From contig SHVW01000005.1 in assembly GCA_009694085.1 (NCBI GenBank), positions 1 to 50,835 on the forward strand: DNA of 50,835 bases, read 5' to 3'. The notes beneath the pieces were generated by a model that was not told the DNA's origin, did not search any database, and worked only from the letters and a program-made list of their open reading frames with translations. The position numbers were made by a program, and so were the translations under genes. This document shows positions 1 through 50,835 of the stretch, in pieces. The DNA comes from Alphaproteobacteria bacterium. GTDB taxonomy: Bacteria; Pseudomonadota; Alphaproteobacteria; SHVW01. How positions within the stretch are numbered: the first letter of the stretch is position 1; each line of letters opens with the position of its first letter.

Positions 1-249
1 CACATGGTTCGGCGGGCGGCCGACGGGTCGCGTGAGCAAGTGGGCGATGCTCTCCTGAAGGATCGCGTTGGCTTTGAGACGGATGGTGTATTGGTAGCCT
101 TCGGCTTCCAGGAACTCGTAGATGTCCGGTGCGGCAAAGGCGGCATCGCCGCGGAAGTAGCGCCGCAATTTACTGTTCCGATCTCGGGCGACGACCGGCT
201 CCAGAACGCTGTGCCATCCGTCGGCGCTATGGACATTGCCGGGCCGAAG
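1..249 (-). mobile_element. IS1380-family transposase fragment (partial, runs off left edge)
   Basis: Reading the minus strand from about 249 down to 1 gives some 83 residues with the hallmark central part of IS1380-type DDE transposases: LRPGNVHSADGW, then YFRGDAAFAAPDIYEFLE, then YTIRLKANAIL and a RPVGRPP segment. The FRGDAAFA aspartate is one of the catalytic acidic residues of the family. Upstream on the same frame there are stops within 15 codons, so the N-terminal part is missing; the rest lies outside the window. It abuts the unknown gene read from 824 in a different frame, so this is a recombined remnant, not an intact element. No terminal inverted repeat can be identified here. Confidence 0.8.
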
Positions 250-824
250 AAGTCCGTGAACGATACCGGTACTTTGTTACCTGAAAGCGCGCTTGGCTTG
301 TTATTCGAGTTGTTCGAAAATATGTCACCGATTTGTATGAGCGGCCTGCGTGCGTTTTCGATCGCAGGAGCGAGAGCTGCGATGACCGCGGCAAGTTCCT
401 GCCGGCTCTGTCTTTCCCGATCGAGTTCGCGCTCCAATTCGTCGATCTTTGTTTTCAGCGCGGCACACTGGCGCGCAAGATTGTCTTCCTGCGAGCGATC
501 CCCCGTTTCGGCTGGGGCATCGCCGACCTGCGTCAACGGTTCCTCGGCAAGAGTCAGGAGAAGCCCATACATAGCGTGATAAACTGTATGTGCCTGCGAT
601 GGGGGTTCGCGCTCGTGCACGGCACGAAACCTTCGAAGCGCTTCCTCGCGTAGTGAGGGCTTAAGGACGGGCCTGCCGTCGTCATCGAAATACATGGCGA
701 GAAACAGCCTCGCCTGTTCCAGGCCCGGCAGGTCGCGAGCCACGGCCTCGGAAAGATTGGCATCGCTGGCGCGCGCCCTTTCGAGAGCCAGGCTAAACGT
801 GTCGAATGCCTCTCGGGAATTCAT
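1..824 (-). pseudogene. Unknown coiled-coil protein gene, 3' part replaced by IS1380 sequence
   Basis: From ATG at 824 a minus-strand frame stays open to the window edge (274 codons). About the first 190 residues look genuine: a helical N-terminus (EAFDTFSLALERARA), a long acidic/basic heptad stretch near residues 115-145 (CAALKTKIDELEREL) predicting a coiled coil, and an Asn/Ser-rich linker (SNNSNNK). Beyond roughly codon 192 the frame only reads antiframe through the IS1380 fragment and gives low-complexity, Ser/Arg/Pro-rich sequence. The natural C-terminus has therefore been lost. GC content is visibly lower than in the catabolic operon to the right. I do not recognise the family; the coiled coil could suggest an IS accessory or structural protein, but that is a guess. 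Confidence 0.45.
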
Positions 825-969
825 GCCGAGACTACCTGAAGCCACTCTTGCGGACATGGGTGCGCGGTGCGCGACATTAGAATCTGATAATAGGCGGGAC
901 TTACTGCCATGCCTACCCGCAGTTAGAACTGTCGCATTAGGCGGAGTGGCGGTTCCAGAATTAGACAAA

Positions 970-1079
970 GCCTCATGGTGAGCGTGTCGAACCATGGGGC
1001 CGCCGCAACTTCTCCGCCGCAGCTAATGAGCGCTTATGCGCGGCGAGGGCCCCATGGTTCGACACGCTCACCATGAGGC
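970..1079. repeat. REP-like element: 32-bp perfect inverted repeat
   Basis: Bases 970-1001 are the exact reverse complement of 1048-1079, separated by a 46-base GC-rich spacer. The arm begins GCCTCATGGTGAGCGTGTC and ends with CCATGGGGCC. Arms of this kind (TCATGGTGAGC...GTTCGAACCATG) are common as dispersed intergenic palindromes in alphaproteobacteria. No second copy is present in this window. It could fold as a long stem in RNA from either strand and so also limit read-through between the scar on the left and the operon on the right. Confidence 0.75.
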
Positions 1080-1154
1080 AGATAGCTAAGCGGGAACGAA
1101 GTGTCAGAATCGCTGCGCTAGCCCCGACAAGACCCTTGCTCATCCCGGCCCAAT

Positions 1155-1175
1155 TACTTTAAACTTAAACTAATT
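1155..1175. promoter_or_regulatory. Possible operator for the operon's MarR regulator
   Basis: The only strongly AT-rich patch before the operon reads ACTTTAAACTTAAACTAATT. It contains the short palindrome TTTAAACTTAAA and a partial direct repeat (TTAAAC twice). MarR proteins of CoA-dependent aromatic pathways usually bind such palindromes near the promoter of their own operon. Position and symmetry support the call; no binding data are implied. Confidence 0.3.
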
Positions 1176-1201
1176 ACCCTGGCCTGCGGAGTTTGGGGCC
1201 G

Positions 1202-1987
1202 ATGGCGGATGCGAAAATTCTGGAGGGGCGGCATGCCGTCGTGACCGGCGGCGGTCGCGGCATCGGCGCCGCCATTGCCGAGGAATTGGCCGCGCTGGGC
1301 GCCGACCTCACCTTGATCAGCCGCGACCGCGCAGTGCTGGAAGATCGACGCGCAGCGCTTGCCGCCAAGGTCAAAATTTCCATCGAAACCGCCGATGTCT
1401 CCGATGCCGACGCCGTCGCCGCCGCGTTCAAGACGGCGGAGAACCGGCTGGGCCCTGTCCATATCCTGATCAACAATGCCGGCGCCGCCCGCTCCGCGCC
1501 GTTCGAGAAACTCGATCTCGCCCACTGGAACGCCATGTTGGCGGTCAATCTGACCGGCAGCTATCTCTGTTGCCGCGCTGTCGTGCCCGGCATGAAGCAT
1601 GCGGGCTGGGGCCGCATCGTCAATGTCGCGTCCACCGCGGGGCTGATCGGCTACCGCTACATCGCCGCCTATGCCGCGGCCAAGCATGGCGTGATCGGCC
1701 TAACGCGCGCGCTGGCCCTGGAACTGGCGCAGACCGGCGTCACGGTCAACGCTGTTTGCCCCGGTTATACCGACACCGACATGGTGAAATCGGCGGTCGA
1801 CAACATCGCCGCCAAAACAGGGCGCAGCGCCGCCGAGGCGCGCGCCGAACTCGCCCGCGCCAACCCCCAGGGTCGATTGATCGCGCCGGAGGAAGTCGCT
1901 CAAACCGTGGCCTGGCTCTGCCTGCCCGCCTCGGCCGCGATCACCGGCCAGGCCATTCCGATCGCCGGCGGCGAGGTCATGTCGTGA
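1202..1987 (+). CDS. SDR-family NAD(P)-dependent oxidoreductase
   Basis: A 261-residue classical short-chain dehydrogenase. The Rossmann glycine motif TGGGRGIG is at 15-22, NNAG at 91-94, and the catalytic set is Ser144, Tyr157 and Lys161 (YAAAK). I chose ATG 1202 because a GGAG lies 11 bases upstream and the family motif then starts at the usual distance; a TTG at 1193 is an alternative. First gene of a seven-gene coupled operon; its likely role is as a 3-hydroxyacyl-CoA dehydrogenase in the beta-oxidation-like steps after ring reduction of the CoA-bound aromatic. The stop overlaps the GTG of the MarR gene (GTGA). Substrate assignment is from context only. Confidence 0.85.
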
Positions 1988-2511
1988 GCGAGCGGGTCGA
2001 AACCGTACAAGCCCCAATCGCCGGGTCGAGCGACTTCGAGACCGCTTTGCGCGCCACCGACGGCGTGGAGTTGCGCGTTTGGTTGAGGCTACTCACCTGC
2101 GCCAATCTGATCGAGCGCCGGGTGCGCCAGAATTTGCGCGACCGCTTCGATATCACGCTGCCGCGCTTCGACCTGCTGGCCCAGCTCGACCGCGAACCCG
2201 AGGGGTTGGCGCTGGGCGAAATCTCGCGCCGCCTCATGGTCAGCAACGGCAACGTCACCGGCTTGATCGAGCGGCTGGTGGCGGAAGGTTTGATCGACCG
2301 CCGCTCCGCCCCCGGGGATCGCCGCATCCAGATCGTGCGCCTGACCCGCGCCGGCAAGGCCGCCTTCGACGCGATGACGCCGGTCCACCGGGAGTGGATC
2401 ACATCGGTCATGTCCGGGCTGGATCGCCACGAATTGGCCACGCTGCTGGACCTGCTCGGCCGGCTCAAGAATTCCGCGGGCCGCGCCGCGGGCGAGGAGA
2501 ATGCGACATGA
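1984..2511 (+). CDS. MarR-family transcriptional regulator
   Basis: A 175-residue winged-helix regulator starting at GTG 1984, inside the SDR stop. Helices precede a recognition segment near 75-100 ([19 protein letters not shown]), then the wing with the typical [13 protein letters not shown] sequence at about 109-121. Regulators of this kind in benzoate, coumarate or 2-aminobenzoate clusters commonly respond to the aryl-CoA thioester and repress the operon. Being the second gene of the operon, it would be autoregulated; a candidate site is the AT-rich palindrome at 1155-1175. The stop overlaps the ATG of the hydratase gene by 4 bases. Confidence 0.85.
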
Positions 2512-3341
2512 CCCCGCCCTTCGATCCCGCCACCTACGTGCCCCGGCATTTCCGCTGGGCCTTCGATGCCACCGGGCGCGGCGGCGTGGCGACAATCACC
2601 ATCGACCGGCCGGACAAGAAGAACCCGCTGACCTTCGACAGCTACGCCGAGTTGCGCGACACCTTCCGCGCGCTTTCCTATATGCCCGCCGTTAAATCCG
2701 TCGTCGTTACCGGCAGCGGTGGCAATTTCTGCTCCGGCGGCGATGTCCACGAGATCATCGGCCCGCTCGTGCGCATGAAGATGCCGGGGCTGATCGAGTT
2801 CACGCGCATGACCGGCGATCTCATCAAAGCCATGCGCGCCTGCCCGCAGCCCATCGTCGCCGCCATCGACGGCATCTGCGCCGGCGCCGGCGCCGCCATT
2901 GCCATGGCGAGCGATCTGCGGCTCGGCACCCAGCGCAGCCGGGTCGCCTTCCTATTCGTGCGCGTCGGGCTCGCCGGCTGCGACATGGGCGCCTGTGCCA
3001 TCCTGCCCCGCATCATCGGTCAGGGCCGAACCTCCGAACTGCTCTATACCGGCCGCGCCATGACGGCGGAGGAAGCGGTTGCCTGGGGCTTTTATAACCG
3101 GATCGTGCCGTCGGAGACCGTGTTGGCCGACGCCCAGGCGCTGGCGCGCAGCATCGCCGACGGACCCAATTTCGCCCATGCCATGACCAAGAAAATGCTG
3201 CACCGGGAATGGGACATGGGCGTGGACGCCGCCATCGAGGCCGAGGCCCAGGCCCAAGCGATCTGCATGGCGACCGAGGATTTCCGCCGCGCCTACGAGG
3301 CCTTCGCGGCCAAGCAGACGCCGCGTTTCGAGGGCAATTGA
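2508..3341 (+). CDS. Enoyl-CoA hydratase/isomerase family protein
   Basis: A 277-residue crotonase-fold protein. Oxyanion-hole segments are visible at [11 protein letters not shown] (73-83) and [18 protein letters not shown] (122-139). The region that normally carries the second catalytic glutamate reads [18 protein letters not shown], so an aspartate rather than the usual PGxGGTQRL stands there; this variant is what I recall from the hydratases of 2-aminobenzoyl-CoA type clusters. It would hydrate or open the alicyclic enoyl-CoA made by the two-flavin enzyme at the end of the operon. Start fixed by the ATGA overlap with the regulator; stop shares one base with the next ATG (TGATG). Confidence 0.85.
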
Positions 3342-4495
3342 TGGCCGACCAAAGCTACCGCGCCTGGCCTTTCCTGGACGACCGCCACCGCAAGCTGGCG
3401 GCCGACGCCGAGGCCTGGGCGGCGCGCGAGGTGGTCGAGGACGAGCACGGCGATATCGACGAAGCCTGCCGCCGCCTGGTGCGCAAATTCGGCGCGGCCG
3501 GCTGGCTCGCCCAGATCGTGCCGGTCGCCGATGTGCGCAGCCTGTGCCTGTTGCGCGAGATTTTCGCGAGGCATAGCGGCCTCGCCGATTTCGCCTTCGT
3601 CATGCAGGGGCTGGGCACCGGGCCGATCGCGCTGTTCGGCTCACCCGAACAGAAGGTGGCCTATCTGCCGCCCGTGGCGCGCGGCGACCGCATCGCCGCC
3701 TTCGCCCTGTCCGAGCCCCAGGCCGGCTCCGACGTCGCGGCCACCGCCACCACGGCCCGGGTCGACGGCAATCATGTCGTCCTCGACGGCACCAAGACCT
3801 GGATCTCCAATGCCGGCATCGCCGATCACTACGTGGTCTTCGCCCGGACCGGCGAGGCGCCAGGCGCGCGCGGGCTTTCCGCCTTCATCGTCGATGCCGA
3901 CACACCCGGCTTCGCCGTCAGCGCCCGTATCCCCTTGATCGCGCCGCACCCGTTGGGCACGCTGACGCTGTCGGATTGCCGCATTCCGCGAACGGCCATG
4001 CTGGGCGAGCCGGGCCAGGGCTTCAAGATCGCCATGGCGACGCTCGACGTGTTCCGCCCCAGCGTCGGCGCCGCCGCCCTCGGCTTCGCCCGGCGCGCCC
4101 ATGACGAGGCCATGACCCATGCCGGCGCCCGCGCGGCCTTCGGCAAGAAACTCGCCGAGTTCCAATTGATCCAGCAGAAGATCGCGGATATGGCTGTCGC
4201 CATCGACGCCGCCGCCCTGCTGGTCTATCGCGCGGCCTGGACCAAAGACACGATCGGCGGCCGGGTCACGCGCGAATCCGCTATGGCGAAGCTGTTCGCC
4301 ACGGAAGAAGCCCAGAAAGTCATCGACCAGGCCGTGCAGATCTTCGGCGCCGCCGGCGTCGTTGCGGGCGCCACGGTCGAACGGCTCTACCGCGAAATCA
4401 GGGCCTTGCGCATCTACGAGGGCACCAGCGAAATCCAGAAGCTGGTCATCGCCGGTCAGGCGCTGGCCGACCATGCCGGCGAGCCCGCGCGATGA
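3341..4495 (+). CDS. Acyl-CoA dehydrogenase family protein
   Basis: A 384-residue flavoprotein. Family signatures are [20 protein letters not shown] (FAD/substrate contact), [28 protein letters not shown] and the C-terminal [17 protein letters not shown]. Glu in the YEGTSE stretch is where many members place the catalytic base or FAD-binding residue. It is translationally coupled to both neighbours and probably oxidises an alicyclic or dicarboxylic acyl-CoA intermediate in the same pathway, passing electrons to ETF encoded elsewhere. The N-terminus is rather short of the usual 380-400 range only by a few residues, so the protein appears complete. Confidence 0.85.
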
Positions 4496-6003
4496 TGCTG
4501 CTCTCGCCCATCCGCATCAACACCATGACCGTGCCCAACCGGGTGGCGGTGCCGGCCATGGTGACGCGGCTGTCCGGTGAGGATGGGTTCGTCAACGCCG
4601 ACATCGTCGATCGCTACGCGCGCTATGCCCAGGGTGGCGTTGGGTTGATCGTGGTCGAGGCGACCGCCGTTCACCAGGCGAAATCCGGGCCGCTGCTGCG
4701 CATCGGCGACGATGCGTTCATATCGGGCCATCGCGATCTCGCTCGCCGCGTCCACGACACATCAGACTCCAAGGTGGTGCCGCAAATCATCCATTTCATG
4801 AAGGTTGCGCGCTCGGGCTGGCGCCAGACCATCGACAGCCTGAGCACCGACGAGATCGACGGCATCGTCGACAATTTCGCCGCCGCCGCCGCCCGCGCCC
4901 GCGACGCCGGCTATGACGGCGTGGAACTCCATTCGGCCCATGCCTATACGCTGTCCTCCTTCCTGTCCGCGCGCAGCCCTAGGCGCGACGATTACGACGG
5001 TCGTACCTTGGAAGGCCGGCTGCACATGTTCGGCCGGGTCATGACCCGCGTGCGCCAGCGCGTCGGCGCCGATTTCCCCATCGGCGTGCGTTTCCTGGCG
5101 GAGGAATGCATCAAGGACGGTTATACCGTCGAGGACGCCAAGCTGATCGCGCTGCGCATGGCCCAGCTCGGCATCGACTACATTTCGCTGAGCGTCGGCG
5201 GCAAGTTCGAGGATGCGGTGCACCGGCCGGGCCAACCGCTCTATCCCTATACCGGCTATTCCGGCGACCGCTGCATGCCCGGCGATTGGTATCCCAAACT
5301 GCCCCACGCCCATCTGGCCGCCGAGATCAAAGCCTTCATCAACGCCAAGGGCTACGCCATCCCCGTCATTTCGGTCGGCAAGATTTCCGATCCCGCGGAT
5401 GCCGAGCGCCTGCTGCAAGAGGGCCGCGCCGACATGATCGGCATGGCGCGCCAGCTTCTCGCCGATCCCGACTGGGTCGCCAAGGTGCGCCGGGATCGCA
5501 CCGGCGACATCATGCGTTGCATCTATTGCAATGTGTGCAAGCAGCTCGACGAAAATTTCAAGGAGGTCCATTGCTTCCTCTGGCCCAAGGGTGCGCGCCA
5601 GGCGCCGCCCGATCCCGCCATCGCCGACCCCACCGGTTTGCGTCCGGCCTGGGGCGCCGAGGGCGCCGGGCTGTCCGCCGAGTTACGCCGAGGCGAGGTG
5701 CGCCTGTCCTGGACCCGCGCCGGCGCCGGGGCCAAGGTGGCGGGCTACGACATCTATCGCGCCGAGGATGGCGGCATCGAGCGCATCGCCGAGGCGGTCA
5801 AGGGCAACCATTTCACCGACCGCCGCGTGCTCGGCGGCCTCGCCTATCGCTATTATGTCCGCGCCTATGACGGCGGCGGCCGCATGAGCGGCCCGTCGAA
5901 CGTGGTGATCGCCGACATGCCGATGCCGAGTTACGATAACCGCGACCAGGGAGAAACCGCCCATGCCCGCTCCGGGGGGAGTGACGTCGGCGCATCGCGA
6001 TAG
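4492..6003 (+). CDS. OYE/2,4-dienoyl-CoA-reductase-like FMN oxidoreductase with C-terminal fibronectin-III-like domain
   Basis: 503 residues in two parts. Residues 1-365 are an NADH:flavin oxidoreductase TIM barrel ([32 protein letters not shown] near 144-161; [13 protein letters not shown] near 311-323) ending in a cysteine cluster at 343, 346, 349 and 361, the spacing expected for an iron-sulfur site as in 2,4-dienoyl-CoA reductase. Residues about 388-476 resemble a fibronectin type III fold ([45 protein letters not shown]). That tail is unusual on a cytoplasmic reductase. The 3' end overlaps the CoA ligase start by 41 bases, so a recent C-terminal extension is possible. Role in the pathway inferred: an enoyl/dienoyl-CoA reduction. 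Confidence 0.8.
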
Positions 6004-7630
6004 TTTCGCGCGCGAGCGGCTGCCGCCGCGCGAGCTGTGGCCCCAGATGGATTTCGGCGCGCTGCCCGAACTCCGCGCCTATGGCAACCGCATGAACGCG
6101 GCGGTCGAGCTGCTGGATCGCGCGCTCGATCTGGGTTGGGGCGACCGCGCCGCCATCCATTTCAACGGCCAGGTCTGGTCTTATCGCCGCTTGAAGGAAC
6201 AGGCCGACCGCATCGCCCGCGTGCTGGTCGAGGATATGGGTTTGGAAACGGGCAACCGCGTGCTGTTGCGCGCGCCCAACAATCCCATGTTGGTCGCCTG
6301 CTGGTTCGCCGTGCTCAAAGCCGGCGGCATTGCCGTCACCACCATGCCCCTGCTGCGCGCGCGCGAGCTGGCTTTCGTGTTGAACCGCGTGCGCATCCGC
6401 CACGCGCTCTGCGATATCGGGCTGGCCGACGAGATAGAGGCCGCGCGCAAATCGGCAGAACACGCCGTCCAGATCGGTTATTTTACCTCGACGGGCAATG
6501 GCGATGCCGATCTCGACCGCCGCGCCGCCGCCAAGCCTGCCGGCTTCGCCAATTGCGACACCGCCGCCGACGATGTGGCGCTGATCGCCTTCACCTCGGG
6601 CACGACGGGCCAGCCCAAGGGAACCATGCATTTTCACCGCGACATCATGGCGATCACCGATTGCTTTCCGCGCCATGTCTTCAAGGTGGCGCCCAACGAT
6701 ATCTTCTGCGGCTCCCCACCGCTCGCCTTCACTTTCGGCCTGGGCGCGTTGACCCTGTTCCCCATGCGCTTCGGCGCGTCGTCCGTTCTGCTTGAGAAAT
6801 TCTCGCCGGAAATCTTGCTGGAAACCGTGCAGCGCACCCGCGCGACCGCCATCTACACCGCGCCCACGGGCTTTCGCGCCATGGCCGAGATGGCACAGCG
6901 CTTCGATCTGACTAGCCTGAAGAAATCGGTGTCGGCGGGCGAGCATCTGCCCAAACCCAGTTTCGAGGTCTGGGAGCAGGCGACGGGCATCCGCATTATC
7001 GACGGGCTCGGCGCGACCGAATTGCTTCATATCTTCGTATCCACCGCGGGCGCCGATATCCGGCCCGGCGCTACGGGCAAGGCGATCCCGGGCTACCAAG
7101 CCTGCATCGTGGACGACGACGCTAATCCTCTGCCTCCGGGCTCCATGGGAAGGCTGGCCGTGCGTGGGCCCACGGGCTGCCGCTATATCGACGATATCGA
7201 GCGCCAGAAGCTTTACGTCCGGAACGGCTGGAACCTGACCGGCGACGTCTATGAAATGGATCGCGACGGCTATTTCTGGTACCAGGCCCGCGCCGACGAC
7301 ATGATCATCTCCGCCGGCTACAACATCTCGGGGCCCGAGGTCGAAACCATCCTGCTCGATCATCCCAAGGTCAAGGAGTGCGCCGTGATCGGCGCACCCG
7401 ATCCGCAGCGCGGCCAAATCGTCAAAGCCTTCGTGGTGCTGCGCGACGCGCGCGATACCGGCACGGAGACGGCGAAGTTGCTGCAAGACCACGTCAAGGC
7501 CGAGATCGCACCCTATAAATATCCCCGCGCCATCGAGTTCGTGGACGCCCTGCCGCGCACCGAGACCGGCAAGCTCCAGCGCTACCGCCTGCGCGACCAA
7601 GAAAAAACACGCACGGAGCAACCGGCATGA
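5963..7630 (+). CDS. Benzoate/2-aminobenzoate-CoA ligase family protein
   Basis: 555-residue adenylate-forming ligase. The AMP-binding P-loop [10 protein letters not shown] is at 211-220, the aromatic-acid type [10 protein letters not shown] and [11 protein letters not shown] segments follow, then [19 protein letters not shown] with the domain-hinge region, and the catalytic C-terminal lysine in [23 protein letters not shown] is the sequence style of benzoate and 2-aminobenzoate-CoA ligases rather than of fatty-acid ligases. It activates the aromatic acid to its CoA thioester with ATP. The stop overlaps the ATG of the next gene by 4 bases, pairing it directly with the monooxygenase/reductase. 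Exact ring substituent (amino, hydroxy) cannot be read from sequence. Confidence 0.85.
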
Positions 7631-9882
7631 GGATCGCCTGTGTCGGCGGCGGCCCCGCCTCGCTCTATTTCGCGCTGCTCTACAAAAAGCGCCGGCCCGA
7701 TGCCGAAGTGGTCGTGTTCGAGCGCAATCCGCCTCAAGTCACCTGGGGTTTCGGTGTGGTTTTTTCCGACGCCACCATGGCCGGCTTCGGCAATGCCGAT
7801 GAAGAGGTGTTCCGCCAGATCACCCAGAGCTTCGCCCATTGGGACGACATCGACATCCATTTCAAAGGCGAGACGATCACGTCGACCGGCCACGGCTTTG
7901 CCGGTATGTCCCGGCTCAAGCTGCTCGACATTCTGGGCCGCCGCGCCTTCGGCCTCGGCGTCGAGCTGTTCTATCAGAACGACCTGACCGATCTCGATCG
8001 GCTCAAAGATTTCGATCTGATCGTCGCCGGCGACGGCGTCAACAGCTTCATCCGCGAGCGCTACAAGGCCGAGTTCCAGACCGATATCGAAACCCGACCC
8101 AACAAATTCACTTGGCTCGGCACGACCAAGCCGTTCGGTGCTTTCACTTTCTATTTCGTGGAGAACGAGCATGGGCTGTGGCGCGCGCACTGCTACCAAT
8201 ACGAGCCGGGCATGTCGACGTTCATCGTCGAGTGCACGGAAGAGACCTGGAAGCGCGCTGGCCTTGACCGGATGGATGAAGATACCAGCCGGGCCTATTG
8301 CGAGCGCGTCTTCGCCAAACAGCTTGATGGCCATGGCCTGATCCCGAACCGGTCGATCTGGCGCAGTTTTCCCCGCGTCAAGAACGGGCGCTGGCATCAC
8401 AACAACATCGTGCTGGTCGGCGATGCGCTGCACACCGCCCATTTCTCCATCGGCTCCGGCACCAAGCTCGCCATGGAAGACGCGGTGGCGCTGGCGCGCG
8501 CGCTCGAGGAGAAGCCGAATGTTGCCGCCGCCCTCGACGCCTATGAGACCGAGCGCCGGCCCACCGTGGACAGCCTGCAGCGCGCCGCCCAGGTCAGCAT
8601 GGAATGGTTCGAGGAGACCGAGCGCTATCACCGCCGGCTCGAACCCGTCCAGTTCGCCTTCAGCCTGCTGACCCGCTCGCTGCGCATCACCCACGACAAT
8701 CTGAAGGTTCGCGATCCCGGCTTCATCAGGCGGGTCGATGCCTGGTTCGCACGGAGCGCCGCCAATCAGAGCGGCGTCAATGTGGCGCTGCAACCCCTGC
8801 CGCCGCCGATGTTCACGCCGTTCCGCCTGCGCGAATTGATCGTTCCCAACCGCATCGTCGTCTCGCCCATGTGCCAATACTCGGCCGAGGACGGCACGGT
8901 TGACGATTGGCAACTCGTCCATCTCGGCTCGCGCGCCATCGGCGGCGCCGGCCTGATCATGACCGAGATGACCGATGTCAGCCGCGAGGGAAGGATCACG
9001 CCGGGTTGCGCCGGCATGTACAAGCCCGAACATGTCGGGGCGTGGCGCCGCGTGGTCGATTTCGTCCACAAACACAGCCCAGCCAAGGTCGGCCTGCAAC
9101 TGGCCCATGCCGGACGCAAGGGCTCGACCAAGCTGATCTGGGACGGCATCGACGAGCCACTGCCCCAGAGCAACTGGCCCCTGCTCGGCCCCACGCCTAT
9201 CCCCTATACGCTGGCCAACCAAGTGCCGCGCGCAATGACGCGCGCCGACATGGATACCGTGCGCGCCGATTTCGTGCGCGCGACCGAGATGGCAGAGGAA
9301 GCCGGCTTCGATATCGTCGAGGTCCATTTCGCCCATGGCTATCTGCTCTCCACCTTCCTGTCCCCCCTGACCAACCGGCGCACCGACGAATACGGCGGCA
9401 GTCTCGCCAACCGTATGCGTTATCCGCTGGAAGTGTTCGAGGCCGTGCGCGCGTCCTGGCCGCAACGCAAGCCGATCTCGGTGCGCATCTCCGCGACGGA
9501 TTGGGCACCCGGCGGCACCACGCCGGACGACGCCGTGGCGCTGGCCCAGGTGCTGAAGCGGCGCGGCTGCGACATCGTCGACGTCTCCGCCGGCCAGGTC
9601 GTGGCCAAGCAGCGGCCGATCTATGGCCGGCTATTCCAGACGCCGTTCGCGGATCGCGTGCGCCTGGAAGCCGAGATGCCGACCATGACGGTGGGCAACA
9701 TCCAGTCCCATGCCGACGTCAACAGCATCCTGGTCGCCGGCCGCGCCGATCTATGCGTGCTCGCCAGGGCCCATCTATTCGATCCCTATTGGACCCGCCA
9801 CGCCGCGGTCGAACAGGGCTGGCGCCTGCCCCAGCCGCCGCAATACGGCTCGATCGACGACTACCAACCGCGCTTGCGGTAA
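7627..9882 (+). CDS. 2-aminobenzoyl-CoA monooxygenase/reductase-like bifunctional flavoenzyme (also annotated salicylyl-CoA 5-hydroxylase)
   Basis: 751 residues. Residues 1-390 form an FAD aromatic hydroxylase domain with [17 protein letters not shown] at the N-terminus and [22 protein letters not shown] near 273-294. Residues from about 395 are an Old Yellow Enzyme barrel: [65 protein letters not shown]. This domain order is that of the enzyme that hydroxylates and then reduces CoA-bound 2-aminobenzoate in Azoarcus and rhizobia. It destroys ring aromaticity, after which the operon's hydratase, SDR and dehydrogenase act. Last gene of the coupled series. Salicylyl-CoA as alternative substrate is possible. 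Confidence 0.9.
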
Positions 9883-9889
9883 CCGGCCC

Positions 9890-10501
9890 GTGGCTCCGCT
9901 CCACACCATCGGCTATTCCCGCCTGTCCGTCGCCGAGGTCGCGACCCGACTGCGCGCGGCCGAAATCGACGTGCTCTGCGACATCCGTTCCCGCCCCTAT
10001 TCGCGCTTCAACCCGGATTTCTCGCGCGAGCGGCTGCGCGATCTGCTGGCCGAGCATGGGTTGAAATATCTCTATCTCGGACGCGAACTCGGCGGCCTGC
10101 CCCTCGATCCCGCCTGCTATGTCGATGGCCGCGCCCGTTTTGACCTGATGGCGCTACAGCCCAGCTTCGTCGAAGGGCTCGACCGGCTCGGCCGCAGCCT
10201 GGCGACCCATCGCCCCGCCATCATGTGCGCGGAGAAGGAACCGACCCAGTGCCATCGCTTTCTCCTGGTCAGCCGCCACATGACCCGGCGCGGCGCCGAG
10301 GTGCGACACCTCAAGCACGACGGCGGCTGGGAGCCGCAACGAGCGGTGGAGGAACGGCTGGTGGATTTGATGAAGCTGACACCGCCGCCAATGCTCGACG
10401 GCGAGGCCGAGTGGCAACGCGCCATCGACGCAGCCTATGACAAGCAAAACCGGCGGATCGGTTTCACCGAGCCGGAGGATAGCGGCGGTCGCCTGGGTTG
10501 A
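9890..10501 (+). CDS. DUF488 family protein
   Basis: 203 residues from GTG 9890, 7 bases after the preceding stop; the GTG start gives the family N-terminus APLHTIGYSRLSV. DUF488 signatures are HTIGYS, DVLCDIRSRPYSRFNPDFS, YLYLGRELGG and the C-terminal cysteine motif CAEKEPTQCHR (113-123). Function of the family is not established. It is the last plus-strand gene and may ride on the operon transcript, but similar genes occur in unrelated contexts, so a part in the catabolic pathway is doubtful. No terminator is obvious before the convergent gene on the other strand. Confidence 0.8.
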   Translation: MAPLHTIGYSRLSVAEVATRLRAAEIDVLCDIRSRPYSRFNPDFSRERLRDLLAEHGLKYLYLGRELGGLPLDPACYVDGRARFDLMALQPSFVEGLDRLGRSLATHRPAIMCAEKEPTQCHRFLLVSRHMTRRGAEVRHLKHDGGWEPQRAVEERLVDLMKLTPPPMLDGEAEWQRAIDAAYDKQNRRIGFTEPEDSGGRLG

Positions 10502-10519
10502 CGCGCCGCCGCCTTTGCC

Positions 10520-10687
10520 TCACTGCGCCAAAAACTTTCCGACCGCCTCGCCCACCCGGGCAATGCCGACGACGCCATCGAGATGGCCGCGATTGCCGGG
10601 AATCGTCGCCAACTCGGCCGATTTACCCAGCTTGCGCAGCAGCGCCACCGCCAGTACCGGCCTGGGAAAGGCCGCGATGCCACACAC
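10520..10687 (-). pseudogene. Short coding-like remnant in frame behind deoA
   Basis: After the deoA stop (TGA, 10712-10714) the same frame continues for 63 codons to TGA at 10520-10522 and reads like real protein, with hydrophobic and charged residues in sensible order: AAFPRPVLAVALLRKLGK, then SAELATIPGNRGHLDGVVGI, then ARVGEAVGKFLAQ. The IPGNRGHLDG...FL pattern recalls the C-terminal His-containing tail of alpha/beta hydrolases. The only in-frame start is GTG 10687 without a good ribosome site (55 codons). I read it as the tail of a lost gene of the nucleoside operon, or possibly a tiny gene. Low confidence. Confidence 0.3.
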
Positions 10688-10711
10688 CCACGGCGGACGA
10701 TGCCCCGCTGA

Positions 10712-12040
10712 TCAACCAACCCCGCGTCGGTCGCGCACGATCGGCGGCGCAACCTCCGCTGCATCGGCGATTCGATAGGCCTGTTGCAACGCTGCCATCG
10801 CCACCTCAGCATCGCCCTCGCTATGGGCATGCACGATGGCGAGCGGGCGATCCGGCCCGACGGCGGCGCCGATCGGCGCGAACTCCACCAAGCCGACGGT
10901 GTGATCGATGCGGTCTTCGACAAGCCGCCGCCCACCGCCGAGCGCCATGATCGCCAGCCCGACCGCGCGCGTATCCACGGCGGCAACCAAACCGGCGCGC
11001 ACCGGCGGCGCCGGCCGCTCAACCACGGCCCAGGCCAGGCGCCGATCCGGCCGTTCCACCAGATCGGCCGGCCCGCCCAAGCCGTGAACCATGCGCTGGA
11101 ACCGTTCTGCCGCCGCCCCCGTCGCCAAGGCCCGGTCGAGCAGGACGCGCGCTGCGGCGGTATCGACGGCAATGCGACCGAGCACGAGCAATTCGGCCGA
11201 TAGCGCCAGGGTCACCTCGGCCAGCCGCGCCTCGCGGCGCTTGCCGGTCAGGAATTCGATCGCCTCGCGCACCTCCAGCGCATTGCCGGCGCAGTGGCCG
11301 AGCGGCTGGTTCATATCGGTCAGCAGCGCGCTAGTCGGCAAACCGGCGCAAACCGCGGTATCGACGATGGCGTCGGCCAATTCGGCAGCCCGATCGAACT
11401 CTGCCATGAAAGCGCCGGAGCCAAACTTCACATCCATCACCAGGCCGGCAAGACCGGCTGCCAACTTCTTCGACAAGATCGAGCCCGTGATCAGGGGCAC
11501 GGATTCCACCGTCGCCGTGATGTCGCGGATGGCATAGAGACGGCGATCCGCCGGTGCCAGATCGGGCGTCTGCCCGATGATCGCGGCGCCGACATCGCGC
11601 ACCACGCGCCGGAATAGCGCGGTTTCGGGCATACATTGATAGCCCGGAATAGCCTCCATCTTATCCACCGTGCCGCCCGTATGGCCGAGGCCACGGCCGG
11701 AAATCATCGGCACATAGCCGCCGCACGCCGCAACCAACGGCGCCAAGACCAGGCTGATCTTATCGCCAATTCCGCCGGTGGAGTGCTTGTCCAGCGCCGG
11801 GCCGGGTAGGTCGGACCAGTCGAGCACGCGGCCCGAGCCCGTCATCGCTCGGGTCAGTACGACGCGCTCGTCCCGGCTCATGCCGCGCCACAGCACAGCC
11901 ATGGCGAAGGCGCCGATCTGGGCGTCCGAAATCGTGCCCGCCGTCATACCGCCGACGAAGAATTCGATCTCGTCGGCATCGAGCACACCGCCGTCGCGTT
12001 TCTTTCGGATAATTTCCTGGGGCAGATAGGATTTGGTCAC
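10712..12040 (-). CDS. deoA: Thymidine phosphorylase
   Basis: 442 residues. Phosphorylase family signatures: DKHSTGGIGDKIS (84-95) binding phosphate, SGRGLGHTGGTVDKMEAIPG (114-133), DVKFGSGAFM and the C-terminal VGLVEFAPIGAAV region of the pyrimidine nucleoside phosphorylase C-terminal domain. It splits thymidine and deoxyuridine with phosphate into base and deoxyribose-1-phosphate. Start ATG at 12040 overlaps the purine nucleoside phosphorylase stop by 4 bases. Together with cytidine deaminase and the upstream importer it makes an uptake-and-salvage operon. The C-terminus is followed by an in-frame coding-like remnant. Confidence 0.92.
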   Translation of the reverse strand: MTKSYLPQEIIRKKRDGGVLDADEIEFFVGGMTAGTISDAQIGAFAMAVLWRGMSRDERVVLTRAMTGSGRVLDWSDLPGPALDKHSTGGIGDKISLVLAPLVAACGGYVPMISGRGLGHTGGTVDKMEAIPGYQCMPETALFRRVVRDVGAAIIGQTPDLAPADRRLYAIRDITATVESVPLITGSILSKKLAAGLAGLVMDVKFGSGAFMAEFDRAAELADAIVDTAVCAGLPTSALLTDMNQPLGHCAGNALEVREAIEFLTGKRREARLAEVTLALSAELLVLGRIAVDTAAARVLLDRALATGAAAERFQRMVHGLGGPADLVERPDRRLAWAVVERPAPPVRAGLVAAVDTRAVGLAIMALGGGRRLVEDRIDHTVGLVEFAPIGAAVGPDRPLAIVHAHSEGDAEVAMAALQQAYRIADAAEVAPPIVRDRRGVG

Positions 12041-12861
12041 GACGCTGTCATTAGCTCCGCCAGGAACACCGTCAACAGACGCGCCAGATGGGCGCCGCCC
12101 TCGGCTGCCACATCGAGCACGCGATCATGGGCCACGGGCGTCTCGCTCAAACCGGCGCCAGCATTGGTAATAACCGAAACGGCGGCCACGCGCAGACCGC
12201 AATGGCGCGCCACGATCACCTCGGGCACGGTGGACATGCCGACCGCATCAGCGCCAAGCGAAGCAAAGGCCCTGATCTCCGCCGGGGTTTCGTAGTTCGG
12301 CCCGAGGCAGGCGAGATAGACGCCTTCCCGCAATGGGACGTCCATGCGCCGGGCCAGATCGAGTAAGCGCGCGCGTAGCGCCGGGTCATAGGCGCCCTCC
12401 AGAGAGGGGAAGCGCGGGCCGAAGGCACCGTCATCGGGACCGACGAGCGGGCTCATTCCGGTCATGTTGATGTGATCGGCGATCAGCATCAGGCTGCCCG
12501 GCGCCAGATCGCGCCGGCATGCGCCGGCCGCGTTGGTCACGATCAACGTGTCGCAGCCGATTTTCTTGAGCGTGCGCACAGGTACGCGGATCGCTTGAAC
12601 CGGCGTACCCTCATACAGATGGGCCCGCCCGCTCAGGCACGCGACCGGCATGCCGGCAAGCCGACCGAGAATCAGCCGGCCGGCATGGCCGGAAACCTTG
12701 CCAACGGTAAAACCTGGCAGTTCGCCATAGCCAATGGAAACCGCGCCCTCGATCGCATCGGCGATGCCGCCGAGCCCGGAACCCAGGATCAGCCCAACCC
12801 GCGGCCGTAAACCTTTGGCCAGCGCGGTAACGACGGTCGCAGCGCGCTCGATCTCGTGCAT
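12037..12861 (-). CDS. Purine nucleoside phosphorylase (trimeric type)
   Basis: 274 residues of the PNP/MTA phosphorylase family: LILGSGLGGIADAI near 24-37 (phosphate loop), the ribose-1-phosphate contact around VSGHAGRLILG, RAHLYEG, TNAAGACRRDLAPGSLMLIADHIN, then CLGPNYETPAEIRAF and GADAVGMSTVPEVIVARHCGLRV. The TNAAG-type loop and GMSTVPE are characteristic of the trimeric, guanosine/inosine-preferring class. The Asn243 equivalent lies in SVITNAGAGLS, which suggests 6-oxopurine nucleosides. Lies 3 bases after cdd and is coupled to deoA. Confidence 0.9.
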   Translation of the reverse strand: MHEIERAATVVTALAKGLRPRVGLILGSGLGGIADAIEGAVSIGYGELPGFTVGKVSGHAGRLILGRLAGMPVACLSGRAHLYEGTPVQAIRVPVRTLKKIGCDTLIVTNAAGACRRDLAPGSLMLIADHINMTGMSPLVGPDDGAFGPRFPSLEGAYDPALRARLLDLARRMDVPLREGVYLACLGPNYETPAEIRAFASLGADAVGMSTVPEVIVARHCGLRVAAVSVITNAGAGLSETPVAHDRVLDVAAEGGAHLARLLTVFLAELMTAS

Positions 12862-12864
12862 CGC

Positions 12865-13293
12865 TCACTCCTCGTCTTCGTCGTCCGGGCCTTCATCGAG
12901 CAGATTGTGCGGGCCGAAGGCAAGCGGCATCAACTCGCCCAGCGTGATGGTCTGGCGCAGCCCTTCGGGACCGCAGATATGAACGGGCGTTTTCGGCCCG
13001 GCGAATTCCGCTAGGCGCTGGCGGCAACCGCCGCAGGGCGAGCACAGCTCTTCGCCACCGCCCATGACGACGATGGATTTGATCTTCCGGCTGCCCGCCG
13101 CGACCATGGCGCCGATGGCCGAGGCCTCGGCGCATTGGCCTTGCGGGTAGGCAGCGTTCTCCACATTGCAGCCGAGATGAAGCTTCCCGTCCTCGCTTTC
13201 CAGGCAAGCGCCGACGCGAAAGCCCGAATATGGCACGTAGGCGCGCTCGCGCACCGCGCGCGCGGCCTTGATCATGGCGGGAATGTCGGTCAT
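12865..13293 (-). CDS. cdd: Cytidine deaminase
   Basis: 142 residues, the size of homotetrameric cytidine deaminases. Zinc and catalytic residues are plain: Cys54-Ala-Glu56 in QGQCAEASA, and Cys87 and Cys90 in SPCGGCRQ; the substrate contact NVENAAYPQG precedes them. The start ATG (13293) overlaps the permease stop by 4 bases. It deaminates cytidine and deoxycytidine entering through the adjacent transporter so that the pyrimidine phosphorylase can use them. The C-terminus ends in a very acidic tail (DEGPDDEDEE), which is not part of the conserved fold. Confidence 0.93.
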   Translation of the reverse strand: MTDIPAMIKAARAVRERAYVPYSGFRVGACLESEDGKLHLGCNVENAAYPQGQCAEASAIGAMVAAGSRKIKSIVVMGGGEELCSPCGGCRQRLAEFAGPKTPVHICGPEGLRQTITLGELMPLAFGPHNLLDEGPDDEDEE

Positions 13294-14264
13294 CGATCCT
13301 TCACGAAGGGTATGGCGCTGGCACGGGGCGCGGCGGCCTTGCCGACGAAACCCGCGAGCAGCAGCACGGTGAGAAGATAGGGAATGGCCTGGATGAATTG
13401 AACGGGCACCACGCCGACCAAGAACAGGTCGACGCCTTGCAGGCGCACCTGGAGCGCGTCGGTAAAAGCGAAGAGCAGGCAGGCAAGGAAGGTCGGCCAG
13501 GGCATCCATTTGCCGAAGATCAGCGCGGCCAGCGCCAGATAACCCTTGCCGGCCGTCATATCGCGCACGAAGGCGGCGCTGTGCGCGGTCGAGAGATAGG
13601 CGCCGGCGATGCCGCAGAGCACGCCGCACAGAATCATGGCGCGATAGCGCAGCCAGACGACGGAAACGCCGGCAGTATCGACCGCGTGAGGATTCTCGCC
13701 AACCGCACGCAGGCGCAAACCGAAGCGCGTGCAGAACACCACCCAGGCCGTGGCGGGCACGGCGGCGACCGCAAGATAGACCAGCAGATTATGGCCACTG
13801 ATCACTTCGGCATAGAGCGGGCCCAGCAGCGGCACATCGGCCAATTCGCGCGAAAACGGCAATGCAATCGGCGCAAAACGCGCATCGTCCTTCAGCATCG
13901 GCGTCTGGCCGCCCTGATGGAACCAGGCCACACCCAAGGTGGGCGCCAGACCGGCAACCATGATGTTGATCGCCATGCCCGAGACAACCTGGTTGCCGTT
14001 ATGAGTGACCGAGGCATAGGCGTGGATCAGCGCCAGCGCGACCGAAACGGCAATCGCGGCAGCCAATCCGACCAGCGCCGAGCCCGACACGGCTGCCACA
14101 GCGGCAGCGGCGAAGGCCGCGCCCAGCATCTTGCCCTCGAGCCCGATATCGACCACGCCGGAGCGCTCGGCATAAAGACCGCCAAGGGCCGCCAGTATCA
14201 GGGGCGTCGCTACCCGCAGGGTGGCGCCGACCATGGAGATGACGACAACGAGTTCGTCCATCAC
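13290..14264 (-). CDS. Nucleoside ABC transporter permease, second subunit
   Basis: 324 residues with about eight hydrophobic segments and the BPD_transp_2 permease signature RSGVVDIGLEGKMLGAAFAA near the N-terminus and GENPHAVDTAGVSV, the EAA-like loop that meets the ATPase, near residue 210. This is the shorter of the two permeases in BMP-type nucleoside importers. A second ATG at 14261 is equally possible as the start. The start overlaps the stop of the first permease, and cdd follows with a 4-base overlap. Confidence 0.9.
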   Translation of the reverse strand: MMDELVVVISMVGATLRVATPLILAALGGLYAERSGVVDIGLEGKMLGAAFAAAAVAAVSGSALVGLAAAIAVSVALALIHAYASVTHNGNQVVSGMAINIMVAGLAPTLGVAWFHQGGQTPMLKDDARFAPIALPFSRELADVPLLGPLYAEVISGHNLLVYLAVAAVPATAWVVFCTRFGLRLRAVGENPHAVDTAGVSVVWLRYRAMILCGVLCGIAGAYLSTAHSAAFVRDMTAGKGYLALAALIFGKWMPWPTFLACLLFAFTDALQVRLQGVDLFLVGVVPVQFIQAIPYLLTVLLLAGFVGKAAAPRASAIPFVKDR

Positions 14265-15376
14265 GACACGGCCCCAGCCGTTGCCGGACGTTGGAAATAG
14301 GCAGCGATCCGGCCGCGGAATAGATTCTCCAGCGCGCCGCAGAACAGGATCACTAGCCCCTGAATGACGACCACCAACTCGCGCGTCACATTGGGCATGT
14401 CGAAGCTGAGTTCCGATCCGCCCTGGTAGAGCGCGCCGAACAGTAGCGCAGCCAGGCAGATGCCAAGCGGCCGGTTGCGGCCGATGAGTGCCACCGCGAT
14501 ACCGACGAAGCCGTAGCCGCCGGTGAAATTCAAGATGATGCGGTGATGAACGCCCATCAACTCGTTGAGCGCCACGAAGCCGGCGAGCGCACCCGAAATT
14601 GCCATGGCCAGGATGATAATGCGCGCGGGCGAGATGCCGGCATAAATAGCCGCGGTCTCGTTGGCGCCGACGGCGCGAATTTCATAGCCCCAGCGCGTGC
14701 GCCAGAGGAAGACGTGAAACAGCGCGGCGCAGATCAGCGCCCACAGGAAGGCCAGGTTGAGCGGCGAGGCCGTGATCTCCAGGCCTACGGCGTCGGCGAT
14801 CTCGTGCAGGCGCGGCAAGGTGGCAGCAGTCGCGAATTCGCGGCTCTCCGGCGACTGCTGGCTCGGGCGGATCAGTACATTGACCATCAGATAGGTCATG
14901 ACCGAGGCGGCAATAAAATTGAACATGATCGTGGTGATCACGATATGGCTGCCGCGATAGGCCTGAAGATAGGCCGGTACGGCAGCCCAAGCGGCGCCGA
15001 ACGCCGCGCCCGTCAGAATCGCCAACGGCACCACCAGGACAGCGGGCAGATCGCCCAACCATAGGCAGACGAGGCCGACGCCGAGGCCGCCGATATAGGC
15101 TTGCCCCTCGCCGCCGATATTGAACAGCCCGGCGTGGAAGGCGATGGCGACGGCGAGGCCGGTGAAGATGAAGTTGGTCGCGTAATAGAGCGTGTAGCCG
15201 ATGGATTCGGCGTTGCCGAAAGCGCCGGTCACCAGCAAGCCCATGGCTTGGAACGGGTCCTCCCCAATCGCCACCACGACCAGGCCGGAGAGCAGGAAGG
15301 CCGCGAGCAGGTTGACCGCTGGCAGAGCAACCACATCGACCCAGCGCGGCAAAGCTGTTGGAGACGCCGCGCTCAC
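14261..15376 (-). CDS. Nucleoside ABC transporter permease, first subunit
   Basis: 371 residues, strongly hydrophobic, with [20 protein letters not shown] near residue 80, the family glycine-rich motif, and the cytoplasmic coupling loop [20 protein letters not shown] near 240. The [11 protein letters not shown] loop faces outward by homology. Heterodimer partner of the permease encoded just downstream. The gene starts inside the ATPase stop region (4-base overlap), giving strict stoichiometric coupling along the operon. Confidence 0.9.
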
Positions 15377-16923
15377 GCCGCCTGCTCCGCGATGCCAGCC
15401 ATCATCAGGCCAAGACGTCGCTCGGTCGCCTCTTCAGGGTTGACCTCGCCGACAATACGGCCATCGAACATAACCAGGATGCGATCGGACAGCGACAGGA
15501 TTTCGTCCAGTTCGACCGAAACCAGCAACACCGCCTTGCCCGCGTCGCGCATGGCGATGAGGCGGCGATGGATGAACTCGATGGCGCCGATATCGACGCC
15601 GCGCGTAGGCTGACCGACCAGCAGCAAATCGGGGTCGCGATCGAATTCGCGCGCCAGCACGACCTTCTGCTGATTGCCACCGGACAGCGCCGCCGTGCGA
15701 AGCCGCGGATCGGACGGACGCACGTCGTAATCGCTCATCTGGCGGCCGCAGAGATCGACGATCTTGTCCCGATCCATTAGCACAGAACCATTGTAGCGCG
15801 GGTCGCCCTGGTAACCCAGGATAGCGCTTTCGTTGATCGCAAAGGCGGTCACCAGTCCCATGCGCTGGCGATCCTCGGGCACATGGGCGAGGCCGATCCG
15901 GCGCATGGCGGCGGGATCGAGCGCATGGGTCGCCGAAATCTCCCGGCCCTTAAGACGGATCGTGCCGGCGCTGGGCCGCCGAATGCCCGACAACGCGGCC
16001 AGTAGTTCCGATTGCCCATTGCCGGACACGCCGGCAATGCCGACGATTTCGCCTGAACGCACGACGAAACTCGCCTCTTTCACCCGCCGCACGCCATTAG
16101 CGTCGGTCACGGTGAGGCGGTCGACGGCGAGGACCACGTCACCGGGCTTGGCCGGTTTCTTGTCCACGCGCAGCAGCACCTTGCGGCCGACCATCAGCTC
16201 CGCCAGTTCTTCCTTGCTGGTGTCCGCGGTTCGTCGTTCGGCCACCACGGCGCCCTGGCGCATCACGGTGACCCGATCGGTCACATCGAGGATTTCGCGC
16301 AGCTTGTGGGTGATCAGGATCACCGTTTTGCCCTCGTCGCGCAGCGCCCGCAAAATGCGGAACAGATGATCCGCCTCTTGTGGGGTCAGCACGCCCGTGG
16401 GCTCGTCCAGGATCAAAACCTGGGCGCCACGATAGAGCGCCTTTAAGATTTCGACGCGCTGCTGAGACCCCACGGGCAACTCGCCAACCCGGGCGTCCAG
16501 GTCTACATCCAGCTTGTAATCCCGTTGCAGGCGCTCCAGCGCCGCCCGCGCCTTGGCCGCGCCGGGCGCCAAGAGGAATCCGCCCTCGACGCCGAGCGTG
16601 ATGTTCTCCAGCACGGTGAACGGATCGACCAGCATGAAGTGCTGGTGGACCATGCCGATGCCATGGGCGAGGGCGGCGTGAGAATCCTTGATCTCGACCG
16701 GCTTGCCGGCAATGCGGATTTCACCCGCATCGGCGCGGTAATAGCCGTAGAGGATGCTCATTAGGGTCGATTTGCCCGCGCCGTTCTCGCCGATGATGCC
16801 GTGAATCGAGCCTGAGGCGATCGATAACGATACGGCACGATTGGCATGGACGGCGCCAAACCACTTGTCGATACCGACGAGTTCGACGGCTGGGGCGGTG
16901 GATTGATTTCGCGCTTCTGACAT
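15373..16923 (-). CDS. Nucleoside ABC transporter ATP-binding protein (double-domain, RbsA/XylG-like)
   Basis: 516 residues with two nucleotide-binding halves. The first half has Walker [13 protein letters not shown] near 43, a signature [15 protein letters not shown] and Walker [12 protein letters not shown]. In the second half Walker A is degenerate ([16 protein letters not shown], no GKS/T) while the signature [14 protein letters not shown] is intact and Walker B reads [15 protein letters not shown]. One degenerate site is normal in sugar and nucleoside importers of this type. Located between the binding-protein gene and the permeases; a hairpin in the gap before it probably sets its expression below that of the binding protein. 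Confidence 0.92.
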
Positions 16924-16946
16924 TGACGATGCCGCGCCACCCCACC

Positions 16947-16969
16947 ATCGAACCGCGTTGCGGTTCGAT
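16947..16969. repeat. Stem-loop in the binding-protein/ATPase gap
   Basis: ATCGAACCGC and GCGGTTCGAT form a perfect 10-bp stem with loop GTT. It is followed at 16970-17000 by a C-run and G-run (CTCCCCC...GGGGTGGGGGGAG) of a kind of intergenic repeat common in proteobacteria. It lies in the 91-base gap between the stop of the binding-protein gene (17015) and the ATPase start (16923). On the minus transcript it could protect the upstream message or partly terminate transcription, as with stem-loops after binding-protein genes elsewhere. Confidence 0.6.
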
Positions 16970-17014
16970 CCTCCCCCGCAAGGGAAGAGGGGTGGGGGGA
17001 GCGATCGAGCGAGC

Positions 17015-18007
17015 CTACTTCTTCGCCGTGTAGTCCGTGACCTTAAGTTTGCCGGCGATGATGTCGGTGCGGGCTTGGTCGAGCCGCTTCTGCATGTCGG
17101 CGGTGATCAGGCTCTTGTTGTGGTCGTCGAGCGAATAGCCGACACCGTCTTCCTTGAGGCCGAGATTGCTGATGCCGCCCTTCCACTTGTTGGCCTGGGC
17201 GGATTTGAACGCCTCGTACACCGCCACATCCACGCGCTTGACCATGGACGTCAGCATGGTGCCGGGGTGCAGATAGTTCTGGTTGCTGTCGACGCCGATG
17301 GCAAACTTCTTACCGTCCTTGGCCGCTTGCAGCACGCCGACGCCGGTGCCGCCGGCGGCGGCATAGATCACATCGGCGCCGCGATCGAACTGGCTGCGCG
17401 CCAACTCGCCGCCCTTGGTCGGATCGTTCCAGGCAGCGGGCGTGGTGCCCGTCATGTTCTGCAACACCTCGACCGCGGGATTGACGAACTTGGCACCCTC
17501 GACATAGCCGAGCGCGAATTTGCGGATCAGCGGAATGTCCATGCCGCCGATGAAGCCGACCTTGTTGGTCTTGGACGCCATGGCAGCGGCCATGCCGACC
17601 AGGAACGAGCCCTCATGTTCCTTAAACACAACGGACTGAACGTTGGGTAGGTCAACCACCGCGTCGATGATGGTGAAGCGGGCGTGCTTGTATTCCTTGG
17701 CGACCTTCTCCAGCGGCGTCGCCTGGGCGAAGCCGATGGCGATGATCATGTTGGCGCCCCGGCGCGCCATGTTGCGCAGGCCCTGGTCGCGTTGGGCCTC
17801 CTGGGTCACCTCGAACTCGCGATAGGCGACGCCGGATTCCTTCTTGAAGCGCTCGGCGCCGGCGTAGGCGGCCTCGTTGAAGGATTTGTCGAATTTGCCG
17901 CCCATGTCGAAGACGACGGCCGGCGAGAACTCGATGGTGGCCGCGGCGGCGGGTGCGGCAACGGCAAAAGCCGCCATGGCGATGGCGGTAAGACTGGCGC
18001 GGATCAT
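17015..18007 (-). CDS. BMP-family nucleoside-binding protein of ABC importer
   Basis: 330 residues. N-terminal Sec signal peptide (MIRASLTAIAMAAF...APAAAA, cleavage near residue 23) with no lipobox cysteine, so a soluble periplasmic protein rather than a lipoprotein. Family motifs: VVFDMGGKFDKSFNEAAYAGAERF, MIIAIGFAQATPLEKVAKEY, VGFIGGMDIPLIRKFALGYVEGA, DVIYAAAGGTGVGVL. An AGGGGG ribosome site stands 7 bases before ATG 18007. First gene of the nucleoside operon; it captures nucleosides for the ATPase/permease complex. The exact ligand (purine versus pyrimidine) is inferred from the salvage enzymes downstream. Confidence 0.9.
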   Translation of the reverse strand: MIRASLTAIAMAAFAVAAPAAAATIEFSPAVVFDMGGKFDKSFNEAAYAGAERFKKESGVAYREFEVTQEAQRDQGLRNMARRGANMIIAIGFAQATPLEKVAKEYKHARFTIIDAVVDLPNVQSVVFKEHEGSFLVGMAAAMASKTNKVGFIGGMDIPLIRKFALGYVEGAKFVNPAVEVLQNMTGTTPAAWNDPTKGGELARSQFDRGADVIYAAAGGTGVGVLQAAKDGKKFAIGVDSNQNYLHPGTMLTSMVKRVDVAVYEAFKSAQANKWKGGISNLGLKEDGVGYSLDDHNKSLITADMQKRLDQARTDIIAGKLKVTDYTAKK

Positions 18008-18116
18008 GGGATTGCCCCCTGCAGGGTTATTGGTTGAGATGATAGCATAGCGCTCGGCCGGGGGTGGGAGTAAGGGGGATTCGGCTTCGATTGTCCTAGC
18101 TCATGGGCAAGCCCAA

Positions 18117-18154
18117 TTGACGCTAATCCGCATGTTGGTATAAATACCAACATG
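18117..18154 (+). promoter_or_regulatory. Promoter with overlapping operator of the TumE/TumA operon
   Basis: TTGACG (18117-18122) and TATAAA (18139-18144) are 16 bases apart, a near-consensus sigma70-type promoter. The -10 box lies in the middle of a perfect palindrome: CATGTTGGTA (18131-18140), spacer TAAA, then TACCAACATG (18145-18154). An operator across the -10 box is the classical layout for autorepression by the antitoxin. Transcription should begin near 18151-18156. Confidence 0.75.
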
Positions 18155-18187
18155 CGGGCGGCTCTATTACTCAAGGAAAGGCGCGTA

Positions 18188-18436
18188 ATGGGCGAAACGC
18201 GGTTCACTGACGTGACGATCTGGCGGGTGCCGAAGCCGATACCGGGCTGCACGCACCCGTTCAAGTATCGCCTCGCCCTGGTGGTAGATGAATTGTGCGT
18301 CCTTCGTTTCGACAACGAAGCGGGCAAGGGCGATCACAAGCACGTCGGCACAACTCAGGCACCCTATGCATTCGCAACGCTTGAGCAACTGGTCTCGGAC
18401 TTTTGGCGCGACGTGGAGAATTGGAGTTCCGCATGA
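18188..18436 (+). CDS. tumE: TumE-family toxin (DUF6516-like)
   Basis: 82 residues from ATG 18188, which has an AAGGAAAG ribosome site 7 bases ahead. An earlier in-frame ATG at 18152 is rejected because it lies inside the operator palindrome, at or before the expected transcription start. Family-like features: KYRLALVVDELCVLRFDNEAGKGDHKH, then a C-terminal LEQLVSDFWRDVE helix; the GKGDHKH stretch is the part I recognise best. Toxins of this family are paired with a small HTH antitoxin gene, as here with a 4-base overlap (ATGA). Molecular target is not readable from the sequence. GC content is below that of neighbouring operons. Confidence 0.75.
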   Translation: MGETRFTDVTIWRVPKPIPGCTHPFKYRLALVVDELCVLRFDNEAGKGDHKHVGTTQAPYAFATLEQLVSDFWRDVENWSSA

Positions 18437-18774
18437 ATACCGTGACGATCGGGGTCTCACCGCTGACCGAGACCAAGAGCCGGATGAATCGCGCCTTTAG
18501 GGGCGAAAAGCAGAGTGCCTTCATCGGCTTTGGCAGCCTGGAACTGATGTGGAAAATCCTGACGCCAAAACGCTGGGAGATCGTGCGCGCCATAACCGGT
18601 GCCGGACCGCTTGCCATCCGTGCGATCGCGCGTCGCGTCGAACGCGACATCAAATCCGTTCATGGCGATGTGCAAGCGCTGCTCAAGGCCGGCGTGCTCG
18701 ACCGTGCCGACGATGGCCGGATCGTGTTTCCCTATGACGAAGTTCATGTCGATTTCGTGGTGCGGGCGGCGTGA
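18433..18774 (+). CDS. tumA: TumA-type HTH antitoxin
   Basis: 113 residues with a winged-helix DNA-binding region at about 45-95: LTPKRWEIVRAITGAGPLAIRAIARRV, then ERDIKSVHGDVQALLKAGVL and a wing RADDGRIVFPYDEVHVDF. This is the HVO_A0114-like regulator architecture found next to TumE toxins. Toxin-first order with overlap is common to the family. It most likely neutralises TumE and represses the promoter at 18117-18154 through the palindrome around the -10 box. Confidence 0.75.
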   Translation: MNTVTIGVSPLTETKSRMNRAFRGEKQSAFIGFGSLELMWKILTPKRWEIVRAITGAGPLAIRAIARRVERDIKSVHGDVQALLKAGVLDRADDGRIVFPYDEVHVDFVVRAA

Positions 18775-18781
18775 GCTGTGT

Positions 18782-18796
18782 GACGCTCAGAGCGTC
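18782..18796. terminator. Possible bidirectional hairpin between convergent genes
   Basis: GACGCT-CAG-AGCGTC forms a 6-bp stem in the 37-base gap between the antitoxin stop and the convergent flavoprotein stop. There is no T-run on either side, so intrinsic termination is uncertain. Confidence 0.2.
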
Positions 18797-18811
18797 GCTT
18801 CGGTAGCCGTT

Positions 18812-20539
18812 TCAGGCCGCCCGGCCCAGCAAACTCTCCCCCGGCTTGACCCGCGTGAACGCGACTTGCCCCATCCCGGTCGCGAACCCGCTATTGGCGA
18901 GTACGATCCGGGTATAGGTCGCCTGTTTCGGGTCGGCCGTCTCGGGGAAATCGCCGCGATAGTGAGAGCCGCAGCTATCGCGGCGCGCCATCGCCGATGC
19001 CTGGATCGCGCGCGAGGTTAGCACTAGGCTTTTCAGATTGAGCCAATCGTGCCAAGTCAGGTTGAAGGCGAGATCTCCGGGGCTGGCCACGCTCAGGCCA
19101 TCGAGGGCCTTGTCGATCTCGGTCAGTTCGGCGGCGGCGCGCGTCAACCCATCCGCATCCCGAATAATGCCGACATCGCGCCACATGACATCCCATAACC
19201 GCTCGCGGATCGCCGGCAGAACGCCGGGATCGGGTGTGCCGCCGATCGGCCGACGCGCACGCGCAACCGCGGCCTTGATCGCCGCCTCGTCCGGCTCCGC
19301 CCAGGAGACACCGGCGTGCATGGCTGCCGCCATGGTCTCGCCAGCAATGCCGCCGAACACGGTGGAGTTGGCGACGCCGTTGCCGCCGAGCCGGTTGGCG
19401 CCGTGGACGCCGCCGGTGTCTTCGCCCGCCGCGTAAAGACCGGGCAGCGCCGTTGTGCCATCGGCGCGGAACTCCAGCCCGCCCATCATGTAATGGGCGG
19501 TCGGGATCACCTCGACCCGGCCGTCAGCCAAGTCGAAACCGCAATCGGCGCAGCGCTCCACCATGCCCTTGAAGTCGCGGCGCACGCGCGCGGCACCGAG
19601 ATGCTTCATTTCGATATAGAGCCCGCCCAGGGGCGAGGTCGGGCCCCGGCGAATCTGTTCGTACATGGCGCGGCTAACGATGTCGCGGGTGGCACGCTCG
19701 CCACGCGGGTCGTAGTCCTGCATGAAGCGCCGGCCGGAGCCGTCGAGCAGATAACCGCCGGCCCCGCGCAAGCCTTCCTCCAGCACGGTCCCGGTCATCC
19801 GCGTATCGGGCCCGGCAAGCAAACCGGTGGGATGGAACTGCACCATCTCCATGTCGCGCAAGGTCAGGCCGGCGCGCAGCGCCATGGCCATGCCGTCGCA
19901 GCTCTTGTCGCCGGAGGGCGTGTGGTAGCGATACATGGTCGGCCCGCCACCGGTCGCCAGCAGCACCGCGCGTGCCTGAACAAAGACAAAGTCGCCGGTG
20001 CGCATGTCGATCAGCACGGCACCCGCAATCCCGCCGCCGTCGCGGCTGCGCACGAGATCGATGGCGCGATGTTCCTCCAACCGCTTGACGTCGCGCGCCC
20101 AGACCTGCTCGGCCAGGCGATTGACGATTTCGATGCCGGTCAAATCGCCCTTGTGGACGGTACGGTCGAAGGTTTGCCCAGCGAAGGCCTTCTGATGCAC
20201 GGTGCCGTCGGGATTGCGGTCGAAGAAGCAGCCGAGTTCGTTTTCCAACTCCCGGATGCGCGTCTGCGCCACCGTCACCAGGGTCCAGGCCAGTTCCTGG
20301 TCGTTGAGCCACTGGCCGCCCTCGATAGTGTCCATGAAATGGCGCTCGACCGAATCCTCCGGCGCGATCGCCACGTTGAAGCCGCCCTGCACCATGCGCG
20401 TGCAACCGCATTTGCCGAGCAGGCCTTTGACCGCAATGGTCACGTCCAGTTCCGGTGCCGCCTGCTTAGCGTGGAGTGCCGCGAACAGGCCGGCACCGCC
20501 GGAGCCGAGGATAAGGATGTCGGTACGGAGCCGCTTCAC
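18812..20539 (-). CDS. Fumarate reductase/succinate dehydrogenase-like flavoprotein, probably non-covalent FAD
   Basis: 575 residues from GTG 20539, which overlaps the fumarase beta stop (GTGA). FAD-binding DILILGSGGAGLFAALHAKQ is at the N-terminus; active-site segments MEMVQFHPTGL, GGVHGANRLGGNGVANSTVFGG and RRDSCGSHYRGDFPE carry the His, Arg and Thr expected for fumarate/succinate chemistry. Where SdhA and FrdA have the FAD-linked histidine (SHTxAAQGG) this protein reads GCTRMVQGG, so the flavin should not be covalently attached. Placed in one operon with both fumarase subunits and an ABC importer. It may work with the SdhB/C/D-like subunits at 29902-31316 or be a separate soluble reductase. 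Confidence 0.85.
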   Translation of the reverse strand: MKRLRTDILILGSGGAGLFAALHAKQAAPELDVTIAVKGLLGKCGCTRMVQGGFNVAIAPEDSVERHFMDTIEGGQWLNDQELAWTLVTVAQTRIRELENELGCFFDRNPDGTVHQKAFAGQTFDRTVHKGDLTGIEIVNRLAEQVWARDVKRLEEHRAIDLVRSRDGGGIAGAVLIDMRTGDFVFVQARAVLLATGGGPTMYRYHTPSGDKSCDGMAMALRAGLTLRDMEMVQFHPTGLLAGPDTRMTGTVLEEGLRGAGGYLLDGSGRRFMQDYDPRGERATRDIVSRAMYEQIRRGPTSPLGGLYIEMKHLGAARVRRDFKGMVERCADCGFDLADGRVEVIPTAHYMMGGLEFRADGTTALPGLYAAGEDTGGVHGANRLGGNGVANSTVFGGIAGETMAAAMHAGVSWAEPDEAAIKAAVARARRPIGGTPDPGVLPAIRERLWDVMWRDVGIIRDADGLTRAAAELTEIDKALDGLSVASPGDLAFNLTWHDWLNLKSLVLTSRAIQASAMARRDSCGSHYRGDFPETADPKQATYTRIVLANSGFATGMGQVAFTRVKPGESLLGRAA

Positions 20540-21150
20540 GATGGCTTCACGCCCATCCCAGCAAGCGCCGCCGCGCGCCGATCTTCCGCCGTCTTCTGCA
20601 CCGCCGTGTAGAGGCTGCCGCCATGGCTGTCCATGGCAACCAGCAGCGGACCGAAACCCTTGACTTGAAATTGCCACAGGCTTTCCGGGTTCAAATCGTC
20701 CATGTCGACATCGACGATCGCCTCGATCCAAGTCGTCTCTAGCGCCGCCGCGCCGCCGATAATGGCGAGATAGGCGCCGCCCAACTCGGCGAAGGCGCGC
20801 GACGTCTCCGCCATCAACCCGCCCTTGCCGATGATCAGGCGCACGCCGTTCCCGGCCATCAACGGCCGGGTGAACCGCTCCATGCGCGCGCTGGTCGTGG
20901 TACCGACGCAGACGGGATGATAGCCCACGGGATATTCGTTCGACACCGGCACCTTGCGCACATTGGGTGCGGTGTGCAGGACCGCATGGCCGGCAAGATC
21001 GAATTTAGTCTTGCGACCGCGGTCGAACATGTGGATCAGCGTGGCGTCGCGAATGCCGTAGAGCGCGCCGTCGAGCGTGACCGTATCGCCGATGACGAGT
21101 GCGCGCGCCTGGGCCTCGGTGATCGGGGTGGGAAGGTCGTGGTGGGTCAT
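20536..21150 (-). CDS. Class I fumarase/L-tartrate dehydratase, beta subunit
   Basis: 204 residues, the size of the separate C-terminal (beta) subunit. Recognisable segments: LTGDTV-like LVIGDTVTLDGALYGIRDATLIHMF, HTAPNVRKVPVSNEYPVGYHPVCVGTTTSARMERF, LIIGKGGLMAETSRAF, DMDDLNPESLWQFQVKGFGPLLVAMDSHGGSLY. It assembles with the alpha subunit at 21972-22847 to hydrate/dehydrate a C4 dicarboxylate (fumarate, tartrate or a near relative). Remarkably, two toxin-antitoxin genes separate it from the alpha gene; its ATG overlaps the HEPN stop by 4 bases, so translation coupling is kept. Confidence 0.88.
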   Translation of the reverse strand: MTHHDLPTPITEAQARALVIGDTVTLDGALYGIRDATLIHMFDRGRKTKFDLAGHAVLHTAPNVRKVPVSNEYPVGYHPVCVGTTTSARMERFTRPLMAGNGVRLIIGKGGLMAETSRAFAELGGAYLAIIGGAAALETTWIEAIVDVDMDDLNPESLWQFQVKGFGPLLVAMDSHGGSLYTAVQKTAEDRRAAALAGMGVKPS

Positions 21151-21581
21151 GGACCGCCAGTATGGCGCTGTTCGATGCGATCGATTGCGCTGCGCAAACT
21201 CTCGATACGAACCAGCATCGAGCGAACATCATCAGCCGACGGGCCATGATACTCAGCGAACCCAGGGTATCGAGACAATACATACCATGAGGTCAGGTCT
21301 GGAATCGCTGTCACCTCATTCGTCAACTCTGGGAATGCCGGTCCCGCCCGCGCGACAAGTGCATCAATGTCATGAATTCGCGGCGGTGAAATGCCCACCG
21401 CGACCAAGAGCGCCTTCAATATTTTTTCGACGGCCTGCTGACAGTGAAAGGCCGCAGGTTCGACGAGCGGCGGATCGCCATCAACGCATCGTCTCACAGC
21501 AGCCAAATCATCGTCGGCCTTAACAAGCCACCGCCGCGCCTCCTTCCATTGCTTGGGAAGCTCTCGACTAGGGTCGCTCAT
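21147..21581 (-). CDS. HEPN domain protein of an MNT-HEPN toxin-antitoxin pair
   Basis: 144 residues from ATG 21581. Core HEPN sequence: RRWLVKADDDLAAVRRCV, AAFHCQQAVEKILKALLVAVGISPPRIHDI and LTSWYVLSRYPGFAEYHG. This RYPG-containing HEPN subfamily is regularly next to a minimal nucleotidyltransferase. The RNase motif R-x4-6-H of HepT toxins is not clearly present (Arg104 and His112 are seven residues apart), so toxicity may differ or be absent. Starts 14 bases inside the nucleotidyltransferase gene. GC content is lower than that of the flanking fumarase genes, which points to later arrival. Confidence 0.8.
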   Translation of the reverse strand: MSDPSRELPKQWKEARRWLVKADDDLAAVRRCVDGDPPLVEPAAFHCQQAVEKILKALLVAVGISPPRIHDIDALVARAGPAFPELTNEVTAIPDLTSWYVLSRYPGFAEYHGPSADDVRSMLVRIESLRSAIDRIEQRHTGGP

Positions 21582-21972
21582 ACACGACGACGCCTTCGTT
21601 AGTCGCGATGTGCGCGAGCGACCCAATGATGTCCTTTCGCTCCTGAAACACGGATTCTCGGCACGCGATAATATCCACCGGATCATGATACCCTCGGCGA
21701 GCCTCGCCAAGTGCGCGCCACGACAGCTTTTCCGCTGGACAGTCGTCATCGAGGATTACGACTAGATCGAGATCGCTGTCTGGTCCAGCCTTTCCGCGCG
21801 CCGCCGATCCGAACAAGATGATCTTACGCGGAGCAAAAAATCCAACGAGCGCATCAAGCAATTTGCGCGGGACCACGGCCTGCTTATCCTTGCCAACGCT
21901 CCGCCCCACGGAAGGACTGCGGTGAAGTCTTCCAACCCGCTTAGGTGCCGCTGTTTTCCGTGCCTGAGCCAT
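21568..21972 (-). CDS. Minimal nucleotidyltransferase (MntA-like) of an MNT-HEPN pair
   Basis: 134 residues. The pol-beta nucleotidyltransferase signature is complete: LFGSAARGKAGPDSDLDLVV, with Gly55-Ser56 and catalytic Asp67 and Asp69, and a third acidic residue at Asp100 (DPVDIIA). In characterised pairs the MNT enzyme AMPylates the HEPN RNase and silences it. The N-terminal 30 residues are a basic extension (KTAAPKRVGRLHRSP) beyond the usual domain. The ATG shares one base with the stop of the fumarase alpha gene (TGATG). Lies inside the C4-acid operon rather than alone. Confidence 0.82.
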   Translation of the reverse strand: MAQARKTAAPKRVGRLHRSPSVGRSVGKDKQAVVPRKLLDALVGFFAPRKIILFGSAARGKAGPDSDLDLVVILDDDCPAEKLSWRALGEARRGYHDPVDIIACRESVFQERKDIIGSLAHIATNEGVVVYERP

Positions 21973-22847
21973 CAGAAACCAATCTTAACACCATCCGGCG
22001 TGAAAATCGCCGTGGCACGCCGCGCCGAATGGCACTGAATGTTGACCGCCACGGGGTTCATGGTGATGTGGGTCGCGGCGATCTCGACATGGACCGCGAA
22101 GGCAGTGGAATCACCGCCCAAACCCTGTGGTCCAATGCCCAGGCTATTGACGGCGGCCGATAGTTGCCGCTCCAGCTTCGCTCCCTCCGAATCGGCGCAA
22201 GCAGATCCCAGCGCGCGGGTCGCCGCCACCTTGGCCAGGTGCGCACACAAATCCGAGGTGCCGCCGACGCCGACGCCGACGATTGTTGGCGGGCAGACCC
22301 GACCCCCCGCTTCCATTACCCGGTCGATCACGAAGGTCTTAATGCCGTCGATCCCGTCGGCAGGAATGCACATCTTGAGGAACGAGCCGTTCTCCGAACC
22401 CGAGCCCTTCGGGATCATCTCGATCGCCAGCTCCTCCGCACGATCGGTGAAATCGATGTTGATGACGGGCACGAGTACGCCACAGGAGCTGTGTTCGTTT
22501 ACTCGGGTGATGGGATGCACGACGGAAGAGCGCAGGGGATATTCCCGGGTCGCCCGTTCGCAGCCGCGCCGGATCGCCTGCTTGAGCGCAACGCCGTCGA
22601 GTTCGACGCCACGACCGATCCTGACGTTGTAGATCGGGATGCCCGTATCCTGGCACAGCAGATTGTCGGTCTTCTCCGCCACCGCAATATTTCGGATCAT
22701 GGTCGCCAGGATCGATTTTCCCGTGGCGTCGGTCTCGCCGGCGTCCAGGCGCTGGAAGCCCTGTTTGATGTCATCGGGCAGCACCTTGAGCGCGCGGATA
22801 TAGAGCAGCTTGGCCGTTTCCTCGATCGCGGCGGGATCGACCCTCAT
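21972..22847 (-). CDS. Class I fumarase/L-tartrate dehydratase, alpha subunit
   Basis: 291 residues from ATG 22847, chosen for its 4-base overlap with the permease stop; an ATG 15 bases further upstream is also open. Family segments: DNLLCQDTGIPIYNVRIG, VVHPITRVNEHSSCGVLVPVINIDF, KGSGSENGSFLKMCIPADGI, VGVGVGGTSDLCAHLAKVAATRALG. Cysteines in LLCQDTG and SSCG and ACADSEG are candidates for the [4Fe-4S] ligands of these oxygen-sensitive hydro-lyases. Catalytic partner of the beta subunit at 20536. Fumarate versus tartrate cannot be decided by reading. Confidence 0.88.
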   Translation of the reverse strand: MRVDPAAIEETAKLLYIRALKVLPDDIKQGFQRLDAGETDATGKSILATMIRNIAVAEKTDNLLCQDTGIPIYNVRIGRGVELDGVALKQAIRRGCERATREYPLRSSVVHPITRVNEHSSCGVLVPVINIDFTDRAEELAIEMIPKGSGSENGSFLKMCIPADGIDGIKTFVIDRVMEAGGRVCPPTIVGVGVGGTSDLCAHLAKVAATRALGSACADSEGAKLERQLSAAVNSLGIGPQGLGGDSTAFAVHVEIAATHITMNPVAVNIQCHSARRATAIFTPDGVKIGF

Positions 22848-23725
22848 CGCTGCATGCCCCATTTGCGCACGGTCCTGATCTCGATGGTGCGGAACACCAC
22901 GCTTTCCACGAGCAAGCCGATGATGATCACCATGACCAGCCCGGCGAAGACATAGGCCGTTTCAAGTTGGTTGCGGTTCTCGAAAATGAACCAGCCCAAT
23001 CCGCCCGAGCGCGAACTGACGCCGAATACCAATTCCGCCGCGATCAGGGTACGCCAAGCGAAGGCCCAGCCGATCTTGAGCCCGGTTAGGATCGAGGGGA
23101 AGGCGGCCGGGATCAGGATATAGGCGACGTAGCGCAAGCCCCGGAGTCCATAATTCTGCCCGGCCATGCGCAGGGTTTCCGACACGGAGAGAAAGCCGCC
23201 ATGGGTGTTGAGCGCCACCGCCCACAGCACGGAATGAATGATGACGAAGATCAGGCTGGGAATGCCCAGGCCGAACCACAGCAGTGCCAAGGGCAGGAGC
23301 GCGATAGCCGGCAGCGGGTTGAACATGGCGGTCAGGGTGGACAGGAAATCGGTGCCCACCCGGGTCGACACGGCAATCGTGGTGAACACGGCGGCAATCG
23401 CGATGCCCGCGCCATAGCCGAGCAGCAAGACGCGGATCGAGGTCCACACCCGCTCCAGCAACGGCCCCTTGATCGAGGCATCCCATAGCGCCGTCATGGT
23501 TTCGTCGAAGGTAGGGAACATCAGCGGATTGTCCAGCCAGCTCGCATAGATCTGCCAGGCCACGGCGAGCACGAGCAAGATGAACAGGCGGCGCACCAGC
23601 GTGATGTTCGAGATGCGCTCCCAGGCCGAGAGCGGGCGCGCAACGTCGCCGATCTGGCCGGCCTCGCCAGGCCGCACCTCGAATTCCGGGCGCACCGGCG
23701 GCAAGCGCGGCTCAGCTCCGGCCAT
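22844..23725 (-). CDS. ABC transporter permease, NitT/TauT type
   Basis: 293 residues from ATG 23725 (AAGAGGAG ribosome site), overlapping the ATPase stop by 14 bases; a longer reading to 23815 lies wholly in the ATPase gene and is less likely. Six hydrophobic segments follow a polar N-terminus. The ATPase-coupling EAA loop reads MAGQNYGLRGLRYVAYILIPAAFPSILTGLKIGWAFAWRTLIAAEL, the typical form for nitrate, taurine, aliphatic sulfonate and aromatic-acid importers. Coupled to the fumarase alpha gene, which suggests the imported compound feeds that enzyme. Confidence 0.9.
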   Translation of the reverse strand: MAGAEPRLPPVRPEFEVRPGEAGQIGDVARPLSAWERISNITLVRRLFILLVLAVAWQIYASWLDNPLMFPTFDETMTALWDASIKGPLLERVWTSIRVLLLGYGAGIAIAAVFTTIAVSTRVGTDFLSTLTAMFNPLPAIALLPLALLWFGLGIPSLIFVIIHSVLWAVALNTHGGFLSVSETLRMAGQNYGLRGLRYVAYILIPAAFPSILTGLKIGWAFAWRTLIAAELVFGVSSRSGGLGWFIFENRNQLETAYVFAGLVMVIIIGLLVESVVFRTIEIRTVRKWGMQR

Positions 23726-24548
23726 GGAGGCGCTCCTCTTCAATGCGCTCGGCGAACAGCATGTTGTGAATGCGGTTGTGCAGCGCCTGGAACTCGCCGC
23801 CGCCCTGCTCGTCATGGCTGAACTGGTGAGCGTTGAGTTCCGCCTTGACCTGGCCGGGATGGGGCGACATGACCAGGATGCGCGAGCCGACGATGATCGC
23901 CTCCTCGATCGAATGCGTCACGAACAGCATGGTGAAGCGGACATCATCCCAGAGCTGGAGCAGCTCTTCCTGCATCTTGCGCCGGGTCAAGGCGTCGAGC
24001 GCGGCGAACGGCTCGTCCATCAGCAGGATATCCGCCTCCATCGCCATGGCGCGCGCGATTGCCACGCGCTGCTTCATGCCGCCGGATAGCATGTGCGGAT
24101 AGGCATCGGCGAACTTGGTCAGATTGACCTTGTCGATATAGGCCCACGCTCGCTCCGCCGCCTCCGCCCGGTTGCATCTTCCGCTGACCAGCATGGGGAA
24201 CAGGATGTTCTCGCGCACGGTTTTCCAGGGCAGCAGTTGGTCGAATTCCTGGAACACCATCATGCGATCCGGCCCGGGCCGCTCGATCGTCTGGCCCTTC
24301 AGGCGGATCGTGCCCTCGACAGGTGCCATGAACCCGCCCACGCCCTTAAGCAGGGTGGACTTGCCGCAGCCGGACGGCCCCAACAGCACGAAGCGGTCGG
24401 AGGGATGGACCTGAAAACTGACGCGATAGGTCGCCGTGACCAGATGGTCCCGCGTCTTGTACTGGAGCGTGACGCCGTCGACCGCCAGCAGGGCCGGCGC
24501 GTGCTCGTCCACCATCTCTGCGTTAGCTGCCGGCAACGCCGTGGACAT
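23712..24548 (-). CDS. ABC transporter ATP-binding protein, NitT/TauT type
   Basis: 278 residues. Walker A LLGPSGCGKSTLLKGVGGF, Q-loop MMVFQEFDQLLPWKTVREN, signature LSGGMKQRVAIARAMAM, Walker B ILLMDEPFAALDALTRR and the switch histidine in LFVTHSIEEA are all present. GFMAPVEGTIRLKGQTIERPGPDRM is the style of TauB/SsuB/NrtD ATPases. The start lies 26 bases inside the binding-protein gene, so ATG 24548 assumes overlap; no better internal start is seen before the conserved region. Confidence 0.9.
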   Translation of the reverse strand: MSTALPAANAEMVDEHAPALLAVDGVTLQYKTRDHLVTATYRVSFQVHPSDRFVLLGPSGCGKSTLLKGVGGFMAPVEGTIRLKGQTIERPGPDRMMVFQEFDQLLPWKTVRENILFPMLVSGRCNRAEAAERAWAYIDKVNLTKFADAYPHMLSGGMKQRVAIARAMAMEADILLMDEPFAALDALTRRKMQEELLQLWDDVRFTMLFVTHSIEEAIIVGSRILVMSPHPGQVKAELNAHQFSHDEQGGGEFQALHNRIHNMLFAERIEEERLHGRS

Positions 24549-25551
24549 CGGGAAAATAATAGTCTTTCCAGGTCTCGGGCTTGTTACGCAGCGAACCGAC
24601 CTTGTTCATGAAATTTGCGTATTTGATGGTGTTGAGCGGCACGATGGTGTGCCGCAGTTCCGGGCTTTCCACCATCCGGTTGATGAATTCGACCGCCAGC
24701 TTCGATTGTTCCTCCTCGATATAGATTTTGACCGCGTCGGCGCGCCGCTTCTGGATAAAATCATGGGCCTCGACCAGCGCGTCGAACACGGCCTTGTAGC
24801 TGCGCGGGTTCTCGTCGCGGAACTTGGCGGTGGTGTAGGCGGAGTTGAAGGTGACGGGGCCGCCCAACACCTCGAAGCTGCCGATCACCTTATGCGCCTT
24901 GCCCGTTTCGATCTGCTGGAACTGAAAGGGCGGGCTGCTGAAATGGGCGGTGATCTCCGACCGGCCCGACAGCATGGCCGCCGTCGCATCCGGGTGGGCC
25001 ATCGACACGGTCAAATGATCCAGCTTGCCATGCTGGCCCGGGCCGAAAGCCGCCTCGCATGCCATTTGCAACGTGACCGCCTGGATCGACACCTTGACCG
25101 CGGGCAGCGCGATGCGGTCCTTGTCGGTAAAATCCTTGATCGACTTGACTGCGGGATTGACTGTGTTGAGATAGAGCGAGGTCGCATCGAAGCAGCCGAT
25201 GCCGCGCACATTGGCGTTGCCCCTGGTCTTGTCCCAGATGGTCAGCAGCGGCCCGATGCCGCCGGACACCACATGCATGCTGCCCGAGAGCAGCGCATCA
25301 TTGGCCGCCGCGCCGCCCGTGGTCTTGAGCCATTCGACCTTATTGTTGGGCAGACCGGCGCGCGCCAGATGCTTCTCGATCAGCTTCTCGGCCTTCATCA
25401 CATGGAGCGGCGTGTAGGCCAGGCCGAATTGCGGCGCGAGCACGATGGTGCCGACCTCCGGTTTCGACTGGGCAACGGCCAGGCGCGGCATAGTGCCGGC
25501 AGCGGCAAGCCCGGCCAGAACGGCGCGGCGCGATGGACGGTGTGTGGTCAT
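24523..25551 (-). CDS. ABC transporter substrate-binding protein, NitT/TauT type
   Basis: 342 residues. A twin-arginine-like leader (THRPSRRAVLAGLAAAGTMPRLAVAQS) suggests Tat or Sec export with cleavage near residue 28. The mature part has the NMT1/TauA-like fold sequence: FGLAYTPLHVMKAEKLIEKHLARAGLP, LLSGSMHVVSGGIGPLLTIWDK, GRSEITAHFSSPPFQFQQIE. GGGGAGGC before ATG 25551 is a strong ribosome site. First gene of the eight-gene minus operon ending with the flavoprotein. Ligand unknown; an organic C4 or related acid is inferred from the enzymes downstream, while sulfonates or nitrate are the classical ligands of the family. Confidence 0.88.
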   Translation of the reverse strand: MTTHRPSRRAVLAGLAAAGTMPRLAVAQSKPEVGTIVLAPQFGLAYTPLHVMKAEKLIEKHLARAGLPNNKVEWLKTTGGAAANDALLSGSMHVVSGGIGPLLTIWDKTRGNANVRGIGCFDATSLYLNTVNPAVKSIKDFTDKDRIALPAVKVSIQAVTLQMACEAAFGPGQHGKLDHLTVSMAHPDATAAMLSGRSEITAHFSSPPFQFQQIETGKAHKVIGSFEVLGGPVTFNSAYTTAKFRDENPRSYKAVFDALVEAHDFIQKRRADAVKIYIEEEQSKLAVEFINRMVESPELRHTIVPLNTIKYANFMNKVGSLRNKPETWKDYYFPDVHGVAGS

Positions 25552-25607
25552 GATCGCCTCCCCAGGAGAACGCGTTGATTGCCGGCCATGATATGGGGTT
25601 CGGCAGG

Positions 25608-25624
25608 CATTTCCATAGGAAATG
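25608..25624. promoter_or_regulatory. Inverted repeat upstream of the C4-acid operon
   Basis: CATTTCC-ATA-GGAAATG is a perfect 7-bp inverted repeat, 57 bases before the binding-protein ATG on the minus strand and 120 bases before the parD remnant on the plus strand. A plausible operator in a divergent promoter region; nothing identifies the protein that binds it. Confidence 0.3.
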
Positions 25625-25694
25625 GATGCAACAGCCCTGCGAGCTTTTTCTTGTGGAAGAGAGGTTCGTTGCAGATGGATTTCAGCGCAGATTC

Positions 25695-25721
25695 ATAGCA
25701 ATATTTGCCAAACTTTGCTAT
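25695..25721 (+). promoter_or_regulatory. Inverted repeat upstream of the parD remnant
   Basis: ATAGCAA (25695-25701) is the reverse complement of TTGCTAT (25715-25721), in the AT-rich stretch just ahead of the parD ribosome site (GGAGG, 25733-25737). ParD-type antitoxins autorepress through such sites, so this is likely the old parDE operator. Confidence 0.4.
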
Positions 25722-25742
25722 AGATTCGCGCCGGAGGTTGCC

Positions 25743-25977
25743 GTGGCCACCATGAACGTTTCCCTGCCCGATCCGATGCGCGAATGGGTCGAAGGCCAAG
25801 CAGAAGGGCGGCGCCTATGCCAACGCCAGCGATTACATCCGCGATTTGATCCGACACGACCAGGAGAAGCGGAAGGCTCTGGGAAACGCCATCCAGGAAG
25901 GTTTGGCGAGTGGGCGTAGCGCCCGCAAGGCCGAGGAGGTGATGGTGGCGGCCAAGGCCCGGTTGCGCCGTGGCTGA
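25743..25977 (+). pseudogene. parD: parD antitoxin remnant with a frameshift
   Basis: From GTG 25743 (GGAGG five bases ahead) the frame reads VATMNVSLPDPMREWVEGQA, the conserved start of ParD ribbon-helix-helix antitoxins. It then leaves the family frame. In the next frame the expected continuation follows at once: KGGAYANASDYIRDLIR, then HDQEKRKALGNAIQEGLASG to a TGA at 25975. The break lies near 25798-25806 and is explained by one extra base. Joined, the product would be about 77 residues, the normal ParD size. Because the toxin partner is also truncated the pair is probably dead. A base error in the assembly is the alternative explanation. Confidence 0.75.
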
Positions 25978-26080
25978 CTACGTCCCCTCCAATAGGGCAG
26001 ACACCGATCTTACGCTGCGCCTCCACAGTCTCCAATTGAGATGCTTGTACGCAATCCCTTGTCTGATCGCGCGCCACTGA
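25970..26080 (+). pseudogene. parE: Truncated parE toxin remnant
   Basis: From GTG 25970, overlapping the parD stop by 8 bases, the frame begins VADYVPSNRADTDLT, matching the start of ParE toxins (ADYxLSxRADADLTDI). Similarity ends after about 15 residues near 26014 and an unrelated tail reaches a stop at 26078. ParE normally has about 95-100 residues, so over 80 residues including all active-site positions are missing. The break marks a deletion or recombination junction. Confidence 0.65.
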
Positions 26081-26248
26081 CAAGAAGTGGTAGCGCCGAT
26101 CTTATCTCGCTGTTGGACTTCTGAACAGTGTCGCCCGAGACTGCCGCCGTGACCTGAATCATCACGACGTTGGTGCTCTTCAGTTTGATCGATGGAGGCG
26201 TCCCGAGCGCAATGGTGCTGGCTGCCGCCTCCACCGGAAATGGCACCG
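26081..26248. other. Short low-GC stretch, no recognisable gene
   Basis: Lower in GC than its surroundings. On the minus strand a 78-codon frame (26246 to 26010) begins at GTG two bases after the AcnX small-subunit stop, but its product (for example KLKSTNVVMIQVTAAVSG) matches nothing I know and it runs over the parE remnant. It is more likely debris from the same deletion than a gene. Confidence 0.3.
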
Positions 26249-26662
26249 CTAATCCCGCGTCACCGTCAGCAACCCCGCCGCCGGATCGACCGTCACTCCG
26301 TCGCCCGTGCGCAATAACTCAGTCACATCGCCCTCGAACCGATCCATGAAGGGCAGATCGGCCAGCGCCGCGCCCTGGGCCATGATCGGGTTGGCGAAGT
26401 TCAGCAACAGCGCCAGCGGCGCCATGGCGCGCGCGGCCATTTCGTGCAGCATCCACGCCGTCGCCACCCCGCCCTTGGCGACGTTGAGCACGAGCACGCG
26501 GCCGACATAGCTTTGGCCCACCAGCTTGTGCTGGGGCCGCACGAAAATGCCCTTGATCCGATCGAGATCGTAGCGCGCGCTGAAATTGTCGGCGGCAACC
26601 AACGCCGTGCCCGTGACCTTGGGCCCGATACCGGCATGGCCGCGCAGCGTGAAGCTCGTCAT
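26249..26662 (-). CDS. Aconitase X swivel (small) subunit, divergent paralogue
   Basis: 137 residues of the DUF126/AcnX swivel domain: RIKGIFVRPQHKLVGQSYVGRVLVLNVAKGG, ATAWMLHEMAARAMAPLALLLNFANPIMAQGAALADLPFMDRF. In canonical AcnX small subunits the phosphate-like loop reads GSSSGS; here it is AKGGVATAW, so the substrate pocket differs. Start overlaps the large subunit stop by 4 bases (ATGA). AcnX enzymes dehydrate small hydroxy acids such as cis-3-hydroxy-L-proline in bacteria. The reaction of this diverged form is not readable. A canonical pair is present at 47043-48706. Confidence 0.8.
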   Translation of the reverse strand: MTSFTLRGHAGIGPKVTGTALVAADNFSARYDLDRIKGIFVRPQHKLVGQSYVGRVLVLNVAKGGVATAWMLHEMAARAMAPLALLLNFANPIMAQGAALADLPFMDRFEGDVTELLRTGDGVTVDPAAGLLTVTRD

Positions 26663-27918
26663 CGAACGATCCTCCCGGCGACCGCGCTATCGACGCAACG
26701 CTCCATGCTGGCCAGCACGGGCCGGTAGCCATAGCCGCCGATGATGTTGACCAGCTTGGCCGAGTTCGACATCAGCCGGGTCCAGCCATTGGACTCGCCG
26801 ATCTCGCGCGCATAGCTCTGATAGAAACAGACGCCCTCCAGCACCAGGGCGCCGGATTGCTCGATCCGGGCGGTCAGGCCCAGGCGATCGCAGGACGCTT
26901 TGATTTCCGGCGAGGTCGCGGCAAGCAATGTCACCTTTGGGTTGATTCGTCTTCCATCCAATAAATCGGCCAGCGCTTGCATCTCGAACAGGGAGAGCTG
27001 GGGCGCCGCGAACACGATCACGTCGAGGCCGTCATCGGGAGGCGCATAGGAGCGAGTGAAGGCGGCGATCTCGCCGGCGCCGATCGGCTCCGCCCGCGGC
27101 GGCGGGCCGTCGAACACGGTGGCCAGATCGGGCGCCTCGGGCGTGACGCCGATCATGTGGAACAAGGGCACGGAGCCATGGCTGGCGAGCGCGGCGCCGA
27201 AATGCTTGAGTTCGTCGGAGGTCGGCGGCCCCGCCACGCCTGCGATCACGGGCACCTGCCAATAGGAATCCATGCGCCGGCCGATCAGGCCGCCGAGCGC
27301 GCCCCATTCGCTCCAGTCGCGCGGGCGCTCCGTGAGCGCGAATAGCCGCGTGCCCCGGCGATGGCGGTCGAGGTGATAGCCGTAATTGGGCGTCCGCCCG
27401 GTCAGCGCCGCGGCCAGCGCCGACGGCCCGCCCTCGAAATTGCTGCGCGCGCCGAGCACGCTGCTGGCGTAGATGACCGACCCGGTATCGCCGAAGGCCA
27501 GATGCTGGCCCAGGACCGGTGGCATCACGGTCTGGTAATTGATGCAGGTATTGGTCATGAGCACGCCGAGCGCCGAGAAGGCGGCAATGGTGCGGCGTTC
27601 CAGGTCGACCATCTCCGCCGTCTGCTTCAGGCGCTTATAGGCCTTGAAATCGACGCCGCGCGGATCGGTTACGGTCGGCACGCGGACCCGGCGCTCCGCT
27701 AGCGAATGAGCGGCCAACTTTTCCAGCAAAGCGACCCCGGCCTCGCCCAAGGATTCCGCGTCCGCCATGATGTGAACCTGATCGATGGGCACCATGTCGG
27801 CCGCGTCGAAGAAGCGGCCGACCTCGATCTGATGCTCGATCGCCCAGCGCCGGGCCGGGCCGGCGGCTCCGGCCGACATCGCTTGTTCCTCGTCGCCGAG
27901 TTTCATGGCTTCTCCCAT
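26659..27918 (-). CDS. Aconitase X catalytic (large) subunit, divergent paralogue
   Basis: 419 residues of the DUF521/AcnX catalytic domain: VPIDQVHIMADAESLGEAGVALLEKLA, VRVPTVTDPRGVD, TNTCINYQTVMPPVLGQHLAFGDTGSVIYASSVLGARSNFEGGPSALAAALTGRTPNYGYH, LMSNSAKLVNIIGGYG and a C-terminal ERCVDSAVAGRI. Compared with the second copy, SNAIAFCNSVLGARTDRYGD becomes SVIYASSVLGARSNFEGG, and MTNSGKFAHYAPG becomes MSNSAKLVNIIGG. Start choice between ATG 27918 and 27906 is open. Faces the aminotransferase gene on the other strand across an 80-base gap. Confidence 0.82.
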   Translation of the reverse strand: MGEAMKLGDEEQAMSAGAAGPARRWAIEHQIEVGRFFDAADMVPIDQVHIMADAESLGEAGVALLEKLAAHSLAERRVRVPTVTDPRGVDFKAYKRLKQTAEMVDLERRTIAAFSALGVLMTNTCINYQTVMPPVLGQHLAFGDTGSVIYASSVLGARSNFEGGPSALAAALTGRTPNYGYHLDRHRRGTRLFALTERPRDWSEWGALGGLIGRRMDSYWQVPVIAGVAGPPTSDELKHFGAALASHGSVPLFHMIGVTPEAPDLATVFDGPPPRAEPIGAGEIAAFTRSYAPPDDGLDVIVFAAPQLSLFEMQALADLLDGRRINPKVTLLAATSPEIKASCDRLGLTARIEQSGALVLEGVCFYQSYAREIGESNGWTRLMSNSAKLVNIIGGYGYRPVLASMERCVDSAVAGRIVR

Positions 27919-27998
27919 TCAGGCGACGGAGTGTAGCCGCCCGCGCCATGGGTGCAAAAGGGGCAGCGCATCGATCCGCCCGCCGCTATAGTCGCGCC

Positions 27999-29174
27999 AT
28001 GAACGATACAACCCTCCCCCCTCTCGGCGCCGCCATTCGCGAGAAATGGCACCTCGATCCTGCGGCACTCACGGTCAATCACGGCTCCTTCGGCGCCACG
28101 CCGAAATCGGTCCTGGCCGCGCAAGACGAATGGCGCCAGCGCATGGAAGCGCAGCCCACCCGCTTCATGGCGCTCACCCTGCCCGAAGCGTTGCGCGCAG
28201 CAGCGGGGCGGTTGGCATCGTTCCTGGGTGCCCGCGCCGAAGACGTCGCCTTCACCGACAACGCGACGACCGGCTGCAACGCCATTCTCCGCTCCCTACG
28301 CTTGGCGCCGGGCGACGAAATCCTGATGCTGGATCACGGCTACGGCGCGGTAAAGAACACGGCACGCCATGTCGCGGCGCTGGCCGGCGCCCGCATGGTG
28401 GAAGCTGCCCTGCCCTTCCCGCGCCCCGATGGCGACGCGATCGTTGCCGCAATGTCGGTGGCGCTGACCCCGCGCACGCGCCTTGTCGTCATCGACCACA
28501 TCACCTCGCCCAGTGCCCTCGTGCTGCCCATCGCCCCCATAATCGCCGCCTGCCATGCCGCCGGCGCCAGGGTGTTGATCGACGGCGCCCACGGGCCGGG
28601 CCAAGTCGATCTCGATCTCGACGCCCTGGGTGCCGATTGGTATGCCGGCAATTGCCATAAATGGCTGATGGCGCCCAAGGGCTGCGCCTTTCTATGGGCG
28701 CGCGCCGACCGCCAGGACGATCTTCATCCCGTCGCCATCTCTCATGGCTACGGCAAGGGCTACCTCGCCGAGTTCGATTGGACCGGCACGCGCGATCCCA
28801 GTGCCTTTCTGGCCGTTGGCGCCGCCATCGATTTCTACGAAGGGTTGGGCGGCGCACGACTGGCCCGGCGTAATACCGCCCTGGCCGCGGAGGCCGGCAA
28901 TCTCCTGGCCCGGCGGTTCGGCACGGAATGCGGCAGTACCGGCGACACCCGGGGCGCCATGGCGCTGGTGCGCCTGCCGATCCTCGGCCCGGTCGACCAG
29001 GCCCGCGCCCTCGTCTTGCGCCAGCGCTTGCTGCGGGATCATGCGACGGACGCGCCGCTCAACGCCATCGGCGGCGCCGTCTGGCTCCGCCTATCCGCCC
29101 AGGCCTATAACGAGATCGGCGATTACGAGCGGCTCGGCGATATCGTCGAGCGTTTGGTGCGCGACAACCGGTGA
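27999..29174 (+). CDS. Class V PLP-dependent aminotransferase (isopenicillin-N-epimerase-like)
   Basis: 391 residues. The PLP lysine is Lys221 in AGNCHKWLMAPKGCAFLW, and Asp195 and His198 in VLIDGAHGPGQ face the cofactor. The N-terminus TVNHGSFGATPKSVLAAQ and NATTGCNAILRSL are typical of the isopenicillin-N-epimerase/cysteine desulfurase-like branch, which also includes lyases of unknown substrate. I start at ATG 27999; the frame is open upstream to 27948 but that part has no family match. Divergent from the first AcnX pair and convergent with the TSUP gene (5-base gap). Its substrate may be linked to the AcnX pair, but only by position. Confidence 0.82.
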   Translation: MNDTTLPPLGAAIREKWHLDPAALTVNHGSFGATPKSVLAAQDEWRQRMEAQPTRFMALTLPEALRAAAGRLASFLGARAEDVAFTDNATTGCNAILRSLRLAPGDEILMLDHGYGAVKNTARHVAALAGARMVEAALPFPRPDGDAIVAAMSVALTPRTRLVVIDHITSPSALVLPIAPIIAACHAAGARVLIDGAHGPGQVDLDLDALGADWYAGNCHKWLMAPKGCAFLWARADRQDDLHPVAISHGYGKGYLAEFDWTGTRDPSAFLAVGAAIDFYEGLGGARLARRNTALAAEAGNLLARRFGTECGSTGDTRGAMALVRLPILGPVDQARALVLRQRLLRDHATDAPLNAIGGAVWLRLSAQAYNEIGDYERLGDIVERLVRDNR

Positions 29175-29179
29175 TCCGC

Positions 29180-29905
29180 TCAGATCAGCAGCGTCGCACC
29201 GGATAGCGTGAGTAACCACAGCACGATTCGGCGAAACCGCGCATCGTCGATGCGCCGGTAGAGCTTGATGCCGAGCCAACCGCCGAGTCCTAGGGCCGGC
29301 AGGCAGACCAGAAATCCGAGGCCGAATTCCTCATTGAGATAACCATCGCGCCCATGGGCCAGCAGGGTCGCGACGTGAATGGCGATGTTGAAGGGCTGAT
29401 AGACCGCGCGCTGCGCATCCTTGTCCCAGCCGCGCAAGCCGCACCACAGGGTCGGCAAGGCGCCGGATAGACCGGCCAGGCCGCCGAGCACGCCGCCGGA
29501 CAGGCCGACCGTGCCATCAGCGACCCGCCCAGCCCGCGCGAAGGGGGACATAGGCGGCAGGAACAGCATGATCCCGCCATAGGCGAGCAGGAAGCCGCCG
29601 AGCACGCGGCGAAACAATGCGGCATCGAGGATGCCGAGCAGGAAACTGCCGAGCGGCACGCCGGCCAATCCGCAGACCACGAAGGGCCAGACCCGGTCGA
29701 CCCGGATCGCGCGCCAGATCGACGGCAGCGCCAGAAGCTGGACCGCCAGGCTGCACGCCACCACCAGCGGCGCGGCCAAGGTCGGCGCCAGCACATGGAG
29801 CCACAGACCGAGCGCCACCAGACCGAAGGCGAACCCGGCGAGGCCGGAGACGAAGGAGCCGAGCAACGCGCCCAGCGCCGTCGCCAGCGCGATCTCCAAG
29901 CTCAC
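29180..29905 (-). CDS. TSUP family (TauE/SafE) permease
   Basis: 241 residues from GTG 29905 (GTGA overlap with the preceding membrane subunit). About seven hydrophobic segments; TSUP duplications are visible in ALGALLGSFVSGLAGFAFGLVALGLW and GLSGGVLGGLAGLSGALPTLW. The family exports or imports sulfite, sulfonates or organic anions. It ends the SdhB/C/D-like operon, and the coupling suggests it is made together with that complex, perhaps exporting an anionic product. Confidence 0.82.
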   Translation of the reverse strand: MSLEIALATALGALLGSFVSGLAGFAFGLVALGLWLHVLAPTLAAPLVVACSLAVQLLALPSIWRAIRVDRVWPFVVCGLAGVPLGSFLLGILDAALFRRVLGGFLLAYGGIMLFLPPMSPFARAGRVADGTVGLSGGVLGGLAGLSGALPTLWCGLRGWDKDAQRAVYQPFNIAIHVATLLAHGRDGYLNEEFGLGFLVCLPALGLGGWLGIKLYRRIDDARFRRIVLWLLTLSGATLLI

Positions 29906-30258
29906 GCGAATACGCCGAGCAGGAACATCAGCCCAATCGTCAGCCCGACCGCCACGCCGGCCAGGATCGTCGCGCGCGCCATGGCGCCGGCAGCGCCGGC
30001 TTCCAGGGCAAGCACGCGCAAACCCCCGGTCAAATGCAGGGCGAGCAGCAGCACGAGGCCGGTCTCCGCCGCCTTGACCAAGGGTTGGCTCGCCCAATCG
30101 AGGAAACCGCCGAGCGCTTGAGGCCCCTGGATCGCCTGGCCCAACGCCCAGAAATGCAAGGGCAGGAACAGAGCCAGCGCGACCCCGGACAATCGATGGA
30201 TCAGGAACGCCCAATAGGCGGCGTGCCCGCGACCGCGCAGATCGATCGACGGTCTCAC
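29902..30258 (-). CDS. Succinate dehydrogenase/fumarate reductase membrane anchor subunit (D-like)
   Basis: 118 residues from GTG 30258 (GTGA overlap). Three membrane segments; IHRLSGVALALFLPLHFWALG and LVLLLALHLTGGLRVL carry the histidines expected to ligate heme b and the RxSG quinone-site motif of SdhC/SdhD. Second of two small anchors following the iron-sulfur subunit. A classical subunit order would include a flavoprotein next door, which is missing here. Confidence 0.78.
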   Translation of the reverse strand: MRPSIDLRGRGHAAYWAFLIHRLSGVALALFLPLHFWALGQAIQGPQALGGFLDWASQPLVKAAETGLVLLLALHLTGGLRVLALEAGAAGAMARATILAGVAVGLTIGLMFLLGVFA

Positions 30259-30593
30259 CGGAAAAGCCCCACCACGGCGCGCAGGCCGAGCCAGATCAGC
30301 GCCAGACCGAATCCGAACGCCGCCAAATCGAGCGACCGGCCGCGCCATGCCGTCATTTCGCGCAAAATGGCGCGCAGCCCGATCGGCGCGTGAACCGCGA
30401 CGGCCAGCACGAACAGGCCGTAAAAGGCGAGCCAGGTTATGCTGCCGCGCGTGCGCCCAAGGATTTCGGCCGCGCTCAACCCACCCTGAACTGCATAAAT
30501 CATGGTCGCGAGATGAACCGCGACGCACAGCGCCAGCATGGCGGCGCTGGCCCGCTGGGCCAGCCATAACCGGGCACCCAACCGATCCGTCAT
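30255..30593 (-). CDS. Succinate dehydrogenase/fumarate reductase membrane anchor subunit (C-like)
   Basis: 112 residues with three hydrophobic segments. WLAQRASAAMLALCVAVHLATMIYAVQGG has the Arg-x-Ser and His27 of the quinone/heme site, and LAVAVHAPIGLRAIL the second heme-ligand histidine (His68). The ATG follows the stop of the iron-sulfur subunit without any gap (TGAATG). Together with the D-like subunit it anchors the iron-sulfur protein to the membrane and passes electrons to or from quinone. Confidence 0.78.
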   Translation of the reverse strand: MTDRLGARLWLAQRASAAMLALCVAVHLATMIYAVQGGLSAAEILGRTRGSITWLAFYGLFVLAVAVHAPIGLRAILREMTAWRGRSLDLAAFGFGLALIWLGLRAVVGLFR

Positions 30594-31316
30594 TCAAATC
30601 TCGCCCTTGAGTGCCGCCAGCGCGCTGGCGCGTTTGAGCCCCGCGATCGACAGCGTCGGGCTGATCTGCTTGGGACAGTGCTCCGTGCAACTCTGGTGGC
30701 TGTGGCAGGCGTGGCAGCCCGCATCGCCAGCCACGGCGGCGAGCCGGGCCGTGTGCGCGCCATCGCGCGCGTCATTGTGAAGCGTCCAGGCCCGATTGAG
30801 CGCGGCCGGCCCGAGATAGTCGGGGTTCCATGCGACCACGTCGCAGGCGCTATAGCAGACGGCGCAGCCGATGCATTCGATACCGGCATCCGCCGCCTGG
30901 CGCTGGATCGAGGCCGGCGCCACCGGCGCGAAATCGTCGGTGCGCGTCTGCGTCGGCGCGAACCGCCCGCGGGCGCGCGACCACTTGTCGAAAAAGGGCG
31001 CGAGATCGCAGGCCAGATCCTTGATCACCGGCATGTTGCGCAGCGGCGCGATCTCAACCCGGCCGTCGGCGCCTGCCACCCGAGCGACATGGGTGCGGCA
31101 GGTCCAACGCGGCTTGCCGTTGACCGTCATGGCGCAGGAGCCGCACATGCCGACCCGGCAGGCGAAGCGATAGCTCAAGCCGGGTTCGAGGCGCTGCTGG
31201 ATATGGCTGACCAGATCGAGCACGGTCTGGTTGGCGCGCCGCGGCACGGCATAGGCGACGAACCGGCCCTCCGCCGCGCCGCGCCACACCGAAACCTCCA
31301 ACATTTCCTCTGCCAT
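30594..31316 (-). CDS. sdhB: Succinate dehydrogenase/fumarate reductase iron-sulfur subunit
   Basis: 240 residues. [2Fe-2S] ligands Cys53, 58, 61 and 73 (CRVGMCGSC, then WTC); [4Fe-4S] and [3Fe-4S] ligands in CIGCAVCYSAC (148-158) and CHACHSHQSCTEHCP (201-214). The segment RWTCRTHVARV and PVIKDLACDLAPFF are standard for SdhB/FrdB. First gene of the B-C-D-TSUP series. No SdhA/FrdA gene adjoins it; the only candidate in this window is the flavoprotein at 18812-20539. Confidence 0.88.
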   Translation of the reverse strand: MAEEMLEVSVWRGAAEGRFVAYAVPRRANQTVLDLVSHIQQRLEPGLSYRFACRVGMCGSCAMTVNGKPRWTCRTHVARVAGADGRVEIAPLRNMPVIKDLACDLAPFFDKWSRARGRFAPTQTRTDDFAPVAPASIQRQAADAGIECIGCAVCYSACDVVAWNPDYLGPAALNRAWTLHNDARDGAHTARLAAVAGDAGCHACHSHQSCTEHCPKQISPTLSIAGLKRASALAALKGEI

Positions 31317-31400
31317 GCCCGCCCCTGCTCAGCTTCGTGCGCAGAGTAGCGCGGCGGATTGGGCGGGCAAACCCGTTCTTAGGGCAAGCGACAAGAAAAG

Positions 31401-31442
31401 GCCGCCGGACCGATTTGAAGGGGGAGATGCCGGTCCGGCGGC
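31401..31442 (-). terminator. Probable intrinsic terminator downstream of the NUDIX gene
   Basis: GCCGCCGGACCG (31401-31412) pairs perfectly with CGGTCCGGCGGC (31431-31442) across an 18-base loop. On the minus strand the stem is followed by CTTTTCTTG, a short pyrimidine tract. It stands 54 bases beyond the NUDIX stop and 85 bases before the SdhB start, so it would separate the two transcripts. Confidence 0.5.
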
Positions 31443-31495
31443 GGAGCCGAAGCCGGGAAGCCGGCACTAAAGAGGTGAACGCCAGAACGTTCAGG

Positions 31496-32146
31496 CTATT
31501 CCGCCGCCGCACTCCACTTTCGCCGTAGCCACTCCCGGTTGAGCTGGAGCCATTGCAGGGCCAAGAGCCCGCCGCTCGACACGATCGGGCGCTCCTTCAC
31601 GGCCGCGAAGGCGGCCTCTGCGGTCAAAACGACGACGCGGGTTTCCTCGTCCTCGTCGGCGCGGCCATGGACGCCGCCGGCGCGTGCGGCATCGACGCGC
31701 CCGCAGAACAGATGGATCGGGCTCTGGTAGCTGGCCACGCTCGGCATGTAGTCGAAGGCGTGGATCAGCTCGATGATCCCGCAGTTCGCCTCCTCCAACG
31801 CCTCCCGGCGCACCACATCGGCGGGATCCTCGCCCGGCTCCACCATGCCGCCGACCGGCTCAAGCTGCCAGGGCGCCAGGCCGGCCGCGTGGGCGCCGGG
31901 CCGGAACTGCTCCACCAGAACTACGCGATCCGCATGAGGATCGTAGAGCAGCACTGCCGCAGCAGAGCCGCGATCGTACACCTCGCGCGTGAACGGCCGG
32001 GTCCAACTGCCATCGGACAGCCGATGACGATAGGTATAGCGGTGCAGCCGCGACCAACCGTCGTAGAGCGTCTCGCGCTTGAGAACCTCGACATCGTCCG
32101 GGCCCAAGCGCGGGCCCGGATCGCTGCCGGACACGGAATCGGTCAT
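31496..32146 (-). CDS. NUDIX hydrolase, ADP-ribose pyrophosphatase-like
   Basis: 216 residues. NUDIX box at 100-122: Gly100, Glu106, Arg114-Glu115 and Glu118-Glu119 (GGMVEPGEDPADVVRREALEEA), with Asn where the last box glycine usually stands. The upstream YRHRLSDGSWTRPFTREVYDRGSAAAVLLYDP and VVLVEQFRPGAH, and the downstream FDYMPSVASYQSPIHLFCGRVD, are those of the ADP-ribose/nucleoside-diphosphate-sugar branch (NudF/TrgB). Likely a housekeeping hydrolase. An 18-base gap separates it from the small gene upstream. Confidence 0.85.
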   Translation of the reverse strand: MTDSVSGSDPGPRLGPDDVEVLKRETLYDGWSRLHRYTYRHRLSDGSWTRPFTREVYDRGSAAAVLLYDPHADRVVLVEQFRPGAHAAGLAPWQLEPVGGMVEPGEDPADVVRREALEEANCGIIELIHAFDYMPSVASYQSPIHLFCGRVDAARAGGVHGRADEDEETRVVVLTAEAAFAAVKERPIVSSGGLLALQWLQLNREWLRRKWSAAAE

Positions 32147-32164
32147 TGGCTCTATGCCGGAGCT

Positions 32165-32392
32165 CTAGGCCGGCCCCGGCATCGATGGGTTGGGCGGTGC
32201 GGCCACCTGGCGATAGAGACTGCGGTCGAGAAGAATCTGCGCCGAAACCAAGCGCCGCTCCGACGCCGCACCCACGCGAATCAGGCTGGCATGGGGAATG
32301 CCGTGCTTGTCCGTGACGCGCTCCACCTCCCAGACATAGGCCGTCTTGTCGACGACCTGATACCGCTGGCCGGCTTCGATAATACGCTTCAT
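32165..32392 (-). CDS. Small conserved protein of unknown function
   Basis: 75 residues: MKRIIEAGQRYQVVDKTAYVWEVERV, then TDKHGIPHASLIRVGAASERRLVSAQILLD. A mostly beta-strand, SH3-like pattern can be guessed. It has the high GC3 of its neighbours and sits in line with the NUDIX gene, which supports a real gene. I do not recognise the family beyond that. Confidence 0.6.
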   Translation of the reverse strand: MKRIIEAGQRYQVVDKTAYVWEVERVTDKHGIPHASLIRVGAASERRLVSAQILLDRSLYRQVAAPPNPSMPGPA

Positions 32393-32431
32393 GTCATCCC
32401 CATCATCGCGATCCCCATTACGGCGGCCCCA

Positions 32432-32830
32432 TTACGGCGGCGTTGTGCCGTCGTCTTCCAGTTCCTGAGCCTGGCGCTCCGTTGTATCGACCAGGCACTG
32501 CAGCCGTTCCAACTGACCCTGCTCCTTGTCGACGCGGAACAAATCGGCCCGCCAGTCGCAATAGACATCCCGGTAATTGGTCCAGGCCTGCTGCATGCGG
32601 TTGAGCAGACTGATACGGGTCGGGTCGCCTTGGCTGCGCGCCTTGGTTAGGGCCGCATTTAGATAGTCGCGCTGGCGGTTCATCTCCTGTTGAAGGCAAG
32701 CCACGACGTCCTTGGCGTTCTTAGCGCCCTCGATACAGTCGCCGCCCTCCGGCGTCATAGCATGAGCCGGCCCGGCCGCCAGCCCGACGCCAACCACGAA
32801 TACTCGCAAACCGGATCGCACGAACCGCAT
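32432..32830 (-). CDS. Exported LprI-like (DUF1311) protein
   Basis: 132 residues with a Sec signal peptide (RSGLRVFVVGVGLAAGPAHA, cleavage near 24). The mature part has the DUF1311 helix-rich cysteine pattern: DCIEGAKNAKDVVACLQQEMNRQRDYLNAAL, MQQAWTNYRDVYCDWRA, LQRLQCLVDTTERQAQEL, with four cysteines able to form two disulfides. LprI-like proteins are periplasmic or surface proteins; some inhibit lysozyme. Function here is not certain. Confidence 0.7.
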   Translation of the reverse strand: MRFVRSGLRVFVVGVGLAAGPAHAMTPEGGDCIEGAKNAKDVVACLQQEMNRQRDYLNAALTKARSQGDPTRISLLNRMQQAWTNYRDVYCDWRADLFRVDKEQGQLERLQCLVDTTERQAQELEDDGTTPP

Positions 32831-32896
32831 ACTGCCGCTCCCCGCTGGGCGGTATCATACCAGCATTGGCAGGGCGAGGGCCATGGGGCTCAATAC

Positions 32897-33922
32897 TTAA
32901 TATCCGAGTTCGCCGCACACCTGTGTGGGCAGCGGCCGGCCGCGCAGATAGGCCGCCAGATTCTGGAAAAAGACGTCGCAGCAGCGCGCAGCGTAGGCCC
33001 CCGGGTCGTCGGACGACACATGCGGCGTGATCAGCAGCCGCGGCGTGGTCCATAGCGGCGAATCGGGCGGCAGCGGTTCCGGCTCGAACACGTCGAGAAT
33101 GGCGCCGGCCAGCCGGTCGGCACGCAACGCGGCCGCGAGCGCTTCGTAATCCACCACCGGCCCCCGCCCCGTGTTGATCAGCCCGGCCGTCGGCTTGAGC
33201 AGGGCCAACTCGCGCGCGCCGATCATGCCGCGCGTTTCCGGCGTCAGCGGCGTCACCACGATCAAAAAATCGGCTTGGGGCAGGACCTTGTGTAGCTGCG
33301 CCGGCTTGATCATGCGGTCGACATGGCGCACCGGCTTGCCGCCGCGGCGCACGCCGATCACCTTGAGGTCGAGTTGCTTGGCCCGGCGCGCGCATTCCGC
33401 GCCGATCGCGCCTACGCCGACGATCACCACCGTCTTGCCCGCGATGGGCGAACTGAACGCCGAGTTCCACCGCCGCGCCTTTTGATCGTCGATATGAAGC
33501 GGCATCTGATCGTTCAGCATGAGCAGCGCCATCATGGCGAACTCGCCGGCCTTGGGGCCGTGGACGCCGCTGGCATTGGTCACGACCGCGCCCTTGGGCA
33601 GCCAGTTCAGCGGCATCAACCCCTCGACCCCGGCGGCCGTCACGTGAAGCCACTTCATGTTGCGGGCAGTTCCGCCGATGACGGCGCGGTCGACCTTCGA
33701 GCCGGAAAACACGATCTCGGCCCGAGCCAGCGCGGCCAGGTCCGGAGCCTTGTCCATGGCGAAAACCGGCTTGACCCGTTTGGCCAATGCCGGGTGCCGG
33801 CGCGCCGCCGCCTTCCACACCGCCGGCGTCATCCAATAGACCTCGGGCTGGTTGGCGTTGATCTGGACGTAGAGCGGGATGGGCGCCGGTTTGGCCGGCT
33901 TCTTCGTGCGCGATAGGGGCAT
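32897..33922 (-). CDS. D-2-hydroxyacid dehydrogenase (NAD-dependent)
   Basis: 341 residues. Nucleotide motif GVGAIG at 169-174, catalytic Arg253 (NTGRGPVVD), Glu282 (VFEPEPLP) and His301 (TPHVSS), and the N-terminal substrate domain with SGVHGPKAGEFAMM. All catalytic residues are in place. The first 15 residues are a Lys/Pro-rich extension. It follows the VOC gene by 11 bases and ends the long minus operon that begins with a peptide-type ABC importer, so it may reduce or oxidise a 2-oxo/2-hydroxy acid released late in that pathway. Confidence 0.88.
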   Translation of the reverse strand: MPLSRTKKPAKPAPIPLYVQINANQPEVYWMTPAVWKAAARRHPALAKRVKPVFAMDKAPDLAALARAEIVFSGSKVDRAVIGGTARNMKWLHVTAAGVEGLMPLNWLPKGAVVTNASGVHGPKAGEFAMMALLMLNDQMPLHIDDQKARRWNSAFSSPIAGKTVVIVGVGAIGAECARRAKQLDLKVIGVRRGGKPVRHVDRMIKPAQLHKVLPQADFLIVVTPLTPETRGMIGARELALLKPTAGLINTGRGPVVDYEALAAALRADRLAGAILDVFEPEPLPPDSPLWTTPRLLITPHVSSDDPGAYAARCCDVFFQNLAAYLRGRPLPTQVCGELGY

Positions 33923-33933
33923 GGCTGGACCTT

Positions 33934-34761
33934 TCAGGCCGGAATGAATTCGATGACGGCGCCACAGGCTTGGGCGGGCGCGATCCAGATAGAGCCGGTA
34001 GGCCGACTACGATAATCCGCGCCATTCGCCCTGAGCAAGGCGCAAGTCCGTGCGATGTCGTCGGCTGTAAGCGCAATGCCGGCCAGAAAGGGGAGCGCCG
34101 GCGCGGCAACGCCGGAATAGCGCCGCTCTAGCCCAGCCGGATCGACCGTGTCGACCGAGCCGAAGGCGAGTCTGACCGTATGAGCGTCCCCGTTGGCCTG
34201 GACGGCGACGCCGAGCGTGGCGGCCAGTTTAGCCGCATAGGCGGCGGGATCGGCAGCACAGACCGTCATTTCCAATAGCCCGCGCGCACCATTGGCGTGA
34301 GGCAGAAGATGGGGCTGCCAGAGCGCCGCACGGCTATGATGCTCGATGGCGATGTAAGTATCGTTACCGACCGGCGCGGGCAGATCGACGATCGAGAATT
34401 CCGCCGTGACCGATTTGCCCCGTTCGACGATCGGTCGGGTCAACCGGCGTGGCATCCCCGCGGTCGCGGCATCGGCGCAGCCGAACGCGACGATGTGCAG
34501 ACCCTCGTTCTGCGCCAGATGCTGGCGCAACCCGCCCCGATAGGCGGGATCGGTGATCCCGATCAACTCGACATAGCCATGGGACAGCATGACGCAATGA
34601 TTGCCCGTACCGCGAGGCGTGGGCGCCGCACCGGGACTGGCCGGCGCCACGTGATAGCTGCGGTCGCTGAGCGTGAAACCGAGCCGCCGATACACCGCCG
34701 CCGCGCCATCCAGATCGTGGACGGCAATACCGACGTGATCAAGGTCGAAGCCGGGGCTCAC
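33934..34761 (-). CDS. VOC-superfamily protein (glyoxalase/bleomycin-resistance fold)
   Basis: 275 residues. N-terminal beta-alpha-beta module FDLDHVGIAVHDLDGAAAVYRRLGFTLSDRSYH with a metal-candidate His, GTGNHCVMLSHGYVELIGITDP, and a second module GLLEMTVCAADPAAYAAKLAATLGV to VIEFIPA. This Glyoxalase_3-like layout is used by lyases, isomerases and ring-cleaving enzymes. Overlaps the CoA-ligase stop by 4 bases, so it is part of the same catabolic operon; the reaction is unknown. Confidence 0.8.
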   Translation of the reverse strand: MSPGFDLDHVGIAVHDLDGAAAVYRRLGFTLSDRSYHVAPASPGAAPTPRGTGNHCVMLSHGYVELIGITDPAYRGGLRQHLAQNEGLHIVAFGCADAATAGMPRRLTRPIVERGKSVTAEFSIVDLPAPVGNDTYIAIEHHSRAALWQPHLLPHANGARGLLEMTVCAADPAAYAAKLAATLGVAVQANGDAHTVRLAFGSVDTVDPAGLERRYSGVAAPALPFLAGIALTADDIARTCALLRANGADYRSRPTGSIWIAPAQACGAVIEFIPA

Positions 34762-36332
34762 GCGCCGCCCAGCCCGGCGGAGCCGACTAGCGCCATCACT
34801 TGTTGCTGCACGACCCGCCGGTCGATCTTGCCCGGTCCGTTCAGCGGCAGCGCATCGGTGAAAAAGATGCGGCGGGGATGGGCATAGGCCGGGCCGTTAT
34901 CGATGGCGAATTTGCGCAGCACATCCTCGTCGGCCGCAGCATCGCGCGCGCGCACCACCATGGCCACGGGCACCTCGCCCTTGATTGCGTGGGGGACGGG
35001 TACAACCGAGACCTCAGCGACGGCGGGATGCTTGAGCAGTAGGTTTTCCACTTCGAGCGGGTAAATGTTCTCGCCGCCCGAATTAAACATGTCGTCGGTA
35101 CGGCCGCGGAAGTAATAGAAGCCCTGATCGTCGCAGCTAAAGAGATCGCCGGTCTTGAGCCAACCATCCACCAGGCGCTGGCGGTTGACCTCGGGCAGGT
35201 TGTAATAGCCTGGCGTAACGCCGGGGTTTTTGACCCAGAGTTCGCCATAGCTGGGGCTTTGTTTGCCATCGACGCCGACCAGCTTGACCTCGCCCTCCGG
35301 CCAAGCCACGCCACAGGACCCGTGAGGGGCGCGGCGACCATCGAGCGGTGGGCCCAACATCACCGGCCCGCCCTCGGTCAGACCATAGCTTTCGCCCACG
35401 GGGCAGCCGAACACGGATTCCAGCGTGTCCAGCAGTTCCGGCGGCGTCGGCGCGGAACCCACGGTGATCTTCTTGAGCGCGGAGAAATCGAGCTTGGCGA
35501 TCAGATCTTTCTGCTGAAGCAGCAGCGTGAACACCGCGGGCACGCCGGTGGTGAAGGAGCAGCGGTAATCTGCGAGGGTTTGCAGGAAACGGCGTGGCTC
35601 GAAATTAGGCAACACCACCACGGAGCCGCCGCATTGGAGCATCGGCTTGATCTGCCCGGCCATGGCGTTCTTGTGATAGAGCGGCACGGCCGTCAACCCG
35701 CGCTCCGTCGCCGGTGGCGTCCAGTACTTCTGGACGCAACGCACCCACCAGAGCTGGCCGCCATGGGTCAGCACCACGCCCTTGGGCCGTCCGGTCGAGC
35801 CCGAGGTATAGGCTTGGAACGACGGATGATCGTCGCCAAGCATGGGCGGATCGAAACGCGCCGGCGTCGCCATCAAAGCCTGCTCGTAATCGTCCCAACC
35901 TACCGGTGCCGGTGCGAAAGCGAGGCGCGTCTTCAACCCCACGTCCTCCACCAACCGCATGATGCGGGGATTGCAACCGGGTTCGACCACCGCGCCGACG
36001 CAACCGGCGTCCTTGATCGTGTAGGCCAGCGTGTCGGCGCCGAGCTTGATATTGAGCGGCACGGGCACGATGCCGGCGCGCATGGCGCCGTACATCGCTT
36101 CCACGAATTCGAAGCGGTTGCCGATGGCCAGCGCCAGGCGATCGCCCGGCTTCAATCCGCTCCCGGCGATCAAGGCGGCGAACCGATCCATGCGCTGGTC
36201 GATCTCGCCATAGCGCGCCTCGCGCACCTGGGCACCGGACAGGTCGAACAACGCGACCTTGTCGGGATCGCGCGCGACCGCCTGGGCACACCAATAGCCG
36301 AGATTACCGGATTTGCGGTCCATCGATGCCAT
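34758..36332 (-). CDS. AMP-dependent acyl/aryl-CoA ligase
   Basis: 524 residues from ATG 36332 (GGACGG just ahead). P-loop TSGSTGRPKG at 176-185, GESYGLTEGGPVML, the adenylate-binding WLKTGDLFSCDDQGFYYFRGRTDDMFNSGGENIYPLEVE and the C-terminal catalytic lysine in LPLNGPGKIDRR. NSGGENIYP is typical of medium-chain, alicyclic and aryl acid ligases. An upstream in-frame extension to 36485 overlaps the FAD-enzyme gene and is not conserved in style. It would activate an acid in the pathway with the FAD dehydrogenase encoded 10 bases upstream. Confidence 0.86.
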   Translation of the reverse strand: MASMDRKSGNLGYWCAQAVARDPDKVALFDLSGAQVREARYGEIDQRMDRFAALIAGSGLKPGDRLALAIGNRFEFVEAMYGAMRAGIVPVPLNIKLGADTLAYTIKDAGCVGAVVEPGCNPRIMRLVEDVGLKTRLAFAPAPVGWDDYEQALMATPARFDPPMLGDDHPSFQAYTSGSTGRPKGVVLTHGGQLWWVRCVQKYWTPPATERGLTAVPLYHKNAMAGQIKPMLQCGGSVVVLPNFEPRRFLQTLADYRCSFTTGVPAVFTLLLQQKDLIAKLDFSALKKITVGSAPTPPELLDTLESVFGCPVGESYGLTEGGPVMLGPPLDGRRAPHGSCGVAWPEGEVKLVGVDGKQSPSYGELWVKNPGVTPGYYNLPEVNRQRLVDGWLKTGDLFSCDDQGFYYFRGRTDDMFNSGGENIYPLEVENLLLKHPAVAEVSVVPVPHAIKGEVPVAMVVRARDAAADEDVLRKFAIDNGPAYAHPRRIFFTDALPLNGPGKIDRRVVQQQVMALVGSAGLGGA

Positions 36333-36342
36333 CGTCCCGTCC

Positions 36343-37866
36343 CTATTTACCCAGTGCCGCCGCGTTGCGCCCGGCGGTTCGGCCGCCGACGAAGCATTCA
36401 GCCAGATTGCCGCCGGACATGTAAAGGTGCCCGAATACGCTGCCGAGTTCGCCAGCGGCAAACAAGCGAGGGATCGGCCGACCAAATGCGTCGATCACGC
36501 GCTGCTCGCTATCGTGAACCGGCCCGCCCTGGGTGTTGGATACCACCGGCCAGAGCCGGCCGAAATAGAAGGGCGGCGTGGCGATCGGCACCATGCTCGT
36601 GGGTGGCCGGCCGAAGGAATCGTCAACGCCGGCCGCGCACATTCGGTTCCAACGATCGACCGTTGCCGTTACGGCCGCCGCCGGCAATCCGCATTGCTCG
36701 GCCAACTCGTCCAGGCTGTTGGCCTGGCCGAGCAAGCCGGATTGCACTTCGGCCTGATTGTCCCGGCTCCAGCCCAGGGAAAGTCCGCGTTCGTTATAGG
36801 TCGGCGCGCCCAGGGGATAAAGCTTTCGCCCTTCCTCGTCCACGATCAACGTCGCCGGAATGGCAGGGTAGCTCTGGGTCGCGGGATCGAAGCGATCCAT
36901 GGCGCGGGCGCCGGTGTCCTGCATATAGGGTTCGTATTCGTTGACGAAACGCCGTCCCGTGCGATCGACCATGATCCAGGCCATGCGCACATCCCCGCGC
37001 AGACCTTGGCCGGGTTGCCAGTCGGGCAAGCGCTTCATGCGGATGGCGAAGGGATAGGCCGGGTCCGGGTGCTTGAAGCCGTAGGAGCCGTGGTAATGCC
37101 ACATGTGCCAAAGCTGGGCGCCCGCGGCCTGGGCCATGCGAATGCCGTCGCCGGTATTGCCGCGATAGGCGGCCGACAGCACCGGCTTGGCCTGCCAGAA
37201 CTGGCGCTGGAGTTCGCCATCGCCCTCGAACCCGCCGCAGGCGAGCACGACGGCACAGCGCGCGCGCACCGCGATTTCTTTTCCATCGATCTCGACGATC
37301 AGGCCGATCACTGCGCCGTCGCTATCCTGCACGAGGCGCCGGGCGGGCGCGGACGTCCGCACCGGGATGCCGCGCTTCGCCACATTGTCGAGCACGACCT
37401 TGAACAGCCGCGCGCCCTGGGGCGAGCCTTTGACATGGGGAAACGCCTTGCTGGCATCGAAACCGGGGAGATCGTCGATATAGACGAAGCCGAAGGTGTC
37501 GTTGCCGGGCAGCGGATAGTTGCCGGGCGAATCGCGCACGCCCACGACGGCGCCGTTGACGGCGGCAAGCTCGCGCGCCAGATCGGGCAGCTCGGTCATG
37601 CCCTGGGCGAGGCGGCGCAACACATCGTCGGGCGTGGTGCCGGCATTGGTCGCCTGGAGATAGCGGAAGGCTTGCTCGGCGTCGCGAGCAACGCGCAACC
37701 CACCAGCCGAGCACACGGAGATGCCGCCGGGATCGGGCATCTTCTCCAGGATCAATACGCGCGCGCCGGCATCATGGGCGGCGATCGCCGTCATGCCCCC
37801 GGCATAGCCGAAGCCGACGACAACGACGTCGGTCTCCATATCCCAATGCTGGGGGATGCGGCTCAC
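36343..37866 (-). CDS. FAD-dependent oxidoreductase, KstD/fumarate-reductase-like family
   Basis: 507 residues from GTG 37866 (GTGA overlap with the hydrolase stop); ATG 37839 (METDVVVVGFGYAGG) is the alternative. FAD motif VVVVGFGYAGGMTAIAA near the N-terminus, VVLACGGFEGDGELQRQFW in the middle, and the C-terminal LFAAGELGSVFGHLYMSGGNLAECFVGGRTAGRNAA. This FAD_binding_2 layout covers 3-ketosteroid delta1-dehydrogenases, flavocytochrome c fumarate reductases and urocanate reductase. The active-site pattern was not decisive, so the substrate stays open. Operon context suggests desaturation or reduction of an alicyclic or steroid-like acid. Confidence 0.82.
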   Translation of the reverse strand: MSRIPQHWDMETDVVVVGFGYAGGMTAIAAHDAGARVLILEKMPDPGGISVCSAGGLRVARDAEQAFRYLQATNAGTTPDDVLRRLAQGMTELPDLARELAAVNGAVVGVRDSPGNYPLPGNDTFGFVYIDDLPGFDASKAFPHVKGSPQGARLFKVVLDNVAKRGIPVRTSAPARRLVQDSDGAVIGLIVEIDGKEIAVRARCAVVLACGGFEGDGELQRQFWQAKPVLSAAYRGNTGDGIRMAQAAGAQLWHMWHYHGSYGFKHPDPAYPFAIRMKRLPDWQPGQGLRGDVRMAWIMVDRTGRRFVNEYEPYMQDTGARAMDRFDPATQSYPAIPATLIVDEEGRKLYPLGAPTYNERGLSLGWSRDNQAEVQSGLLGQANSLDELAEQCGLPAAAVTATVDRWNRMCAAGVDDSFGRPPTSMVPIATPPFYFGRLWPVVSNTQGGPVHDSEQRVIDAFGRPIPRLFAAGELGSVFGHLYMSGGNLAECFVGGRTAGRNAAALGK

Positions 37867-38945
37867 AGCCAGCGCTCGAGGAAGCGCCTGACATCCCCGC
37901 CCCACAGGGTCTGGCCCATGGCCTCGATGCGGTGGCCCTCGTCTCGGTTGGCGCCGAAGGCGGGATAGACCTTGGACTGCACGACCTGACCGGTGCCGGC
38001 CATCGCCTCGGCCAGTTCGATGGTCGGACGCACGCTGTAATCATTAGCGGCGGAGATAAAGAATATCGGTTGGGTCAGTTTGCGCGCCGCACCCTTCATC
38101 AATTCGCGCAAGGCGGGCGTGCGCTCCCAGTTCATCGCCGCCCCCGCGAACTCGACGGCGCAGCGGAAGCGCGACGATTTGGACGCCGCCAGCAGCGTGT
38201 TGGTGCCGCCGAAGGAACTGCCCATGATGCCGATGCGATCGACCCGGATTTCCGGCAGGCGCTCCACCATCGCCAGCGCGGCGATCACATCGTCGCTTTC
38301 GCGGTCGAGCCGGCGGGCGAGCTGATCGTCGTATTCCGGCGTGCCGAACGCCGCCGGGACGTCCGAGCGCCAGGCCGGGCCGGGCGAATTGCCGTAGCCG
38401 TGCCGGTGCGGCAGGAAGCTGGCGATGCCCCAGGATAGGAAGGTTAGCGCCGTGGCCGGCCGGCTAGCGTCCCAAATGCCTTGGGCGATGCCGCTGCCGT
38501 GATTGCGGATCAGGCAGGGAAACGGTCCCTTGCCCGGGGGCAAATAGAGATAGCCCTTGAGCCTGTAGGCGCCGCTGTCGAATTCGATTTCGCGCGGCAC
38601 GGCATGGGCCTCCAGCCCATCCGTATCCACCATGCCGTTGGCGAGCGGCCCGTCGTCGCGCGTTTCGACATGGCGCTCGAACCGGTCGATGGCCTGGCGC
38701 ATGGAAGCGCGCACTGCTTCGAAATCGGGGCTGGTGGCGCGGGCGGCGAGGTCGGCGTCATGGGCAGCTTTATCTGGGAAGCTGCACGCCCAGGCCACGT
38801 CGGGCCCATCGCCCTCGGATTTGACATAAACACTGCCTGCGGCCAATCCGATACTGGCGCGAACCTGGCAGGCGCGGCGGCGGATGGCCAGCACGTCGGC
38901 GGCGCAGCCCGATTTGGCATAGTAGTTTGTGCGTTCGACGATCAT
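37863..38945 (-). CDS. Alpha/beta hydrolase with an N-terminal dimeric-barrel-like domain
   Basis: 360 residues from ATG 38945. About residues 1-95 (VERTNYYAKSGCAADVLAIRRR, SVYVKSEGDGPDVAWACSFPD, AVRASMRQAIDRFERHVE) look like a ferredoxin-like dimeric alpha+beta barrel of the NIPSNAP/ABM type. Residues from 120 on are a dienelactone-hydrolase/acetyl-xylan-esterase-like hydrolase: EFDSGAYRLKGYLYLPPGKGPFP, nucleophile elbow GIMGSSFGG, acid in FFISAANDYSVRP, and His near DEGHRIE. The fusion is unusual. The gene starts 16 bases after the ABC ATPase and likely splits an ester, lactone or C-C bond of the imported compound. Confidence 0.8.
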   Translation of the reverse strand: MIVERTNYYAKSGCAADVLAIRRRACQVRASIGLAAGSVYVKSEGDGPDVAWACSFPDKAAHDADLAARATSPDFEAVRASMRQAIDRFERHVETRDDGPLANGMVDTDGLEAHAVPREIEFDSGAYRLKGYLYLPPGKGPFPCLIRNHGSGIAQGIWDASRPATALTFLSWGIASFLPHRHGYGNSPGPAWRSDVPAAFGTPEYDDQLARRLDRESDDVIAALAMVERLPEIRVDRIGIMGSSFGGTNTLLAASKSSRFRCAVEFAGAAMNWERTPALRELMKGAARKLTQPIFFISAANDYSVRPTIELAEAMAGTGQVVQSKVYPAFGANRDEGHRIEAMGQTLWGGDVRRFLERWL

Positions 38946-38961
38946 GAATGGCCTCGACAGG

Positions 38962-39927
38962 TCAGCCCGGAAAATGACAGCGCACGAAGCGCCCGGGCTC
39001 GGCTTCGCGGAATTGCGGAATCTCGGATTTACAGCGCGCCTCGGCACGCGGGCAGCGTGTGTGGAAACGGCAGCCCGGCGGCGGCGCGATCGGGCTGGGT
39101 ATCTCGCCCTGAAGCGCGCCGCGCCGGCCGCGCGTCGCCGGATCGGGCTCGGGCACGGCAGCGATCAACGCCTGGGTATAGGGGTGGAGCGGCTGCGTGA
39201 ACAGATCGTTCTCGCCGGCCAGTTCGACCATCTGGCCCAGATACATCACCGCGATGCGATGGCAGACATGGCGCACCACGCCCAGATTATGCGAGATGAA
39301 CAGCAGAGTCAGATCGAATTGCCGTTGGATGTCGGCGAGGAGATTCAAAATTTGCGCCTGGATCGATACGTCGAGCGCCGAGACCGCCTCGTCGCACACG
39401 ATGAAGCGCGGACGCAAGGCCAGTGCGCGGGCGATGCCGATGCGCTGGCGCTGACCGCCGGAAAACGCATGGGGGTAGCGCGTCATGTACTCCGCAGGCA
39501 GCCCGACGATACCCATCAATTCGGCGACCCGCTGCTCGATCCGCGTCGTATCCCAGCCCAGATTGCGCAGGGGTTCGCCGATCACGTCGCGCACGCGCAG
39601 GCGCGGGTTGAGCGAGGAGAACGGGTCCTGGAACACGACCTGGATATGTTGGCGCAACGGCCGCATCGCCTTCTCGTCGAGATGGGTGATGTCGATGCCG
39701 TCGAAGGCGATGCGCCCCGACGTCGGCTCGACCAGGCGCAAGATCAGGCGCCCGACCGTGGTCTTGCCGCAACCGGATTCGCCGACCAACCCCAGCGTCT
39801 CGCCCGGCGCGATGGCGAAGCTGAGATCGTCCACCGCGCGCAATTTCGCGCGCTGGGCCAACATACCCGGCCGCTTGATGGCGAAATCCTTGGTCAGGCC
39901 ATCGATCTGGACGAGTGGTTGGGTCAC
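38962..39927 (-). CDS. Peptide/nickel-type ABC importer ATP-binding protein (DppF/OppF-like)
   Basis: 321 residues from GTG 39927 (GTGA overlap with the partner ATPase). Walker A GLVGESGCGKTTVGRLIL, Q-loop VVFQDPFSSLNPRLRV, signature FSGGQRQRIGIARALAL, Walker B FIVCDEAVSALDVS, switch His in LFISHNLGVVRHV, and the C-terminal oligopeptide-family cysteine motif GCRFHTRCPRAEARC, likely a [4Fe-4S] or metal site. Second of the two ATPases of the importer encoded at 38962-44332. Confidence 0.92.
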   Translation of the reverse strand: MTQPLVQIDGLTKDFAIKRPGMLAQRAKLRAVDDLSFAIAPGETLGLVGESGCGKTTVGRLILRLVEPTSGRIAFDGIDITHLDEKAMRPLRQHIQVVFQDPFSSLNPRLRVRDVIGEPLRNLGWDTTRIEQRVAELMGIVGLPAEYMTRYPHAFSGGQRQRIGIARALALRPRFIVCDEAVSALDVSIQAQILNLLADIQRQFDLTLLFISHNLGVVRHVCHRIAVMYLGQMVELAGENDLFTQPLHPYTQALIAAVPEPDPATRGRRGALQGEIPSPIAPPPGCRFHTRCPRAEARCKSEIPQFREAEPGRFVRCHFPG

Positions 39928-40919
39928 GGCGCGGCCATGGATTTGAGGCCGGTCTCGAGGGCACGAAAGCAGCGCACGCGCCGCCCCTCGCCCGCCGGCT
40001 CCAGCACCGGCATGGTCCGGCGGCAGGCATCGATGGCATCGGGACAGCGCGGATGAAAACGGCAACCCGCGGGGAAATTGGCCGGCGAGGGCGTGGCGCC
40101 GGGAATCACCTCCAACCGCGCCTGCTTGCGGGTGGCCAGCGGTATCGAGCGCAGCAGCAGCCGCGTATAGGGATGGCGCGGCGCGGCAAACAGGTCGTGG
40201 ACGGGCGCTTCCTCGACGATTTGGCCGGCATACATGACGATGACCCGGTCGGCGACCGTCGCGATCACGCCCATGTCGTGGGTAATCATCAAGATCGCAG
40301 CCGAGAAGGCGCGGCGCAGATCGGCCATGAGATCTAGGATTTGCGCCTGGATCGTGACGTCGAGCGCCGTGGTCGGCTCGTCGGCGATCAACAGCTTGGG
40401 CTCGCACGCCATGGCCATGGCGATCATGACGCGCTGGCGCATGCCGCCCGACATCTGATGCGGGTAGTGGTGGACGCGCTCCTCCGCCGCCGGAATACCG
40501 ATCCGGCGCATCAGCTCCACCGCCCTGCCGGTCGCCACGGATTCGGACAGGCCGAGATGCTCCATCAATACCTCGGCGATCTGGAAGCCGACGGTATAGA
40601 CCGGGTTCAGGCTGGTCATGGGCTCCTGGAAGATCATGGAAACCGACCGGCCGCGCACCGCGCGCATCTCCTCTTCCGGGAGCTTCGCCAAATCGCGCCC
40701 ATCGAACCGGATGGCGCCGCGCTCGACTCGGCCCTGCTCGCCCAAGAGCGCCATGATCGACAGCGCGGTCACAGACTTGCCCGATCCGCTTTCGCCGACC
40801 ACGCCCAGCACTTCGCCATGGCCGATCGATAGCGACACGTCCTCGATCACGGTGAGGCGGCCGTGCAGCGCCTGAAACGACACGGCGAGATTGTCGATCT
40901 GAAGCAAGGGCGCGGTCAT
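39924..40919 (-). CDS. Peptide/nickel-type ABC importer ATP-binding protein (DppD/OppD-like)
   Basis: 331 residues. Walker [20 protein letters not shown]-loop [17 protein letters not shown], signature [17 protein letters not shown], Walker [17 protein letters not shown], switch His in [12 protein letters not shown], and C-terminal [15 protein letters not shown]. The ATG overlaps the DppC-like stop by 4 bases. With DppF-like subunit it energises uptake by the two permeases. Confidence 0.92.
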
Positions 40920-41782
40920 CGGTCCCTGATTTTCGGATCGAGCAGATCGCGCAACCCATCGCCCAGCAGGTTGAAGCCGATGATGGCGAGGCCGAGCGCC
41001 ATGCTGCCGAACAGCGCGAGGTAGGGATCGGTGCGCAAGCCAACCAGCCCGTCCCGGATCATGCCGCCCCAGCTCGGCTCCGGCTCCTGCACGCCGATGC
41101 CGAGGAAGCTCAGCGTCGCCTCGGCCATGACGATGAAACCGACGCCGATGGAGGCGCGCACGATCAAGGGGGCGACGATGTTAGGCAGGAGATGACGGAA
41201 CAAGATGGTGAACGGCCCGGTACCGCAGGCGATCGCGGCATCGACGTAAAGCTCGTTGCGCAATTGCAGGACCAGCGCGCGGGTCAGCCGCGCGATGCCG
41301 GGCCACCATACGATCGACAGCGACACGATCACGGTCAGCTTGCTCGGCCCCATGACGGCGGCGACCAGAATGGCGAAGATCAGTTCGGGAAAGGCGAAGA
41401 TGATGTCGGAGGTCCGCATGATCAACCCATCGGCCCAGCCGCCGAAATAGCCGGCGATCATGCCCATCAGGATGCCGACGGCGAGCGTGATCGACAGCAC
41501 GGAGATCGCCACCAGCAGGGACACCCGCGCGCCCACGATCAACCGGCTCAAAATGTCGCGGCCGAGTTGGTCGCCACCCAGCAGATGTTCGCGCGAGGGC
41601 TCGGCCCAGGTCCCGAGCAAATCTGTATCGTCATAGGCATAGGGCGCCACGAACGGGCCGAACACGGCCACCAGCACGACGAAGGCGACGATGATCGAGC
41701 CGGCAACCGCATTGCGGTTGCGCCGGAATCGGACGGCGAATTCCGATTGCCAGAATCCAGGAGCGGTAATTTGCACCGTCAC
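40916..41782 (-). CDS. Peptide/nickel-type ABC importer permease (DppC-like)
   Basis: 288 residues. N-terminal OppC_N segment FRRNRNAVAGSIIVAFVVLVAVFGPFVAPYAYDD with EHLLGGDQLGRDILSRLIVGARVSL, then five membrane segments and the ATPase-coupling loop VDAAIACGTGPFTILFRHLLPNIVAPLIV. Standard DppC/OppC size and features. Overlaps the DppB-like stop by 4 bases. Confidence 0.92.
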   Translation of the reverse strand: MTVQITAPGFWQSEFAVRFRRNRNAVAGSIIVAFVVLVAVFGPFVAPYAYDDTDLLGTWAEPSREHLLGGDQLGRDILSRLIVGARVSLLVAISVLSITLAVGILMGMIAGYFGGWADGLIMRTSDIIFAFPELIFAILVAAVMGPSKLTVIVSLSIVWWPGIARLTRALVLQLRNELYVDAAIACGTGPFTILFRHLLPNIVAPLIVRASIGVGFIVMAEATLSFLGIGVQEPEPSWGGMIRDGLVGLRTDPYLALFGSMALGLAIIGFNLLGDGLRDLLDPKIRDR

Positions 41783-42723
41783 GTTGGGCCGCCGCCGAGC
41801 CGGATGCGCGGATCGATCACGCCGTAGAGTACATCGACCAGCAGATTGATCAGTGCGTAGAACGCCGTGAATAGCAGCACGATTGCCATGGTCACGGGAT
41901 AGTCGCGTGAGAAAATCGCCTGGATCGCCATGCGGCCGAGGCCGGGAATGTTGAAAATGGTCTCGACCACGAAGGCGGCGGAGAGCAAGCCGCCGAAGAT
42001 AATGCCGATGGTGGTCAAGAGCGGCACCAGCGTGTTACGGAGCGCGTGGCGATAGACCACGAGCCGCCGGCTCAAACCCTTGGCCCGCGCGGTGCGGATA
42101 TAATCCTGCTGCAACACCTCCAGCATATAGGTCCGCGACAGCCGGGCGATATAGGCGGCGGGCGGCACGGCCAGGATGGTCACGGGCAGCACTGCCTGCT
42201 CCAACGTGCCCCAGCCGGCCACCGGCACGATGCCGAGCTTGACCGCGAAGATGAAGACAAGGAATGCGGAGAGCGCGAAATTGGGAATGGATATGCCGGC
42301 GATCAGCACCAGGATCACGGTGGTGTCGGCCCAGCTATTGCGCCGCAGCGCGGCGAACACGCCGACGATCACGCCGACCGGCACGGCCAAAGCCGTTGCC
42401 GCCAACGCCAACACTGGGCTGATCATCAGCGCATCCTTGATCACGTCGATCACGGGCACGCCGACGAAGCGAAAGGATTTGCCGAAATCGCCGGTTGCCA
42501 CACCCCGGATATAGTTCAAGAATTGCTGCCACAGCGGCAGGTCCAGCCCGTATTCCGCGCGCAGCCGCGCGGCCAGTGCCTTGTCGGCGGACTGGTCGCT
42601 CAACATGATCAGAATGGGATCGCCGGGGATCGCCTGGATGGCGATGAAGGTTAACACGACCGCTACCGCCAATACCGGCACCAGGCCGAGCAGGCGGCGC
42701 ATGGCGTAGGTCAGCATGGCCAT
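41779..42723 (-). CDS. Peptide/nickel-type ABC importer permease (DppB-like)
   Basis: 314 residues, MLTYAMRRLLGLVPVLAVAVVLTFIAIQAIPGDPI at the N-terminus, and the coupling loop YIRTARAKGLSRRLVVYRHALRNTLVPLLTTIG that is diagnostic for DppB/OppB/GsiC. Six membrane segments. Start could also be the ATG six bases inside. Follows the binding-protein gene after a 49-base gap filled by a GC-rich hairpin. Confidence 0.92.
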   Translation of the reverse strand: MAMLTYAMRRLLGLVPVLAVAVVLTFIAIQAIPGDPILIMLSDQSADKALAARLRAEYGLDLPLWQQFLNYIRGVATGDFGKSFRFVGVPVIDVIKDALMISPVLALAATALAVPVGVIVGVFAALRRNSWADTTVILVLIAGISIPNFALSAFLVFIFAVKLGIVPVAGWGTLEQAVLPVTILAVPPAAYIARLSRTYMLEVLQQDYIRTARAKGLSRRLVVYRHALRNTLVPLLTTIGIIFGGLLSAAFVVETIFNIPGLGRMAIQAIFSRDYPVTMAIVLLFTAFYALINLLVDVLYGVIDPRIRLGGGPT

Positions 42724-42733
42724 ACCTCCCCGG

Positions 42734-42759
42734 CCCTCTCCCGTTTTCGCGGGAGAGGG
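42734..42759. repeat. Intergenic hairpin between binding-protein and permease genes
   Basis: CCCTCTCCCG and CGGGAGAGGG form a perfect 10-bp stem with loop TTTTCG, followed by GTGGGATGGG. It is of the same dispersed C/G-run repeat kind as the sequence at 16970-17000 and sits in the same position of an ABC operon, directly after the binding-protein gene. Probably limits read-through or stabilises the binding-protein message. Confidence 0.65.
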
Positions 42760-42772
42760 GTGGGATGGGCCA

Positions 42773-44332
42773 TCACTGAATTTCGATCTTGTGGAAGCTC
42801 GAATAGCCGTAGGACGTCATGGTCACGTTCTTGACGTTGGGTTTCCGCAGCGCGACCTGGGCCGGGATCGGCAGCGGTATGGTGGCCCAGTCGTCCATCA
42901 GGATTTTTTCCGCCTCGTGGTACAGCTTGAAGCGCGCGGGCGGATCGGCCACGGTCTGAGCCTTGTCGATCAGGGCATCGTACTGACCGTTGCTGTAGCG
43001 CGCGCGGTTATATGGGCTCTTCGAGTGCCACATCTGGGACAGGTAGTAATTGGCGTCGGGATAGCCCGCCGTCCAACCCCAGGGGAAGAACGGCACTTCG
43101 CCCGCGTTCATCGCCTTGATGAAGGTGGCGCGTTCAACTGTCACCACCTTGACGTCGATGCCCAGCACGCGCTTGAGCTGGTTGGCGTAATAGGTGATCT
43201 CGTCCTTGAAATCAGGCGGGTTCGAGATTTCCAGGGGCGGCATACCCTTGCCGTCGGGATAGCCGGCCTCGGCCAACAGCTTCTTGGCACGTGCGGGATC
43301 GAAACCGACCTTGGCGATGTTGGGATTGTAGCCGGCAACGCCGGGCGTGATCACGCCGTGGAGCGGGAAGCCGGCATCGTTGAACAGCCCCTTGATCATG
43401 GCGTCGCGGTCGAGCGCGGCGGAGATCGCCTCGCGCACCCGCTTATCCTTGAACGGAGCGTAGAGATTCTGGTTCATACCCATATAGCGCGACTGGGCAC
43501 GCGGCACGCTGATCAACTCCTTGGCGTAACGCGGGTCCTTCAACGCACGACGCATCGCGAGCTCGGGCAGGAAGGAGAAATCGAGTGCGCCGGCATCGTA
43601 CATCGACAACACGGTGTCGCCCGAGGGCACGATCAGGAATTGCACGCCATCGATCGTGGGCGCGCCACCCCAGTAATCCTTGTGGGCGTCGAGCTTGATC
43701 TCCACGCCGCGCTTCCAATGGACGAACTTAAAGGGCCCGGTACCGGCGGACGCCTTGCTCCACCAATCCGCGCCGTGCTCGGCCGGAATCGCGGCATCCA
43801 TGAAATAGAAGGGGTAGATGGGGAAGAGAACGTCGGCCTCGACCAGATTGATGTCGACCGTGTAGGGATCGACAATCTTGACCCCGGCCAACTCCTTGGT
43901 CTCGCCCTTCTGAAGCGCGTCGGCGCCCACGATCTTCTTCAGATAGGTCGTGGTCAAGCCACCCTTCATGCCCGGCGTCATCAGTGTTTCCATGGTGAAC
44001 TTAACGTCTTTGGCCGTGAATTCGCGGCCGGAATGGAATTTAACGCCGCGGCGCAAGGTGAAGCGCCAGGTCTTGTTATCGGCACTAGCCTCCCATTTGG
44101 TCGCCAGCGCCGGAACGATCGAGCCGTCGTCCGCGACCTCGCTGAAGCCCTCGTAGATATTATCGAGCACGTCGCCCGCGACGATCTCCGAATAGGTGAT
44201 GGGGTCCATCATCGCGGGATCGGCGCGGATATTGGTGCGGAACGTCTTGGCCTCGACGGCACCGGCGAGCGCCAGCGCCGCAGCCAGACCGATCAGGACC
44301 GCGCGCGAATTCAACATAGCGAGTTTTGTCAT
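42773..44332 (-). CDS. Peptide/nickel-type ABC importer substrate-binding protein (family 5)
   Basis: 519 residues from ATG 44332, which has CAGGAG six bases ahead; the ATG at 44338 would sit directly against that site. Sec signal peptide AMLNSRAVLIGLAAALALAGAVEA. SBP_bac_5 segments follow: KTFRTNIRADPAMMDPITYSEIVAGDVLDNIYEGF, ALATKWEASADNKTWRFTLRRGVKFHSGREFTAKDV and DKRVREAISAALDRDAMIKGLF. Ligands of this family include peptides, nickel chelates, opines and sugars. Since the operon continues with CoA-dependent catabolic enzymes rather than peptidases, an organic acid or opine-like compound is more likely than a peptide. Confidence 0.9.
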   Translation of the reverse strand: MTKLAMLNSRAVLIGLAAALALAGAVEAKTFRTNIRADPAMMDPITYSEIVAGDVLDNIYEGFSEVADDGSIVPALATKWEASADNKTWRFTLRRGVKFHSGREFTAKDVKFTMETLMTPGMKGGLTTTYLKKIVGADALQKGETKELAGVKIVDPYTVDINLVEADVLFPIYPFYFMDAAIPAEHGADWWSKASAGTGPFKFVHWKRGVEIKLDAHKDYWGGAPTIDGVQFLIVPSGDTVLSMYDAGALDFSFLPELAMRRALKDPRYAKELISVPRAQSRYMGMNQNLYAPFKDKRVREAISAALDRDAMIKGLFNDAGFPLHGVITPGVAGYNPNIAKVGFDPARAKKLLAEAGYPDGKGMPPLEISNPPDFKDEITYYANQLKRVLGIDVKVVTVERATFIKAMNAGEVPFFPWGWTAGYPDANYYLSQMWHSKSPYNRARYSNGQYDALIDKAQTVADPPARFKLYHEAEKILMDDWATIPLPIPAQVALRKPNVKNVTMTSYGYSSFHKIEIQ

Positions 44333-44443
44333 GGCCATCTCCTGTTCCTGCCGCATTAAAACGCACGGCTCGACGCGAAACCTCTGGGGCAAAAGCCTAT
44401 GGCAATCGCCAGTCCGAGTCCATATGACGACAAATGCGAGGTG

Positions 44444-45364
44444 TTAAAGGCTTGCTCCGCATTCCCGCTCGATCAGCTTCTGGTAGAGCCGGCCCAACCG
44501 CCGCGTCATCGGGCCGGGCTTGCCGTTGCCGATGGTTCGGCCGTCGATTTCCGCCACGGGGGTCAGCGCGCCGAAGGTGCCGGTGCAGAACGCTTCTTCC
44601 GCGCTGTACGTCTCGGTCAGCGAGAAGCTGCGCTCCTGGGCCGGGATGCCGTTTTCGTGGCACAGTTCCAGCACTTGGGCGCGGGTGATGCCGCCCAAGC
44701 AATACATGCCGGTCGAGGTCCAGACCTGGCCCTTGCGCACGATGAAGAAATGGGTGGCGTTGCAGGTCGCGACGAAACCGTGGGGATCGAGCATCAGCGC
44801 CTCGTCGGCGCCGGCGGCGTGGGCGTGGATGATGGCGGTGATGCAGTTGAGCTTGCTGTGGGAGTTCAGCTTGGGGTCCTGCACGTCGGGATAGCCGCGC
44901 CGCACATTGGACGTGATCAACCGGATGCCGCTCTTGTAAACGGCGGGGTTGACCTGCTTGTGCTCGGCCACGACCACGATGGTGGCGGGGCCGATGCCGA
45001 GCCTGGGGTCCTGGCTCGGCGTCTTCTTCATGCCGCGCGTGACCATCAGGCGCATATGCACGCCCGAAATCATGTTGTTGGCGTGCACGACCTTGTAGAG
45101 AATGTCCGTCATCTGCTTGCGCGACTTGCCGATGTCCAGCGCGATGGCCTTGGCGCCCTCGTAGAGCCGGTCGAGATGGCGATCGAGAAAGGCGATCTTG
45201 CCGTTATGCAGCCGCACGCCCTCCCACACCCCATCGCCCAGGATGAAACCGGCGTCGAACACGGAGATCACGGCCCGTTTCCGCGGCACGAGCCGGCCGT
45301 TGACGTAAATCTTAACCCGCGCGTTGCGCGGATCGGCGAGCGCGTCGTGAGTGCCCGTGGCCAT
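44444..45364 (-). CDS. Class IV PLP-dependent aminotransferase (branched-chain/D-amino acid type)
   Basis: 306 residues from ATG 45364 with TTGGAG nine bases ahead. Fold type IV features: YVNGRLVPRKRAVISVFDAGFILGDGVWEGVRLHNG, PLP Lys171 in LNSHSKLNCI, GADEALMLDPHGFVATCNATHFF and GGITRAQVLELC. The Lys context SKLN and the FDAGFILGDGVWEG start are shared by branched-chain and D-amino acid transaminases, so the substrate is undecided. Divergent from the sulfatase gene over a 98-base region. Confidence 0.85.
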   Translation of the reverse strand: MATGTHDALADPRNARVKIYVNGRLVPRKRAVISVFDAGFILGDGVWEGVRLHNGKIAFLDRHLDRLYEGAKAIALDIGKSRKQMTDILYKVVHANNMISGVHMRLMVTRGMKKTPSQDPRLGIGPATIVVVAEHKQVNPAVYKSGIRLITSNVRRGYPDVQDPKLNSHSKLNCITAIIHAHAAGADEALMLDPHGFVATCNATHFFIVRKGQVWTSTGMYCLGGITRAQVLELCHENGIPAQERSFSLTETYSAEEAFCTGTFGALTPVAEIDGRTIGNGKPGPMTRRLGRLYQKLIERECGASL

Positions 45365-45462
45365 AGTGCAATACTCCAAGGCAGGCGATGGGAGCGTGTT
45401 GACCAATCCATACAGGCAGGGATCAACTGTCAACCCGCTCCACCGGCAAGGCGAACAAACAA
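45365..45462. promoter_or_regulatory. Divergent promoter region between aminotransferase and sulfatase genes
   Basis: A 98-base divergent gap. GTTGAC (45398-45403) and GTCAAC (45429-45434) are inverted copies 25 bases apart, with a further TCAAC at 45423. They could be half-sites of a shared regulator. No clear consensus promoter can be picked by eye. Confidence 0.25.
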
Positions 45463-47007
45463 ATGGCCGCTCCCGCGCCCGACCGCCCGAACATCGTCAT
45501 CTTCATGGCGGACCAGCTTTCCGCCCTGGCGCTCCGCGCCTATGGCGGTGCGGCCAAGACGCCGGCGCTCGACCGCATCGCGGCGGAGGGTGCGGTGTTC
45601 GAGAACGCCTATTGCAATTACCCGCTTTGCGCGCCCTCGCGTTTCGCCTTCATGTCGGGGCAATTGCCGTCGCGCATCGGCGCCTATGACAACGCCGCGG
45701 AGTTCGCCGCCTCCGTGCCCACCTTCGCCCATTATCTCCGCGCCCAGGGCTACGACACCTGCCTGTCCGGCAAGATGCATTTCATCGGGCCGGATCAGTT
45801 GCACGGCTTCGAGGAACGGCTGACCACCGACATCTACCCCGCCGATTTCGGCTGGACACCGTCCTGGGAACTCCAGCGCAAGCGCTCCAGCGGCGAGAAT
45901 GTGGGCACCGAATCCGGCGTGTCCGGCATCGAGACCGTGATCGACGCCGGGCCGGTCGCGCGCTCCATGCAGCTCGACTATGACGAAGATGTCAGCCACC
46001 GCGCCATCCGCAAAATCTACGATTGGGCGCGCCAGCCCGCGCGCCGTCCGCTCCTGCTGGTCGTCTCGTTCACCCAGCCCCACGATCCCTTCGTGATCAC
46101 GCGGGAGTTCTGGGATCTCTATCGCGACGACGAAATCCCGCCACCGAAGGTCGGCCGGGGCGACCTCAAGCAGATCGATCCCCAGAGCGAACGGATCGCC
46201 CAGGTCTACGGCTTCAACCGTGCGGAATTGACTGCCGACGCGGTGCGCCGGGCTCGGCGCGGCTATTACGCCATGATCTCGTTCGTCGACCGCGAGATCG
46301 GCGAGGTGCGCGCCGCCATGGCGGCCGCCGGCATGGCCGACAACACGGTGACGATGGTCTGCGCCGACCATGGCGAAATGCTGGGCGAGCGCGGCATGTG
46401 GTTCAAGAAGACCTTCTTCGAGCCGGCCATGCGCGTGCCCCTGATGTTCCACGGGCCCCGCATCAAACCGGCGCGTCTGGGCCAGCCGGTCTCGCTGGTC
46501 GATGTTCTGCCGACCCTGGTGGAACTGGCCGGCGGCGCGCCCGGCCAGATCGTCGATCCCGTGGATGGGCAGAGCCTGTTGGGCGCCCTGTCGTCCGGGC
46601 GCCAGCAACCGCGCGACGTTTTGGCCGAACATTTCGACGGCGGCGTCTCGGCGCCGCGCGTCATGCTCCGCCGCGGCGATCGCAAGATCGTGGTCAGCCC
46701 GGAATTTCCAACCCAACTCTACGACCTCACCCGCGATCCCTTGGAGCTGGACAATCTAAGTGGCCGGGATGCTGCGGAATCCGAATTGCTGGCGGCCGTG
46801 CGGAAGGTTTGGGATATGAACCAACTTGCCCAAGATATCGAGGCGAGCCAGCGCCGACGCCTGCTGCTCGCCCACGCCAATGCCATGGGAAATCCAACGT
46901 CCTGGGATTATGCGGCGAGCGATGGCGGAGCCGAGCGCTACGTGCGGCGCGGCCATGTTTTCCCCGATGTGGAACGCCAGGGCTATCTGCCCTATCCGCG
47001 AGGTTGA
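45463..47007 (+). CDS. betC: Sulfatase, choline-sulfatase-like
   Basis: 514 residues. The formylglycine site is Cys56 in YPLCAPSRFAFMSGQLPSRIGAYDNAAEF, the motif C-x-P-S-R followed by the choline-sulfatase style SG.LPSRIGAYDNA. Metal-binding NIVIFMADQLSALAL at the start and VCADHGEMLGERGMWFKKTFFEPAMRVPLM later are also as in BetC. The C-terminus RRLLLAHA...YVRRGHVFPDVERQGYLPYPR resembles the extended tail of choline sulfatases. It releases sulfate from choline-O-sulfate or a related ester, and needs a formylglycine-generating enzyme from elsewhere. No bet genes are adjacent, which lowers certainty of substrate. Confidence 0.78.
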   Translation: MAAPAPDRPNIVIFMADQLSALALRAYGGAAKTPALDRIAAEGAVFENAYCNYPLCAPSRFAFMSGQLPSRIGAYDNAAEFAASVPTFAHYLRAQGYDTCLSGKMHFIGPDQLHGFEERLTTDIYPADFGWTPSWELQRKRSSGENVGTESGVSGIETVIDAGPVARSMQLDYDEDVSHRAIRKIYDWARQPARRPLLLVVSFTQPHDPFVITREFWDLYRDDEIPPPKVGRGDLKQIDPQSERIAQVYGFNRAELTADAVRRARRGYYAMISFVDREIGEVRAAMAAAGMADNTVTMVCADHGEMLGERGMWFKKTFFEPAMRVPLMFHGPRIKPARLGQPVSLVDVLPTLVELAGGAPGQIVDPVDGQSLLGALSSGRQQPRDVLAEHFDGGVSAPRVMLRRGDRKIVVSPEFPTQLYDLTRDPLELDNLSGRDAAESELLAAVRKVWDMNQLAQDIEASQRRRLLLAHANAMGNPTSWDYAASDGGAERYVRRGHVFPDVERQGYLPYPRG

Positions 47008-47042
47008 GAAACGGCAATCGCCCCTCTCCACCACGCACGGCG

Positions 47043-47453
47043 CTAGACCGTGATCGCGCCCTCAACCGAAACGCTCGCCTCCGCACCATCGACAAGCCGT
47101 TCGTGCCGGTCGACGGGCAATTCCAACAACGGAATCGTCGGCCAGCCCATTTCGCGCGCCACCAGGATACCGAGGCCGATGATGGCGTCGATGCGGCCAA
47201 GCACGAGCGCGGCTGGCGCGTGGCCGCCAGCCAACAGCTCCAACATCACCGCGCTGCCCGAGCTGGAGCCGCGCAGCTCCGGCAGGACCAGGACACGGCC
47301 AGCGATGCTCGTGCCGTGCCAGGTTTGGCGCGGATTGGTCAACTTGCCCGTGTAGGGGTCGACATCGCCCCAAAAACTGAGCGCCTGCGCCAAGCGCAGC
47401 ACCCGGCCGGCGCCGGTACCGGTGATCACGGCGCGCGCCTGGATTACCGCCAC
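47043..47453 (-). CDS. Aconitase X swivel (small) subunit, canonical form
   Basis: 136 residues from GTG 47453, which overlaps the large-subunit stop by 10 bases; the frame is open to 47501 but the extra residues lie in the large-subunit gene. DUF126 features: FWGDVDPYTGKLTNPRQTWHGTSIAGRVLVLPELRGSSSGSAVMLELLAGG, APAALVLGRIDAIIGLGILVAREMGWPTIPL. The GSSSGS loop and D-P-x-T-G are the usual form of bacterial two-subunit AcnX, for which cis-3-hydroxy-L-proline dehydratase activity is known in several bacteria. Confidence 0.84.
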   Translation of the reverse strand: MAVIQARAVITGTGAGRVLRLAQALSFWGDVDPYTGKLTNPRQTWHGTSIAGRVLVLPELRGSSSGSAVMLELLAGGHAPAALVLGRIDAIIGLGILVAREMGWPTIPLLELPVDRHERLVDGAEASVSVEGAITV

Positions 47454-48706
47454 AGGCTTTCCTCGCGCGCAAGGCGGCCGGCGACCGCGCTTTCCACGCA
47501 ATCGGCCATGCTGCCATAGACTACGTCATAGCCGACCGTGCCCGGCGCATAATGGGCGAACTTGCCCGAATTGGTCATGAGCAAGCCACCCCCGGGTTTC
47601 ATGATCGGGGTCACGACCACGCAGGTATCGGCGATCACGATGATTCCGGCGGCATCCAGCACAACTCGCGTACCGCTGCGTTCGATCGCCGTCATGGCAT
47701 GGCGGCCGGTGCAGGCATAAAAGGGCACGGCGACCTGTCGGCCCCGGAGCAAGTCGCGTAGTGCATCGAACTCCGCTTCGGACAGGTGGGGGCTGCCGAT
47801 GGCGACGGCATCGATCGGTTGGCCGGCGACGGTGGCGCCGGTGGATAGCCGGTCGCGCGCTTGGCGCAGCATGGCGGGGGTCAGCCGAATCGTCTGTTCC
47901 GGCGCGTGACCGGCGAGCGCAGCGGCCAGGCTCGGCGCCTCGGGCGTGACGCCGACGATGTGGAACAGCCCGACCGCACCGGCCGACGCCCCGGCGGCGC
48001 CGACTGCCTTCAACCGGTCCTCGGAAATCGGGCCGGGCAAGCCATCGATCGCGGCGACCGTGGCGCCGCACGTGGCGCCGAGCCAAGTGCCGAGCACGGG
48101 ATAGAAGGAGTCCTCGGCGGTCAACGCGGCGGGCAGGCCGGAGGCGTCCACCACGATGCGGGCGCGGCGGTTCTCGGGCTTGTGAAAGCCGGTATGGGGT
48201 GCGCGGCCGGTGAGCGCGGCGCAGATATCGAGGAAATCCCCGTAACGGTCGGTGCGCGCGCCGAGCACGGAATTGCAGAAGGCGATGGCATTGCTTTCGC
48301 CCCAGGCGACGTCCTGGCCCTGGGCAGGGCGATGGCCCGCCTGATAGGGCGCGCAGGTCCAGCTGGGTTGGCAACCCAGCTTTTGATAGGCCGCCATCAT
48401 GCGCCGGATCATGTCGTAACGTGCCGGCGTCACCTTCACCCGGTCGCCATGAACCAGGTCGAGCGCACCGACATTGAGCGTGGTCGGCACGCGCACCTGG
48501 CCGCCCGCATTCACCAGTTTTTCGGCAAACAAGGTACCGCTGTCGCCGTGATAGAGGCAGCCATCGACATGGACCGATGCGATATCGATCAGCTTGTCCG
48601 CCCCCAGCATTTCCGCCGTGCCGACCAGGATGCGCATGGCCATGGCGGTAGCGGCGCCCTGGGCGCCGTCGAGCAGGCTGCGGTCATCGGCAGTGAGATG
48701 GAGCAT
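47444..48706 (-). CDS. Aconitase X catalytic (large) subunit, canonical form
   Basis: 420 residues. MLHLTADDRSLLDGAQGAATAMAMRILVGTAEMLGADKLIDIASVHVDGCLYHGDSG at the start, then TCAPYQAGHRPAQGQDVAWGESNAIAFCNSVLGARTDRYGDFLDICAALTGRAPHTGFH and LMTNSGKFAHYAPGTVGYDVVYGSMADCVESAVAGR. TCAPYQ, AFCNS and ADCVESA supply candidate Fe-S or active-site cysteines in the positions usual for AcnX. Five bases separate it from the DMT gene upstream. A probable hydroxyproline-type dehydratase; substrate not proven. Confidence 0.84.
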   Translation of the reverse strand: MLHLTADDRSLLDGAQGAATAMAMRILVGTAEMLGADKLIDIASVHVDGCLYHGDSGTLFAEKLVNAGGQVRVPTTLNVGALDLVHGDRVKVTPARYDMIRRMMAAYQKLGCQPSWTCAPYQAGHRPAQGQDVAWGESNAIAFCNSVLGARTDRYGDFLDICAALTGRAPHTGFHKPENRRARIVVDASGLPAALTAEDSFYPVLGTWLGATCGATVAAIDGLPGPISEDRLKAVGAAGASAGAVGLFHIVGVTPEAPSLAAALAGHAPEQTIRLTPAMLRQARDRLSTGATVAGQPIDAVAIGSPHLSEAEFDALRDLLRGRQVAVPFYACTGRHAMTAIERSGTRVVLDAAGIIVIADTCVVVTPIMKPGGGLLMTNSGKFAHYAPGTVGYDVVYGSMADCVESAVAGRLAREESLWR

Positions 48707-48711
48707 GGCGG

Positions 48712-49602
48712 TCAGGTCGTCGCCCGGTTGCGGATGGATTCGCGGTGCAGAATATAGAGGCCGCTGGCAATCACCAAGGCCGAGCCGACGAGCGTCCAGA
48801 CCGTTAGAACCTCGCCCCAGACCGTGAAGCCGATGATGGCGGCCCAGGGCAGCGCCGTATATTCCAGCGGCGCCACCACCGAGACCGGCGCGCTGCTATA
48901 GGCCTGGGTCATCAAGATTTGCCCGGCGGTACCCGCAATGCCGAAGGCGAGGAGCAGGCCGAGATCGACGAGATCGGGCGTCCGCCAATTGAACAAAAGA
49001 GTGGGCGCCGTGACGATCGTGGAGAAGGCCATGAAATAGAACACAATGGTCATGCTGCCCTCGGTACGACCGATCTGACGGATGGTGTTGGCAACCAACC
49101 CGGCAATGGCCGCAGTCGCAATCGCGATCAGATAGGTCGGCTCGAATGCCTCCGTGCCCGGCCGCACCATGACCAGCACGCCGATGAAGCCGATGAACAC
49201 CGCCGCCCAACGCCTGATGCCGACAACCTCGCGCAACAACGGAACCGACAGCGCCGTGGCGAAGATCGGTGCGGACAGGTTGATCGCGGTGGCATCCGTG
49301 ATCGGCAAGAGCCAGTAGCAAACATAGATTCCGGCCATGCCGGTCAAGCCGAAGATGGCGCGCAGGGCATGGGCTCCGATTCGTTCGGTCCGCCAGATGG
49401 TCCTCTGCCCCTGAAAATGCGCCACCGCTAGCACGAAAATCATGCAGAGCACGGCACGAGTGAACATCAATTGCGAGATCGAATAATCCCGGGCCAGCCA
49501 TTTGGTCATGGCGGCGGAGATCGAGAAGCCGAGCACGGCGCCGATCATGCAGACGACGCCGAACCACGCGCGGTCGGGACGGGCAGGTATCACAGGCAGC
49601 AT
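48712..49602 (-). CDS. DMT-superfamily (EamA) transporter
   Basis: 296 residues with ten hydrophobic segments in two EamA repeats: GAVLGFSISAAMTKWLARDYSISQLMFTRAVLCMIFVLAV in the first and NTIRQIGRTEGSMTIVFYFMAFSTIVTA to SAPVSVVAPLEYTALPWAAIIGF in the second. Family members export amino acids or metabolites. The ATG shares one base with the stop of the Cys/Met-family gene (TAATG), and AcnX follows, which suggests a small amino-acid related operon. Confidence 0.87.
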   Translation of the reverse strand: MLPVIPARPDRAWFGVVCMIGAVLGFSISAAMTKWLARDYSISQLMFTRAVLCMIFVLAVAHFQGQRTIWRTERIGAHALRAIFGLTGMAGIYVCYWLLPITDATAINLSAPIFATALSVPLLREVVGIRRWAAVFIGFIGVLVMVRPGTEAFEPTYLIAIATAAIAGLVANTIRQIGRTEGSMTIVFYFMAFSTIVTAPTLLFNWRTPDLVDLGLLLAFGIAGTAGQILMTQAYSSAPVSVVAPLEYTALPWAAIIGFTVWGEVLTVWTLVGSALVIASGLYILHRESIRNRATT

Positions 49603-50753
49603 TAGATAGCAGCCAAGGCCTGCTCCAGATCGTCGATCAGGTCTCGCGGCTCCTCGATCCCGATGGACAGGCGCAACAAATCGGGCGGACAGGGTGAAGT
49701 CGGCCCTTCGATGCTGGCGCGATGCTCGACCAGGCTTTCCACGCCGCCGAGCGAGGTCGCGCGTTTGAACACGGCAAGCCGGGCGGCGGCGGCCATGGCC
49801 TTGCCCGCGCCGCCCTTGACGCGGATCGATACCATGCCGCCGAACCCGCCACTCATCTGCCGGCGCGCTACGGCATGGCCGGGATCGTTACCCAGGCCGG
49901 GATAGAGCACGGCGACGAGCTTGTCGTGGCCGACGAAATGCTCGGCAACGCGCTGGGCCGCGGCGCTCTGGGCGCGTACCCGCAGGTACAGGGTGCGCAT
50001 GCCGCGCAGCAGCAGCCAGGCTTCGAACGGCCCGAGCACCGCCCCGATCGAGTTGCGCACATAACGGATGCGCTGCCAGTATTCGTCGTCGCGCGCCGTG
50101 GTCAGCGCGCCGGCGATCACGTCGGAATGGCCGCCGAGATACTTGGTCGCGGAATGCATGACCACATCGGCACCGAGCGCCAGCGGCTGGGTCAGCACCG
50201 GCGTCGCCACGGTCGAATCGACGGCGATGCGCGCGCCAGCCGCCCGCGCCAACGCCGCCGCGGCGGCGATATCCGTCACCGCCCAGGTCGGATTGGCCGG
50301 CGTTTCCAGCCAGACCAATCGCGTCGTGCCGGGTCGCAGCTTGGCCTTGAGTTCGTCAAGCTGACCCGGCGCCTCATTGTCGAAAAAGTCGACCGCCAGT
50401 CCCCAGGGCGTGGCGAATTCCACCAGCCATCTGCGCAGGGCCCAATACATCATGCGCGGCGCCATCACATGATCGCCCGGCTTGAGCGCCAAAAAACACG
50501 CGGTCGCCGCCGCCATGCCCGAGCCGAACAGCAGCGCGTTCGATCCGCCCTCCAGATCGGCCAACAGTGCCTCGGCCTGGTCGTAGCTGGGATTGGCGTC
50601 GCGCGAATAGACGCGGCCATGGGGATAGGAGCCGTCGGGCGCGCGCTCATAGGTGGTCGCCAGATGGATCGGCGGGATCACCTCGCCATGGGGTTCGTGG
50701 ATGCGGCCCAAGGCCTGGGCCGCCTTGGTCGCGCCGTGCAGGGATGGGGCCAT
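49602..50753 (-). CDS. Cys/Met-metabolism PLP enzyme (cystathionine gamma-synthase/lyase family)
   Basis: 383 residues. PLP Lys204 in VVMHSATKYLGGHSDVIAG, phosphate contacts Tyr49-Ser-Arg51 (VYSRDANPSYDQAEALLADLEGG), SGMAAATACFLAL, and Asp179 in IAVDSTVATPVLTQPL. The usual active-site tyrosine sits in PRMMYWALRRWL (Tyr103) instead of the common YGGT context, so the substrate may differ from cystathionine. First gene of the operon with the DMT exporter and the canonical AcnX pair. It appears complete, with 82 bases of upstream sequence before the window edge. Confidence 0.87.
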   Translation of the reverse strand: MAPSLHGATKAAQALGRIHEPHGEVIPPIHLATTYERAPDGSYPHGRVYSRDANPSYDQAEALLADLEGGSNALLFGSGMAAATACFLALKPGDHVMAPRMMYWALRRWLVEFATPWGLAVDFFDNEAPGQLDELKAKLRPGTTRLVWLETPANPTWAVTDIAAAAALARAAGARIAVDSTVATPVLTQPLALGADVVMHSATKYLGGHSDVIAGALTTARDDEYWQRIRYVRNSIGAVLGPFEAWLLLRGMRTLYLRVRAQSAAAQRVAEHFVGHDKLVAVLYPGLGNDPGHAVARRQMSGGFGGMVSIRVKGGAGKAMAAAARLAVFKRATSLGGVESLVEHRASIEGPTSPCPPDLLRLSIGIEEPRDLIDDLEQALAAI

Positions 50754-50835
50754 GCCGGGTCTCTCCGTCGTCGTGCCTTGCAGATGGCCGCCATCCTATA
50801 CAGGCGGTTTCGCCGCGTCCGCAGTTGATTTGCCT

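Follow-up and report, generated by a model that had tools for sequence, protein, structure and literature searches.

An MNT-HEPN toxin-antitoxin-type pair nested between the subunit genes of a split class I fumarase-type hydro-lyase

The locus described here raises the question of why the alpha and beta subunit genes of an [Fe-S] hydro-lyase should be separated by a predicted antitoxin of the minimal nucleotidyltransferase (MNT) type and a predicted HEPN toxin, and whether this pair has anything to do with the enzyme. The locus lies in a window of 50,835 nucleotides, the whole stretch of alphaproteobacterial DNA that was analyzed (contig SHVW01000005.1). The explanation that we favor, with a probability of roughly 0.78, is that a complete MNT-HEPN cassette was acquired horizontally and fixed at the alpha-beta boundary as a passenger of a kind that recurs elsewhere, with no link to the enzyme.

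The hydro-lyase operon and the genes inside it

The four open reading frames from alpha to beta have the positions and overlaps given in the preliminary description, and they belong to a longer operon on the minus strand (Table 1). Its successive genes overlap by ATGA (permease/alpha), TGATG (alpha/MNT), 14 bases (MNT/HEPN), ATGA (HEPN/beta) and GTGA (beta/FAD). The PF05681 alpha and PF05683 beta genes of the hydro-lyase are both unbroken within this single operon, and their order matches that of relatives. Separate genes for the two subunits are also the arrangement of TtdA-TtdB, the split class I fumarase or L(+)-tartrate dehydratase, although alpha and beta are adjacent in most relatives, whereas two genes lie between them in the window. 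The scores of the window subunits against the TtdA and TtdB equivalogs are below the cut-offs and therefore do not fix the substrate. In the alpha subunit, C65, C185 and C272 are invariant across four orthologues, and from knowledge of the family we take them to be the cluster ligands.

Table 1. Genes of the host operon, the inserted pair and the neighboring pair at the 3′ edge of the operon
Feature	Coordinates	Strand	Evidence
SsuA/NMT1-type ABC substrate-binding protein, host operon gene 1	24523..25551	-	PF13379 E=8e-6, TIGR01728 5e-16
ABC transporter ATPase, host operon	23712..24548	-	PF00005 E=1e-31
ABC transporter permease, ATGA overlap with alpha	22844..23815	-	PF00528 E=2e-13; sequence
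Alpha subunit, split class I fumarase/TtdA-type [Fe-S] hydro-lyase	21972..22847	-	PF05681 E=4e-86, TIGR00722 3e-85
MNT (minimal nucleotidyltransferase), predicted antitoxin	21568..21972	-	PF01909 E=3e-11
HEPN (HEPN-T, PF05168), predicted toxin	21147..21581	-	PF05168 E=1e-20
Beta subunit of the hydro-lyase, start overlapping the HEPN stop codon	20536..21150	-	PF05683 E=6e-28, NF006082/TIGR00723
FAD-dependent fumarate reductase/succinate dehydrogenase-type flavoprotein, last gene of the operon	18812..20539	-	PF00890 E=3e-76, PF02910
HVO_A0114-type HTH protein, predicted antitoxin partner of TumE	18433..18774	+	PF25212 E=1e-28
TumE-family toxin, convergent with the hydro-lyase operon	18152..18436	+	PF20126 E=1e-13

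The composition of the MNT and HEPN genes is foreign to the operon, with GC3 values of 0.60 and 0.57, respectively, versus 0.77-0.87 in the remaining genes, which bears out the lower GC content reported before. No transposon ends or integrase were evident at the borders of the insert on reading the border sequence only. A scan for a sigma-70-like promoter upstream of MNT on the minus strand, which is weak evidence in itself, found none; the pair would presumably be transcribed from the promoter of the host operon.

Two of the junctions had earlier been taken as signs of a working translational relay, and they call for more caution. The TGATG overlap between alpha and MNT is present, but the window MNT is about 30 residues longer at its N-terminus than the six homologues inspected, all of which start near the position of its residue 33, and for this reason the ATG within TGATG may not be the native start. 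An in-frame GTG at 21876, with AAGGA upstream, is an alternative, and the coupling of MNT to alpha is thus uncertain. Likewise, the 14-base overlap between MNT and HEPN is real but is shared by 28 of 67 pairs, more than any other spacing, which makes it a family property rather than a clue particular to the alpha-beta site.

The operon is bordered at its 3′ edge by a second candidate toxin-antitoxin (TA) pair, in which the TumE and HVO_A0114-type HTH genes overlap by ATGA as a TumE/TumA-like pair. TumE was not found near the corresponding position in the congener G001.

Family placement of the MNT and HEPN proteins

In its gene order, MNT first and an overlapping HEPN second, the window pair follows the type VII HEPN/MNT arrangement. 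The translated MNT carries the motif GSX10DXD as FGSAARGKAGPDSDLDL, so that the motif expected of type VII systems is found in the window protein (GSAARGKAGPDSDLD). Its match to the NCBIfam model MntA_antitoxin (NF047752) is weak, at 37.5 bits against a cut-off of 60, and its best PADLOC matches were to PDC-S09 only, which added nothing specific; PADLOC gave no match for HEPN. The HEPN protein (144 aa) scores 74.3 bits against PF05168, for which the gathering score is 22. An alignment of 39 sequences showed that it retains D25 and the FHxQQAxEK, HD and RYP motifs, and that D25, H46, Q48, Q49, E52, K53, K56, H70, R104 and Y105 are conserved in at least 35 of the 39 HEPN proteins.

The pair therefore resembles the HepT-MntA type VII systems (PMC7641770, PMC11586414) in having an MNT upstream of and overlapping a HEPN-domain protein and in its GSX10DXD motif. 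It differs from them in that the HEPN belongs to PF05168 (HEPN-T) and lacks RX4HXY, and in the below-cut-off match of its MNT to MntA_antitoxin; its toxin and antitoxin activities are predicted. With the HEPN-T family of Anantharaman et al. 2013 (PMC3710099), of which the solved relatives are 1wol (HEPN) and 1wot (MNT), it shares the Pfam family, the RYP region and the MNT-first order, although it sits within a two-subunit enzyme operon. On these features we assign it to the PF05168 branch, outside the HepT subtype.

This placement changes the meaning of the R-x4-6-H (RX4HXY) motif, of which the preliminary description had seen no clear copy. The motif is indeed missing at the family position of the window HEPN, the sole RIEQRH lying in the C-terminal tail at residues 135-140, but it is also missing at that position in the aligned PF05168 relatives, and Table 1 of PMC3710099 records that the H is often replaced in the PF05168 (HEPN-T) branch. 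Since the loss is family-wide, it is no sign of domestication in the window HEPN. It is accordingly unlikely that the pair has ceased to be a TA system and become a domesticated nucleotidyltransferase with HEPN as its substrate-binding partner, a reading that could draw on the missing motif and on the domestication proposed in PMC3710099 for HEPN domains fused to nucleotidyltransferases. The MNT and HEPN genes are separate and unfused, a genome-scale screen still picked out HEPN proteins without R-x4-6-H as toxins, as PMC3710099 notes, and all family-invariant residues are retained. These include QxxE, the proposed metal site of a Legionella HEPN (PMC11586414), to which the QxxE of the window HEPN is probably equivalent.

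The alpha-beta junction in relatives

Comparison of 78 orthologous loci in which beta was present showed that the gap between alpha and beta is 30 bp or less in 49 and exceeds 100 bp in 27. At least eight kinds of insert other than MNT-HEPN were found there, including a dispersed repeat, an antitoxin-like gene on the opposite strand, and GNAT, MlaA-ABC and metallo-beta-lactamase genes. G001, the sole congener compared, has a dispersed repeat at this junction; another relative (G088) has an opposite-strand XRE gene, and in a third (G045) the junction is empty. The MNT-HEPN pair occurs neither at the G001 junction nor at any of the other orthologous loci compared, and HEPN was not found in G001 (94% complete). 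Close relatives are thus empty or differently filled at this site, contrary to the alternative that they might carry the same TA genes there. Together with the unbroken frames and tight junctions of the window, the empty sites uphold the original view that the subunit genes were separated by the insertion of an intact TA-type pair.

The exact alpha-MNT-HEPN-beta arrangement is known in one genome only, a fragmented assembly of 141 contigs that is 70.6% complete, which is what might prompt the suspicion that the MNT-HEPN genes come from an unrelated contig wrongly placed within the operon during assembly or binning. We regard such an artefact as barely credible: the borders are codon-exact overlaps with alpha and beta, the flanks keep the gene order of G001 at 90% (alpha) and 83% (beta) identity, and other genomes have comparable nests, among them one that is assembled in 3 contigs.

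The variety of cargo also raises the possibility that the junction is an insertion hot spot that catches any gene, MNT-HEPN being one catch. In favor of this are the nine kinds of insert at the junction and an insert state that changes 19 times along the alpha tree, but the beta-FAD junction is equally loose, with gaps of more than 100 bp at 24 of 75 loci versus 27 of 78 for alpha-beta, so the alpha-beta site is not special. These counts led us to reject a hot spot confined to the alpha-beta junction, and the general hot-spot reading is a minority possibility, at perhaps one chance in a few. It is compatible with, and not opposed to, the pair being a passenger.

Recurrent nesting and the persistence of the pair

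MNT-HEPN pairs also lie inside pyrG-kdsA in three congeners, where a fourth has a DUF4160-DUF2442 toxin-antitoxin pair and eleven are empty, and inside the type III-B cmr2-cmr3 junction at two loci, with six empty. These nests have overlaps at both edges, and at pyrG-kdsA the two kinds of pair share the same -8 and -4 overlaps. Nonsynonymous change in the MNT and HEPN genes at pyrG-kdsA is far lower than synonymous change, while synonymous divergence (pS) is 0.68-0.82 for the pairs and lower, at 0.40-0.49, for the flanks, which makes a single vertical inheritance doubtful. Nesting is not the usual context of MNT-HEPN pairs: 4 of 67 in our census are tight on both sides, one of them (L136) doubtfully. 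Nevertheless, nesting that keeps the overlaps recurs across three unrelated operons (hydro-lyase, pyrG-kdsA and cmr2-cmr3), and no matching report of TA pairs nested in operons was found in the open literature searched.

It had been suggested that the pair may have become tied to the oxygen- or iron-sensitive enzyme. In that case it would have taken on a regulatory or responsive role towards the hydro-lyase, perhaps nucleotidylating one of the subunits or cleaving the operon transcript upon enzyme failure. The tight nesting between the subunit genes would fit such a role, as would the intact frames of the window pair, given that another MNT-HEPN pair in the source assembly, 57/54% identical to it, is frameshifted. 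However, the pair is missing from the other orthologous loci, other lineages carry unrelated genes at this junction, and the family also nests in pyrG-kdsA and cmr2-cmr3. For these reasons a functional tie is very improbable, and the pattern looks like a recurrent way in which MNT-HEPN pairs hide within operons and not like a connection with the enzyme.

The passenger explanation can be set out as follows. A type VII-like MNT-HEPN cassette would have entered the lineage horizontally and become fixed at the alpha-beta boundary of the hydro-lyase operon. MNT would be made ahead of HEPN, and translation of beta would restart through the ATGA that joins the HEPN stop to the beta start. The HEPN protein is predicted to restrain growth, probably by RNA cleavage, and the MNT to silence it by nucleotidylation, with neither having a functional link to the hydro-lyase. 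That new genes can insert into existing operons is a general idea, and here too a horizontally acquired block joins a working operon; the difference is that an entire TA module, overlapping the genes on either side, has joined the operon, and that this recurs in three unrelated operons. The best reading is of MNT-HEPN as a selfish or defensive passenger persisting in operon junctions. An operon-internal location would help it to persist, and the pair may exploit operon expression for its maintenance, as the preliminary description had proposed.

A more general form of this idea, which we put forward tentatively, is that small TA pairs, MNT-HEPN and others, find safe harbours at the overlapping gene junctions of operons that are essential or encode several subunits. 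A pair would insert at the downstream start codon, take over its ATG for the first TA gene and recreate ATGA for the gene that was displaced, so that any deletion that is not exact harms a needed neighbor, and TA families would replace one another at such sites, for which the alternative MNT-HEPN and DUF4160-DUF2442 pairs at pyrG-kdsA provide an example.

These findings bear on the long-standing question of how chromosomal TA pairs persist without obvious benefit. They caution annotators that operon membership does not amount to function. Where such a pair overlaps both of its neighbors inside an operon and the corresponding junction of close relatives is empty, the two states form a natural before-and-after set, and it becomes possible to test directly the prediction that pairs within operons are lost less readily than free-standing ones.

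The inserted pair and its empty counterparts

The preliminary description had placed an MNT-HEPN pair (predicted antitoxin and toxin) between the genes for alpha and beta, which together are predicted to make up a split class I fumarase/TtdAB-type hydro-lyase. We confirmed this arrangement: both inserted frames are complete, the minus-strand order is SsuA-like binding protein, ABC ATPase, permease, alpha, MNT, HEPN, beta and FAD flavoprotein, and each junction from the permease through the FAD gene is an overlap. The lower GC of the inserted genes was also borne out, with GC at third codon positions of 0.60 for MNT and 0.57 for HEPN versus 0.77-0.87 in the surrounding genes.

The pair was absent from the alpha-beta junction of the sole congener compared (G001; alpha orthologue 90% identical) and of two further genomes, G045 and G088 (83% each). 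TGACATG links alpha to beta in G045, the G001 junction is 153 bp long and contains a palindromic repeat with 23 matches, mostly partial, across that genome, and an opposite-strand XRE/HTH gene occupies the junction in G088. The MNT-HEPN genes are thus a real insertion into a two-subunit enzyme operon. One copy of the dispersed G001 repeat also lies in the window (Table).

Scanning species genomes for the operon yielded 80 loci, beta being present in 78; the alpha-beta gap was at most 30 bp in 49/78, 30-100 bp in 2/78 and more than 100 bp in 27/78. With the window included, nine kinds of insert were found at this junction, which by content alone implies nine events or more, and a quick alpha tree, in which many branches are weak, required 19 changes of insert state. 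Taken as a control, the beta-FAD gap at these loci is equally loose (more than 100 bp in 24/75), which rules out a unique hot spot at alpha-beta; passengers are tolerated throughout the operon. A second genome set contributed five more loci, some probably of one species, and all were tight. At one locus (L041), neither beta nor FAD was found within 4 kb downstream of alpha; both genes are present in its near-identical sisters, L040 and L045, and either rearrangement or assembly error would account for this.

Table. Features of the window operon and its surroundings, two loci elsewhere, and inserts in the 27 long alpha-beta gaps
Feature	Location	Strand
alpha	window 22847-21972	-
MNT	window 21972-21568	-
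HEPN	window 21581-21147	-
beta	window 21150-20536	-
FAD flavoprotein gene	window 20539-18812	-
TumE toxin gene (PF20126) overlapping HVO_A0114-type HTH gene by ATGA	window 18152-18774	+
Palindromic repeat copy	window 16945-16992	
Second MNT-HEPN pair, same assembly	L117:6861-7560 (G000 contig C87:31860-32560)	
Region downstream of alpha, beta and FAD not found	L041:4876-8873	
Insert: GNAT acetyltransferases	19 loci, Acetobacteraceae and kin	
Insert: MlaA lipoprotein, ABC ATPase and ABC-2 permease (ABC exporter); partial beta 5' end copy precedes real beta	L058:4876-8134	
Insert: metallo-beta-lactamase	L110	
Insert: 508-aa protein; near-identical sister L111 empty	L108	
Insert: 119-aa protein	L078	
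Insert: partial beta 5' end duplications ahead of beta	L071 (Rubritepida), L073 (Roseococcus)	
Insert: XRE gene	G088	
Insert: repeat	G001	

Junctions and nature of the pair

The tight junctions had been read as a translational relay. The TGATG and ATGA overlaps are indeed present, but an MNT start at TGATG is doubtful: in the six homologous MNTs inspected, the N-terminus falls close to residue 33 of the window MNT, and the native start could instead be the GTG at 21876, which has AAGGA ahead of it. Since several empty relatives (e.g. L053, L067 and L087) overlap alpha and beta by TGATG, its ATG may, to judge from these few bases, be left over from the former start codon of beta. HEPN, which extends a few residues beyond its closest homologues, stops at the TGA within the ATGA of beta. 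The 14-base MNT/HEPN overlap likewise stands, but no other spacing occurs as often in the family (28/67 pairs), so the overlap is uninformative about the window operon.

MNT carries GSX10DXD and HEPN belongs to PF05168. The R-x4-6-H motif is missing from HEPN, as had been noted, but this is not peculiar to it, because the motif is missing at the family position throughout a 39-protein PF05168 alignment. D25, FHxQQAxEK, HD and RYP are conserved in these proteins and all kept in the window HEPN, RYP being common to the solved relative 1wol. Several members of the PF05168 family have the H replaced (Table 1 of PMC3710099), and the text of that paper notes HEPN proteins that scored as toxins without the motif. 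A Q/E metal site has been proposed as the active site of a Legionella HEPN (PMC11586414), and the QxxE retained within FHCQQAVEK in the window protein may be its equivalent.

Other toxin-antitoxin pairs in the same lineage

The TumE/HTH pair is convergent with the operon, whose FAD gene ends 37 bp away, and was not found at the corresponding place in G001. The two toxin-antitoxin pairs either joined the operon region after the species split or were lost from G001. The second MNT-HEPN pair of the assembly is 57% and 54% identical to the window pair, and its HEPN is frameshifted; it sits behind restriction-endonuclease-like ORFs without a Pfam match. No HEPN match was found in the 94%-complete congener, so the family was gained by the window lineage or lost by the congener.

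Nesting in unrelated operons

Among 67 MNT-HEPN pairs sampled in a census, four are tightly flanked on either side by genes of the same strand; in one case (L136) the upstream ORF is doubtful. At another locus (L126), an MNT-HEPN pair directly follows an apparent tRNA 3' end. In genome G536, MNT-HEPN separates pyrG from kdsA, the successive overlaps being 8, 4 and 4 bases. Of 15 loci in this genus, three carry MNT-HEPN and 11 have no insert, pyrG and kdsA being joined through a 4-base ATGA overlap in ten and through TAATG in the other. The remaining locus, in G762, carries DUF4160-DUF2442, a domain pair listed as the type II system dhiTA (PMC8198452); the outer overlaps at this locus (-8 and -4) match those of the MNT-HEPN loci. 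In both toxin-antitoxin genes at pyrG-kdsA, nonsynonymous changes are far fewer than synonymous ones, indicating that they are kept functional; synonymous divergence exceeds that of the flanks, and the genes may have undergone repeated replacement. Similarly, MNT-HEPN lies between the type III-B CRISPR genes cmr2 and cmr3 in G466 and G541, where six related loci have an ATGA overlap and no insert; identity between these two pairs is just 43/34%, though it reaches 59% for Cmr3.

In the pyrG-kdsA and cmr2-cmr3 nests the upstream gene end still overlaps an ATG, now the start of the first toxin-antitoxin gene. The downstream gene restarts at an ATGA/GTGA overlap in pyrG-kdsA and in G466. Either selection for keeping the overlaps or a start-codon-directed insertion mechanism would be expected to give this same picture.

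The suggested functional tie of the pair to the enzyme is not supported, and this PF05168-branch pair is best read as a passenger of the enzyme operon. The more interesting outcome is the general pattern: toxin-antitoxin pairs nest in unrelated operons, keeping the overlaps, while homologous sites are empty.

Follow-up and report, generated by a model that had tools for sequence, protein, structure and literature searches.

The closest described relatives of the locus studied here are two solved AcnX enzymes, the cis-3-hydroxyproline dehydratase AtAcnX (7CNP) and the mevalonate-5-phosphate type TkAcnX, a type IIb phosphomevalonate dehydratase (7CNR/7CNS). In the mechanism proposed by the structure paper it is a serine alkoxide that acts as the base, the residue being Ser70 (AtAcnX) or Ser62 (TkAcnX) in a loop of the small domain, and very little activity is left in the S70A mutant; binding of the leaving hydroxyl, the carboxylate and a water falls to Glu292, Ser293, Lys530 and Tyr534, and the parent enzyme acts on a beta-hydroxy amino acid (PMC8184944). 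The glutamate is described as highly conserved across all AcnX enzymes (PMC10040528), and its exchange for alanine leaves the P. aeruginosa enzyme inactive (PMC8184944, PMC10040528). Two systems outside the AcnX family bear on the locus as well. One is the cluster hpsRNOUPsuyAB of Cupriavidus pinatubonensis (strain JMP134 is named), where SuyAB removes sulfite from sulfolactate (PMC11382572). The other is a 'fumarate and tartrate' gene cluster of Paracoccus wurundjeri, which includes a TauE homologue and accounts for nine proteins raised during growth on sulfofucose (PMC12421959; AcnX is not mentioned in the available text).

The divergent pair and its fold

The window - the whole 50,835-nucleotide stretch of alphaproteobacterial DNA that was analysed - had in an initial annotation been assigned a divergent AcnX pair next to a canonical one some 20 kb away, and both pairs are indeed found as open frames on the minus strand:

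26659-27918, minus strand: divergent AcnX large subunit, 419 aa (PF04412, clade alignment, model)
26249-26662, minus strand: divergent AcnX small (swivel) subunit, 137 aa (PF01989, model)
47444-48706, minus strand: canonical AcnX large subunit, in-genome comparison (Pfam, alignment)
47043-47501, minus strand: canonical AcnX small subunit, in-genome comparison (Pfam, alignment)

The divergent frames overlap by 4 bases and clear the Pfam gathering scores by a wide margin, with 360 bits for the large subunit (cut-off 31.5) and 71.6 bits for the swivel subunit (cut-off 27). Structure models of high confidence (pLDDT 93.1 for the large and 94.8 for the small subunit) find their best solved matches in 7cnr_A (TM 0.84/0.91) and in the small chains of 7cnr (TM 0.87/0.92 to 7cnr_D), respectively, and going by these models the pair keeps the AcnX fold, domains 1-3 plus domain 4. 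The likeness to AtAcnX covers fold and domains, the latter arranged as in the split form, while TkAcnX is likewise two-subunit and the closest solved relative in sequence (E 4e-47 in a single-sequence search, 4e-64 with a profile). The two large subunits of the window share 34% identity, and the canonical pair retains, in the alignment, the tested residues of the cis-3-hydroxyproline enzyme apart from the third cysteine.

Measured against a copy from the same genus, dN/dS is 0.140/0.904 for the large and 0.158/0.910 for the small gene (about 0.16-0.17), and both evolve under purifying selection. Together with the residue conservation described below, these ratios rule out a pseudogene or an artefact. 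A phage origin was set aside after two scans of viral contigs gave no relative of the pair.

Changes at the catalytic site

When both window pairs are aligned to AtAcnX and TkAcnX, the divergent one departs from them at the following places, and keeps three ligands or catalytic residues (all from the alignment):

26453-26479, minus strand: AKGGVATAW loop of the small subunit (residues 62-70), with Gly65 at the proposed base Ser70/Ser62
26573-26575, minus strand: codon of small-subunit Arg30, replacing Trp35 (AtAcnX)/Leu27 (TkAcnX)
27481-27492, minus strand: GDTG of the large subunit (residues 143-146), replacing E292-S293-N294
27544-27546, minus strand: codon of Cys125, equivalent to cluster ligand Cys273 (AtAcnX)/Cys110 (TkAcnX)
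26827-26829, minus strand: codon of Cys364, equivalent to cluster ligand Cys508 (AtAcnX)/Cys342 (TkAcnX)
26755-26757, minus strand: codon of Lys388, equivalent to Lys530 (AtAcnX)/Lys361 (TkAcnX)

In AtAcnX numbering, the base serine has become Gly65, Glu292 Asp144, Ser293 Thr145, Asn294 Gly146, Asn233 Asp85, Tyr534 Ile392, Trp35 Arg30 and Asp203 Met51; Thr72 is lost too, and Cys510 is a Tyr. Compared with TkAcnX, Ser62 is replaced by Gly, Cys283 by Ala, Glu129 by Asp and Asn79 by Asp85, and the stretch that binds phosphate in TkAcnX aligns with M-A-D-x-E in the divergent large subunit. At the tested landmark residues the divergent pair reads R, G, A, M, D, T, I. Of the cluster cysteines it keeps two, along with the lysine, and the third cysteine of either known type is absent; presumably the pair holds an Fe-S cluster.

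The loop change reported by the initial annotation (AKGGVATAW against RGSSSGSA in the canonical copy) is borne out, as are the large-subunit changes it quoted, which in full run from ESNAIAFCNSVLGART to DTGSVIYASSVLGARS and from NSGKFAHYAPG to NSAKLVNIIGG (canonical to divergent). Its wording of a 'phosphate-like loop' does not hold, however: in the solved enzymes this loop carries the proposed catalytic serine, and the phosphate of mevalonate phosphate sits in the large subunit (PMC8184944). Since the change hits the proposed catalytic base rather than a phosphate loop, the reaction may differ along with the substrate. The most telling part of the large subunit, the exchange of Glu-Ser-Asn for Asp-Thr-Gly, had been left out of that annotation.

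How far these changes are fixed was read from an alignment of 94 distinct large and 93 distinct small subunits of the clade, one per locus and without rows shorter than 350 or 110 aa, set against 41 large and 42 small subunits of other AcnX (types I, IIa-like and other bacterial types, TkAcnX, AtAcnX and AF0055; one duplicate was dropped and near copies were kept). Gly stands at the base in 93/93 clade small subunits and Ser in 42/42 others; in 94/94 clade large subunits Glu has given way to Asp, Ser to Thr and Tyr to Ile, while the other AcnX keep Glu, Ser and Tyr in 41/41, and none of the three occurs in the clade sample. The conserved catalytic serine and glutamate of the family are thus missing in the divergent pair, and the Gly and Asp in their place are invariant across the clade. 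Arg30 is present in 93/93 clade small subunits, where the others have Trp (38), Leu (3) or Asn (1 of 42). Cys125, Cys364 and Lys388 are invariant in all 94 large subunits. Variation is slight at two further positions of the large subunit, Ala305 (the third-cysteine position of the mevalonate type), which is Gly in 4 clade members, and the nearly fixed Arg87, which is Leu in 3. Newly invariant residues (Arg30, Tyr31, Asp32 and Trp70 of the small subunit; Met51, Asp53, Glu55 and Asp85 of the large one) cluster at the places where the site has changed. With such invariance and the dN/dS values above, the residue changes are far beyond chance. A glycine fixed at the base next to two retained cluster cysteines and a retained lysine means that either the base can move or the reaction has changed.

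The shared fold, the two cluster cysteines and a closest solved relative of the mevalonate-phosphate type would all fit a plain member of known activity, that is, a cis-3-hydroxyproline or mevalonate-5-phosphate dehydratase. Against this, the divergent pair retains none of Ser70, Glu292, Ser293, Asn294, Asp203, Thr72, Trp35 and Tyr534 and has an Ala in place of the mevalonate type's third cysteine, and the published alanine mutants are almost inactive (Ser70) or inactive (Glu of the P. aeruginosa enzyme), so that to our minds this reading is, from the aligned residues, near refuted. Loss of catalysis, leaving an Fe-S binding, scaffold or regulatory protein, is another option to be weighed given that the proposed general base is gone, and aconitase relatives do include moonlighting members. 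Yet the clade shows no variation at K388, at either cysteine or at many of its own specific positions, and for some members the pair is part of an operon that also encodes transporters and enzymes, which makes a non-catalytic role highly improbable.

Extent and phylogeny of the clade

A class-wide search detected a close relative (57-100% identity) in 16 of 385 alphaproteobacterial genomes, the window's own included, and outside this class the clade occurs in 3 of 274 genomes of a second one; two orders searched further gave it in 4/4 and 7/14 genomes. Six additional stretches from these two orders and the second class were left out of the counts. A scan of named genomes, of which the best 80 of 447 related stretches were kept, and one of plasmids, where among the 40 matches listed of 160 seven stand at 56-60% identity before a gap to 35% or less, add to this picture. 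Carriers include Hyphomicrobium, Ancylobacter, Methylobacterium, Sulfitobacter and Cupriavidus as well as many MAGs, and the branch is widespread in bacteria.

In the tree the clade is monophyletic (support 100/100) on a stem of 1.73 changes/site, and its joining to TkAcnX and other long branches is unsure. Phylogeny and motif mapping do not put the pair inside a characterised AcnX clade with the same loop. In 13 of the 16 carrier genomes no other AcnX scores above the Pfam cut-off; the remaining three have a canonical pair (G000, G001) or another type (G088). Tree and carrier genomes together rule out a recent duplicate of the canonical pair, and although the initial annotation had spoken of a paralogue with the canonical pair as internal control, this wording understates how deep the clade is. 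The other half of that claim, a new substrate, fares better. None of the tested specificity residues is kept: the hydroxyproline enzyme's Trp35, Thr72 and Asp203 have been exchanged, and so have Asn79 and the third cysteine known from the mevalonate-phosphate type. With newly acquired charged residues fixed besides, a new substrate for the divergent clade is, on sequence grounds, well supported. The clade may be one of the AcnX types IIc-IIf, which by description are likewise bacterial, two-subunit and without landmark residues of either known activity (PMC8184944, PMC10040528) and whose function is given as unknown (PMC10040528). No function for such a clade is given in the available text of PMC8184944, PMC10040528, PMC5144071 or PMC11052028.

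Gene partners and possible substrates

Around the pair, the window encodes a set of genes that recurs in part among other carriers:

22844-25551, minus strand: ABC transporter downstream of the pair (substrate-binding protein 24523-25551, ATPase 23712-24548, permease 22844-23815; Pfam)
21972-22862, minus strand: class-I fumarase / tartrate dehydratase type, alpha (PF05681, 289 bits; NCBIfam fumarate hydratase, 303 bits, cut-off 276)
20536-21150, minus strand: class-I fumarase / tartrate dehydratase type, beta (PF05683)
18812-20731, minus strand: succinate-dehydrogenase (SDH)-like flavoprotein of a distinct subfamily (PF00890, PF02910), below the NCBIfam cut-off of every family shown
30255-31316, minus strand: SdhB-like protein (30594-31316) and membrane anchor (30255-30593; Pfam Fer2_3, Sdh_cyt)
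29180-30214, minus strand: TauE/SafE-type sulfite exporter (PF01925, 110 bits; domain at residues 113-341), the real start of which is probably internal
32897-34761, minus strand: 2-hydroxyacid dehydrogenase (32897-33922) and glyoxalase-like protein (33934-34761), upstream of SdhB (Pfam)

Copies of the flavoprotein in other carriers match it at 61-78% identity, and further homologues in those genomes at 32-37%. Twelve of the 16 clade genomes carry this flavoprotein, as do 19 of the 369 others (p = 1e-11), a link that persists without the window's genus (10/14, p = 1e-9) and when genomes are collapsed to families (p about 2.5-4.7e-4, for an assumed family total of 150 or 171); apart from this last test, the co-occurrence statistics count related genomes as independent. 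Among the four clade genomes that miss the gene one is only 77% complete. In one carrier (G380) it lies about 800 kb from the AcnX pair on the same contig, and the link is therefore not a matter of gene order only; in other carriers the two are on differing contigs, which in drafts may be just a split operon.

The same flavoprotein goes along with SuyB-like genes, 19 of the 31 genomes that have it carrying one as opposed to 14 of 354 that do not (p = 1e-15, 385 genomes). SuyB-like genes themselves occur in 6 of 16 clade genomes and 27 of 369 others (p = 0.001; without the window's genus 4/14, p = 0.02). SuyAB, the (R)-sulfolactate sulfo-lyase of the UxaA/GarD family, belongs to other domain families (PF20629/PF04295) than AcnX. 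In 20 flavoprotein neighbourhoods viewed, two genomes (G045, G128) have an operon of SdhB, TauE, ABC transporter, fumarase and SdhA joined by a two-gene UxaA-family pair of SuyAB type, whose SuyB is 70% identical to the gene beside hpsN/hpsO in C. pinatubonensis HN-2, and the class-wide genome search found no clade AcnX in either. These two genomes suggested that the clade simply replaces SuyAB, a view that is unsupported genome-wide. AcnX and SuyB are not mutually exclusive, as both are present in 6 of the 31 genomes with the SDH-like gene (p = 0.45); SuyAB also occurs in the window's own genome, next to dehydrogenase genes on a different contig, and a Phreatobacter MAG (L049) unites all in one run, SuyA-SuyB-SdhB-AcnX large-AcnX small-TauE-ABC-fumarase-SdhA. 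So the clade is not simply a stand-in for SuyAB. L049 is the only one of 94 clade loci with SuyAB in the stretch examined.

Plasmids with the SDH-like gene (18 records, six chosen for inspection) extend these associations. Five of them, from Methylobacterium oryzae, M. nodulans, Paracoccus versutus, NT-26 and Sulfitobacter THAF37, all combine it with fumarase-type genes and TauE; a sulfate exporter accompanies these in all except THAF37, sulfite dehydrogenase or oxidase-type genes lie near in 3/5, and SuyAB-type genes are found in 2/5, those of M. oryzae close to it and those of P. versutus at a distance of about 20 kb. The M. oryzae plasmid has a SorA above its cut-off. On the sixth, from Sulfitobacter S190, the clade AcnX itself adjoins the SDH-like genes, along with a TTT transporter, and no TauE or SuyAB is annotated within 15 kb of them. 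By description, the set of SDH-like, fumarase and TauE genes resembles the P. wurundjeri cluster (PMC12421959). By co-occurrence, and in some loci by gene order, the clade is tied to the SDH-like, fumarase-like, TauE and SuyAB-associated gene set.

Across 95 clade loci (six duplicates dropped) the pair is often alone and its neighbours are varied, with the SDH-like flavoprotein at 12, class-I fumarase alpha at 11, DUF3604 at 15 and an SsuA-like binding protein, a relative of that of the window's ABC transporter, at 8, while in 38 the stretch examined is free of every main marker (sulfur, SDH, DUF3604, TTT/TRAP). Labels of neighbours outside the profile scans were read by eye from the sequence. 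For comparison with 94 loci (1549 kb), 40 control windows totalling 800 kb were drawn from carriers as well as other genomes, the markers having been picked after the loci had been inspected; one residual cluster of antisense frames was excluded. TTT binding protein (19 vs 0), TRAP (14 vs 0), GntR (17 vs 1), TauE (18 vs 2) and each fumarase subunit (10 vs 0) are more frequent in the clade loci; the best enrichment reaches p = 0.00035 and several fail. For the SDH flavoprotein the excess in these neighbourhoods is not significant (11 vs 2, p = 0.13); taken one by one, Xsc, SorA, ComA and TauD were discarded as markers, being too few and showing no enrichment of their own. One locus (L048) has a sulfoacetaldehyde acetyltransferase directly upstream of the pair (937 bits, cut-off 676). 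Other neighbours point away from sulfonates, e.g. glyoxylate carboligase in some loci, or malate synthase G with glycolate-oxidase-type genes near some members.

Our preferred reading, which we hold at a probability of about 0.42, is that the divergent pair forms an AcnX enzyme of two subunits, whose clade is distinct and conserved and has had its catalytic site rebuilt, and that this enzyme would have a part in breaking down a sulfonated di- or hydroxy-acid. From residues and gene partners we infer both substrate and reaction, the best candidate being an Fe-S lyase or hydro-lyase acting on a sulfonated di-acid. As the base is lost, a new conserved active site is gained and genes for sulfonate breakdown tend to co-occur, this would probably be undescribed chemistry for the AcnX family. 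In such a scheme an unsaturated acid would come from the SDH-like complex and be hydrated by the fumarase-like enzyme; the AcnX pair would act on the sulfonated acid in a further step, an Fe-S-assisted beta-elimination or hydration, and sulfite would leave via TauE or be handled by a sulfite dehydrogenase. The new arginines would hold the extra negative charge: one carboxylate might still be bound by the kept lysine and Thr145, and the sulfonate or a second carboxylate could be taken by two arginines, the one where the ring used to pack and the one next to the former Asn. The role of base would pass to a residue other than serine; as a guess from position, the candidates are Tyr31 and Asp32 in the small subunit and Asp85/Asp144 in the large one. 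If the sulfonate link holds, there is a candidate enzyme for sulfonated dicarboxylic acids and, with SDH-like, fumarase-like and AcnX proteins as its members, a candidate pathway, and what an uncharacterised AcnX group does becomes directly testable.

A more specific version, in which sulfosuccinate is oxidised by the SDH-like complex, the resulting sulfofumarate is hydrated to sulfomalate by the fumarase-like enzyme, and AcnX, as a new kind of sulfo-lyase working without the serine base, eliminates sulfite to give oxaloacetate, may be envisaged but strikes us as doubtful. If true, it would be a previously undescribed route for C4 sulfonates; the literature searched contained no paper on sulfofumarate, on sulfomalate or on a dehydrogenase, a lyase or the degradation of sulfosuccinate.

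A serious if rather unlikely alternative is an Fe-S (de)hydratase whose substrate carries no sulfonate, being either an ordinary hydroxy acid with two or three carboxylates or a beta-hydroxy amino acid such as 3-hydroxyaspartate; sulfur genes would then be close by because the same organisms consume many organic acids. It fits the organic-acid transporter types and the GntR regulators counted above, the glyoxylate carboligase and the malate synthase G with glycolate-oxidase-type genes, the beta-hydroxy amino acid used by the parent enzyme, and also Arg30 and Arg87, which would suit an extra carboxylate; yet it leaves the co-occurrence of SDH-like and SuyB genes, the L049 operon and the sulfite genes beside SDH-like ones unexplained. 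Sulfite could also matter in another way. Fumarate and sulfite form an adduct, sulfosuccinate, and the pair might repair or detoxify such sulfite adducts rather than serve the catabolism of an imported compound. Sulfite exporters, sulfite dehydrogenase and sulfoacetaldehyde acetyltransferase at some loci, and the fumarase and SDH-like enzymes that accompany the clade, would agree with this, but uptake systems near the pair (ABC, TTT, TRAP) suggest import, and we regard adduct repair as quite improbable.

Two observations on gene order may be added. The window's arrangement of 2-hydroxyacid dehydrogenase and glyoxalase-like genes recurs in identical order in G001. Of 176 neighbour slots next to the pair, 11 are occupied by TauE, which is in every case encoded on the pair's own strand; five of these loci have it upstream and six downstream, and the adjoining exporters fall into two groups that are 19-27% identical to each other.

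Gene order around the divergent pair

The divergent AcnX pair of the window is accompanied by two features, as follows:
27948-29174, plus strand: class-V aminotransferase-like gene, on the strand opposite to the AcnX pair
21147-21972, minus strand: HEPN / nucleotidyltransferase (MNT-like) pair, between the fumarase-like alpha and beta genes

The aminotransferase-like gene stands between the AcnX pair and the genes for the TauE/SafE-type sulfite exporter (TauE) and the SdhB-like subunit; in the same-genus copy (L106), AcnX pair and TauE are directly adjacent. Downstream, the HEPN / MNT-like pair lies between the fumarase-like alpha (21972-22862) and beta (20536-21150) genes, and tblastn returned no homologue of it in the nine loci compared.

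Genes near the pair at other loci

Using markers picked after the loci were seen, we found a DUF3604 protein at most 11 kb from the pair in 15 of the 95 loci, versus one in 800 kb of control sequence; in some loci it adjoins the pair. At some loci a ComA-family (phosphosulfolactate synthase) gene or a PALP-family enzyme gene lies directly upstream of the pair.

L066 7521-9764: DUF3604 protein (also L054, L069, L083, L107 and others)
L078 9181-9999 and L094 7911-8729: ComA-family gene, directly upstream of the pair

Both ComA-family loci are gammaproteobacterial MAGs, and the L078 copy scores above the Pfam cut-off yet below that of NCBIfam. The PALP-family gene occurs at three loci (L081, L082, L096) and its product, judged by eye, looks similar to diaminopropionate ammonia-lyase.

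Plasmid copies and the canonical pair

The Pseudorhizobium NT-26 plasmid (L025) carries two clade pairs, which have one small-subunit accession in common and stand on either side of genes for glycolate oxidase and malate synthase G:
L025 15001-16637 and 28828-30464: clade pairs in opposite orientation

In the plasmid copies of Cupriavidus EM10 and Polaromonas P1-6 (L021 and L022), the small-subunit frame is apparently interrupted.

The window also holds a canonical AcnX:
47043-48706, minus strand: canonical two-subunit AcnX; tested cis-3-hydroxyproline residues retained, third cysteine excepted

In the tree, it falls with other two-subunit sequences that share its residue pattern.
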